Of a stretch of DNA of 64,000 nucleotides, positions 1 to 64,000 are shown piece after piece; the stretch's first letter is position 1; every line of letters begins with the position of its first letter. The position numbers were made by a program, and so were the translations under genes. The DNA comes from Apostichopus japonicus (lineage: Eukaryota; Echinodermata; Holothuroidea; Aspidochirotida; Stichopodidae). The notes under the pieces are model-generated. The model worked only from the letters and a program-made list of their open reading frames with translations, was not told where the DNA came from and did no database searches. The DNA is taken from contig NC_092568.1 of assembly GCF_037975245.1 (NCBI RefSeq), positions 6,360,501-6,424,500 of the forward strand. Reading direction: 5' to 3'.

Positions 1-740
1 AAACCATTGCTGAGAACTTTTGAAGATCACTCAACTTCAAGGTGGTATTCATATCAAAATAATGGAGAATTTATCCTCAAATCAACAAGGTATAGCACAG
101 CCTGGTCAGATATCTATACTACAACAATACCAAGAGCACAAATCAACTTAACCAGCTTCAAAGGACAAGAAGTGTTCCACTGTATAGTATGATGGAAGAT
201 TCATAGACACAGAACCTGAGGGAGTTATAGTGCAGTTGTTGTGATGAGATAGGGAAGTGAGTTGTGAGAAGAGTCAATGCCAGTGTTGTGTGAATAACAG
301 ATTTACCTCTCACCAAGGCAAGAGAGATACTGAAGGATACTGTTTGATCACAACAGTGACATCACTGCTACTGATTAACCCCAACGAAATGATTCTCAAA
401 GTCAATTGAATTTATTTAATGTAGAAGTTTTGACGCTTGGCACAATGCTTTAATATCTCCTTGCAGGGTGTCTTCCTTTTCCCAACTCTCTTCACCATAG
501 CCACCTATAGGGGACTGAAGTAATACATCCTTGAAAAAGAGTCCAATTAGCCCGCTATAAAAGTCCTATACAAAATAGTGTCCAATATTGGAAGGAGTGG
601 GAGAGCACCAACTGAAGTGAAATATTATCACTGTGAGCCCATCATATCAACAAACCCTCCAACAAGACCATTTCATCTTTAAATAACCAACATAAATTAC
701 ATTCAGGTATAAAACAATAATTTGAAAATTAATTACTTAC
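1..740 (-). other. PPP4R4: PPP4R4 intron 3 (partial)
   Basis: This is the stretch downstream of the third PPP4R4 coding exon on the minus strand. I see no exon here that continues the conserved KVR-containing segment, so exon 4 must lie beyond the left edge. No tandem repeat or recognisable element is visible. Confidence 0.6.
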
Positions 741-3700
741 CCTGACTTTTGGAACTACCTTTCTCATACCCTCCACTTGATTTTCTCGGATCAACTTTGC
801 CAGATCTCGGACAACACTTATCCTCTGAACATCTTGCCCAGAACTGTTGAAATAAAACATTTTATGGAATAGAAAGTGAGTAAATATAATCTTAAGTTCA
901 TTAAGGATTATAAGAATGACAATATACACACAGCAGAATTTGAGAAAATATGAGACAACTTTTGCAAAACATTTAAAAACTGAACCTAGGTGTTAAAGAG
1001 CAGTTTAACACAATCACTACACTTCAGAAATAACCTGTCAATTGTTGTTCATTATAACTTAACTTTACTTATTTCAACACAATTAATTGACCACTCCATC
1101 ATTTAATGAATTGTACATGTCACATTGATATTAAATGTGTAAAGTCCCAAAACCCGAGATTCTTTCCACTGACTTTCTATGAAGAAACCCATCTGATGGC
1201 TCTTGAAAATCTTGCATAAGTATTATTTTTACAGTTTCACTGATTCCACAAGCCTTTGGGATGTTATTCAACTCACAAGAAGCCTGCAGGTTTAGCACAT
1301 CACATTTCTCTAAAGTGAAAATCACCATCAGCAAAGTGTAATTCTGCTACCACCAAATCCTTGTCAACTAATACCATACCATATTTGATTATTTATGATA
1401 AGCCTATTAAGTTGCTGAATATTAATTTTTTGGTCACAGCATGGTGACATTCCTCAAATATCCAGAGCTTATTGCACAACCTGAAACAGCCCGCCAGCTC
1501 TGAGTTCAGGAAAAAGGACAAAATTGTTCAAACAGTCCACACTCTATGAGTTTACAAAAGTGGGCAAGTTTCCGAGAAAGTTACTGACTGTACTGCTTCA
1601 TAATTGGGTTGCATTTTTAAGGTGTCATTATATGAATGGCTTACAGTTATGGTTTATATCAATCATCAATAATTATCAAAATGCTGTGCGAATAACTGAC
1701 TTATAAGTCAGAAATGACAAACATTCCAAAATCTACCAGCGGCGTGCCCTTTTAGAAAGCCCCCCCCCCCCCTCCCATTTATTTTTTGGCAAACAGATTT
1801 TGCTAGATGATGTATGAAACCAGGAAAATAGAGGATGGGTCAGTTTGTATACTGTAACAGTAAAGTTTTATTTAAAAATCAAAACAACGTTTATAGATTT
1901 ATAAGTACTACAATGCACTGCTACTCTCAGAGTGGGTTATCACACCACTGTAGAAGAGGTAGGAGGAGAGAACTGTCTGCACAGGGAGACACAAATAAGT
2001 GCAGAAATGATGTAACTTATGTACAGTAATATGGTTTGGGTGAAATGAATGTACACAATAACAAACCACAGTAACTGACCAGCACTACTTGGGAGACAAA
2101 ATGAACTATGATGAAAGGATTCATTGATTTGTGGACAGGAACACACTGCTGACAAACCCTTCATAGATAACAGTCTTCAACTGATGTGAACCTACATTCA
2201 ACATACACTTCAAAGAATTATTTAGCAATGACTCAAGTCTGCACAAGGTCCCATTCCAGCAAATCTATGTTCAAATGCTGCAGACTTTGGCAAAGACTTG
2301 ATTTCCCCTTATAGCTAACATTTCCATGACCCTTTCTTTGTACTTTTCAAACAATATATTTGATTTAGCCAACCCCATTGAAGCCCACATTATTGATTGG
2401 TCAACACTGGTCACTACTCTCAATGGTTCTTCAAGAGCATGTCAAAGGATCATGACAATTGGGGTTTTATTTGTTAGGACATTTTAGCTGATCCTATCAC
2501 TACACAAAAGAAAGGTCCACCTGCTAGCCCCATTGAAGTCACACATGATATCCTCTTATGGCTGGAATGGTGACTGGTAAGTCCTCTGTGAGGGCACTTA
2601 TCAGCCACTGGAGACTACATAAACTGTACATCTACAACAAGTGTGTAGTATAGATCTTACTGTAACCTACCTCCTACAGAACCATCTACCTATAGGAGGT
2701 TGTTGGAAGCTTATAATATATAATCTGATTAATATTCATTAATATTCATCAGTGGAAAGCACAAAGCCAAACTGTAACTTAGTGGTCTTAATATGTAATT
2801 AAGAAATGTTTGTGTTTTCTATTTGCCTAAGAATATTGCTAACTTCTGTGCCCATGACAGATCATGTATGTGTTTATTGTTTATTTATTGGTATAATAAA
2901 TTTAAAGTGATCATACTCAATATGATACATCCTGCAAGCTGAATAGCTGAGAGAAAGACTAATTAAATGTCTTCCTCTGAAACAACTGTATAATATCAAT
3001 GATAGTAACGGCACATGTGCACTGACTTGATACACTTTATTAGTTATTACAGTGTAACTGTATTAGCTCTGGCTCTGATTGCATTACACCTACATGTGCT
3101 GTCATTAATATTGTACACTGGCGGTCTTGCTTGGAAATCTTTGCACCTTTAATTATTGGTGCCCCTCAGCCCAGCAGCTAAGAGGAAACCTTGGAAAGCC
3201 CTGCAGCTAGGCAGAAACCTAGGAAAGCACTGCAGCTAGGCAGATACCTTGGAAAGCCCTGTAGCTAGAAGGAAACCTTGGAAAGCCCTGCAGCTAGGCA
3301 GAAACCTTGGAAGGTCCTCCAGCTAGGAGGAAACCTAGGAAAAGCCCTGCAGCAAGGAGGAAACCTTGGAAAGCCCTGCAGCTAGGAATCTCTCATGGAG
3401 AAGCCTTGCAGACAGGAGGATATCTCATTTATTTTGATAATTTACTGTAGGACTAACATTCAGCCCCTACATTGCCTACAGGTGTATAGGAATTATCTAT
3501 AGTTTACCGATCATTACTAACTGTTTGACTCTGTATTGATTAGGTGCGGGATTGTCATTTCTTGCTCTCTCTCCACCTCTCTCTCTCTCTCTCTCTTTAT
3601 ATTTTTTTTATAACATACAGTAAAGTTTCACTGTACTGGCATGATCTGTGACTTCATATAGTAGCTTCAACAGTCTAACTATGTCATCTTAAGATGAATT

Positions 3701-6700
3701 GTTTACCAAGAAGGTTGGGTTAGAGTAAACACAGACATCAATCAATGCATAATCTTGGTACACTACATTACATGTAGTGGGACTTAAGGACTTTCACGGC
3801 TTGTTAGCTAAAGATGTCTTGAAGGCTTCCCAAATATAGGCAAAAAGAATACTCAAGTGTTTCCTAGATAATATTATTCTAGTAAGTCTGCAAAACTTGG
3901 ACACCTCATCATATGCAGTTAATCACATAAAGTCATGTTTAAACTTGTTGGACCAGTTCTACTAAAGTTTGCCAAGCATGTCTAAAGTTGACCTACCTAA
4001 TAAACAGATGACCAATGTTTAGAATTCAGCAGGCCACTGGGCATCAAACTAATGCCATGTGCACTGACTTCTGAACGAATAAGTTGCCTTTTAAACAACT
4101 TGTTATGCTTTCCTAATTTGTAGATCTTATGTCATGACCAGAGTAATGACCAAGGCATGCCTGAGGTAACTCTTTAACAAGAAGGTACCATTACCAGCAA
4201 AACAAACTTCTATAGTTAGCCACATATATATATGGGAAATGTGGGTAAAGTTTCCACCTGCTAAGTATTGCAACCTGCAGCTCCTTATAACTACTGGGAA
4301 GCTTAAATAAGGGAGTAAATCCCACTTAGTAATTAAAATTAATCAAACTTTGTAACTAATTGGATTTATCCTCTCCACATTCTCTCCCCTTCTCTGGCAT
4401 ACTGTCATCCATCAGAATAGAAAGTGCCTGATTTGGTATTCAAAGGATGAATAACTGATTACTGGGGAAGCCTTTATGATATATCCTCTGACCAATGGCA
4501 TAACCAGACTATTTCATCTGGAGGATGGTGCGACCAGTTTGGGTAATTTTCAGTACTTTTGCAATATGCCTCATTCCCAAACACTTTTAACCATGGTAAC
4601 AGTACTGTTAAGATGGTTCTTTACCCAAATTGAACAGTTTATTCCCGAGTTCCATCCACTAAATTGTTGAAGGATAGTCCAACTGAAATATGAACTTGAT
4701 ATATTGTAGAGGAAGTCACTATATACTCTTAGCTGATAACCCTTTGTGCTATGTTCTCATACTATTTATAGTACATAATTGTATTGTTCATACTTTTTCT
4801 AAAACCCTTAGATGTATTTCTATATAATTGGGTGTTTTGGAATATATCTAGTTCTAGTGATAGCTTATCGCTACAGTTGTCTATTCACTAATCAACACAG
4901 GTATGATTTACTGGAAAGTTAAAAATACCAACCAATCACTAGGGATAGCTCAGCCTGGCTTTGCTGGGGTCATTATTCTTAATTACCACTAAGAAGAAAC
5001 TCCCACTTCAAAGAAAGTGTTGATAGATTGTAGTAATGCTAAGACAAGGGGGATTAAAGGAAATTATGAACAAGAGACTAAGTAATAGGTGTAAGTGGAA
5101 GTACCATACCAAAGCAGGGGGCTGCACAATTACTTGCAGAACCATCCAGAGAGAAACACAAATTTAATTTACTGACCAATTGCTGAATGGTCCTGAGTGA
5201 TTACGGGCCACCCTAGATATCCCTAGTCTACTGTCAGCTATTTAAGGTATGAATATTAGCTAGATAAATATACTGTATGATAGATCTGCTAGAGGACATC
5301 TGGTCAATCAGATAAAGTATGAATATTCATAAGCAAACTGACTGACTCAGAATTTTGGATCATTCCTATAATTTGCCAAAACCATTGACATACAATTGTC
5401 TCCTAAAATGTATGAAAACTGCATGTACCCATTACTGGCTTGAGGCATTGTGAGCTAACCACATTTAGTTCCTTGCTAAGGATCAGAAGCTCTGGAAAAT
5501 ATTTCCTGGCTTATAAAGTGAACCATTGGCTAGTCTTAAAATAGTGCACTCTTAGGCTCAGTGAACAACGTAAAGTATTTATAACTGGATAGCAAATCTG
5601 CCAACAATTGAACAATATATCTAGTAGACTGGTGGACAAGATGGCTTCAAAACTACAGTTTATAGCCTCTAGCATACAAGTCTACATGTTGCCATATGAG
5701 ACAAGCCTTGCACTTTTTTACTTTCACATTATCTGTTTAAATTCTTTCCCTTAGTTTTCACTTTCATTTTATCAGCCATGAGGGTAACAAACTGGTAACA
5801 TTTGCAATTGTATGATATATGTTCATCTTAGGACATGTAGGATACATGACTATACCTCATTCAGGCATCAATGATGCTTTGTTTCCTTCTTGTCCTTACA
5901 CAGACATGATGGCCTCACTAAGTTTCTTCAGAGCAAAGTTGCAGATTATTAAGTACTTACACTGTTACCAAGGTTGAATAATGGTATACTTCAAGGTCGA
6001 AAGCAGATAATGTACAGTTTAATGGCCTTTAGTCAATTGACATTCACTTAACTGAACTTCCATTAACCTGCACTGCCACTGTACTACTGAACCTGCACTG
6101 CCACTGACCTACTGTAACCAGCATTGCCACTGTACTACTGTAACCAGCACTGCTACTGTAACCAGCACTGCCACTATTCCACTGTAACCTGCACTGCCAC
6201 TCTACCACTGTAACCTGCACTATCACTGTACCACTGTAACCAGCACTGCCACTGTACTACTATAACCAGGACTGCCACTGTACTACTATAACCAGCACTG
6301 GCACTGTACCACTGTAACCAGCACTGCCACTGTACTACTGTAACCAGCACTGCTACTGTAACCAGCATTGCCACTATACCACTGTAACCTGAACTGCCAC
6401 TCTACCACTGTAACCTGCACTATCACTATACCACTGTAACCTGCACTGCCACTGTACTACTGTAACCAGCACTGTCACTTTACCAGTGCTATAACCTGCA
6501 CTGCCACTATACCACTGTAACCTGCACTGCCACTCTACCACTATAACCTGCACTATCACTGTACCACTGTAACCAGCACTGCCACCGTACTACTGTAACC
6601 AGCACTGCAACTGCAACCAACACTGCCTCTATACCACTGTAACCTGAACTGCCACTGTACTACTGTAACCTGCACTATCACTATACCACTGTAACCAGCA

Positions 6701-9700
6701 CTGCCACTGTACTACTGTAACCAGCACTGCTACTGTAACCAGCACTGCCACTGTACCTCTGTAACCTGAACTGCCACTCTACCACTGTAACCTGCACTAT
6801 CACTATACCACTGTAACCTGCACTGCCACTGTACTACTGTAACCATGCAAATAGAGCAGAAAAGGCATTTAACCAGTGTTGCAGATTAAAGTTGACCATC
6901 CAAATGTTAGAAGACCTTTGAAAAGGATTTGTATCATTCTGAACACCTTTAAACTCTACTGCAGGATATCATCATAAATACATTTTCAATCTTGCGTTGT
7001 CAAATTAAACACACACCATGAAATCAGACATAATCCAGAATTAAACACCCTTATTCTCAGATAGTAAGTCATTGAGGACCTTTATTTGCTTTAATAACAA
7101 CTTGATTAAAGCAGCATTTTGCGTCCTTTTCTATGATATTTCTCAATCTCACTGACTCCATATGCCATAATGACATACATAACTAGCTTATCTATTTAAA
7201 TCTTACTTCAAATGGTGGCATAAAAGTTGAAAAATTTGTAACTTTCAACTTTGTTTTTCTCCAAGATATTTTCCGTTGGGATCCCAATTAACCTCGCCCA
7301 TAATATGAATATTTAAACACTACGAACATCATTGACCAATTCGTAATCCAACACCAAGCTTGATTTGTGTACAGCCTATATGGCAGTTGTACCAGGGAGT
7401 TCCATAACAACTCCCTGGTTGTGCCAACGCAAAGTCTTGAATCTATTTTTAACAACGGCTCATAACTAAACCTGCATCTCTGATTGGTTGAATTCAAACT
7501 AGTGGGTTTGGGGTACTGTATGCGATTAATTTTAAATGTGGAATTTTGTCGTGGATACTTTTCTCATTCTCTGCAAATATCCTTAATTACTCGCCAATTA
7601 ACGATGTTGGCAGGGAAAAACTTGGCTGATATCTTAATTTGCTGTTTTGTGATTGATATATCTGAAAACTCGATGGACATGTCAAAAAAATAGAAAACGG
7701 CGACCAAACGCAAAATGCTGCTTTAAAATGTCCCTCCACAAACAACAGGGCTCTTTCAATCAATTAGTATGGACATTGACATATGAAATGTGAGATGACC
7801 ATTTTTTGGCCCCATTTACTGTGGAAAGAAGCTACAAACATGACTTCCTTACTGTCTACAATAGGTTACTATAGTAACCATTAACAAGTTGAATATCAGA
7901 CGAAAGACCTACATTTAAAATGTTTATTATAACTTTACTTAGCAATCCCCAGACTTTGCATGACCACAGATATTCCACATTCCAGTTGTGTCATATAGAA
8001 ACATATAAATTGTCCATGCACTTTTAAGGAATTTACTTCATGAACTGCCATTTACAATTTACAGTATTTGTGAAAATTTATAAGAGTTTTGTATGACATT
8101 GATGGACAATGTAGTTTTGTTAAGTACAAAAGACACACACATAATCTATCCAGATATCAGGATCTCTTCTAAATAGGCTTAAATATCGGAAATAATGGGA
8201 AAAGATTTAAATGTTTGCCATGAAATGATTGGAGTATAAATAAGGAAACACTACATCATAAAGGATATGTGGCATATGACAGCTTTCCTGATTACTCTGA
8301 AAATAAGGAAACTGTGGGCTAACCCGTGAGAATCTGGACTCCAGGTTAAGAGACCAAAAATAGCAATTTTAGAAATTAGGCCAAGAGCTGTCTGACAGAA
8401 CTTTGCTTAAAGCTACTGTAGATTAAATGAACTGACTAATAAAGTGAATCGTGGGTTTCCCTCTTGATGTGGATCACTTGTAACTACAATATGGTTTGAT
8501 AAATGGCATGTCAGCACAAACTGAACTAGCTAAGTACTTCAAATTTATGCTGATGTAACAAAAACTGAAATTCTGAAAGTTGCAATCATTCTAAAACAAG
8601 GGTACATTACGGTCTGACAGCTGTCTGAGAGTTGCTTAAAGTCAGATTAAATGAACTGACTAATAGTGTGGGTTTTCCTCTTGATGTGGATCACTTGTAA
8701 CTACAAGATGGTTTGATACATGGCATGTCAGCACAAACCTGAACTTACAACTAGGTAAAGTTCAAATTTATGCTGATGTAACAAACACTGAAATTCTGAA
8801 AGTTGCATTCATTATACACAAGGGTGTAGCCATTACATATCATTACATGTAAAACAACCAAATGATTCAGCATTAACAAGGATTAATAGTTTGTTAATAT
8901 TTTGGATAGCAAACACTGTACTTAAGTACTTTACTTCTATTCATGCATGAACCTCTCGTGCTCTCAAAATAAAATGGGTTCTTCTATTTCTTCACTGTTT
9001 AGCATTCTGTTATCCCATCCCCTTCCCTCCCCCACTTTATATGACACACTGTTACCCACTGTTCTACTCCCACGCAATAGATCTCTAATACATTTCGCTT
9101 TTCAGTGTGGAGGATACCACTGTGTATGTTATGTACATAAATACTTTATATTCTAAAGGTGCTACAGCTTTTAAGGTGCAGTTGACCTGTTAAGGTCATA
9201 AGAACCAAGTCCAGGGACTAAAATGAGAAGAACCTTGAGTTTTCTCTCAACTGAAGGCTGAATGTTATCAAAACATCCTCTAGTTTACACAAGTCATGGA
9301 ATACTTTTAATACTGCTGTAGTAAATGAGAATTCCAGCCTGACCTCTTTGCCACCATTATGCTTCATGTGAATCTCAAGTTGTAATATTGCAGAGTAGAA
9401 ATCCCATCAAGAATGTAGGAAGTAGTCTCAATAAACTCAAGCAACACACACACACATCACAACAACACTACAATTAAGGAAATCAAAGTACTCAAAGAGA
9501 TGTGGCAAAGGGAACTTGTAATCTAACTTGCATCAAAACAAATGACTGAACTCAATGTAGAGCTGTACAAGTTTACAGTTAAATAATTCATGTGTCCTCA
9601 ATTATGTAAATCATGCCTAGAGGAAACTCATTCATGACAAGTGAGCGTTTTAACAAACATTTGAGAGCTAATGAAATTAAGGGGAACGTATCTCAACTGC

Positions 9701-12700
9701 TGTAATTTTGGAGAGTGGACCGCATGATTATCATGAACTGTGGATTTGTTTCACGTACATAATATGCAGAAATTTGGGCCTTAAAGCATTGTGGTATTTG
9801 CATTGTACAAAGTTATGTACAAACCAATTCTCTATGATATCTTCGTTTTATCATCAGCTACAGCCTTAGGAGGCTCTTGTGAATAGTATTTTGTTAGGAT
9901 TGTGTGATTGTGTTGTTGATAGTATTTTGTGAAGCGTTTTGTGAAACGCTTCGATACTTTTAGTGATTTAGCGCTATATAAATGAGTATTCATTATTTAT
10001 TTATTGTGATTGTTACGGTTGTTGATAGTATTTTGTTAGGAGATTGTGAATGTTCCATTAGTAATTACAGCTGCATTTAGTCCAGTTTGAGAGGCATCCA
10101 GTGCTGGACTGTTCCATTAGTAATTACTGCTGCATTTAGTCCAGTTTGAGAGGCATCCATTGCTGGACTGTTCCTTTAGTCCTTACTGCTGCATATAGTC
10201 CAGTGTGAGAGGCAGCGAATGCTGGACTGTTCCATTAGTAATTACTGCTGCATTTAGTCCAGTTTGAGAGGCATCCATTGCTGGACTGTTCCTTTAGTCC
10301 TTACTGCTGCATGAATCAATCATGTTCACTTAAAAGTTACATAAAAGATAATATCATTGTGTTGAGTGATGGAGCTGGGACTCCATTTAGGGCCTCCACC
10401 TCCAGAGGTACTGACTTTTAAATTTTATGGAGTCACCAAGCCGAGCATTCATGTAATGTAATAGTATTATTAGTATGATCCAATAAGAGAAAGTAGATCC
10501 CATATGAGCTTAACTGAAGAGTCAGTACCTTATAATGTGTTTAAACTTAAAGTTTGTACATCATATAACATTCTTGCTAAACTAGTGGACAGTTACTGTA
10601 TAAAGAGAAAGCTGTGACTTTGATTTCTATACTCTAAGACTGTTCAAACTTCATGGCAGTGTCAGCAGCAACCATCCACATAATGAGACATACAACATAT
10701 GATTTGCAAAATAGACCCTTTGTTACACACTATTTGATTCATGGACAATTAACCATTCGCATGTGTGAACTATATCAATGGAAATCAACCAAAGTTTTCA
10801 AGAGTTTGATAATCTTTGTATCTCAGTGTTCACCAAGGTACTGATGTGTGATGAATAGGAATTAACACAGCCTTACTCATTGGTAAGAAACAATGAATGA
10901 TAAATGTTTACACTAGACCTGGTAGCTATGATGCACTGGATCCTACTTGTTTGAGTAAGGACCAATCAGATCTTATCAGCCACACAGTATCTTGGGACTA
11001 TCACATTACTATTTACAGTACAGTGCTACTACTGTTGCCTATTTGCTGGTTGCTTAGTGGTTGATAACTGTAAACAAAGGTTATTGTAGTCCTTGAAACG
11101 GTCAACCTCACTGTTTATTATGCATAGATCTATGAACCTAGAAGGAAAGCAAAGGCTACTACTGCACAGTGTTGAATGATTGGCAACATGATAAGTAAGA
11201 ATTCGGCCCAATTACCTCATGTATCTCAAATTGGCAGCAAATGTTTGATATAAAATAAATGCAAATTTTACAGACTAAATCCAGCTACTAAAGTCATTCA
11301 ACACAAATTGCATGATCAGTGATCCTCCTCACGGTGACCATTATGCAAATACCCTCCTCACAGTGACCGTCATGGATATATACCCTCCTCACAGGGACCA
11401 TCATACACATAGCCTCCTCACAGGGACCATCATGGAATTACCTCTTTAAAGTGACCACCATGCACATAGCCTCAGATAGGACCATCATGCACATAGCCTC
11501 AAGACAGGACCATCATGCACATACCATCAAGACAGGACCATCCTGCACATAGCCTCAAGACAGGACCATCCTGCACATAGCCTCAAGACAGGACCATCAT
11601 GCACATAGCCTCAAGACAGGACCATCATGAACATACCATCAAGACAGGACCATCCTGCACATAGCCTCAAGACAGGACCATCACACACGTAGCCTCCTCA
11701 CAGTGACCATCATGGAATAACCTCTTTAAAGTGACCATCATGCACATAGCCTCAAGACAGGACCAACATGAACATGTACCATCAAGACAGGACCATCCTG
11801 CACATAGGGCTCAAGAGAGGACCATCCTGCACATAGCCTCAAGACAGGACCATCCTGCACATAGCCTCAAGACAGGACCATCCTGCACATAGGGCTCAAG
11901 ACAGAACCATCCTGCACATAGCCTCAAGACAGGACCATCCTGCACATAGCCTCAAGACAGGACCATCCTGCACATAGGGCTCAAGACATGACCATCCTGC
12001 ACATAGCCTCAAGACAGGACCATGCTGCACATAGCCTCAAGACAGGACCATCCTGCACATAGGACTCAAGACAGGACCATCCTGCACATAGCCTCAAGAC
12101 AGGACCATCCTGCACATAGCCTCAATACAGGACCATCCTGCACATAGCCTCAAGACAGGACCATCCTGCACATAGCCTCAAGACAATATCCTCATGCTTA
12201 TATGCAGGGCTGATATTAAGAATGTTAGCTGTCTTTCCCTGCAAGTAGACTACCACACACTTCAAAGGCTAACCTGTACTGCATTGCCGCTAATTACGTC
12301 ATCTCTATATCCTAAAGGCAATTACTATTTCCTAGATCTTTCAGCAAATTATAGATTATCCTTCATCATGAACCTCAACTGATACTCTTTCTACTTTCCA
12401 CTACCTGTCAATTCTTGATGTCTGATGACCATACTGCAATGTGCTATCTCCATCTAGTCCCTTTAACTAGAATAACAGTCACTCAGATACCAGAACCCCA
12501 GTGAACAGTGAAGTTCAGTTACCCCGCACAACATTCATTAACGGATTATAATCACAGCTGGAAGTTCCATCTTATATTCACTACTTACTGAGAAGATAGC
12601 TCTATACTTACAACTTCACCGTACAGATTGACATGAAAAATGCACATAACAAGAGCTATACAAACCAGGTGAAATTGTATGCAGTAATTCAATACACATC

Positions 12701-15700
12701 CTCTGAGCTATTAAGGTCACTCAAAGATTAATAAAGGAGTCCCCTGGTGGGTGGAATATATGCACTGGGAATCCTTAATTATAGTTCTTATTATTTTTAA
12801 TTTCAATTATTATTATGATGGAAGAAGCATGACTATGTGTGTTTATAATCGTAGATATGATAGAGCAGTAGTACCCATTACAGATCAAACACACATTTTG
12901 TACACAGGACCACAATCTTATCCCCTCAGTCAAGGCTCACCTGAGTCGGAGGAATGCATCATCAGAGCTGACAGAAGACCAACATGGGCAATACAAACTT
13001 ACTCATGGAGTAGCTGCACAGTGAAGGTGACAATTTACAAATATTTAACATTCCGATTTCTTTACACCTACTTGATTCTACCTAGATTACATAGCTTACT
13101 TGTAGCTTATTACATGCAGGTAATTAAGGACTACAATAACTACAGCTTAACCACACAGCTTACTAAGGATATCTAGGTAATTGAAAATAATATTTAGAGA
13201 ATGTTAACAAAACATGGGCATTAATGCTATTTTAGTATTTGCAGATCATTATGTTACTAGCTAGCTGTTAATTAGCACATCAGAACAATTAGTTAATAGT
13301 CAACGTACCTGAGTAAGTAGAGAGCTCTATCTACATCATTTAGTTTCTCATCTACGGTCAACCGTTCAATTTCCTCTGCAGTCTGAAAAGCAAAGAAATA
13401 AATAAGCCCTGACATTTACAATCTCTGAATGGCCGTCCTGGATGAGAAGTTGCGTCTCAGCAAGAGCTCTAGCAACCGGGCTGATGAGCAGTGTGACTTT
13501 GTAGTAACTGTCCTAGAAAGAGTACAGCTGTTGAAAGTATTGTGCTCTCTACCAACATGAGATAATCAGCTGCCTCCTGACAGCAACAGACAATTTACAA
13601 CTGATTCTCTTTCAAGGAGCATGTGTTGTTGATGAGGATTATAAATCATTATTACTGATGACATTCAGAGAGTCATGCATGAGGATATACCACAAGTAGA
13701 GGATGACAATACTAGTTATTATTACAACATAAACTGATGATACATGGTTACTCCTGATGAGGATATACCACAAGTAGAGGATGACAATACTAGTTATTAT
13801 TACAACATAAACTGATGATACATGGTTACTCCTGATGAGGAAACACCACAAGTAGAGGATGACAATACTAGTTATTATTACAACATAAACTGATGATACA
13901 TGGTTACTCCTGATGAGGAAACACCACAAGTAGAGGATGACAATACTAGTTATTATTACAACATAAACTGATGATACATTGTTACTCCTGATGAGGATAT
14001 ACCACAAGTAGAGGATGACAATACTAGTTATTATTACAACATAAACTGATGATACATGGTTACTCCTGATGAGGAAACACCACAAGTAGAGGATGACAAT
14101 ACTAGTTATTATTACAACATAAACTGATGATACATGGTTACTCCTGATGAGGATATACCACAAGTAGAGGATGACAATACTAGTTATTATTACAACATAA
14201 ACTGATGACACATGATTACTCCTGATGAGGATATACCACGAGTAGAGGATGACAATACTAGTTATTATTACAACATAAACTGATGATACATGGTTACTCC
14301 TGATGAGGATATACCACAAGTAGAGGATGACAATACTAGTTATTATTACAACATAAACTGATGATACATGGTTACTCCTGATGAGGATATACCACAAGTA
14401 GAGGATGACAATACTAGTTATTATTACAACATAAACTGATGATACATGGTTACTCCTGATGAGGATACACCACAAGTAGAGGATGACAATACTAGTTATT
14501 ATTACAACATAAACTGATGATACATGGTTACTCCTGATGAATCATGCACAGGCTCTCTATACTCTTATGTGGATTCATAGACAGTCTAGTTCAGTGTGTC
14601 AACATCAAAAACAGAGCTTTAATCAGCATTATTCTTTAAATCGATTCTATATTTATCAAGGACGGATAAACCACTTAGTTATTGGAGTTTTGGATGATGT
14701 TTATGTCTTGCTTCTGTTAAATATATTGTAAAAGATATCCTTCATAATGGTTAACCATAAATTAGTGTGTAATGTATACATGTTCATATTGTCCAAACCA
14801 AACATCTATCGTAATCTTTAACTCATCTGGAATATGAAGACTTTATCCCACACACTTCTGAATATTGATAGGAAGGTACTAAAGATAAATTAACTGCACA
14901 TGTTCCATAACTTTATAGCTCTGATGAAAGAATATATCCATCACCAACATTGAAAAATTCCTAAGCAATGTAAAACAAATGTATTAAAAAGGTTCTACTT
15001 TAGGCCATAGCATTTATTAAATGTTTAATATATACAAACTAATCAAATGAATCTAGTTGGTGCAGTTTAAACAAGTGTATTGCATTTGCACTGCATACAA
15101 TTGGTAAACATTGGGCTACCGCCAATCGTAATACAAAGTAGTAGTGTTGCCACTTTTAAATGTTTTAAAACCGCTAAACGAATGAATGTACCATTTAACA
15201 GAAATCGCGTTTCTGTCAAACAGCCACTCGGTCCTGTCACCTAGCATTTTAGCAATTTGTGGCGAACAAAATCCTCTGTAATATAATTCTACACATAAAT
15301 TTGCCATTTAAAGAAGGCTAATTGACTGAAGTACCAAATGGCCACACTGGGTTATAATGGGGGGAAAAGGCCGCACAAACATTTCTGTTTCATGACATAG
15401 TAGTACACTAGACTGTACTGTGTACTGTACATGTGCTATATAAATTAAAGCAAACACCAAGTGGGACTGTATCGGCAGTTAACATATATACTTCAATGCT
15501 GAGTACATGTGCAATATTTAAGCATTTATAGCCTATTGTGACGTTTTGTCGACAGTTAACATATACTGTGTACTGTGTACATGTGCAATACTTTAAGCCA
15601 AAAAGCCTATAGTGAGGATGTATCCGCAGTTAACATTTATACTTCAATGCTGAAATTCTTTAAGAATTGTGTTTGTACGATCGAAAAACTTCCTCAGGGA

Positions 15701-16891
15701 AATGACGGAGAAGGACATGTTATTCTGATTGAAACTGATTTCATGTAAAAAGCCTTAGAAGTGTATCCATAGAGAAAATGTTTGGCTATCCCTGGTGTTT
15801 GAAACGTTCATTTTACCATAATTGAAAAGAACGGAAACTGGCTACACTAATTAAAGGGGACTCTGAACTGTGTATCACTGGTAACAAACTTGACTGCACT
15901 TCCAACTGTAGTAGTAATTGTCAATGAAGTCAAGTGGTTTTCCAGATAAGGAGTGCAACCATCAAGGCATCTTAGGATACCAACAGACACTGACCTACTA
16001 AACCATAAACCTATTAACCTAGACTTTTACCATATATGCATGTTGATCCATTATCAGAGTCACACAGGGTAGTTATTGTTTTTAATAACTGTTTGAAGTT
16101 TTAGAAAGACAGATGTCCAAGTTTTCTTGATACAAATAAATATATGTGACATGGGAAAAGGGTGAAAAAAATTGAAAGCTTAATAAATAAAAAAATTGGA
16201 TTTTCTATGAAAACCTGTGGCATCTCTGATTGATAGAAACTATGTGTGAGAACAACAAGTGACTGGAATCAACAACTGCTAGTTAAAGGTATGCTGTATT
16301 GGCACCCAAATATGCTAGGTATTCAAATATGGTCACCTTTGGTCAAACTTCTTAAACTGTTTTTATTAGAGAGGAAATTTTCCTAACTGGGATTTTCAGT
16401 CATCTTGCATGTTCCTTAACAATGTCTGAGAACAATTTGTAGAGTAAAGACCTCCAGGAAAGTACTTTTATGAAAACTTGTAGCAATTATAGCGTGGTAT
16501 AATTCGGGGCCTATACTGACTACAGTACCTTTAAACTTCCAAAGAAGATCCTGTTAGGATCAAAACATCATGTCTTCCAACTTGTATATTTACCGACACA
16601 GGTGTTTTGCAATACATTTATAGTAAGTTCACATTTTTTTCCCTCTCCCTTTATAAGTTCCTTTGCTGAAAAATTGCTACAAACAGACTTTGTAAAGTAT
16701 AAATAGTCAAAACTTAAAACCCACAACAAAGTTGTTATGCATTCTAAAGAATCATTCTCAATTTATCTCACCTTGAGCCCTGTGGTGATGGTTCTCTCCA
16801 AGTCCAAGTTGAGATCCCTTAAATCATTTTCCATCTCATCCAACAAGTCATCTTCATCCTCCATTCTGCCCCATTCAAAGGCTTCACCCAT
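741..16891 (-). CDS. PPP4R4: PPP4R4, 5' three coding exons (partial gene)
   Basis: Regulatory subunit 4 of serine/threonine protein phosphatase 4, a HEAT-repeat scaffold that in vertebrates binds the PP4 catalytic subunit in the cytoplasm. Coding exons on the minus strand: exon 1 16891-16772 (ATG at 16891, 40 codons), exon 2 13382-13309 (74 nt), exon 3 843-741 (103 nt). All junctions are AG/GT and the phases join cleanly (0, then 2, then 0), giving 99 residues. Residues about 39-53 read LKTAEEIERLTVDEK, and exon 3 begins SGQDVQ and ends PKVR. These match the N-terminal conserved block of human PPP4R4 (EEIERLTVDE, then AGQDVQ, then LPKVR). The first 38 residues are acidic and not conserved. 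Introns are 3.4 kb and 12.5 kb. The rest of the protein lies off the left edge. The identification is from recognised family sequence and was not searched. Confidence 0.88.
3165..3430. repeat. 29-bp minisatellite
   Basis: About nine imperfect copies of a 29-bp unit, each with a core like CTGCAGCTAGGCAGAAACC followed by TTGGAAAG. Some copies have AGGAGG in place of AGGCAG. It lies inside PPP4R4 intron 2 and has no coding potential. Confidence 0.85.
6060..6845. repeat. Minisatellite, about 26-bp variable units
   Basis: Roughly thirty degenerate copies built on CACTGTACTACTGTAACC plus AGCACTGC, with shortened units interspersed. The minus-strand open frames of about 60 residues inside it are by-products of the repeat period. 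Confidence 0.85.
7110..7722. mobile_element. TTAA-flanked inverted-repeat transposon (613 bp, non-autonomous)
   Basis: The first 15 bases, AGCAGCATTTTGCGT, recur as a perfect inverted repeat at the right end, with a further shared TTTTCTAT block inside. Both ends abut TTAA (7106-7109 and 7723-7726), the target duplication of Kolobok and piggyBac elements. No transposase frame is visible, so this is a MITE-like derivative. It also contains an 11-base hairpin arm pair at 7391-7401 and 7409-7419. Assignment to Kolobok rather than piggyBac is inference from the AG terminus. Confidence 0.78.
8380..8815. repeat. Imperfect tandem duplication, about 233-bp period
   Basis: The segment from about 8385 (CTGTCTGACAGAA...) recurs from about 8619, with a shared long core around CTCTTGATGTGGATCACTTG and TGGCATGTCAGCACAAA. 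There are only two copies, diverged by scattered substitutions and small indels. Confidence 0.75.
9931..9990 (+). mobile_element. Short LINE-like 3' tail with hairpin
   Basis: A 9-base perfect stem (GAAGCGTTT / AAACGCTTC, loop TGTG, 9931-9952) is followed by GCGCTATATAAATGAG and an ATT-rich tail. This resembles CR1/L2-type LINE 3' ends; the LINE at 35390-37643 ends in a comparable GCGCATTATAAAT motif. Similar sequence containing GTTGATAGTATTTTGT lies on both sides (about 9915 and 10020), compatible with a long target-site duplication. Confidence 0.5.
10052..10315. repeat. 59-bp repeat with alternating A/B copies
   Basis: Five copies start at 10052, 10111, 10170, 10229 and 10288. Copies 1, 2 and 4 begin GTTCCATTAGTAATTAC; copies 3 and 5 begin GTTCCTTTAGTCCTTAC. 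All share GCTGCAT and TAGTCCAG. The alternation implies the array grew partly as a 118-bp dimer. Confidence 0.85.
11320..12190. repeat. 28-bp minisatellite
   Basis: About thirty copies of a 28-bp unit (CACATAGCCTCAAGACAG then GACCATCCTG). The left edge uses a diverged form containing CCTCCTCACAGTGACC. Variants with ATAGGGCTCAAG recur every few units. Non-coding, in PPP4R4 intron 2. Confidence 0.9.
13660..14540. repeat. 78-bp minisatellite, 11 copies
   Basis: Highly uniform copies of a 78-bp unit containing GATGACAATACTAGTTATTA. The main variant is GATATACC versus GAAACACC. Because 78 is divisible by three, the minus strand stays open for 278 codons as a 26-residue hydrophobic repeat. The array lies within PPP4R4 intron 1 and shows no sign of being a real gene. 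Confidence 0.92.
16287..16530. mobile_element. Small TTAA-flanked MITE (244 bp)
   Basis: TTAA lies on both sides (16283-16286 and 16531-16534). The left end AGGTATGCTGTATTGGCACC and the inverted right end AGGTACTGTAGTCAGTATAG can be aligned with a small indel, and a GTATTGGC/GTATAGGC block follows. The AGG terminus and TTAA target would fit a Kolobok-type MITE. No coding sequence. Confidence 0.5.
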
Positions 16892-18214
16892 CTTGTGACC
16901 GTTAGCAGGTCACAGCTAAGGATGACTCAGAACAACTCACAAAATAACTTTTTACCTTTTGACACTCAAAAACTTTTTCATGTTCCAGGTATTAGAGTAG
17001 CTTACATGTATTGTCAGTCTATTCCTGGGTGCTAGACTGTTTAAACTCTGCAAAAAAAAGAAGAGAGTTTATGAAATTAAAAAGGAAGGATTCTATTTAA
17101 ATTGTCCAATCCATCATATCCATGGTCTTAATCCCCATCCCCTTAAATTCACTCGACCTCCCCCCCCCCCCTCCCTAAAGCTTTTGGTTTCAGCTGGATA
17201 AACTGGAGTGGACATTGAATTAAGGTAGCATCTGATATATTTATCATAAATTAACTGAATTCATACCAGAGGGAAAAGGAGGTATTTACACAAAAGTCAG
17301 AACTATCCTGCACATAATCTATCCACCACTAATTACAAGGCAAGGGTTAATAATGAACTTGGAAACTTAGCAACAGTAGTTGTGATAAAGTGCAGCACCA
17401 CATTAGCTCACAACAACATCAGAAAACTGTTTAAGTATGAATACAAATTTATAAATTCTGACAGGAAGTAGGCAAATAGGTATTAAGCAAAGGACTAAAG
17501 ATGACAGGACAATGTGTGGTACATGATGGATAAATTGAGGAGGAAAATAACAACTTAGAGATAATTAAAGGATGTGAAGACTCGCATAAAAAGAAACGTC
17601 TTTATAGTCATTATTTGCTTCCCTTGCACTAAAATCTAAAATGATTCAGTGTACTGTATGTGTAGGTTCCACATCAAGGGCAACATATTTGTTCACGCAT
17701 GCATCAGATTAATGTTTTGATACACAAACGGATGATTTGTTGAATTTATCATTCGCTTGATCTCTGCATATGAGCAAATTTCTTTGCAAAACATATATCT
17801 CGTCATGATTATATGTGTATGTGTATGGGATAAAGTGTGTGGTACTGATCAGTATAATATCAATGTACAGGTAGCCAGGCTATAGGCTATAATTAGGCGT
17901 AGACCTTTATATATATAGTATACGTAGTATAGCCTACAATGTTAACTGTCACTTCGGACTTGGAGTCAGCTAGTACTTATACTAGACTAGGCCCAGATAA
18001 GTAGAACTTGAAGGGTATTCTGCAATTATGCCAGGGACTCAGACCTAGCTAGTTAGCTTAGATAATGAACCATTGTGGCCTAGGCTAGCCGACTTAGCCT
18101 ATATAGCCAGACTGTTACACTTACAGTTAAGTGTTACGATCCATGTTAAAGTTATTCTGCATGTTACTCTCATCAGAATCAGGCTTTGTCTATCTGATAT
18201 GCTTGAATGCTTAA

Positions 18215-20058
18215 AGATGAACGATAGTGATTTTTCAGCATCGACGAAAAAATACGATTTTATTCAAGAGTATTCTAGTTGGTTTCCATATTACACATGT
18301 GAAAATTCAAGTCAATCCGATGTTGGGAAAGGCCTTAAAAAAATTCCTAAACTCGTTGATTTTTTAAACAAAAATTGGGCTTTTCGCGAAAAGCGATTTG
18401 ATGATCACGTGATCTACAGTGACATGTGACGTCATTTTGATGATAACAAAGTGAAGTGTACTTCAGCAGTGTGCACTTAGTGCGTAAGTTTAGTTGCAAC
18501 CTACTCTGTATTGGACTCGACAAACAACTTAAACCACTAGCAAAATGCCAAGAAATTGCGTTGTAGGGGGATGCAACAGAACGAATGTGGACTCTACAAT
18601 AAGTTTTTTCAATTTTCCAAGCGGAAAAAGTGGAGAGAGATATCGGAAACTCTGGATACGATAGCCCCTCATCGATTTTTTTTAACTTAAACGTAAACGT
18701 AACATTGAAAGGGAAGAGAGGAGATTTGATACACTGCTTGAAACAAAGGTGTTATTGTTCCTGCTTTTTCTTGTCGTTTAAGTGAAGCTGACTGCCCCAA
18801 TGTAAATTACGGAATAATCGGTCATAGAGCCATCTCGGACCAAATTGAAATTTGCGTGTGGCAAGGTCACTAAAGTAAAAAAAGTTTGAAAGATTGATGC
18901 TTTTATGCCGCATTATTTATATATATCCCGATAAATGCAACAGTAGGTGTTGGAATTGGAAGACATGTCAGACGTGAACAACCTAATGACTATGTGAGGA
19001 GAGAATCAACGTGCAAATTTCAATTGGGGCATGGACGTCGCTTAGGCAGTTTTTTTGGGCAGAGATGTGTTCATACCCTCCAAACCACTTTAAATGTAAT
19101 ACGAATAGGAAATATGTGTATGCTCGAGCGAAACAAAACATCGTGTAAGTATTACTATACGGTAGCGCACACTGTCACTTATGTTTGCACAGTGTGAAAG
19201 TACCGTTTGCGGACCTACGTGAAGTTGGGCTAGATTACGATTCCTCCTAAGCCCAAACCACGAGGCATGCATGTGAATAAACGCAAAAGGCATTGCATGT
19301 AGTGAGAAAATTTTTCGAGCTAGACTAACTACTCGATTGAGTTCAAATGCGGTTGTATTTCAAGCTCAATGAAACCTTTCTGTTGGATTTAATGACGCAC
19401 GGAACAAGGAACGTTTATGTTTTACAGTAGGCCTAGTGCATACAAGCGAATCTACTTTGTTTAGAACTTTGGATTTTCTTTCGGATGTTATACTAATCTA
19501 CGTTTAGGCGTGAGACTATCATCACTATTGTTATTGTGCCAGTTTGACTGGTAAGTGAGCACATTCATACATCACTCTGTATAAAACCCGCCAAAAACGT
19601 GATCTTGAGATTTACGTTACTTTGGGTCAGCTTGCGAGTTACCTCTTCAGATATTGGGAAATCGTTGCGAAATCGCCGCAAATTTCGTAAAAACAAACTT
19701 ACACGTGGTGAAGAAATCAAGCAACACCATGATATTCATTATCTATTTATGACTTGAACATTACGCCGGAAAATAACAGTTATGCTGACACGAAATGCAC
19801 GCACAGCACCGTACTGAACAGTTCACAACAGAAAAGATCATCACAGTGACGTCATTCACTGACCTGAGGGCTGTTCAAGGTCGTTTCAGTGTTTGCAAAT
19901 TCCTAAATTACGGAGACGAAAAAACCACGTTATAATTCCCTTTTTTATAACTTTCCGGTGTGCTATTTGGAAAATTAAAAAAATGGATTGCTTGGTAACA
20001 TATGAACTACATTATATATGAAAATGAGAGATTTTTTTTCTGTCACTATCGTTCCACT
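18215..20058 (+). mobile_element. Kolobok-like DNA transposon remnant (TTAA target, THAP fragment)
   Basis: The two ends are inverted repeats: AGATGAACGATAGTGA at the left and AGTGGAACGATAGTGA (reverse complement) at the right match at 14 of 16 positions. Each end abuts TTAA (18211-18214 and 20059-20062), a perfect four-base target duplication. Inside, at 18545, is a frame starting a THAP zinc finger. Kolobok transposons are known for TTAA targets and THAP domains, so both lines of evidence agree. The 1.84-kb element has no full-length transposase frame and is presumably dead or non-autonomous. Confidence 0.78.
18545..18664 (+). pseudogene. Truncated THAP-domain reading frame
   Basis: Starting at ATG 18545 the frame reads 39 codons to a TAG at 18662. 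It opens MPRNCVVGGC, giving the first Cys pair of a THAP C2CH finger (C5 and C10, spacing of four). FFNFP at residues 21-25 matches the conserved F-x-F-P core, and the invariant Trp is at residue 37. The second half of the finger, with the C-x2-H pair, is missing after the stop, and I could not find it downstream in another frame. It sits inside the TTAA-flanked element at 18215-20058 and is most simply its decayed transposase N-terminus. A short standalone exon is possible but less likely. Confidence 0.72.
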
Positions 20059-20975
20059 TTAAGTTACGGAAGTCCTTGCCTAGGCTACACATAGGTTGAA
20101 GTTAAATTCTAGACTCGTCTACGTAAGTTTAGTCCCAATTCCTTAGTCCTCTGTTCGTTGTTTGCTGATAAGATCGGGGTAGGCCTAGCCTAGGTCTAGT
20201 TCTAAACCTAAGTATCAATTTACCAAAATTGGATTCAAAGTGTCTCGTTATATATATTCACATTTACGTTATGGCCAGTTAAGTTAAGGTATTGTAATTG
20301 TAAATAATGGTCAGGGCTTAAGTCCACTCGGGCCGATTAACTAACACGATTAACTAACACTAAGTGACCGTAACATTAACAAGTAACACTAACTTTAAAA
20401 TCAATAAATTCAATCTTACACTACAGGAACAGTTACCCAAATTTGAGAAAATATTAGCAGACAACTCACGATTACAACATTGACCAAATCTTCGAGGTCC
20501 GAATGTGCACTGTCCTCAATTCGAGTTCATAAACCAAGAGAATAAATACTCCACAAATCCCACCTAATCACATCATTCAGACCACTTGCAACAACATGAT
20601 TGTATGCAAACACACGTAGTAATATCAAAGACTTTCGTTGGTAAATACAGGCCTAGCTTATACTAAATAGTACTTTTTATCAGTATTATTTAGGATATAT
20701 AGTTGTACATACTGCGTACGTCTGACTACACACCAATCAACGAGAAACGAGCACAAATGTGATGTAGAGGGCGGTATTTCCTTTTAGCAAATGTTGAAAA
20801 GGGCGACATTTATTTTAAGCAGATTTTTAGAGTAGATCTTCAACATTTGTTTTACGATGCCGTTCGAACCTGAAATTCCTGAACAATGTAGCGTAGTTCA
20901 GAAGCTTCACCATTCTTGTGTCACTTCATATAATGAATTATGAAAGAATATTTTGTCAATTTTCTAACTTCCATT

Positions 20976-21426
20976 CAGGGGCGTATCCAGGATTTTCCAC
21001 TAGGGGGGGGGGGGGCGTCAGGCATGAATGATCGCCGTCCTGGGGGATGGGTCTAAGGGGAGGGGTGGACAATTTTTGCTTTCGAAGAAGGGCTGAAATG
21101 CAAAATGGTGCCATATGTGATCCATTTTTCGACCTTAATAATAAGCAACATTTCCAGTAAATATGGACACAAAATGCACAATTTAGTATGGCTGGCATGT
21201 CACTTAGTGTTTATAGTGATAATACAAACACAATTACCATCTATGTTTCTAAAACTATTATGCCGCCGAACTTCGCCAGAACCTTTTTTTGGCAAACAAA
21301 AAATAAAGCATACGGGAGGGGGGGGGGGGTTGAGCGATCACCGACATCTCACATAAAGGTCGTCATCAATTTTTTTTTTTTTTTTTGCTAAACGACGGTG
21401 ACGGCTAATAGGGGGGCGCGCGCCTG
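20976..21426. mobile_element. Degenerate hAT-like element with G/C runs
   Basis: The left end CAGGGGCGTATCCAGG and the inverted right end CAGGCGCGCGCCCCCC share a CAGG-GCG start. The interior contains a poly-G run, a GGGGATGGGTCTAAGGGGAG stretch also found near 23255 and 24690, and a poly-T tract. No convincing 8-bp target duplication is present, so the boundaries are tentative. Confidence 0.4.
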
Positions 21427-22583
21427 TTGCATTTTACATGTTACTAATACTTAATCATTCTGAAAATTGTCTGAGAGACGAAAAGTTGAAAATTCAATAT
21501 AATTTAATTAATTAGTTATTACTCTCTCAATAACGCTCATTTCGTGATAAATCTCTGATGCCTTCTTTTGCTTGGTAAAATAAATTTTAGCTTTTCATTA
21601 ATCAGATTATATTTTCACATTTATATTATCTTAAATTTTAACGATATTGTTATGGTGACTCTGTTGGTTTGGTAAGAAGCCGTGTGTTGCACATCTATGT
21701 CAAATTCTGATAAACCGCAAAGATATGGATATATTTAAGTTCCATAATATTGTCCGAATACACATAAAAAGTCTTTGGTATTCTTCATAACTTACAATCA
21801 GTCATTTGGGAACTGCTAATATTCATGAGTTGTTTTTATTTTAATTAACACACATTTTAAGTTACAGGAGAGTATAGGCTACATTTACGCTTTAATGTTA
21901 ACCAAACAGGCCGAAAATTCACGTTTTAAAGGAGACAACTCCATCATTATAAAACAAAAGATGCAATGAAAGATAAAGAAAGTGGTTACAATCAGTAAAA
22001 TATATAATTTAAAAACACGGTACTGAAATAAAGGTTTCTTTCTACCGGGATGTTTAGTCAAGTTGCAAGAGAGTAGTGCCTGCGGAGGAAATATCCTCTT
22101 AACGATGACATCATGAGTATCATGACCAATCAAAAAATTAAAATTGCCGCACACAGGCAATTGAATGGAGCATATGGAAATACTATAAAACAAAAGGGAC
22201 TCATAAATATCGTGTCAATTATTACAAGAAACTGGTAACCGTTTTGCATTTAAGAAAGTATTACAATGCATAAGATGATTCCACAACATTTAACGAGAGT
22301 TTAAACCTTTTAAAACATACAGATATATGTTTGTTATACCTAGATATAGGTATACCAAACAGGTTGATAGTACTTTATTGAAAACTAGATATTAGTTTTC
22401 AGAATTCAACACGATGCAGCATATTATGGGAGCCCATGCTGAAGTTTTTTCAGAAGCCGAATAAGAAATGTCGCTATAATCTACTCACCTAACAGTTATC
22501 ACACTAAACGCAGCATGCCGCCTCAGAATCAGGCATCTTGTTGCCAACTTGTTCTTTTGGTGACCTCCAAGGACAATTGCGTG

Positions 22584-22869
22584 CAGGCGCGTAGCCAAGG
22601 AGGGGGGGGGCGAAGGGGGCAGCCGCCCCCCCTTGAGCATTTTTTTTTTTAATGTTTTTATGATATCGCTAGTATTTTCAAAAGAGAAAATGCTAAGATG
22701 CAACTTACAAGGCCTGGGAAGTGTCATTTCCAGCGATCTGGGAGGCATTTTCAGCCAAAATTTTCTTGTACGCTTTGCGCCAACTCATGGTGGCGCTACT
22801 CTTAGAAAGTTTGCAATGCCGAATCTACAGTTTCACAGCTCCCTTGGCAAATTCCTGGTTACGCGACTG
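22584..22869. mobile_element. hAT-like MITE (286 bp)
   Basis: Ends are CAGGCGCGTAGCCAAGG and, inverted, CAGTCGCGTAACCAGG. The flanking 8-mers ATTGCGTG (22576-22583) and ATGGCGGG (22870-22877) agree at 6 of 8 positions, as expected for an old 8-bp target duplication. A long G run and its C-run complement lie inside the left end. Non-coding. Confidence 0.62.
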
Positions 22870-23599
22870 ATGGCGGGTGCAAAGGGGAGACGGGGACACG
22901 CCAGTCGGGGGAAAATTGTTCAGGTGGGGAGATTCTTGCATTCAGTCGGGAAAGAATTGAACCAATATTAAGGGTGAACCGCCCCCCCCCCCCTCTTCAA
23001 CCTCTCACATAATGTTTATTATCTTGTGTTCAGGGCTATATAGTAGACCTACAACTTATAGTATAAATATGCCTCAGAATACACCACATGACGTATACAT
23101 TTTTGGGAACCCCCTCAAACCCCCTACATACGGGCGACGACTTCAGTGACCCCATAGGGCTACACCCAGTCTATTACAAAATCGTTTTCCACCTCTGAGC
23201 CACTGGCGGATCCAGGGCCTTTGTTTGGGAGGGGCCAAAGTGGAATTAGAGTGATATGGGGGAGGGGTCTAAGGGGAGGGGCAGGCGCGGCGGAACGGAA
23301 AAATTATTGGGGGGGCTAATGTGTGGACACTATCTAAGCGGAGCGCCACCATCGGTTGGCGCGGAGCGTGCAAGAAAATTTTGGGTTTTTTCAAACCCCC
23401 AGATGGCCGGAAACGGCACTTCCCGAGTGTTTTATGCTTCGAATACCTACCCCTAGAATATGGGTCTCAAGCCTGCAATTTCTCAGATTGCACGAAAGTC
23501 TGTAAAAACATTGTAATTTGTATATTCAATGGTGTTTTAATAAGAGAGTAGCTATTACTCGAAGTTTACTCGCAAAGACGTTTTTGAGTGTAGTAAGGG

Positions 23600-23999
23600 C
23601 AGTGGCAGAGCTAGGGGTATTGGTCGGGGGGGGGGGGCAAGAATAGTCTGTAGGGGCGCTTTCGACACTATCTAAGCGGAGCGCCACCACAGGTTGGCGC
23701 GGAGCGGTCAGAAAATTTTTGAGTAAAGACACTCCCTAGATTGCAGGAAATCACCCTTTCGGGCCTTACTAATTTGCAGATAAACGGTGAATAAATAGGT
23801 GTCGTCGCCATTTTGTCGGAAAATTACACCAACAGAATATGACAAATGTCAGGTATATGAGAGCGCAATAAAATAGTCAATAATCGCGAATAAGTAAAAA
23901 AGTAGTGAAAAGCTGAAAAGGGCGCCAGCAGTCCATTTGAGTCCGTCAGGGGGGGGGGGGGCATCCGCCCTGACTGTATATATGGACGCTCCGCCACTA
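23600..23999. mobile_element. Nested hAT-like MITE (400 bp) with perfect 8-bp TSD
   Basis: The left end CAGTGGCAGAGC and the inverted right end TAGTGGCGGAGC match at 10 of 12 positions. AGTAAGGG flanks both sides (23592-23599 and 24000-24007). It shares an internal block (ACTATCTAAGCGGAGCGCCA, then GGTTGGCGCGGAGCG) with its host element near 23330, so host and guest belong to related families. Confidence 0.82.
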
Positions 24000-24633
24000 A
24001 GTAAGGGGATGTTGGAGAACTGGCTGAAATGAGGCAAGTCATTGGCCTAAGACGAAGTTGTGTTACGCTTACCGGTACTCACACTAACTTCTTCCACTTT
24101 TCACGGGGTGTGAAGACGCGGTTGGGGTGACAATGTGGTCTATAGCCAGGGGACGGGCCGAGGGTCCCCCAGCAACTACTAAAATTATTACACCTATATA
24201 GTATACGTGTGCATCGGACAGATCGACAAGTATGCATTGAAAAATGGGCAGATGCACGTTTTCGGAACCTTGGTAAATATTGGGGGGCTTATCATGCATT
24301 TGCCCCTCAACTTTTTCATTGGGGGGCTGAGCCCCCCAAGCCCCCCTCCCGGTTCCGCCGCCACTGGGGAGGGGGTGTCCCCCTCCCCTTTGGAAAATTT
24401 TCTATTGCTGAATGCCCTCAGATGCAATTTGGTGCGACAAAAGTGTACAATGGTGATGTTAATTTACTTCTAAAAAAAATGTTTCCCAGGTGTAATTTTC
24501 TAAAATATTTATGAAACAAAGTTGGGATCATCTTTCTCAAGAAATTTTATTTCTCATACGTTATAAATTTCTTACAACCAGCCTGTACCTGCAAAATGGT
24601 GTTAAACTGTAAATCCTCATCCTCATACATTTA

Positions 24634-25144
24634 CATAGCTCCCAACTCTTGAGAAGGCAAATGCTGGTCCATGCCACGAATCGCTGTCCTGGGGGAGGGG
24701 TATAAGGGGAGGGGGTGTCCCCCTCCCCTTTTGATTTTTTTTGGAATCCCGGTGATGCCTACATGTAAAATGGTGGCACTTAGAAAGGCTTTTGTCACCC
24801 AAAATTTTCTGAGAAATATGCAATTTTCTGTGTGTAACATCAATAAATTGAATAGTAGGTGATAATTCATTCTTTCCCGTGGCATGAAAATGTTCGCTGC
24901 TCGCCCCAATGAAAAGAAATATAGGCTAATTTGAGGTTCAAATGATGCTGTAAAGGAGGTTTTATACTCTATTATGCTAAATGCTAAAGAAATGATGGTT
25001 GCTAAGTCAAAATTTGATGCAAATTTTTTATGTATACTTGACAATTACAATGCGGTTTTTTTCGGACGCTTGTGCGGGTCAGCGGGTTTGGGTGTTAGAA
25101 TGCGGGTCTAATTCCCGCGAATTGCGGGTCAGTTGGGAGCTCTG
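24634..25144. mobile_element. Nested inverted-repeat element (511 bp)
   Basis: The left end CATAGCTCCCAACT and the inverted right end CAGAGCTCCCAACT match at 13 of 14 positions. CATTTA directly flanks both (24628-24633 and 25145-25150). The six-base target length does not settle the superfamily. It is inserted in the hAT-type element at 23201-25313. No transposase is visible. Confidence 0.65.
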
Positions 25145-26077
25145 CATTTAATTTTAAACCAGAAAACGAAAAGGTTTAGACTAGTCTACCACTGCTATTC
25201 CTCTCGATTTTTTTAATTTCCAATCATATGATTTAGCGGATGTTCGGAAACACTTTTTGGCTCACCTTTGGGGGGGCCATGGCCCCCCTTGGCCCCCCTT
25301 GGATCCGCCAGTGCTCTGAGCCCCCAATGCCGGTTCAAGACCCTACCTTATTCGGTAATATTATAAACGTAAGTGACCCATTGTTACCTTTCTTGAAATG
25401 AATATGGCACATGGCGGCTCTGCCCCGGGAGCTGCCCCCCCCCCACAACCTCCGAAATAAAATGAAATGAAACCGTGAAAATCTGACTCAAATGCCACTG
25501 ATATGTATATATTCCAATTCAGTTAATCATTAATATTTCCTCCCATTCATGTGCAGTCGTTGCCTAATTTTAACGTTTGTGTAGGATTGTCAGAAGACAA
25601 AATGAGCAGTAAAACAGAAAAACAGAAAAAGCAAAAATAATCAGAAGGATCTAAGTTATTCACAAATTTAATTAAAAGTATACAATACATTTCCTATTAA
25701 TGAAGACATCGGGAAAATAAATTTGATTGAACGAGTTACTCTCGCGAACGATTGAACGAGATACTCTCGTGGTTAAATATGACATAATAACGTTTTTTCT
25801 ACTCTCTGTGCAGCAAGATTCGTGTAAAATCGGTTCTCAGTCAACAACCAACGTGGAAACGACTTGGTCAAGTTTGTACCCTTAGATTACTGCGGTTACC
25901 ATGACGTCACCAAGCCGCTTGTGTTTTTGGTTTGTAGTCTAGTCCCGCTGTATCATTACGGGATTACATTATACAGTAACAAGGATGAATGCGTCAATTT
26001 AACCTTAGGCTTGGTTAGGCGTTAATATAAGCGTACACAAACCTGACACTAAACAACAAGCAGAAACATAAACAACA

Positions 26078-29000
26078 ATGGTAAGTGGAGAAATGTTTGT
26101 CTTGTAAATGAGTAGCCTTACGTTAATTAATGTTATGAGAAATAACAGAGAAAGTGTGGTCCGATCATGATACGCATTGTTACTTGTTAGTTAGACTACA
26201 GACATTACTGTAGCCTAGTGTAGGTCTTAAGTTAGACATCTTTCAAAGGATAAGCGCCTGCTGTCCTACCTTCTGTAGGCCTATATATATGCGCTAGTAA
26301 TAGTATTAACATCAGCAAGTAACAAAAACAAAGGAAGTACTTTACATGTTACGTTACTCAGGTGCACATGTTGGTGTCAATAGCCAGTATGCAAGGACAT
26401 TGAGTATGGAGTCTAGTCAAGGCTTCATAATTGACGCACCCCCGTAATTGACGCACCTTCAATTATTACTAGCAATGGTACAGCAGGCCACCTAAACTTC
26501 TTGCAGCCAAGCAGAATTACATATTTCATGAGTTTGAATCCATTTCAGCTATTTGCTGACCAAATTGTGGTATTTTTTAAGCTTTTAACACCCTCCCCCA
26601 GTTTTGCACGTTTTTTGGGCATTTGGAAATCTTACATCCTAAAAATAACCAACATTACCTCAATGTGATAACACTACTCTCTGGGACCTGACCTGTCTGA
26701 GCTTAGAGGCTCAGAGCATAGCAAACAGCATCTTAAGTCAATGGATGTATACTAAGGCCTACGCTACAGTTGGCTTATCGACAAATGTTTCAATTTAAGG
26801 GTATAAAAGAACTTGACACGTCAGACATTTTGTGGTCAAATTCTGCTCAATTGTACGGTGCATAAGCACAGAACCTTAAATATATTGAGATTATAACATT
26901 TCTGAGGAACTAAACATATGAAAAACACATACAGTTGAGTGATTTGGATTTTTCCTTGATAGATATCGTTGATCAAATCCTTAAGTGCGTCAATTATGAG
27001 CCCACCATGCTACCAGCGTGGTAATCCTCATTGAAAGAGGTAGATGGGATTGAGGCTATACAACGAAGAGCAAATAAATTAATAATAGGCCTATTTGGTT
27101 TCATGGATACCTAATATGAAGAACGGTTAAAACTACCAAGCTTAGCAAATAGAACATTGAGAGGAGACATGATTTTTGTATGCAACTGTATAAGAACTGA
27201 TCGGAATGGATTTTCCTACTCCTTGGTCTATAGCCTCTTTACCCCTATACAACACAGTGTGTAGTCCTCTTGTATGGTTTGAAACAGGTATGATGAACAA
27301 GTGTTTTAAACAATTCAAAACATGCACATGCACACTCCAAGAACAACAAAAACATGGCAACTAGTGTCTATAAAGAATATTAGTGCAGGTAGTACATTTA
27401 CAATAAGATGGTAATCAGTTAATGTGTACCACCATTCCAATGTTTCAATATCCTTTCCTTGCCAATAATTGTCACTCCCTACAAAGGACTGGTTATTCAG
27501 GGATTGTCACCAACTAATGGCTGGATAGCTCAAATGGTAAAGCACAACAGTACTTGGTATTGGTTTGAATCCCATTCTAACAAATAATTTCTTGTTCTTT
27601 TACATGTTTGTTAAAGTTCTGTATGTTTCTTCTCAGTGAAGCTAATTGGTTTATTTGATTTTCAGTTCCAGTTTGGAACTTTTGGTTTTCTGATAGATAT
27701 AGTGGGAGTTTAAATCAGAACTGCCTGAGTAATGTTATGGCCAATCACGTCCTAGCATCAAGCTATGAACAAGTTACTCACAACAGACTACCTCAGAGAT
27801 CACAAAGGTTACCAAGGAATAGGACTGGAGCATTCGTTGAATTGGTAAGAATATTTTAGTTCGCACAGGCTATCTTTGTATCATAAGAATATCACATTGA
27901 ACAAATGATTGCAACAAGTTAGACCAGTAGAAGTATCACATTTGTATGGAATGTTGAGCATTATGGAAGCACCCCACCAATTCTTTGCTCTGCATGTTAA
28001 CCATTCATAATTTATCTCACATAAAAGTGAAAGTTAACTGATTACTTTATTTTTACTTTGACACAGTACAGTACTATAAAAAGATTTAATGTTACTCTAA
28101 GCACTGTTATAAGTGATTCTAAATTAGATTTAAATTTGGTTTAAGAAGTTCATTATCTATGAGCAACATGTATCGTTTGATTTGTTGTTCTTTGCTAACC
28201 ATGATCATTTTATTGTGCTTTTTAAACTTCAGCATCATGGTCCTCAAAAAGTTCCTCACCGTTCAATACCTCCATTAGCGAGACCAAGGGGAGTCCCAGC
28301 AACAAGTAGTAGCAGCAGTTATTCAAAGTCAACTGGACAAGTGAGTTTTGAGGTTGGCTTTGCCATTGGTGCAGTAATGAGGTTGGCTTTGCCATGGGTG
28401 CAGTGAGTGACAAGTTTGGCTTTAGCATGGGTGCGGTAATGAGAGAAGCTTTGCCATGGGTGCAGTAATGAGGTTAGATTTGCCATGGGTGCAGTAATGA
28501 GGTTGGTTTTGCAATGGGTGCAGCATTGAGGTTGGCTTTGCCAAGGGTGCAGTGAGTGAAGAGGTTGGCATTGGTGCATTTATGAGGCTGGTTTTGTCAT
28601 GGGTGCAGCATTGAGGCTGGTTTTGCCATGGGTGCAGTAATGATGTGTCGTCTTTTATGTATCAATGAACTATGTATTGCTGCTGTGTTCTGCTAGCTCC
28701 CACACCAGGTGTAAGCTAGATGGTTTCTCTATTTTACTCCTAAGAAGCATTCTGCACATCTTCTCATCTAAGTAAACCCTTCAAATTGATAACATCAAGG
28801 ACAAGATAATTATTGAGAAGTAGTTAACTAATGGAAGAGCTATTTATACATCCACCCAGCTTCACCTATATAATTGTAGATATTGTATTTGAAAAGCTGC
28901 AATTAATTTCATTTTTACATGTTTTGTTGTTAAGAAGAATGTTGTATTTTGGTTTGTTACTTTCAAGTGATTACTGTTGCATTTGTTTTGTTCTTTAATA

Positions 29001-32000
29001 TCTGCAGAAATCTAATGATGACAAACTTCTCATTCTCTCCTCCTCTACTCTGGTCTCTCTTTACTGTAAACTTGCTCCTCTTCCTCCTGTCTGCCTCCCT
29101 CTTTCTCCCGCTCTTTCTCTTCGTGTTTCTAATGTCTATCCTAAACAGAAGCAAGTTGTTCAGAACATCCGAGCCAGACAAGAGTGGAAAGGAGGCTTCT
29201 ATCCTCAGCCTGTAAAGGTAAGTCAGTTAACACGTTCTGAAGTATGCAGAAGTTATGCTTTGTGGAAGACCTTACCATTGTGCTGGCACTTTTGTACATT
29301 TTTAAAATGTAAATCGTGTATATTACAACATGCCTGTCGGTGTCCTTAATTAATTGTTTGCCTTTCCTTTGATTTAAGTAAGTAGTGTCAATTTTCTTAT
29401 GTTTGGGTGTTTATATTGATTTTTGAAGACCAAACCCTGATACCTTGAGGGGATTCTCTCATTGTCTCTTATCTATTTGCTTCATAACTTACCATCTGCA
29501 GTAACTTGTTACTTCTTATTAACACGTTAGATCATAATTTCTTCCTGCAATCAAAATCTGGTTGATTTCTATATTGAAATCATTTGCTCCTACACAGAAA
29601 AGCCGAAGTAAACAACTCCATGAGAAAATAGATCACAGACCATCTCCACATTTATTGCACGGACTTCCTGATTACAGAGATTTAACAAGGTATGTAATTA
29701 CTAGCATTGTTGTCTGCATAAACCTGTGTAGGTTTACTTCACACTGTAGTATTTTGAGTTTTGTAGTGCAAATTTGTTCCCTAGATTCCAGCCTGATTAA
29801 AGATTTTTACTTTGTTGTAGACGATCAGCAAGAAATTTTGTTGCAGCTTCGAATAATGGAGTTACTCATCTGGAGGATCTAAGGTCGGAATCAATGAATT
29901 CATTCAGTGTACAGTCTACAACAGAGACTGTGTATGATGATATGAGTAGTATAGCTGGACTGGAAGAAGTCTACAAGAAAATTTTAAAGGTAAGTAAGTA
30001 AATAGAGGAACTCAAAAATCTCTAAAGAGTGGATGCAACCCATGCCAAGGGGTATATTTGATACGGGCATGAGATTTCTACAGCCACTATACAACCCATG
30101 CCAAGGGGTTTATTTTATAAGGGAATAAGATTTGTACAGCCAATATACAATCCATGCCAAGGGGTTTATTTTAAAAGGGCATGAGGTGTTTACAGCCAAT
30201 ATACAACATTATATGCTTTTCTTGCTCCACTCTACTATTATACTGTCCCATCCACCAACCATCACAAGAAATGTCTCACATCGGGGTCACTACAGCCCAC
30301 CTCCATGTTTCTCCGAATCTACCATTCTTAAAGTAGTATAACACTTTGTTACATATTGCTTTAATGCATACAGACAGTGACATGATGCAACAGTTCATAT
30401 CATGGATTACTCATGTTTGATTTACAGGAAGAAGCTTTGACTCAGCTATCAAACAAAGACAGAAGAGGCAGACGAAAGTCAGAGAATAAACAATCTCCTT
30501 TATTGATAAGGTTAGCATCTACTTAATGTCTATGGTATAAGCATAGCATACTGTACTTGTTATAAGGTGACCATTTAAGTAATATGCAAGATATAAGCAT
30601 ATTAGGACTTAATACTTAACTGTTGATAAGGTTAGCATCTAGTTAATGTCTATGGTATAAGCATAACATACTGTACATGTTATAAGGTGACCATTTAAGT
30701 AATATGCAAGATATAAGCATATTAGGACTTAATACTTTACTGTTGATAAGGTTAGCATCTAGTTAATGTCTATGGTGTAAGCATAGCATACTGTACATGT
30801 TATATGGTGACCATTTAAGTAATATGCAAGATATAAGCATATTAGGACTTAATAGTTAACTGTTGATAAGGTTAGCATCTAGTTAATGTCTATGGTATAA
30901 GCATAACATACTGTACATGTTATAAGGTGACCATTTAAGTAATATGCAAGATATAAGCATATTAGGACTTAATACTTAACTGTTGATAAGGTTAGCATCT
31001 AGTTAATGTCTATGGTATAAGCATCGCATACTGTACATGTTATAAGGTGACCATTTAAGTAATATGCAAGATATAAGCATATTTAGGACTTAATACTTAA
31101 CTGTTGATAAGGTAAGCATCTAGTTAATGTCTATGGTATAAGCAAAGCATACTGTACATGTTATAAGGTGACCATTTAAGTAATATGCAAGATATAAGCA
31201 TATTAGGACTTAATACTTTACTGTTGATAAGGTTAGCATCTACTTAATGTCTATGGTATAAGCAAAGCATACTGTACATGTTATAAGGTGACCATTTAAG
31301 TAATATGCAAGATATAAGCATATTAGGACTTAATACTTTACTGTTGATAAGGTTAGCATCTAGTTAATGTCTATGGTATAAGCATAGCATACTGTACATG
31401 TTATATGGTGAACATCTAAGTAATATGCAAGATATAAGCATATTAGGACTTAATACTTAACTGTTGATAAGGTTAGCATCTAGTTAATGTCTATGGTATA
31501 AGCATAGCATACTGTACATGTTATAAGGTGACCATTTAAGTAATATGCAAGATATAAGCATATTAGGACTTAATACTTTACTGTTGATAAGGTTAGCATC
31601 TAGTTAATGTCTATGGTATAAGCATAGCATACTGTACATGTTATATGGTGAACATCTAAGTAATATGAAAAGTATAAGCTAAGCATATTAGGACTTAATA
31701 CCTTACTGTTGATAAGGTTAGCATCTAGTTAATGTCTATGGTATAAGCATAGCATACTGTACAGGTTATAAGATGAACATCTAAGTAATATGAAAAGTAT
31801 CTCGGCATATTTGGACTCAATACCTTACTGTTGATAAGGTTAGCATCTAGTTAATGTGTATGGTGTAAGAAAATCATGCAGTACAGGTTATAAGATGGAC
31901 ATCTAAGTCATATGCAAAGTAGAAGCTAAGCATATTAGGACTTCATACTTTACTGTTGATAAGGTTAGCAGATCTAGTTAATGTGTATGGTGTAAGAAAA

Positions 32001-35000
32001 TCATGCATTAGTACCTTACTTTTAATATGCTGATCACTTAGGTAATACTTGTATCAGACCTTACTATTGGTAAGATGAATACAGTGTATATGCACGGTAT
32101 AAGCATATCATCTACTAAATATGCATGGTATAAACATATCATGTTTGTAATGGGAATATCTACTAAATATGCATGGTAAGCATATCGTACTTTACTATTG
32201 ATAAGGAGGGTATGAAGTTAACATGCATTGCATAAGTACAAAAGTGAAGAAATTTTTTGTGCATTGTTGGTAGGATGATCATCTAATCTATATGCACAAA
32301 GAGGGTTTATATACTTGCATGTGCTATTGTAGTAGTGTATGTTACAAATCAACAAGCATATTGATGAGACAGCAAGACATAAAACAGGCACAGATTTTAA
32401 ACACTGATTGAATTTAATGTTAGAAGATGCTTCCATTTCATAGAGTGGTTGATAGTCCTGTTTGGTTACGATGACGAAAGCCCAGTAATCTTTGCTATCG
32501 TGCTGGCGTGTGTGCATGTAGGTGTGTGTGCGTTTGTTTTGCTATCTGACCGAGGACTTGAACAAAAGAATTTCAGGTCCTCGGTTGTGATTTCTAAAGA
32601 ATCACCACGTCCTCGGAAGAATTCTATTGTATGGGGTTTTGTTAAAGTTAGGGTACGTGGATTTGAACAATGGAAAATACAATGGGGTCCTCGGTCTGAA
32701 TGAAACACAAACATGTGTGTGTGTGTGTTTGTGATGGCCAGCTTGTAAACAACCACAAGTTTAATCAATGTCATACTTGGTAGATGCCCCATGATTGAAG
32801 TTGGTGGCGGTCAAAGGAGGTCGACAGGTGCCACAGTTTGAAAACCTTTTAAACTCTAAAATTAAAGCTACAATAAATTTGTCAATTCTCCAATGGTATC
32901 ATTTTCTTTTCGTGAACATAGTTTGGTCAAATTCAGTTCAGTTAAGTCTTGTGAAGGGGCTCTATAAGTCTTTAACTGAACATGCATACAATCATCCAGG
33001 AAAATTCAAGGAAATTGATATGTAGTATATATTTCTTAAAGCGCACTCAAGTGGCTATTATCCAGTTTCACCCTCTGATCTTCAAGGGGTCAACAGGTTA
33101 TCACAAATGGTCTTCAATTGGTAATTTGTTGTGTGATTTATACCAGAACATTCTCTGGTAGGCTCTCAATCTATGATAGCAAATCTCGAAAGGATTGGTA
33201 TTAGGAATTGGAGTCAAAATTCTATACTCTAAAATCCTTACCAGTGAACAAAATGGTTGATGCTTTGTCAACATGATAACTGATTCCTGACACCTTTCTT
33301 TATATGTTGCAGCATAAGCCAATAGATTATCCTCTTCATTTTGGTGTGCACATTTTCATGTATATTATTATGTATGGCTTACCACACTATGAATATGTTT
33401 AGGCATCGTAACCACTAACCGCTTTCATTTTCTTGTTTTTATTGTTTTTCTGCGGTTGTTAGGAGTTTTCGCAATCCTCAGAACCCTCATCCAGTGGTGC
33501 AGTACTCAGACATCCGAGATTCAAACAGTCCCAACAAGAATCATTACGTCTCTCGTCCTCCAGTGCCAGCTCCTTTTTTCTACAATAGTCGAACACTTCC
33601 AAAAGCTGCAGACCATGGCGGAAGTAGAGTTCATTTATCTCGATTATCAGGTCAGTAGAGCATGTTTGCTGATATCATCTTGATAGTAGGTTTCAGTTTA
33701 TTCTTCAATTAAGGCTCTAATCAATATACATTACCAGTCTTTAAACATGGAGTCTAAAATACTGTTCATGTTTTATGAATAAAGTCATGAGAATTAGTGA
33801 TAAACCAGACTCATTCATGTCTGCAAGGGACCATACGTAAGAGACCACATAACTGATGTGTCTGTCTTCTCTTATACCTTTCCCTTTAACCTGATACTTT
33901 ATCTTTGGAAACACTTTGTTATCTTGAAGTTCAATGAGTAACATTGAAAGGTTATATGTGAATGGTTATGGAGTTTACATAGTCAAATCCATAGTAGTTT
34001 ACTATGCAATGTAAAATGGGATATTATCAACCACAGTAATCCAATCTTTCAGGTACAAGGAGCTCAGATCACATATTGGCTGCACCAGGAGTTGGCATCC
34101 TCACAAAGTCTGCTCTAGGGTTTACAAGACAGCATAGCCCCCCTCCTGGCATAGAGGGTCAGCCACCTCCTGCCCTTACATCAAGAGGCAAGTTAACAGA
34201 TTCAGATGAACGGCTTGGCATGATGGTAAGATGATTTGATTTCTTTGGCTACAACAAGAGTAAGGGCATGTAATATCTCCGTCCTTACTTAGAGGGTTTC
34301 TATTTGATTATAGGTCTGTTAGTAACTTTCATGTTCGTTGTTGTTTTTGCTTGTAGGGAAGATTTCGAGTACCAAGTACTACACCTGCTACATCCACTCC
34401 AGATATACAGAAAGCTCTTGAAGATGCAGGAGCCAATGATGACCCTGGTGAGATGAATATTCAAAGTATTGTTGTATTTATTAATTACAATATTGCTATA
34501 TGCAATGTTGGTGTACTTGCAATGTTCACACAACTCCATGTAATTAGTGTAAGGATACCACATGATAGTAATTTAGTAGGGTGTAAATATACCTCCATTT
34601 ATGTATGAGTGTAAGCATACCACGTGGTAATACTATATATAGAGGTGTGAGTAGTATACCATGCAATTTGAGTATACCTCCTTGTTATGTATGAGTGTAA
34701 GAATACCACATGGTAATAATATATGTAGAGGTGTGAGTAGTATACCATGCAGTGAGTATACCTTCCTGTTATGTATGAGTGTAAGAATACCACATGGTAA
34801 TAATATATGTAGAGGTGTGAGTAGTATACCATGTAGTGAGTATACCTTCCTGTTATGTATGAGTGTAAGCATACCACATGGTAATAATATATGTAGAGGT
34901 GTGAGTAGTATACCATGCAGTATGAGTATACCTTCCTGTTATGTATGAGTGTAAGCATACCACATAGTAATTATATATGTAGAGGTGTGATTAGTACACC

Positions 35001-38000
35001 ATGATTTACCACATGTTGATAAACCCCCTCTGTAATGTAGGGGTGTTTATCTCCATGTACTACATGATTCTGATAGAGTTTCTCTTATTTCTGTACAGTC
35101 ATACTACCTGAGTATACAGATGATGAACACACAGACAATAACTCAGTTGTTCAATCAACTGAGTGCATTGATGATGCTCAAAGCTCTCCATGTGTACCAT
35201 CTGGGATTATGCTTTCTCTGGAGACTGATGAAGGAGTCAGTAAAGTTATTGATCTTGAGGAGGAAGAGGAGAGAAATAAACGAGATGGTGAAAAGAAATG
35301 ACCTTTGTTATTATAACTTATTAAAACAAACATCTCAATGTATGTTTGTTCTTATTCTTTTGTTTTTGTGTCTGTTTCCTGTTTAGTGAGAATTCATTGG
35401 AGATATTTCATTCTTTGTAGAATATCTTGATAAAACAAAGTATATTATTCTGAATTACATAAGTTATCTTAGTAACGAATATGACACCGACCTTGATAAC
35501 TATGTTAATGCTTTTGAAGAAACACTTCAAAAAGTTATGGATGTTCATGCACCTAAGAAAACATTTGTTAAGAAGCTAAACTCGACATCACCTTGGTTCA
35601 ATGATGACATTCGTGCTGCCCGTAAAGTACGCCGCCAGTTGGAACGTAAATAGAGAGACAATGGCAAACTTGAAATACACAGACAGGAATACTGCAAACA
35701 ACATGACATTGTTGCTGCTCTTATCAAGCAAGCTAAAATTCAGTATTACTCCAATGAAGTTACAAATTGCTATGGTGACCAAAAGAGGCTATTTGGATTT
35801 ATTGATAAACTTTTACACAAATCGAATGAACCTGTACTCCCGTCAGCTGTCTCTGATCAATCCTTGGCCGGCCGTTTCTCACAGTTTTTTGTGGAAAAAA
35901 TTGAGAAGATCAGGAATGCATTTACCCCTGTTTCAGACCATCAGGAACATTGTATAGTTACCTCAACTAAATTGCTCTCTGTTTTCCACCCTGCCACTGA
36001 ACATGAGGTCAAGAAGATTATCATGAAATCAGCTCCGAAATCTTGTCAACTTGATCCTGTCCCAACATCTGTTATTAAGCAGTGTATCGATGTATTTGTC
36101 CCTTATATCACTAACATTGTCAACACGTCCCTCTCTTCAGGTTGTTTCCCAGAAAGTCAGAAGATTGCATACGTTCGTCCACTCTTGAAAAAGGCTGGTT
36201 TGGACAGGGAGATCTTGAAAAATTATCGCCCTGTCTCTAACCTGAAATTCCTTGGAAAAACTATTGAACGTGTTGTTTCATCTAGGATAAATGATCACAT
36301 TTCTGACAACAATTTATCTGATGTTTTCCAGTCTGCGTACAAACAAAACCATGGTACTGAGACTGCTCTTATTAGGGTCAACAACGATATATTGACTGCA
36401 TTAGACAATGGAATGATCACTGCCCTTGTTCTTCTCGACTTGAGTGCTGCTTTTGATACTGTCGATCATGACTTGTTAATATCTAGACTCCGGAATCATC
36501 TTGGCCTACGAGATACAGCACTCAACTGGTGTAAGTCTTATCTATCACAGAGGCCACAACATATCTGCATCGGTAATGCCATCTCCGATGCTGTTGTTCT
36601 CGACTACTCTGTTCCACAAGGCTCGGTTTTGGGTCCTCAACTCTTCACTATCTATACTTATCCAGTTCGAGATATTATCCTCAAGTATAATCTCAAGTAT
36701 CATGTTTATGCTGATGACACTCAGATCTACTTCTCATTCAAATCCTGTCAACATGATGCTGACTCATCACTCAGAATTATGGAAAATTGTATACAAGAAA
36801 TTCGGTGTTGGATGCAGCAAAACTTCCTTAAACTGAATGATGATAAAACTGAATTTGTGCTTTTCGGATCTTGGCAACTACTATCAAAGATCAGTCTCCC
36901 TTTTATACGAATTGGGGACTCACAAATTGTTCCTGTTTCTCAAGCTAGAAGTCTAGGAGTGGTCTTTGATTCTTTCATGACGATGAAACCACATATCTCT
37001 AATGTTATCCGTTCATCCTCATTACACATTCGGAACATTGGTAGGATTCGAAAGTACTTATATCGTGTTGCTGCTGAACAAATCGTTCATTCATTTATCA
37101 CTTCTCGTCTGGATAATGGAAATGCCTTACTCTTTGGTTTACCACAATCTCAGCTCTCCCGACTTCAACGTCTTCAAAATACTGCAGCTAGAGTTGTAAC
37201 TTTGTCAAGAAAATCGTCTTATATAACACCTATACTACGAGATCTTCACTGGCTACCTATTTCTTATAGGATTATCTACAAAATTCTACTCATTGTTTTT
37301 AAATCACTTAATAACATGGCTCCTATGTATGTTTCAGAATTACTCCAATTGTACTCTCCATCACGGAATCTTCGTTCAAGCAGCACGCTTAACCTCCAGG
37401 AACACAGGTCTAAACATTTGTGGGGTGACAGGTCTTTCAGGGTTGCCGCCCCACGCCTTTGGAACACTTTACCATATGAACTGAAGTCATGCACCAGTAT
37501 TGCAGCTTTCAAGAAACACCTTAAAACTCACCTTATGCGTGAAGCTTTCCAGTAGTTCTATTTGACTTTTTTCCATGTTGCGCCTTGAGCACCCTGTAGG
37601 GTGGATATGTGCGCATTATAAATCTCTGTTATTATTATTATTACATTTGCAGTGGTCAATAAATTTATACAATTTTTGAATCTGTGTACTTTTAGTATAT
37701 CAGAATATCTTGGAAGTAACAATATTTACAAAAATTCTATACTTAATGATTTGCAAAGATGAGAGAGTTTTAACATAATGTTTGTTTGTTTGTTTGTTGC
37801 AGTCATTGAGTATCATGCAGTGCAGAGAGCATTACAGAGCACCACTGAAGATGAAATAACTGAAGAACAAATCGTTGATGAATGTAAGGAGGTAAGGCAA
37901 CAGCAACAGGATTTACTGAGATGTAACAGAAATCAATTGAACAGAACTCTTAAGGTCTTGAGAACAATTGATATCTAGCTTCATTCCTCCTTGAACAGCA

Positions 38001-38320
38001 GCCAATAATAAAACTGGAGGTCCATTTACTATCAATTCTGAAACCTCTTGAAGAGCCTCATGTAGACAATTCATATGTAGCTTTCTCTTTTCAATTATGG
38101 TATAATCTCTAATATATTCGAAATTGAATTGAATTGAATGAAATTAATTTTGTTTTGACAGGACCCTTCAGATGAAATTGCCAAGGAACTAAACCAGCTA
38201 CTTCATGAACACTCAGAGATTGTAAAGCACATCCATCAGCTGGAGAAACTTACCTGCAGTGATGATGAGGATGATAAAGATGATAATGATGATGATGATG
38301 GTGGTGGAGAGACTGGCTGA
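26078..38320 (+). CDS. Uncharacterised multi-exon gene, predicted protein of about 505 aa
   Basis: I do not recognise this protein. Coding exons: 27737-27844 (ATG), 28233-28340, 29149-29217, 29598-29689, 29821-29989, 30428-30510, 33463-33650, 34053-34225, 34357-34447, 35099-35287, 37803-37891 and 38162-38320 (stop TGA). All junctions are AG/GT and every phase fits, which together make a real gene very likely. An upstream exon ending ATG|GT at 26078-26080 may be 5' UTR; splicing to 27719 would add MNCLSNV in frame. The protein is basic and Ser/Pro/Arg-rich, largely disordered in appearance. Short helical stretches occur around LEEVYKKILKEEAL, and an acidic helical C-terminus (ELNQLLHEHSEIVKHIHQ) ends in a Asp-rich tail. 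There is no signal peptide and no membrane segment. A nuclear or cytoskeletal scaffold role is only a guess. Confidence 0.78.
26416..27010. mobile_element. TA-flanked inverted-repeat element (595 bp)
   Basis: CATAATTGACGCAC lies 11 bases inside the left end and, inverted, at the matching distance from the right end. TA flanks both sides (26414-26415 and 27011-27012), as for Tc1/mariner-type elements. A related copy of the right part lies inverted at about 42628-42770. The element contains no transposase frame. On its right it abuts a LINE fragment it may have split. Confidence 0.6.
27011..27195 (+). pseudogene. LINE reverse-transcriptase C-terminal fragment
   Basis: In one frame the sequence reads IEAIQRRANKLI then a stop, YEERLK, and LPSLANRTLRGDM. 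This matches the familiar C-terminal block of CR1/jockey-like LINE polymerases (IE-x-IQRRATKL, YEERL, LPSL-x-RR-x-RGDM). It carries a stop and a small frameshift before the first block (PAW-NPHLK). It is a dead fragment in the first intron of the unknown gene. Confidence 0.72.
27516..27582 (+). repeat. tRNA-like sequence (SINE head or tRNA pseudogene)
   Basis: An A-box-like TAGCTCAAATGGTAAAGC is followed about 27 bases later by a B-box-like GGTTTGAATCCC, the internal RNA polymerase III promoter spacing of a tRNA. The acceptor-stem ends do not pair, so it is not a functional tRNA. A tRNA-derived SINE head or a degenerate tRNA copy is the best reading. Confidence 0.55.
28341..28645. repeat. 29-30-bp minisatellite starting at a splice donor
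   Basis: Units like GAGGTTGGCTTTGCCATGGG then TGCAGTAAT begin within a few bases of the exon donor GTGAGT at 28341. Two later units (GT at 28403 and 28552) again read CAGTGAGTGA, a donor-like string. It lies in the intron after the second coding exon of the unknown gene. Confidence 0.8.
29008..29148 (+). other. Possible in-frame 5' extension of the third coding exon
   Basis: A second acceptor (CTGCAG at 29002-29007) lies upstream of the assigned acceptor at 29148. The 141 nt between them stay open in the correct frame and would add 47 residues rich in Leu, Ser, Pro and Val. The stretch is strongly pyrimidine-rich, so it may simply be the polypyrimidine tract of the downstream acceptor. Confidence 0.35.
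30036..30206. repeat. 56-bp tandem repeat, three copies
   Basis: Three copies beginning CAACCCATGCCAAGGGGT (or CAATCC in the third) and ending TACAGCC then AATATA. They lie about 45 bases after the donor of the exon ending at 29989. Confidence 0.8.
30503..31990. repeat. 120-bp minisatellite that includes a splice donor
   Basis: About twelve copies follow the exon that ends at 30510. The first match begins inside the exon at 30503, so each unit repeats the exon end and donor TTGATAAG|GTTAGC at 30623, 30743, 30863, 30983 and so on. One copy near 31105 reads AAG|GTAAGC. Copies are more than 90% alike until about 31650, where they decay. Translation past the true donor meets TAA within five codons. 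Confidence 0.92.
32540..32735. repeat. Short inverted-repeat element with GT microsatellite
   Basis: CTGACCGAGGACTTGA near 32546 and its near-inverse ending near 32700 (GGGGTCCTCGGTCTGAAT) bracket about 150 bases. The core GTCCTCGG also appears near 32579 and 32611. Both sides carry GT-rich microsatellite (GTGTGTGTGTGTGT at about 32714-32731). It could be a small MITE; no target duplication is clear. Confidence 0.45.
34590..35010. repeat. 84-86-bp minisatellite, about five copies
   Basis: Units carrying ATGTATGAGTGTAAG recur at 34601, 34687, 34771, 34855 and 34941, with ACCACATGGTAATAATATAT and GAGTAGTATACCATG between them. The opposite-strand open frames of 60-119 residues are repeat artefacts. 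It lies in an intron of the unknown gene. Confidence 0.88.
35390..37643 (+). mobile_element. 5'-truncated LINE (CR1/L2-like) in an intron
   Basis: Reverse-transcriptase retrotransposon. The open frame from 35864 to the TAG at 37553-37555 spans 563 codons with the RT motifs in order: YRPVSN (residues 121-126), LDLSAAFDTVDH (191-202), PQGSVLGP (251-258) and YADD (282-285), then a C-terminal GDRSFRVAAPRLWN block. Upstream the same frame stays readable back to about 35390 (FNDDIRAAR, IKQAKIQYY), broken once by TAG at 35651-35653. The endonuclease domain is absent, so the copy is 5' truncated. The 3' end has a TGCGCATTATAAAT motif and a TTA microsatellite, typical of CR1/L2-like tails. It sits in the sense orientation in the intron between exons 35099-35287 and 37803-37891 of the unknown gene. 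Confidence 0.9.
37892..37978 (+). other. Possible alternative C-terminus by donor read-through
   Basis: If the donor GAG|GTAAGG at 37891 is not used, the frame continues 28 codons (VRQQQQDLLRCNRNQLNR...) to TAG at 37976-37978. The extension is coiled-coil-like and would replace the acidic tail encoded at 38162-38320. The donor is a good consensus match, so splicing is expected to dominate. Confidence 0.3.
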
Positions 38321-38839
38321 GGACTACTGAAAGTAAAAGATTATATCTGAAATGATGCAACAGCAGGAGTTTACGGGTAGACAGTTGAGGATGTAAGAAT
38401 TATTACCTCCAAAGAGGGAACCTTGTTAAGTTGTTGTAATCTATGCTGTGAACACTCACTGGTTATGTAAATATATATTTATTTATGGAAACTTTGAGAA
38501 TACATTTTCATTCTGTAAAAATTGTAGTTGAATGATAGTTTTTAAATATGTCTGTGAGTTTTCTTATAATCTTGTTAGCAACTAGTCGTTATTCTTACAA
38601 GTAGAACAATTTAATTTATCTATATCAGTACTTAGTTAAAGGATATTTGAGTTTTCTTTTTGTCGCTAGGGAGAGTTATAGGGAATTATAGAAAGGTACT
38701 TTTAAATGCACAATTCAACAGTGATATATAATTAGAAAGATAAAAATTAAATTAAATTAAATTAAGCTATTATCATTAAGGGTGATGCAGGTATAGACTG
38801 GTCTTTACCAGCTATTGTTTGTCCATCATAAGTGGAGGC

Positions 38840-39060
38840 TGGAGTAACCTATGCAATCAAGTTTATTAACCTATGCAATCATTTTGGTAACCTATGCAAT
38901 CAAGCTGGCAATGTATGCAATCAACTTGGTAACTTATGCATTCCAGTTAAAAACCCATGCAATCAAGTTGATAAACTATTCAGTCAAGATGGCAACTTAT
39001 TCTGTCAATTTGGCAACCAATGCAATCAACTTGATAACCTATAAATCAAAGTGGCAACTG
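38840..39060. repeat. About 22-bp degenerate minisatellite
   Basis: Around ten loose copies of a unit like AACCTATGCAATCAAGTTGG. Copies diverge by substitutions and small indels. It lies beyond the last exon of the unknown gene. Confidence 0.75.
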
Positions 39061-39759
39061 TTGCTTATGCAGTTAGAATTACATAACTATGAATAAAGTT
39101 TTCTATCTATGAAAGCAACTATGAATATGACGTCACTATGAATACAATTTTAGATAAATATTTCCGTCTATTTTAGGTTTAATGCTCATTATTCTGTATT
39201 TAAAAAAAAAGTCTTCAGCTCTTTTATGCATGGTTCTTTTCTCATCATGGAGTTTGCTTGGTTTGGATATGATTTTAATTTTCAAATATCCAGTAAAACT
39301 AATGGATCAATATTTGCTTCTGTGAGAGAAACGAGGGAAAGAAGAGAGGGATATGTAATTATGGCAAACAATTAAAATAGATGGATATGAATTTATTGGG
39401 TTTAGTTAATTGTTAATTCATTGTGAATTCAATTTAAAATATTGAAGGAATGTCTATTGTCTGAGGCCACCTTTTGCACCAATATGTACATTTTATAGAC
39501 TTACACTCCATCAGACACACATGTAGTGTGAATTATCTCATCATGGTGATTTCGCTGAACTGATTTTGTTTTATTCTTATCCTATTTAGTCATTCATCTA
39601 CAGATGAAATAATGTTTCTACAACAAGTTGCTTTTGATGAAATTCTGAATACAATTATCATTGACAGCTAAGCAACCATTCCAGATGTATCACATTTCAA
39701 GGATAAATAAAAAACAAGACAATAATAGGAAAGTAATTCATTCATCTACAATGATGACA

Positions 39760-40710
39760 TAACAGATAAGCTTCTATGATCAAACCTCTTAGAGTAAGGG
39801 ATGGTTAAGCCAGTCAACTTAATAGCCACCTGAATATACCTCTTAGACAGATCACCTTCTATGATCCACCTCCTAGAGTAAGGGATGGTCAAGCCAGTCA
39901 ACTTAATAGCCACCCGAATATACCTCTTAGACTGATCACCTTCTATGATCCAATTCCTAGAGTAAGGGATGGTTAAGCCAGTCAACTTAATAACCACCTG
40001 AATATACCTCTTAGACAGATCACCTTCTATGATCCACCTCTGAGAGTAAGGGATGGTCAAGCCAGTCAACTTAATAGCCACCCGAATATACCTCTTAGAC
40101 TGATCACCTTCTATGATCCAATTCCTAGAGTAAGGGATGGTTAAGCCAGTCAACTTAATAACCACCTGAATATACCTCTTAGACAGATCACCTTCTATGA
40201 TCCACCTCTGAGAGTAAGGGATGGTCAAGCCAGTCAACTTAATAACCACCTGAATATACCTTTTAGACAGATCACCTTCTATGATCCACCTCCTAGAGTA
40301 AGGGATGGTCAAGCCAGTCAACTTAATAGCCACCTGAATATACCTCTTAGACAGATCACCTTCTATGATCCACCTCCTAGAGTAAGGGATGGTCAAGCCA
40401 GTCAGCTTAATAGCCACCTGAATATACCTCTTAGACAGATCACCTTCTATGATCCACCTCCTAGAGTAAGGGATGGTCAAGCCAGTCAACTTAATAACCA
40501 CCTGAATATACCTCTTAGACAGATCACCTTCTATGATCCACCTCTGAGAGTAAGGGATGGTTAAGCCAGTCAACTTAATAACCACCTGAATATACCTCTT
40601 AGACTGATCACCTTCTATGATCCACCTCTGAGAGTAAGGGATGGTTAAGCCAGTCAACTTAATAACCACCCGAATTTACCTCTTAGACAGATCACCTTCT
40701 ATGATCCACT
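39760..40710. repeat. 84-bp minisatellite, 11 copies
   Basis: Uniform 84-bp units containing AGAGTAAGGGATGGTTAAGC and CTTAGACAGATCACCTTCTA. The minus strand is open for 307 codons as a 28-residue repeat because 84 is divisible by three. Differences among copies change residues (Q/R/N, V/A, L/Q) rather than third bases, which argues against selection for a protein. Confidence 0.92.
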
Positions 40711-42293
40711 TCCTAGGGATGGTAATTTTATAACTGCCAGCTACATACTTTGTTTGGTGCTTTCTATTTTCTTACTGATGATTTCTACATTGAGAGAAAA
40801 GAGATAATAAATCTTCAATGAACCAGCTTGAGCACTTTAGCTGTTTCTTTTTGAGTCTCTTTGCTGAAATTGACAGACTTTCTAGCCAAGCATATAATCA
40901 ACCTACAAGGTGAGATCCACCACAGTATCTTGTCTATAGCTTCAAGGAGACAATTCCAGATATGTGTGGCATTCACCTAATAAGTTAGGTAGTTGGATTA
41001 TGCATAGTGCAAGTGAAATCTAATCAAAAACTGTATGTGAACTTAAAGTGGAGGATGGTAATTCGCGATATTATTTATAAGAAGTGATTTGCTGTAATCA
41101 TCACATATCACATCTTGAATGTATAGAAAAATTAACTTCACAAATGACGGAGGTCATCACATTTAGTGTGAAAGCACACCCCATGCAGAAAAATTTGGTT
41201 CTTTACAAATTCTGTAATAGTTATCTATATATACACAAAAAAGATCGTTAACACTAACTATTGCAAAGCTTGAAATACTTCTCTAGATCATTGTCCCAAT
41301 TTCAGTAGCTCACCGACGTAGGCAAACATCTTAACCCCCAATGCAACCCCCCATCTTAACCCCCCCCCTCCAACAACAACACGCACATTTTGCGTCAAAC
41401 ACGTACATTCCCGGCCACCGTAGGTTCCTTTCTCTCTGAGACCAAATGTTCACTATATTAGCTAATCAGGTGCAAAGGTGTAAAAGTCTTTTACTAGGAT
41501 ACTGGCTGAGGATAGAATGACTAACGGAGTGGAGTAAATGCGGTTATTGGTTTTCTGCACCAAAACAACAATATATTTTTTTTTACAGCAACAATTTTTT
41601 TCAATTCCCCTAAGTTCAGCGGTTAAATCGCACAGCGCAAGTCAAACATCTTGCTCAAGAATTTCCGAAAACACCGGTCACAGTCGAAAAATGTCAACTC
41701 GGATTTTTGCGATTTTAACCCAGATTTTTTTGGAGAAAATTTCCACAAGGGGGGGGAGGCGCCCCTTTGCCCCCCTTCCCTACGCCACTGTTACAGAGTG
41801 GCTCCATAACTGGCGTAAATTTTCTCCCTTTCCAGTCCCTATTGCACCCCCACCCCCCAAAAAATATAAGGACTCTTCCTGAAATTTTTAGCCGTTCCAA
41901 GATTATAGTATTGTTAGTTTCTAACAATTAATATCGGAAAAAATATTACGTTAAATTTACTTTTTAAAATCACTCACAATTTCGCTTACTATAACTTGTG
42001 CGTTTGTATTTTGTCTGTACTACGCACTTCGCGTCCACTCGCCACGAAGTCTGAACTGTGATATCCGGTTGAAGCAAATGTCTGTGCTGTCATTCACTGT
42101 CATTCTGTTTTTACCTCCATGGTTTTAGTCAACGCAATTTTTTAGTATGTACAACATATTGTCATTCGTTATTGTGTTACGCAATTGTCATTCGTTTTAG
42201 TAACACCAACTGGCTGAGCACACTGCACATACCAGTCTAATTACACATTACAAAGGCCAACTATCCAGTCTAGCCTATATAAACACATACACA

Positions 42294-45200
42294 ATGAGTT
42301 GTTCAGCATTTTATCGATGCTCATTGCTGAAGAATTTTCCTTCAATTGCTCGACCGTTTTCTACAACTTTGACAAGCGCCATGCCTATAAAGGTTTGAAA
42401 ATAGTCATTTCCTCCGTTTAAGCCTACAGTGGTGTGTAAGGACGTGCATTTGGGAAGGATAAGGAATAAGGGGCGGGGAGGGATTTACAGATCTAGCTTC
42501 ACTAATTAGTACTAGTAAGATGACATTTGCAGAAACTAAGATTTGTAGGCTAGGCTACTTAGACCTAAAGTTAGTACTGTACTTTGGCTCAACATGTAAT
42601 GTAGCGTTACCACTATAGATATATATAGCATGGTGGGCTCATAATTGACGCACTTAAGGATTTTATCAACAGTGTCTATCAAGGCAAAATACAAATCACT
42701 CAACTGCATGCGTTTTTCATATGTGTAGTTCCTCAGATATGTAATGATCTCATAATATTTATTTGTCAAATATACTTGTAAACACTTGGAGTTGGAGGGG
42801 ATATTGTGAGGTCGTGTTGAAGCCAACTCCTGTGTATGGGGTATGTGGGCCTCCCAAAGAAATGGAGAACTCCATTTCTCCATTTTTTAACTGACGATCA
42901 GGTAAATGAGAACAATTTATCTCAAATTGCTGTAAATTAAAAAAAAAATGCACATTAGAAAGCATAGTCTATATTTAACATTAGTCCTAGCTACTTAAAT
43001 GACAGACCTTTTTGTAATAGGATAGATGTTTGTATTGTATTTGGTACTTGTTGTTTAATATCAGTAATACATGTTGTGTTAAAAACAGTTTACAGTTACA
43101 AAGAAATGAAAAGCCATCTTTGTAATTAAAGCCCATTCAGCTGATAGTGAAAATGTCATCAGAGGTCTATCCTGTATACACTTTGACTCCCTATATACAT
43201 ATAGCAGATCTGGATTTTTCATGGTCCTAATTGCTTTATTCTGTAAAATAATGCCCATGTTAGGATCATGCTTTGGTTCAGCCAGCCCATTTATAATAAC
43301 AATTCATCAGCTTTCAGTAGCAGTCATTTACTGCAGCAGTAGAATCTTGGGAATTGTATTGTCATGGCAATGAGTACTTGATAATATGGCTTGGTAGTTT
43401 TGAACACTGTTTGTAAATGCTTAACATATTAAGTATGGTTGTGTTAACGACTATTAGTTAATTATATGTATTTCCTTTGTATACATATCAGTCTACCTTC
43501 TGCACTCAAAAGGCTCATACCTTAAAACCCTCACACCTCAAAACCCTCAATAATACCTTGGTATGGCGCATATCATGATTTGTGTGTAAACTTGGACTCT
43601 CTCAACCCAACTATTGCTCTCTGACCTTGTCCTGGTCCTTCATCAGGTATCGGCTGTGCCTTAATGACCTACAATAACAAGAATAACATATTCAACTTTT
43701 TCCTATCAGAAAGAATTCATCTTCAGGGACTGAAATTGAAGTGTTATGGATTATCTGACTTAATTGTAAAAGGAACCAGGTGTTTCCTTGGTTTTCTAGA
43801 TACACTCAAAACATTGTGAACTGTTTTATGCATGTGAATGACCATCATGAAGCAGTTTGTTGGCAGCCTTAACATGTAACTTTCTGTTTATTGTATCATT
43901 CCTCATTTTTGTGAAGTAAATTATATTTTAAGCTAGGAAATACATTTATAATTTGACTTTCCCCTAATGTCACATTAATTGTGATTATTCATGGTATTCA
44001 TTCATAGGTAGGAGATAAACTTCCCAGCGTGGAGCTGGCTGAGAACACACCAAACAGCAAAGTCAACATAGCTGACCTATTTAAAGGCAAAAAAGGGGTC
44101 ATCTTTGCTGTTCCTGGAGCATTCACTCCTGGCTGCTCTAAGGTAAGTTTCATGTAGAAAGAATCTTACCTACTGTATGTATCCTAGCTATCTTAGTTCC
44201 TTTTTGCCATAGTATGTTATACCAAAGGGTACATTTAGGTTTATTTTGTGACTTACACAGTACTTGATCTGAACATCTACGTCAAGACAAATATTAGATC
44301 TATTTGAGATGATCACTAGGGTTGACAATGGAAAGTCTACTGAAAAGCAATTTTTTGATCTGCTCTTATTAAATAGTTACAATGCTTTTTGATACTAAAA
44401 TCTCATTCAGATAAGGTTTAGCTTGACAGTGAATTTTAACTTTAAATATGAAGTAAAAGTCATTTTCTTAATTGTACAATTTACTTTCTACATGTGGTTA
44501 GTACTGTAAAAAGTGTCTGGGTAAATGAACAATTGAGAACTGATGTAGAATTATTTAAATACTTTCTGATAAACCTAAAATATTCTTGCAAGAACAGAAT
44601 GTAGGATTTTGTCTTAGTTTGATTAATTGCAATCTCATTTAAGTAAGTACTATTTTAGTGATACTACAATGATAAGTTTGAAAATTCTTCTTAACCTTAG
44701 AAAATGCATGATGAGTCATGTCAAAGAAGAGCACTGATCTAAATGGAACTATTTTCTTCACTTTTGCTCTTTTAGACCCATTTACCAGGTTTTGTCAATG
44801 ACAGTGAGGCCATGAAATCCAAAGGAATTGACTTAGTTGCTTGCATATCAGTCAATGATCCATTTGTGATGGAAGCTTGGGGTGATAACCTAAAGGCAAC
44901 TGGAAAGGTAAAGTTCCAAACTGTGTATGTTTGTAGTCTCAAGCTGATAAACATATGCACATTACATACATTGATAGTTTCTTGCATAAGTTACATCACC
45001 ACATATGTTGATTACCAAAATGCTTGTCTTTCTTCCAAAATAAATGATTATACCTACACATGAATGGACCTAAGGCACTTCCATTGTGGATTTACCACTT
45101 AAGCTAATTTGAATAGTTGAATAGTTGGAATATGATGAGTCATAAACCTTTTTAACCAGTTTTTCTCTCCAATAGAAACTAATAAAATCTTCACAAAGCA

Positions 45201-48141
45201 AATTCCTGATCTCTAGACATACAATGGCTTTTGAGAGGTTGGCTTTGTTGCTTTGGGTGAACAGATATTAATTGTATGATTTCAACCAACAAAACAAACA
45301 ACATTTTCTTTCACGCGGCAGTTATTGGACACTGTGTTTTTTATGTAATGTTCTAAGCTTATTAGCACCTATCACGTATAATCACGTATCATGGGAATTG
45401 TGGTCTTTTATGATAGTGCAAGTCATACTAGTTTGAACACAGTACAGGAATGTAGAAAAGGCATTGGCTATACAACCAATCCTACCATTCGACCTTGATG
45501 ATCACTGGTAATTTAAGCAAACCATCAATTATCACTGGATTTGAGTTCTGATCTTATGAAAGTGTATACTCATAGGACAGGAATTTTGATGCTGCATTTT
45601 TAACCATATACGCAATGTGCAATATGTGCCCACAATGGTCATCAAGTCACTAGTTTAGCCTAATTTGTAGGCCAGTTGAGAAAAAATGCCTGACTGTTCG
45701 TACTGACTGCATGGAGCACCAGAAAGATGAAACATTGACACTGATAGCATTCAGTACCTCGGCACTAGATACTGAAGTTAAACTAGATACTGGAGTAAAA
45801 CACTAGATACTGGAGTAAAACACTAGATATATACTGGAGTAAAACACTAGATATTGGAGTAAAACACTAGATACTGGAGTAAAACACTAGATACCCTGTT
45901 GGCCAGTTCACAAGGGATGTATTTATCAGTCCTGAGTGAATGACAGCCAGCTTGTCCCTGTGGAATGTATACTTATTGGTTCTTTTAATGGTGTTAGTGC
46001 CCACACTTTGTAGTATTTAACATTTCGGGTAATGGCTACTGAATAGGTTGCATCAAGTACAACAACAGTTACACAAATAGCTGATATATGCACTGATTGG
46101 TAGTATTCAAAGAGTTTCATACCATTATGTGCACAGAGCAATGGATGTATTCTTTGTACTAGTATCACTAACCCATGGAACAGAGACTACATATAAAGTA
46201 TTAGTATTACTAACCCATGGAACATAGATTACATTTAAGTTTTGTACAAGAGGTTTCATTGATCACTGTCATGTTATTTAAGCCAGTGACTATATTTTTC
46301 CACAGTAAATCTGTTCATATGAACAGATTTATATAGCACTATAGCTATATAGCACTATATATGACACAGAAGAGTGACTTTAAATAGTTTAATTGTTTAA
46401 TTAGTGACAGTCTGGAAGGTTCTCTACCAAGCTCTTTTTGCAGATACTGCAAAAGATAAATCCTGTTGTAATTGAGGTTTCCTGTTCAGGAGTATAATGT
46501 TACCAGAGATAGATATCCATTGTTGTCCTACTTCTGCAGCATTACCTAATAAATGGCTATGTTGAGTGACTAACAGCCATCTTTGATCTGAATGAAAGAA
46601 AGGTTTTAGACCAATAAATACAAACATATCATGTATGAAAATGGATGAATAAATGTCATTAATGAATATAGTGTTTGCTTTCTTGGCATGGGGTATGATC
46701 TTAGTCTTCAACTTTATAGTTAGTTATTGTTCAAGTAATAGCACATTTTGACCAATTTCCAAGTAATACAGAAATAATGTAGAATGGTTTTGGAGTTGAA
46801 TATGTTGTGTTACCTGTCTTGATCTGATATTTTTTTTTTACATGTGTCAACTACCTAACTATGAGACTGTTTTGGTTCTTACTTTTATTAGATTCGTATG
46901 TTGGCTGATACCTGCTGTGACTTCACAAAGGTAAGAAGTGGCTGTAGAACTAACCTAGGCAAATGGTTTCCCTGTGCATAGGATGTAAAGATGTATGGAA
47001 GCTGTTGTGGCAACTTTTGTTTTAAAGAAATCATAGTTATATTTGCTAAAATGTCACCTGTTGTTAATGAGGACTGTACCATTCTAATCAAAGCTTGTTT
47101 GTACATCTTTCTTCTGATACCTGTGTCGACATTCCTGGAACTATTACTACTTGTGGTTCTTGCAATTAAATAAGTTTGTCATTTACAAAATCTTCAATAT
47201 CCCAGTGTATAACTCATGTGGGAGGTGCTTAAACTTGATATTGTAATTTATAAATTATGCCTGGAGCAGATACAGCAGTGGTTAAAATCATACACATGAA
47301 TATGTTTTACCACTCTGGGAGTTAGTTAATTAAATGTATTTAACCCCCCCCCCCTCCCCACAACACACTTATCAACTGATGTGCTACAGTATCATTTAAA
47401 AACCTTTATTTCAGGCTGTTGACCTTGAGCTGGATGCGACACCAATCCTTGGGAGTGTGCGATCTAAGAGGTGAGCATGATTCCTTAGTATTAGTTACCG
47501 TCTCTACAACTTACAGTCTAGTTAGGGCATTAGAAATTGAGAGGTGCATATTGTTCCACAGTAAGGTACTAGTTACCTTCTTGGCAACTTACTGTCTAAG
47601 TTAGGACATTAGAATTTGAGAGGTAAGTATAATTCCACTGTAAGGTACACATTACCATCTCTGCAACTTACAGTCTAGTTAGGGCATTAGAATTTGAGAG
47701 GTAAATATGGTTCAACAGTAAGGTACTAGTTACCTTCTCTGCAACTCACAGGCTAGTTAGGGCATTAGAATTTGAGAGGTACGTATTGTTCCACAGTAAG
47801 GTAATAGTTACCTTCTTGGCAACATACAGGGTAGTTGAGGTATTAGAATCAGCACTACTGGTTCTGTAGCCTCAAATTTCTCTCACAATTTGATGCAGTT
47901 GGAACCAGTATACAAAGTATGCTCTAGAATTGTCAGGATGTGATATCAAAATGAATCAATTGTAGATTTCAGTCAGTTTGTTTGGCAGTGTGTTTTAGTT
48001 GTTATGTTTATGATTTATCTCTTTGTTACATTCAGGTATTCTATGGTAGTAGAAGATGGTGTTGTAACAAAGCTAAACGTCGAACCAGATGGGACAGGTC
48101 TTACCTGCAGCCTCTCAACAGAGCTTTTGAAACAGCTGTAA
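42294..48141 (+). CDS. PRDX5: Peroxiredoxin-5 (atypical 2-Cys), complete
   Basis: Thiol peroxidase reducing hydrogen peroxide, alkyl hydroperoxides and peroxynitrite, recycled by thioredoxin. Exons: 42294-42392, 44008-44142, 44776-44907, 46892-46930, 47415-47470 and 48036-48141 (TAA). All junctions are AG/GT and in phase, giving 188 residues. The first 29 residues are Arg/Ser/Phe-rich without acids (CSAFYRCSLLKNF...RPFSTT), a mitochondrial presequence. MPIK at residues 30-33 then matches the start of the mature human enzyme, so an internal start could give a short form. The peroxidatic Cys is C76 in TPGC, the resolving Cys is C178 in GTGLTCSL, C101 matches the third human Cys, and R154 matches the catalytic Arg. 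Spacings agree with human within two residues. A CC pair (C130-C131) is unusual. The C-terminus is KQL, where the human enzyme ends SQL. Confidence 0.95.
42628..42770 (-). repeat. Partial second copy of the TA-flanked element
   Basis: Reverse-complement similarity to about 26870-27010. The two share GTGCGTCAATTATGAGCCC, TGAGGAACTA and TATGAAAAAC. TA at 42626-42627 marks the same terminus (GCATGGTGGGCTC). The far end is not found nearby. It lies in PRDX5 intron 1. Confidence 0.7.
45775..45895. repeat. 20-bp minisatellite
   Basis: Six copies of ACTAGATACTGGAGTAAAAC with small variants, in PRDX5 intron 3. Confidence 0.85.
46307..46330. other. Perfect 24-bp palindrome
   Basis: The 12-base arm AAATCTGTTCAT is followed directly by its exact reverse complement with no loop. 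Next to it lies a second near-palindromic AT-rich stretch (ATATAGCACTATAGCTATAT). It is located in PRDX5 intron 3 and could extrude a cruciform. Confidence 0.8.
47466..47860. repeat. 78-bp minisatellite that includes the PRDX5 exon 5 donor
   Basis: The first unit starts at the end of exon 5 (AAGAG|GTGAGCATGATTCC). Later units repeat the donor-like GAGAG|GT at 47544, 47623, 47701 and 47779. The 47623 copy reads GAGAG|GTAAGTATAATTCC, a closer match to the donor consensus than the true site. The last unit decays by about 47850. Confidence 0.88.
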
Positions 48142-51100
48142 GGTCTTCCTGCCTTAAAAAGTCAAGTGCTCAAATGCCTGTATTCATAATTTAGTAGGAG
48201 GTAGTCTGGATAAAATTTAGGTGAATACTGTTAACAATAACCCAAGGATATGAATGCAGAACTTGGGGTATTTTGGCAGTTTTCCTTGATGTGTTTAGAA
48301 TCTCATCTGCAACCCTTTAAAGCATATTAAATTACTTCCAAACTTGTAAAATACTCAGAGTTTACTCATTTGATCATTCAAATTAAATGTGTCAAGTCAT
48401 GTTAACATATGCTCACAAAATATGAAAATGTTTCATGACCCCCCCATTTGTTCACTTTCAATCAGTTGATGTATACATTAATCATGCAAATCAAGTAGAA
48501 ATTCATATTTGAATTTAGCAAAACAAACAGGAAAATTATTTGCATTCAAAAACTTTAAACTGATATACTTCATACCTTTGAGTGTATTCAGTATTGAAAG
48601 TAACTATGAAATGAGTCTTTCTTTGATATAATATTTAAGATCAATTACTTGCAGTCGGTAATGGTTGATGCTGGCAATGAACACCACACAATGAAAGTAC
48701 TTGGTACTGAATACCAGCAGCTTTCTTTTATTGGTTTGTTAAAGAAGTACATTTTTAATTGGTTATGCCAAGCATTGGTTCACCATATACCCAGTTACAG
48801 CAAATTACTTTGTCTTTACAGACTATCATGGTGTTTATATTAGGCACAACTGATGTTTACATGACAGAGTCAAACTGCTACAAAACCATTTGCACTGAAC
48901 GGAATGAATCTTTACAATGTTCGTTTACAATAATGTTGATATTATGAACTTGCCAATCAATAATGAAATAATTTACCTTGAAAGTTTTCTGATGATTTGA
49001 GTGTACTGTTGTGTCTTAATATAGTCTTAGAAATTTTACTTTGTTCAATATTATTTCCTCTTTGTGATATGCAGTGACTAATTCTGGGAGGCTAGTGGAA
49101 CAACTTACCTTAACCTGTACCAGAGTAGGTTACTGTTTGTAGACATTCTCTATTTACTGGCCAAGTGTAACTATTTGGTAACATTAGAGAGAACATTTTG
49201 ATGCCAAAACTTGTAGACTGAACTATGCCTTTGGCTATGCCAACATTGATATTTTGGGAAATGGGGGTGGGGGAGGGGAGTACTGTTGATGAAAGCTCAA
49301 TTAACCCTGAAAGGTGGGGAGGAAAAGTGGTCTGGCAGCACACCTGGTATGTAACTACTCTGGTATCTATACTAACATGTGGACTGCAGCAATTGCTCCC
49401 AGCTCAGTGATCCAACTGGCATCACTGCATCTACTGGCATCACTGCATGGGGTCCTTAATGAAGCTGTGCATTGAGGGCCTCAGATGAAACTAGCAACTT
49501 TTGTAACCATGCCAAAATGATCTCCTTTTGCTTCCCCCAGCCAGGCATGCCTCATTTGAGCCAGTCAGCTGATAGGTCAATTCACCTGTGATCTACACCA
49601 ACCTCAAAGGCTGGTAGTTTCAACAACATCACAAAGCTGACAGATCAATCCACCTGTAATCTACACCAATCTCAAAGGCTGGTAGTTTCAACATCAAAAA
49701 GCTGATAGGTCAATACACCTGTAATCTACACCAACCTGGTAGGTTTGTAGTTTCAATATCATAAAGCTTACCGTTCAATCCACGTGTTATCTATATCAAC
49801 CTTTTAGTTGTAGTTTGTTTGTAGTTGGTAGTTTCAACAAAAGCTTGTAGTTTGTAGTTTCAACAACATTGCAATAGCATCAGCATACCTGTTCAATAGA
49901 CTGAATGAGGTCTGGGTCTTCTTCGGACCCGCAAACCCTTTTGGAAATTAAGAGAATCCTTGAACATGGCACTACCTTGTTAAATATTGGCATCAATGAC
50001 TTTGATGGAGGTTACATATACCACAGGTACATTCCAAGAACCCTGAAACCCTTACCCACTAAATGCTCATCAAGTGATTCTAATCAAGTGGACAGTCTAT
50101 TTGCTTTGCAGAGGTAAACAAAAGAATCAATAGATCTGGTAAACAAGAAACTTTCATGGCCTCTAATGTCATGTATGCGACCTATTTTATTTGTCGAGTG
50201 CTTTGTTGTTTATACATTAGTAAAGTTATCAGAATGTGTAGACAATTAACACCAAACATTAGGTCTGATATACAGGAATTATAAAGCTCAGATGTTGCCC
50301 TGATGCTCTCAAGTTTCAAATGTTGACTTCCTCCTCAAATGACCATTGACCACCAATGTTGTGCATACCATATGGGAATATGCATACCTTTGGAACAAGG
50401 AAAGAATTCTCTTCCTTTGATTTAGCCATTTGTTGGGTAGAACAAGTTCCTGAAGTATGTATCACATATAAACTACAGAAATAGTGTAATTGACATGTTT
50501 TGTAGTCTTTTTACACTCTTAATACAGGACTTTATTTTACCATAATTACACTTCAAACAGTGCAGGGCCATTCATGCATGTATTGTGCACTGCTGCAGGT
50601 CTACACAAAATAACATTTGTACACAACTGTTGTATACCTCAACCAAAATCAATTACCTTTCTTTATCCAAAGACTATTGCTGACCACATAGGCAACACAG
50701 ACTCTACATTTTTGAGGACTGAATCTATTGGAGAAGCATGACTATCGGAAGTTAATTATGAAACTGACAGCAACATTAGCACTTCATCATTTAATGCCAG
50801 TGGGCTGCTGTGCATTCAATATGAGACTATAAACTGTCAAACAATCCAGAGGTATAAAATATCATCTCATACCCATAGCATAGGAGAATACTTGGTAACA
50901 TTTTGATGTTGGTGTCAGAACAGGAAATTAAATTTCTTACTTAAATTGTTTCCATATTACCAGAAATTAACACCCCACAAAACAACAGATAAAAGAGGTT
51001 AATTGGAAATTGTTTTTTTTTAAATATTTTTAAACTGGTAGCCTATCATTATCCTTGTGATGGCACAACTTTTTGTAAATACCAGCATATGGGTTCTGGT

Positions 51101-53324
51101 GAAATATCCATTTAATAAAACTGTCAACTGATGTAATTATGAAATCATGGACATAACCTCAACCATACCCTGCCTGCCCAGGTCATCTACTGTGTAACTT
51201 CAAAACCAATGTTTACAAGACTGTAATAATTTATTTTCTGATGAGACAGAAGTAATGACAAAACGGAATCCACACCTGTTGAAATGTGGAGCGATTCAGG
51301 TGGTTTCAATTGGTTTACAACAACAATTTAAGGTTCATTTGCTAAAAGCATACAACATTTGACCTAGACAGTGATCTATCAAAAGACATTGGTAAGATGA
51401 CCGGTGCCAAGGAGAGAAGAACAAAAGAAAGACAAGCAATGCATTGTTCTGCAATTAACCGCATGTAACACATGTCAAATCATACTTAGCTGTAGGCAGA
51501 CACTGGCAATGAGTTACAATTAACTCCTTCATTAGAATCACTTTCAATTAAAATAAGTGATCTCATGAGACAGTTTTGCTCACATTTACATTAACTGGTA
51601 CCTTTTCCACATGTCAGATATTTTACAGTGCATGCTGTATTCAGCATGTATTTTTTTCCAAAAACTAACAGTTAACATACAAGAATGTTAGTATTACAAA
51701 CTTCAGTTATACACTGACAACAATGAGAAAAGGTGAGATTAATGCCCCTCTTGGCCTTCCTTTACTGTTACTTATAATAAAGTATAATGCCGCAACATAT
51801 GGATCTGCATACTAAATGAGAGAACTTTCTCATCCAAATGTTTTATTATTCCTCATGCAGTGTTCAGTTTGATTCTCAATTTCAAATGTTACAGGTCAGT
51901 TTCATCAGTGAGGAAAATAAAAGATGTTTCTAGTTGGACAAGTTGTTGCAAATTGACCTTCGATAAGTAAGGTAGTTACTCTCTATTTTATGAACTTAGA
52001 GATGTAATATCCATAAACATAGCAAAATGACAAAAGACACAATGAAATATCACAATTTAACATAAACCTGTTTACACCATATTTGCAGAAATTACGGCAG
52101 AATGTATATTTCACAACCTGCTTAAAGAAAATATTCAAGTAACATTTCAAACCATGTTCTAACTGATCAATAAACATTAATTTCCAAATGAGTCTAAATA
52201 TTTCAGTGGTTCAAAAATGAAATGAACATAGTGAGTTCAATGTCTTTACAGTCACATTAATATCCTACCTGTACCTTGTATGGAGATCTTAATGTGACCA
52301 GTTAATTGTCAAGGTTTCCATAGAAATTGATGCAATAATGCTTCAGCAATTCTGTTAACATGATCTGTTTACTGTAATTTATCGATATATTCTAAGGAAT
52401 ATACACATTCTCTTTAGCTGGGTATTCACTGTCTGATGAATATTTAGTTAAAGAATTAAGTTTGTTATCACCAATGATCTTTGTTAGAAAGTCCAACATA
52501 TATCGAGCTTTGGTTTTTATGAACAGTTCTTCATATCTCTTCAAGAACTCAATAATCCAATCACATTAATGTGCCCAACTAGCTTCTACCCCTTCAACCT
52601 CTGACAAACATTTTAATATGATACATACTAAAGCCCTCGTTAGTGGTATTCTAATAAAAGCATTGGCTCATAACGTCCTAGTGTGTCAACAAGGTTGACG
52701 TCTGGAGTGTGTATATTTTGGAGTATTGTCCAGAAAGTGAAGTGTACTACAATGAAGTCACATGGAGTTACGGATAGTCCCATTGATAAGCAAGAAGAAT
52801 CAAATTCATGACCCCAGTCACAATTTAACTTACACAAACATGAGATACAACACACCAATGACTGCCAAGGCTGATCACTAGTAAGGTAAAATATCACAGG
52901 TCATCAAGACAAACATTCATCTTGGTTTAACCAGAATTCAAACAACTGCAATAGCTTATACAATTACAAAACAGCAAGGCTTTTTATTGTCTTCTTTCAT
53001 TACATTGAGTTGTATATGATTAATCTGATCAAGAAAGGCATCAAATCATCACCTACAGTTGCTAGCAGGATTTGCTCCTGAAGCTCAATCAGTCTGTTAA
53101 TTGCCAAAAACTACAACAAGAACACTTAAAATATATTACAAGAAGGTAGCTTTGACACTCTATAGGACTGCAAAACCCACTCCAGCTGCGTCATCCATCT
53201 AGATTAAGAAGATACAAAGCACCTTCAATCAGATCGTAAAATGCTCATCTGCTGGCAATGTCTCCCACTCCATCACCATGGTAACAAGAAATTGGAAATA
53301 GCAACTCTGTGATTTTCATTGCTT
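48142..53324. other. Convergent intergenic region, PRDX5 to AMPK beta
   Basis: It contains the 3' UTRs of both genes and a 66-bp repeat at 49560-49870. A TTTATT at 52983-52988 would be AATAAA on the minus strand, about 340 bases past the AMPK stop, and is a plausible polyadenylation signal. The rest is unique AT-rich sequence with no recognised gene. Confidence 0.6.
49560..49870. repeat. About 66-bp repeat, four copies
   Basis: Units starting near 49569, 49637, 49702 and 49767 share AGCTGATAGGTCAATTCACC, a CTACACCAACCT core and GGTAGTTTCAACA. The last copy decays into GTTTGTAGTT repetitions. Confidence 0.75.
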
Positions 53325-56300
53325 TCAAATGGGTTTGTAGAGCAGGCAGGTGACATACTTCTTTCGGTACCTGTGAGTGGCACTCAAAACCATCACACCA
53401 TCCTGTAAAGCAGAAAATATGTATACATCCATCAACACAGGACTATTGATACTAGTATCATGATACTAGTACATGATACTGGTACTATTACATGGTACTA
53501 GTACATGATACTAGTACATGATACTAGTACTAGTACATGATACTAGTACATGATACTAGTACTAGTACATGAGACTAGTACATGATACTAGTACTAGTAC
53601 ATGATACTAGTACAAGTCCTAGTACATGATACTTGTACTAGTATGATATACTAGTACTAGTACATGATACTAGTAGTATTACATGATATTAAAGGTGACC
53701 AAAACCTCCCACAAATGAATCAACAAATGTTCGAAACATGCAGTTAACTTGAAAGTTGCAATATTTTCAACTATGTATTTGTATTATCACTGCACATCTG
53801 CTCGGCCATAATGATGAATCAACATTGATACCGTATGGTCTTAATCCATTCGCCAGTGAAGTAGTTCCCACTACCAGCACAAGTATGGTTCTTATATTCA
53901 ATATGCACCAGTTAGTGTGTATACGTATGTACACATTGATATGATTACCTAGCTAATATGATTGTAACTGTATACCTGCCCTGTTACAGCAGACACCACA
54001 GTTTGCTTGTGATATCTGCATGAACCAAGATGCCCAAATTCCAAGGCAAAATGAACCACATAGTGTCTGCCTGCATTTTACATGATATCAACCCAAACTA
54101 TGAACTACCAGGAATTCTTATAACTCAATATGAACATTAAATGTTTTTTTTACTTCAGACAAGCCATGTTTCTCCATCCTTCAGAGGAAGATTAACAACA
54201 ACAATTTATGGAATACTTGAGACTGTACAAGATAATTGTACTCACCTTAATAGATAAAGCATACAGGTGATTCAACATCACATGATTTGGCTCTGGTAGC
54301 AATGCTGGCTCATACTAGAATAGAAAGAACGATAGAAAGAACTAATATAAATACGTAAACTACGATTGCATACCTGCTAGTGTTTGTGGTATGCTCTGTC
54401 TTGCATTGCATAGTTTACAAGTAGTACTGTACAAGCAAAGCAATACTGTCATCTCTTTTGGCTGATTATTTATAAACCAAAATTACAGATGGAGCTCTGT
54501 TAGAGTTCACTGAGAAGCTAAGCCAACTTGACATACGGTATGAGAGATGAATATATGTATGATTCGATATGAACCATGCAGGTACAACATCCCATTACAA
54601 CACTAGCAGGCAACAGTATCCTGTTACAACACTAGCAGGAAACAACATCCCATTAAAACACTAGCAGGCAACAGTATCCTGTTACAACACTAGCAGGAAA
54701 CAACTCCCATTACAACACTAGCAGGCAACAGTATCCTGTTACAACACTAGCAGGGACAACATCCCATTAAAACACTAGCAGGCAACAGTATCCTGTTACA
54801 ACACTAGCAGGAAACAACATCCCATTACAACACTAGCAGGCAACAGTATCCTGTTACAACACTAGCAGGGACAACATCCCATTACAACACTAGCAGGCAA
54901 CAGTATCCTGTTACAACACTAGCAGGAAACAAAATCCCATTACAACACTAGCAGGCAACAGTATCCTGTTACAACACTAGCAGGAAACAAAATCCCATTA
55001 CAACACTAGCAGGCAACAGTATCCTGTTACAACACTAGCAGAAAACAACATCCCATACAACACTAGCAGGAAACAACATCCAAGTACAACACTAGCAGGC
55101 AATATCATCCCATTACAACACTAGCAAGAACAGCATCCCATTACAACACTAGCAGTCAACAGTATCCTGTTACAACACTAGCAGGGAACAACATCCCATT
55201 ACAACTGTAGCAGGCAACAACACCCCATTACAACACTAACAGGAACAACATCCCATTACAACACTAGCCGGGATCAACGTCCCACTTTTCTTATTTTTGA
55301 CATAGTACCTGAGATGCATTCATAGCAGACTAAACTTCAGGTCCACTAGAAACAATTAAGTCAGCAAAAACATGTAATGTAAGAAAAAATATATACATCA
55401 TTGGATGGCTCAAAGATATTCAACATCATCTTATGGAGACTTTATTGCATATATTATTCCCATCAACTTGTTTATAAGATACATCTTAAGAAAATGAGAA
55501 ATACATTATGTACCTGTGGACCAATGTCTTTGTTAAGTATGACTTGCAGTAGGTGTGGTGGCAAGAATGGTGGTCCTCCTGACCGGTCCATGGTATCCTT
55601 AGTTGGTACAGTCTGACCATACTCCCCAGGTGGAGATCCTAACATGGAAAGATGTTTGAGTAAAATAGATTAACTAGCAGCTTCACTTAAGTATTGACAT
55701 GATCAAATTCCAATGTTAACGTTTGACAATTGACCTGAGCCACAAAACCATTCTACATTATTTGCAGATCTTTTTAACAACAATTTATAACTTTGTGCAA
55801 GTTATACATGTTTAGATAACCAGCTTTTAATACAAGTACAGTTTAAATCTACAGTACCAAGAGTACAATATGGTGTAAAGAGGGGTTTACACTATTTGAT
55901 CACCACCTTGTTCAAGAAAACAATTCAGTTGCCCTCCCTTTAAACACAAGAAATCAATGGAGAAGACAAATTGGGTTAAAAAAAGAAAGCAGTTTTCAAT
56001 GTGTATTTGGACATCTGCCTTTGTCATTGCCTGACAACAGAAAGAAATTGTATTAAATAATTAGAATCAAGTGATTAAAAATTGCAATTTTAACATCTTT
56101 TTTCTACATTTAATTCTAAGAAACTGTTAATTTCCTTCCCAGATATGAATATTGCAAAAAGTTCAGCAGGGCACAAAAACAGAGCTGATGTTGAATAATT
56201 CTTCTACACTCTTATTGCTCCAGCTGTCCAATATGTTTGCAAACAATGAACCAATTGTAACAGCCTCATCAATTCTTCTAGCAGGATTTCACTGAATTCA

Positions 56301-59300
56301 CTCCACTAGGCATAATTTCACACATATTATCAGTGTCACACTTCAACCATTCAACAGTGAAGGTTTCAGATGAACATAAAAATTGACCCACCAGGAACAA
56401 TTAAAAAATATGTCAAAATAACATGTATAAATACTGATCTCTAATAAAAAATAAATAAAAAAAACCCCAGCCATTCTTGAAAATCAATTTTTCTTTTTTT
56501 GAAGGGTAATAGTTATGGTGGTTGAAGGAGGGTAATAGAACTTTATGGTGTTTGAAGGGTACTAGTTATGGAGTTTGAAGGGTAATAGTTATGGAGTATG
56601 AAGGGTAATAGTTATGGAGTATGAAGGGTAATAGTTATGGAGTATGAAGGGTACTAGTTATGGAGTATGAAGGGTAATAGTTATGGAGTATGAAGGGTAA
56701 TAGTTATGGAGTATGAAGGGTAATAGTTATGGTGTTTGAAGGGTAATAGTTCTTTGAAGGGTAATAGTTATGGTGTTTGAAGGGTAATAGTTATGGTGTT
56801 TGAAGGGTAATAGTTCTTTGAAGGGTAATAGTTATGGAGTATGAAGGGTAATAGTTATGGAGTATGAAGGGTAATAGTTATGGAGTATGAAGGGTAATAG
56901 TTATGGAGTATGAAGGGTAATAGTTATGGAGTATGAAGGGTAATAGTTATGGAGTATGAAGGGTAATAGTTATGGTGTTTGAAGGGTAATAGTTCTTTGA
57001 AGGGTAATAGTTATGGAGTATGAAGGGTAATAGTTATGGAGTATGAAGGGTAATAGTTATGGAGTATGAAGGGTAATAGTTATGGTGTTTGAAGGGTAAT
57101 AGTTATGGTGTTTGAAGGGTAATAGTTATGGTGTTTGAAGGGTAATAGTTATGGAGTATGAAGGGTAATAGTCATGGAGTATGAAGGGTAATTGTTATGG
57201 AATATGAAGGGTAATAGTTATGGTGTTTGAAGGGTAATAGTTCTTTGAAGGGTAATAGTTATGGTGTTTGAAGGGTACTAGTTGTGGAGTATGAAGGGTA
57301 ATAGTAATGGAGTATGAAGGGTAATAGTTATGGAGTATGAAGGGTAATAGTTATGATGTTTGAAGGGTAATAGTTCTTTGAAGGGTAATAGTTATGGTGT
57401 TTGAAGGGTAATAGTTATGGAGTATGAAGGGTAATAGTTATGGAGTATGAAGGGTAATAGTTATGGAGTATGAAGGGTAATAGTTATGGTGTTTGAAGGG
57501 TAATAGTTCTTTGAAGGGTAATAGTTATGGTGTTTGAAGGGTAATAGTTATGGTGTTTGAAGGGTAATAGTTCTTTGAAGGGTAATAGTTATGGAGTATG
57601 AAGGGTAATAGTTATGGATTATGAAAGGTATTAGTTATGGTGTTTGAAGGGTAATAGTTCTTTGAAGGGTAATAGTTATGGTGTTTGAAGGGTAATAGTT
57701 ATGGAGTATGAAGGGTACTAGTTATGGAGTATGAAGGGTAATAGTTATGGAGTATGAAATGTATTCGTTATGGTGTTTGGAGGGTAATAGTTCTTTGAAG
57801 GGTAATAGTTATGGGGTTTGAAGGGTAATAGTTATGGTGTTTGTAGGGCAATATTTAGTTCGGGTATGAACAGGCCAATCTTGGCTTCACTTCCAAAGTG
57901 ACAAGTAGCTATGGTAAGACAGGGCTGATCTGGGCTTTGCTTCATAACTTAGTCCTCTACTGAGTGATAAAGACTAGCTGATATGGCTACTGATTTCATC
58001 CTCTGAGACCACTCATTGACATCAAACAAAAGTTCTGTTCAAGAGTTTCCTCGAGGACGTCAAGCTTATTGCAACAACCCTTTAAATATCTACCTAAATC
58101 ATCAAATCTAATTTTCTGATTGCTAGCTTTACTGAGTGAAATAGCTTGCTTTATCAAGTGTAAAATTCCTGTTGTCAAGAGCACAAGCTGAAAAACTTAC
58201 TTAGCCTTTTTCATCCAATATGGAATTGATTAACCCTGAGTAAAACTTTCAGGCTAAATGTTCATTCCTCACCTCTGTTCTTTGTTGTGGAGGAATCGAT
58301 GGCTAATGCTTCAAAGACCTCAAAGTCAGATTTCTGCACATTAACCACATTATTAGTAACTCCCATCTTATTATTCCTTGTTTGCTGCAGAGGAAAACAA
58401 ATGCAATATATTTTAAAAAAAAAGTAAAAATTTTTAGTCCAATATATATTGTCCAAGTTATATCATCAAATATCTTAGTGCTGATGTACAAACATACAGC
58501 AATGATAAGAACCAGACTGGAAAGCTGTACTAAGGTCCCAAGGGGCCATCATGCCAGCTTCTGTATTTCACTGATTTGCCTTGTGCTCATTTTCAAAGTG
58601 TGGCTACAAACCTTAATCAAACAGTATTTTCTACATTATAGATGTTATAGTAGTTAATGTACAGCTTCTCAATGGATGCACCCCTGAGGTTCCCTGCAAT
58701 CGTAGAACTGAAAGCCAACTGATGCTTTCTAATTTGTAATCATAGCAGCTTACTTATGGATATGCATTAATCTGTACATGTCACTTTGCATAATAGTTGA
58801 CACTAACCTGTTTGGTGCTGTGCTGCCAGTTACCATCAACATGGAACTTGTACTCATATTCACCTTCTGGTAGGTCAACAATAGCAGTGAAGTTACCATG
58901 ACTGTTAAAGAGAGAGGAATCATCAGCATTGTAACAAACGCAGGATCATGCGTCCGGGATGAAATGTTTAGCCAGGCACGCAAAATTTGAGAAACAAACC
59001 CTAAGCACACACACCCACAACTAGGCTTATGCCAAACAAGGCACATTATTAAGGAACATCTTTCTTTCTTTTGACAAACCAAATCTACAGTACTTCTCAA
59101 AAGAACCAAACTTTCTTCAATCCTACCAGGATTGTTTGAAAACAAATAAAATCATAACAATCAACTGCAAGTTGTGACACTTCCATACACAGCTTAGTTA
59201 CAACATTCCATAACAGCGATTTTCATGCTACATATAGCCAATGATGTTTTCCAAATTAATTATGTTGTTTATTATGTTTTTTAACAACAATTACTTGTAA

Positions 59301-61751
59301 CGTTACTTTCCACTGTGCAGAGAATATTACATGAGATGATAACTGTACAGGTCTCACAAACTTTGAATGAATATTAAGACCAAATTGGACAGTTAGCTTG
59401 CAATCACCTCACCAGACAATAACTAAGTGTTCATATCTTTTGTGGCAGTTTGGGGGGGTTTATGAATATATACATGTTTCTCATAAAATAGTATGCTTAT
59501 GTGCACGATACAGTTCTATAAAATTTTCATTTGGAAACTGCATAGCAATTTGCCCATTTTGAATAGCATTTTACTAATACCAGATAAATTATTCACTGGT
59601 TTTTACTCTACAATTATTTATCAGTTTTGGAATTTGAATGGAAGGAAAGTTGAACCTTCCAACGACATAAGTGAGACTTGGGGGTGCAATTCTAAAACTT
59701 TTCCATTCTTGTAGTTAAGGTAGAAAGTGCTCATGGAGACCGGTAAGGGGAAAGTAGTGACGCAAATGACAATTGCAAGAAAAAACATTCAGATTTCTGA
59801 GGATTCCCTGTAGAATAGCAACATCAGATGGTTAACAACTTTGGCTATTTAACGGTAGGTTGAGAAGGTAAGAGGCAAAGGGCTGCTTGTTGATTGGACT
59901 GTGTAGAGTGTTCATTGCTGAAGTCACAAATGAAATCACAAGGCTTATCATGGAATCTAATGGCACACTAATATATAATGACAGTAATTACCTTTTGTTC
60001 ATGGGTATCCTTTGCCAATTGTTAAAGTTACCACACACGTAAATTTCTTTGCCAGTGCCATCCCACTTGAAGACCACAGGCAGTGACGAGGCCGTGGAGT
60101 TGCTTGCCTCATTTACAGTAGAGGAACGTGGTCTCCCTCCTCTACGAAGATCCTCTTCAACACCCGATTCTGCTTTCATTAATCTCTGTAGATTAAAAAA
60201 CAAGTAGTTTAATTTTAAGACCATGTAAAGCTTAATAAAATGTATTATCATATAGAACTGACTTTGAACATGATAGATACATCCCCCATGGAATGACAGT
60301 GCAGGCCCTGAGATAAGAAATGCCCCCCTCTACGTATGTCCATCAGACATGGTGACCTGTTTGTTGGCTGTAAACCAATCACATCCTTCTCTATCTACAT
60401 TGTATTTATCAAACATCTAACGGGGGACTAGAAATCATCCAGGCCAATAAAGAACACATCATTTGGCATCCCTCCTTGAAGAAAGCAAAGAAAATTGGAC
60501 AACTTTTGCTCTGAACAATCCTCTTTCTGTAGTACACTTTTATTGTAACTAGACACTAATCATTGCAATGCTAATCATCATTTAAAATTGTAAATTTTGG
60601 TCTGTTCCACATGATGTCACACTCTTTTAGGGAACAATTGTTTCCAGAATGACCTTTAATTACAACAATTGAACATTATGTTTCAATAAATCACATAGTA
60701 TGAAATACAACAATATACATTCTTTATATGTGAATAGTAAGATTGACAAATCTGCAGGCATTTGATGCAGCAATTTTTAGTTAAATTTCAATCTCGATAC
60801 CAGAAGCCCTTGATTGATATCCAGAGACAATATAGTAGCTTTCTCAAACACAGAATTAAACACTTAAACCATAAACCAATCAAAACTACTTCAATGCACC
60901 CTTGAACAGCAATGGACTGACATTTTGCTAATGTATGCGCAGCTGAATTATCTTAATGGATTTTCAGGTTCTATGCTGTAGGCCTTTCATTACGGTTGAA
61001 TCTACACATATATATATACAATACAGTGAGCATCTGGGATAAATCATCATTGCTAGGCAACACCAGATAAATTATTCTGTTATGCTTGATATGAATCCAG
61101 ATAATAAACTTAGTGGCAGATCATGTAACATCCCTTCAATACACATTTGCTAAGAATCCATTTAGGGAGAAATCAATTAAATATGATCAAGCATCAGCCT
61201 TCAGGCCCACTGTTCTCATAGCAAGTGACTAGAGCACTCTCCCAGTCGTTTTTAACATGATATAAAAACAATAAAATAGGTATTTAATTCAGTAGCCAAA
61301 GTTGAAGAAATTGTTACATTTTATCACACACCAAAAGAGAGCTAAATTCCCACAATTAGGATAATAGAGAGCCTTGAATGGCCACATACTGTCTAAGATT
61401 GAAAGACCTTAAGTTTATTCTATATTGGCTGAAAAAAAAAAATTGATTAAAAGGGATGACAGAAATAATTAACACAGCATTAGGCATTGAGTTTGGTCAA
61501 GTTTCAACAGGATTGGACACCACTGTTACCTACTACATGCAGTACATAATCTTTGTCCAAGTTACTTTTTCTTGGAAATACTTTAAACCAATCTTTAGCA
61601 AATCTGCAAGACCTACCTCAAGCCGAGGCTGAAGATCGATGGTATCATCCAGTGAAGCCTGCTGAAGGAAGACCTTCTGGTCAAAGCCATCTTTGGTTGG
61701 AGACAATGGGGACCCATCTTTGCTTTCTCTCTTCCCTGGTGCATTCCCCAT
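53325..61751 (-). CDS. PRKAB1: AMP-activated protein kinase beta subunit, complete
   Basis: Scaffold of the heterotrimeric energy sensor AMPK. Exons (minus): 61751-61617, 60185-59992, 58901-58808, 58384-58273, 55638-55514, 54314-54246 and 53402-53325 (TGA). All phases fit; 268 residues against 270 in human beta-1. MGN at the start is the N-myristoylation signal. Residues 81-165 form the glycogen-binding CBM48: W102 (human W100), K128 (K126), W135 (W133), M148 (L146) and N152 (N150). S110 matches the human Ser108 autophosphorylation site, and its codon is split by an intron. The human Ser96 and Ser101 positions are N98 and Q103. The C-terminal alpha/gamma-binding domain has PPHLLQVILNKD, LPEPNHVMLNHLYALSIKDG and KKYVT-LLYKPI. 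A single invertebrate beta is likely ancestral to PRKAB1 and PRKAB2, so the symbol marks the family. Confidence 0.95.
53440..53690. repeat. Self-complementary ACTAGT repeat upstream of the last AMPK exon
   Basis: Irregular repetition of ATGATACTAGTACATGATA and TACTAGTACTAGTAC, rich in the palindrome ACTAGT. On the coding strand it lies 40-290 bases upstream of the acceptor of the last AMPK beta exon (exon starts at 53402). Confidence 0.85.
54580..55280. repeat. 58-bp dimeric minisatellite
   Basis: Two 29-bp half units share ACAACACTAGCAGG and alternate CAACAGTATCCTGTT with AAACAACATCCCATT. About a dozen dimers, more regular on the left, degrading to the right. AMPK beta intron 5. Confidence 0.88.
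56500..57860. repeat. 23/18-bp variant-repeat minisatellite
   Basis: About sixty units of three types: GAAGGGTAATAGTTATGG + AGTAT (23 bp), the same stem + TGTTT (23 bp), and GAAGGGTAATAGTTCTTT (18 bp). The short type is almost always preceded by the TGTTT type, forming a recurring block. It lies in AMPK beta intron 4, about 400 bases downstream of the exon at 58384-58273 on the coding strand. Confidence 0.93.
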
Positions 61752-64000
61752 GGTTAGTACTGTGTGGACTCCTGTAAGACTTTGCTGATGAGGGACAGCT
61801 TGTTTGACAACAACGGTAAAGATTTGCAGATCAAAGGACACGTCTTGATGCTTAATGTGGACAGTAGTATTTAAATTGTTTAATATTTCTTAATAGGCTG
61901 ACGGCAGATCTGTCGTTTGCTCAGTATGGCACAAAAAACTATATATTTCTGCTTCCACAACGGCATGATCTTCCAAATACACCTTCTGGGAGAATATTGC
62001 AAGATGCAAAAGCCACTGGCTCAGACAAATAATTTGCCTGCTCTGTCCAAAGAAAGCTGTAAAGAAAAATAAGATGATAATGATCAGACCCAAATAGAAA
62101 ACAGCAAGTTGTACAGTATACAGGGCTACTCAAGGGACTAGAAGTCTGCACCAAGCCAATCACAAATCAACAAACAATTGAAAAAATAACAGATTGTGAA
62201 ATACTGTTTCACACAAAATCTCAAGCAGAATCCAATTACCTATGAAAAGCTATCAAGTGTAACACACTTTAACTTTTCTATTGACCCTTAGAATATATAG
62301 CAGGGACAAAACATTACATTATTGTATGTAACAACAATGAATTTCATTTTGTGTCTCTAAGAAAACGGATACAACTTGCCTTAAGAAAACTGTATGGTCG
62401 CTGACAATATGACTTTTGTGCAATCCCTTTCTGCCACCCATCTCCTAAAATGAATGTTTATGCACCTCACATTTCTCCACCCCAGTATATCATATTCAAT
62501 TTAATCAATTCAGCTTTAAACATTACCATTACAGGTGTGTATATTCAGAATTCTATTACTAGATTTCTCATCTGGAGCCAAAAACAGCTTCTAAAAAGCT
62601 GAACTTATGTGCAACTCAGGAGTAAACTCCATCTGGTCTGGAGCTAGTGTAGCACTGTTACACTGAATACATGCTCCTACCAATATCTGATAATTAAGTC
62701 CACCAATACTGATCAGAGAATCAGAGGTTTGAAAAAACATTGCTTCCTGTTTCATACCCGATCAACAATACAGTATTAGTCTTATAACCCCTCCCCCCAC
62801 TCCCCCCCCCACACTCCCTTATTAATAATGATGGGTACTGGGACTAGACTCTTTATGTGTAAAGTATGGGATGACTACACTATTCCCCGCCAAATCTAAA
62901 TTCTGCTTGCTAGTACTATACAGTAGTACAGTGTTGGTTCCTTGTAGTGAGTGCTAAGCCGACTAATCAAGCAACATAAGTATATAGCATGATGCTTGGT
63001 AAATGCTAAATGATATTGAAGCAAAATAAAATTTATATAACATTCACTAACCACACATAATGAACCAGAAATTCAACAGGTTTAGTGATTCTTTGTATAT
63101 ATTTTATACAAGAACAATAATGAAAACTGTGCACATAATTCTTGTACTTATTACTCACTTTTATAGTCTTTGTAGACTTGGACTCTGTCGACTTTTGACC
63201 TTTTTAACTTGTGGTTATTGTACTGTACTTCGCAATGTGCACCCACATATAAAGTATGAAGCTTTAATATAAAATCTTAGAATACACTAGAGGTGGCCAA
63301 ACACCCCATGATTGATTCATTAGGGCGTTATTTACATGAAATCTGCTATACTTTGTAAATGTACAAAATTACAGTTTTGAAGTACTTGCTGTGCTTGCAT
63401 TCCATGATTTTAGAATATATCCGGATTCCTACTTTACAAACAGATTGGGTGTGGGTGGTTGATGCTTTGGCAACCTTAGATTTCCATTGATGCGTAACAA
63501 ATCACTTTGATCTTGGCATGCTGGAGCACCATATTGTAGTGTAAAGGCCAACACTTGAAAATACACAAACAGTGGAGTTAGGCCATATTTGTCAAAGAAA
63601 AGCTAGAAGTACAAGTTGTACAACAAATGATTACAGAAGCCAAGTTACCTTCGTAGCCAGAATGCAGAAACCTTGCCAATGTTCTTTGGTTAGGAAAAAT
63701 ATAGGTGCAGTCATCATAGAAGTAATTTAAATGACATCGTAACAAATAAATAAAGAGTCCCGTCGCAGAGGGTTTATTTGTCACTACGTTGAAGTGTATT
63801 TGTTGCCAAACTTTAACAGAGTCTTACCCAGATAAAAGAACATGTCTTGTCTTTACAAACTGTAAGTAATACAAGATAACAGAACACGTCTTGTCTTTAA
63901 AAACTCCAAGTAATAACTCCCACCCAATATGTTCCAAACCCTATTTAAAGAAAACACGCACCATTCAAACAAATCATGCACCGACACGTGCATAAACAAT
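61752..64000. other. Upstream region of the AMPK beta gene
   Basis: This should hold the 5' UTR and promoter of the minus-strand AMPK gene, but I cannot place a transcription start or non-coding exon. A C-rich tract lies near 62790-62815. A direct repeat (GTCTTGTCTTTA-AAAACT) occurs at about 63845 and 63888. No other gene is recognised. Confidence 0.5.

Follow-up and report, generated by a model that had tools for sequence, protein, structure and literature searches.

The host gene and the array at the end of exon 6

The window (the whole stretch of DNA analysed, 64,000 nt) contains a plus-strand gene that we modelled as 12 exons, with all phases matched and GT-AG ends at 11 of 11 introns (Table 1). 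A Pfam search with the 552-aa model returned no match; an earlier, hand-joined piece of the gene had hit four Pfam families, all under the cut-off (best E 0.0022), and a PDB search gave three weak matches (best E 0.27). The gene model therefore rests on frames and splice sites rather than on homology, and two guessed identities, TADA3 and TBATA, were dropped. Intron 10 of this gene also holds a reverse transcriptase ORF of 633 aa (35654-37555; RVT_1, E 3.5e-32), which is probably a non-LTR element.

Two GT dinucleotides lie downstream of the exon 6 acceptor and ahead of the in-frame stop at 30524-30526, one at 30478 (AAA/GTCAGA; slashes mark the splice junction) and one at 30511 (AAG/GTTAGC), and use of either leaves phase 2. 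The GT at 30511 is stronger, by weight matrix (7.6 vs 5.0) as well as by predicted pairing with U1 (-5.6 vs -1.7 kcal/mol), and exon 6 most likely ends at 30510. Use of 30478 as the real donor is unlikely, although the lowest weight-matrix score among the 23 donors modelled in the window is 4.8.

A minisatellite begins at this junction. Tandem Repeats Finder (TRF), run on the window, reported positions 30503-31996 with a period of 120, 12.3 copies and 94% matches. The junction-spanning 14-mer TTGATAAGGTTAGC was found 13 times when up to two mismatches were allowed across the whole window (12 exact matches and one with a single change), each time inside the array, as compared with a mean of 0.57 and a maximum of 3 in 100 shuffles. 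The junction TTGATAAG/GTTAGC accordingly occurs 13 times, with the presumed real donor among them and the sixth occurrence reading AAG/GTAAGC; copy starts are spaced by 120, 120, 120, 120, 121, 120, 120, 120, 120, 125, 122 and 125 nt. The final 8 nt of exon 6 match the array copies exactly, which was the case for none of the 22 other exon ends and for none of 168 AG-terminated 10-mers taken from exons as controls, and no homology was detectable upstream of these 8 nt (shuffle p = 0.36).

A sequence-only reading of this DNA had described an exon end and donor copied twelve times between 30503 and 31990, about every 120 bp, with the array boundary inside the exon. The array is real and its spacing as described, and the boundary does fall 8 nt inside the exon, provided that the exon ends at 30510. 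The count is better put as the presumed real site plus 12 copies and, although the start agrees with TRF, the array extends to 31996, with decayed relatives further on.

Table 1. Positions, within the window, of the features discussed in the text.
Feature	Coordinates	Strand	Basis and remarks
Host gene model, 12 exons, 552 codons	27737..38320	+	Frame-consistent; no Pfam match
Host intron 2, 29-bp array starting at the donor	28341..28643	+	TRF; junction alignment
Exon 6, 83 nt, entered in phase 0 and left in phase 2	30428..30510	+	Gene model; predicted end; last 8 nt, TTGATAAG, part of the array
Minisatellite, 120-bp unit, 13 starts	30503..31996	+	TRF, profile and motif positions
Presumed real 5' splice site, AAG/GTTAGC	30511..30516	+	Stronger of two frame-compatible GTs
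Intron 6, 2952 nt	30511..33462	+	Gene model
Copy 6, TTGATAAG/GTAAGC, strongest array donor	31104..31117	+	U1 -9.5
Decayed unit relatives	31997..32297	+	nhmmer; donor-like sites at 32070 and 32176 (U1 -8.0 each)
Exon 7	33463..33650	+	Entry phase equals the phase left by the 30510 donor
Peroxiredoxin-5 intron 4, 78-bp array	47461..47849	+	TRF start 47488, moved to 47461 after alignment

The two edges of the array differ, the exon side being sharp and the far side decaying. Copies 1-9 are 95-99% identical to one another, and copies 10, 11 and 12 are 87-92%, 84-92% and 81-87% identical, respectively, to the others of copies 1-12. Beyond the array, nhmmer detected relatives up to 32239 (E 5e-6 and 2e-5) and, weakly (E 0.033), up to 32297. 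Each unit itself consists of two diverged halves, which agree at 32-38 of 54 positions in a comparison of 12 units, and AAG/GTGACC is present in the second half at seven places. AGGT occurs 22 times in the 1.5 kb of the array, whereas windows sampled in other regions average 4.8, with none above 16. In copies 10-12 (31584-31955) the longest stretch free of variation is 31 nt and includes the splice junction with the core TTGATAAGGTTAGC (permutation p = 0.009, in a test chosen after looking); with all 13 copies counted, the longest such stretch is only 14 nt. The 31-nt run could be due to constraint, conversion or chance.

A profile built from the 13 copies matched only the array locus at E values up to 10, so that a dispersed repeat family is rejected for the window, and the 84-bp array in intron 9 is unrelated by this test. 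A 19-mer search of public collections returned two genome contigs and two viral contigs with a single match each, which we take as chance. No known RNA family reached its gathering score anywhere in the window. RNA structure as the function of the array was rejected, as two units fold no better than their shuffles (z = -0.45; 57 of 200 shuffles equally good).

Candidate donors in intron 6

Candidate donors were scored by U1 pairing and by a leave-one-out weight matrix derived from the window's own donors (23 introns modelled). By U1 pairing, the presumed real donor of intron 6 is the second weakest among the 11 donors of the host gene model. By weight matrix, 13 GTs within the intron tie with or beat this donor, whereas none of the other 22 introns has more than two such sites; of the 23 introns, 15 have no GT that scores as high as the real donor and seven have one or two. 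These 13 rivals comprise eleven tying array copies, copy 6 and the site at 32176, and 11 of them are exact ties because any array that starts at a donor must yield ties. The contrast is less clean by U1 pairing, where intron 6 has 33 GTs equal to or better than its donor (11.2 per kb), host introns 2 and 10 each have 10 such sites (15.0 and 4.0 per kb) and the remaining 20 introns have 0-7. For scale, one of the 954 GTs in a 12.5-kb minus-strand intron rivals its donor by weight matrix, and seven do by U1.

Past 30510 the reading frame encodes LAST followed by a stop, which use of any later donor copy would add to the message, and the expectation in the sequence-only reading that a downstream donor would bring a quick stop was thus borne out. 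The sequence likewise supports the ladder of equal donors that it described, with one clearly stronger site; that site, AAG/GTAAGC in copy 6, had been placed near 31105, and its GT lies at 31112.

Other arrays at donor ends in the window

The 23 introns belong to four genes that we modelled in the window: the host gene, a peroxiredoxin-5 gene (PDB match, E 2e-64; the model leaves out the first exon), a seven-exon minus-strand AMPK beta gene (E 3e-78) and a minus-strand gene represented by three exons, which we take to resemble PPP4R4. A Pfam scan of the ORF of the third of these PPP4R4-like exons, the one scanned of the three, gave no match. The 12.5-kb intron of the same gene (844-13308) contains four minisatellites, none of them less than 1 kb from the donor.

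For every donor we took the exon-intron junction from -12 to +40 as a query and aligned it with all the introns, its own included. For three of the 23 donors, clear copies of the donor's own junction were found in an array of its own intron, with scores of 94 (host intron 6), 56 (host intron 2) and 44 (peroxiredoxin-5 intron 4). Each exceeded every other pairing of its junction or of its intron (36 or less; 32 or less for the intron 6 junction in other introns and for other junctions in intron 6), and in none of the three did any of 300 shuffled junctions, which preserve base composition only, reach the own-junction score. A fourth donor, of AMPK beta intron 6, was marginal (38 vs 35, shuffle p = 0.010), with a match that begins at intron position +4, and was left uncounted. 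A gapless version of the test was clear for the intron 6 array and placed the own intron above the others in two of four window sizes for host intron 2, three of four for peroxiredoxin-5 intron 4 and one of four for AMPK beta intron 6. At the opposite end, a similar test with a different query (the 3'-terminal 40 nt of each intron and no exon sequence) found no acceptor end copied in its own intron among the 21 of 23 introns covered.

After overlapping TRF rows were merged and six short ones omitted, the window holds 20 arrays, 16 inside the 23 introns and 4 outside; the omitted short row at 12775-12816 is also intronic. Three arrays start within 10 nt of a donor, as compared with 0.50 expected (Poisson P = 0.014; 16 arrays, 23 introns), in a post hoc test whose rule was set after looking, with the starting finding as one of the three and a peroxiredoxin-5 array start that had been moved. 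Two further arrays, at 39746-40675 (84-bp unit) and 13639-14541 (78-bp unit), have units that are multiples of three and are open on the minus strand for 309 and 300 codons, respectively.

In host intron 2, donor-like CA/GTGAGT copies lie at 28403 and 28552, and the exon-side match is equalled by 16 to 33 of 168 controls. The array units of peroxiredoxin-5 intron 4 resemble the junction GATCTAAGAG/GTGAGC, with copy GTs at 47544, 47623, 47701 and 47779; for copies 2, 3 and 4 the alignment with the junction reaches exon position -9, and for copy 1 the alignment window gave only its overlap with the query. Copy 2 (47623) reads GAG/GTAAGT, better than the real donor GAG/GTGAGC, and read-through into this intron meets an immediate stop. 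The exon-side match is modest here (among 168 controls 4 to 12 do equally well, and among 22 exon ends 1 to 2), and such evidence is decisive only for the intron 6 array. The peroxiredoxin-5 exon end encodes VRSKR, however, and VRSKRYS is identical in chain 2wfc, which we take to be the lugworm enzyme, with RLKRFS in 1h4o, presumably the human one. This conservation makes the exon the likely source of the repeat sequence there.

Possible origins of the array and comparison with known systems

The explanation that we favour, giving it an even chance, is that the array is a local minisatellite that arose when a stretch comprising the 3'-terminal 8 nt of exon 6 and the beginning of intron 6 was duplicated in tandem. 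Repeated unequal exchange would then have produced the ladder of donors. After each duplication the original donor would still lie closest to exon 6 and would be favoured by exon definition starting at the acceptor upstream, and this copy is probably the one preferred in use; the array would be tolerated for these reasons. A duplication over the acceptor, by contrast, would place a usable acceptor with its own tract upstream and spoil the message. If duplications are harmless at the donor and harmful at the acceptor, arrays at donor ends would be explicable without function. The effect on the gene would be mostly a longer intron with decoys, perhaps with a small leak into LAST-stop transcripts that are then destroyed.

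Such a neutral array explains nearly all the observations. In favour of local duplication are the boundary inside the exon, a unit without relatives elsewhere in the 64 kb, homogeneous copies near the exon with decay at the far end only, the own-intron score far above any other, the peroxiredoxin-5 copies that align back into a conserved exon end, the lack of copied acceptor ends among the 21 covered, and a window in which arrays are ordinary. As the unit occurs nowhere else in the window and the sister array in peroxiredoxin-5 abuts a conserved exon end, we infer that the direction was from exon to repeat, and the sequence-only proposal that the duplication was seeded across the junction is likely, if short of proof. 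Against local duplication stand the weaker, frame-compatible GT at 30478, which could be the real donor, the 31-nt invariant run in copies 10-12, which neutrality does not lead one to expect, the modest exon match in peroxiredoxin-5 and an exon side in intron 2 that shows nothing.

A more tentative extension is that this genome repeatedly grows minisatellites from 5' splice sites while duplications that cover acceptors are purged, which would endow many introns with ladders of equal donors; the pattern behind it, 3 of 23 introns, is a small sample noticed after the fact. If donor-anchored arrays do prove frequent and acceptor-anchored ones missing, this would be a footprint of selection on the order of splice sites, measurable from sequence. 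As a set of identical donors at fixed intervals, such an array also offers a natural test of whether position, exon definition or chance picks the 5' splice site when sequence cannot decide.

A length-dependent switch between productive and decaying transcripts had been suggested in the sequence-only reading. We consider it doubtful that the ladder acts as such a splice switch, in which copy number would set the use of downstream donors, the resulting early-stop transcripts would decay and array length would thereby tune expression. The weak presumed donor, its 13 rivals by weight matrix and the LAST-stop that every later donor would add all suit such a switch, and PMC4526556 reports that splicing in IFI6 uses two downstream units of its repeat as donors. 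However, the 5'-most copy retains its positional advantage, and the equal copies (11 of the 13 rivals) are what an array beginning at a donor would give in any case. Similarly doubtful is dual-specific or recursive use, whereby units running from GT to AG would be excised singly through AAG/GT with the junction rebuilt each time, leaving the mRNA unchanged. Every interval between copies is indeed a GT...AAG stretch of 120-125 nt, the pyrimidine content before the AAG (0.55-0.70) resembles that of 11 real acceptors (0.55-0.75), and PMC10809524 describes AGGT tandem-repeat arrays working both ways in human UBC, but the 23 modelled acceptors comprise 16 CAG, 7 TAG and no AAG.

Somewhat less probable again, the exon may have grown into a pre-existing array, an older donor having been lost and the first repeat copy having taken over. 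In favour of this, the array ends abruptly on its exon side, each unit seems to be an old duplication of a half-unit and the decayed copies also carry TTGATAAGG or TTGGTAAG, so that the motif may predate the exon 6 boundary; on the other hand, copies are absent upstream of exon 6 and elsewhere in the window, and the sister array in peroxiredoxin-5 adjoins a conserved exon end. Least probable is an exon end at 30477, with a wholly intronic array and an exon-end match that is an accident of annotation, since the GT at 30478, although it shares the phase and scores just over the lowest modelled donor, is well below 30511 by both measures.

Returning to local duplication across the donor, several known systems resemble the product it would leave. 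The IFI6 minisatellite lies at an exon-intron boundary and has a unit of about 12 bp. In human IFI6 (6-16, G1P3) it reportedly supplies multiple splice donor sites, a finding said to be that of Turri et al. in 1995. Given the predicted exon end at 30510, the array described here likewise reaches from exon into intron and carries a donor in every unit. Its unit is 120 bp, however, every later donor would bring a stop, and its later copies are candidate donors, whereas in IFI6 the downstream units are alternative donors. Dual-specific splice site arrays have been described in tandem repeats of UBC and VCX3A, and in UBC the tandem AGGT sites are used as donor or acceptor (Duan et al. 2024, PMC10809524). 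Here too AGGT recurs at the same place in successive units and the intervals run from GT to AG, but the UBC units are coding with sites used both ways, whereas this array is intronic, its AG is an AAG and its sites are candidates.

Tandem duplication over an intron-exon boundary is also a described route to a new intron (PMC4974935). Here, too, the duplication would cross such a boundary and copy splice signals, but it would have lengthened an existing intron at its donor end. More loosely related are a C. elegans minisatellite over-represented near alternative splicing regions (PMC4039745) and minisatellites in an intron of earthworm metallothionein genes (PMC12783039). Among the matches listed in a search of open-licence papers, none described donor-anchored minisatellites as a recurring class. 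Together, the IFI6 and UBC precedents and the literature on boundary duplications make a donor-copying repeat an already known kind of element.
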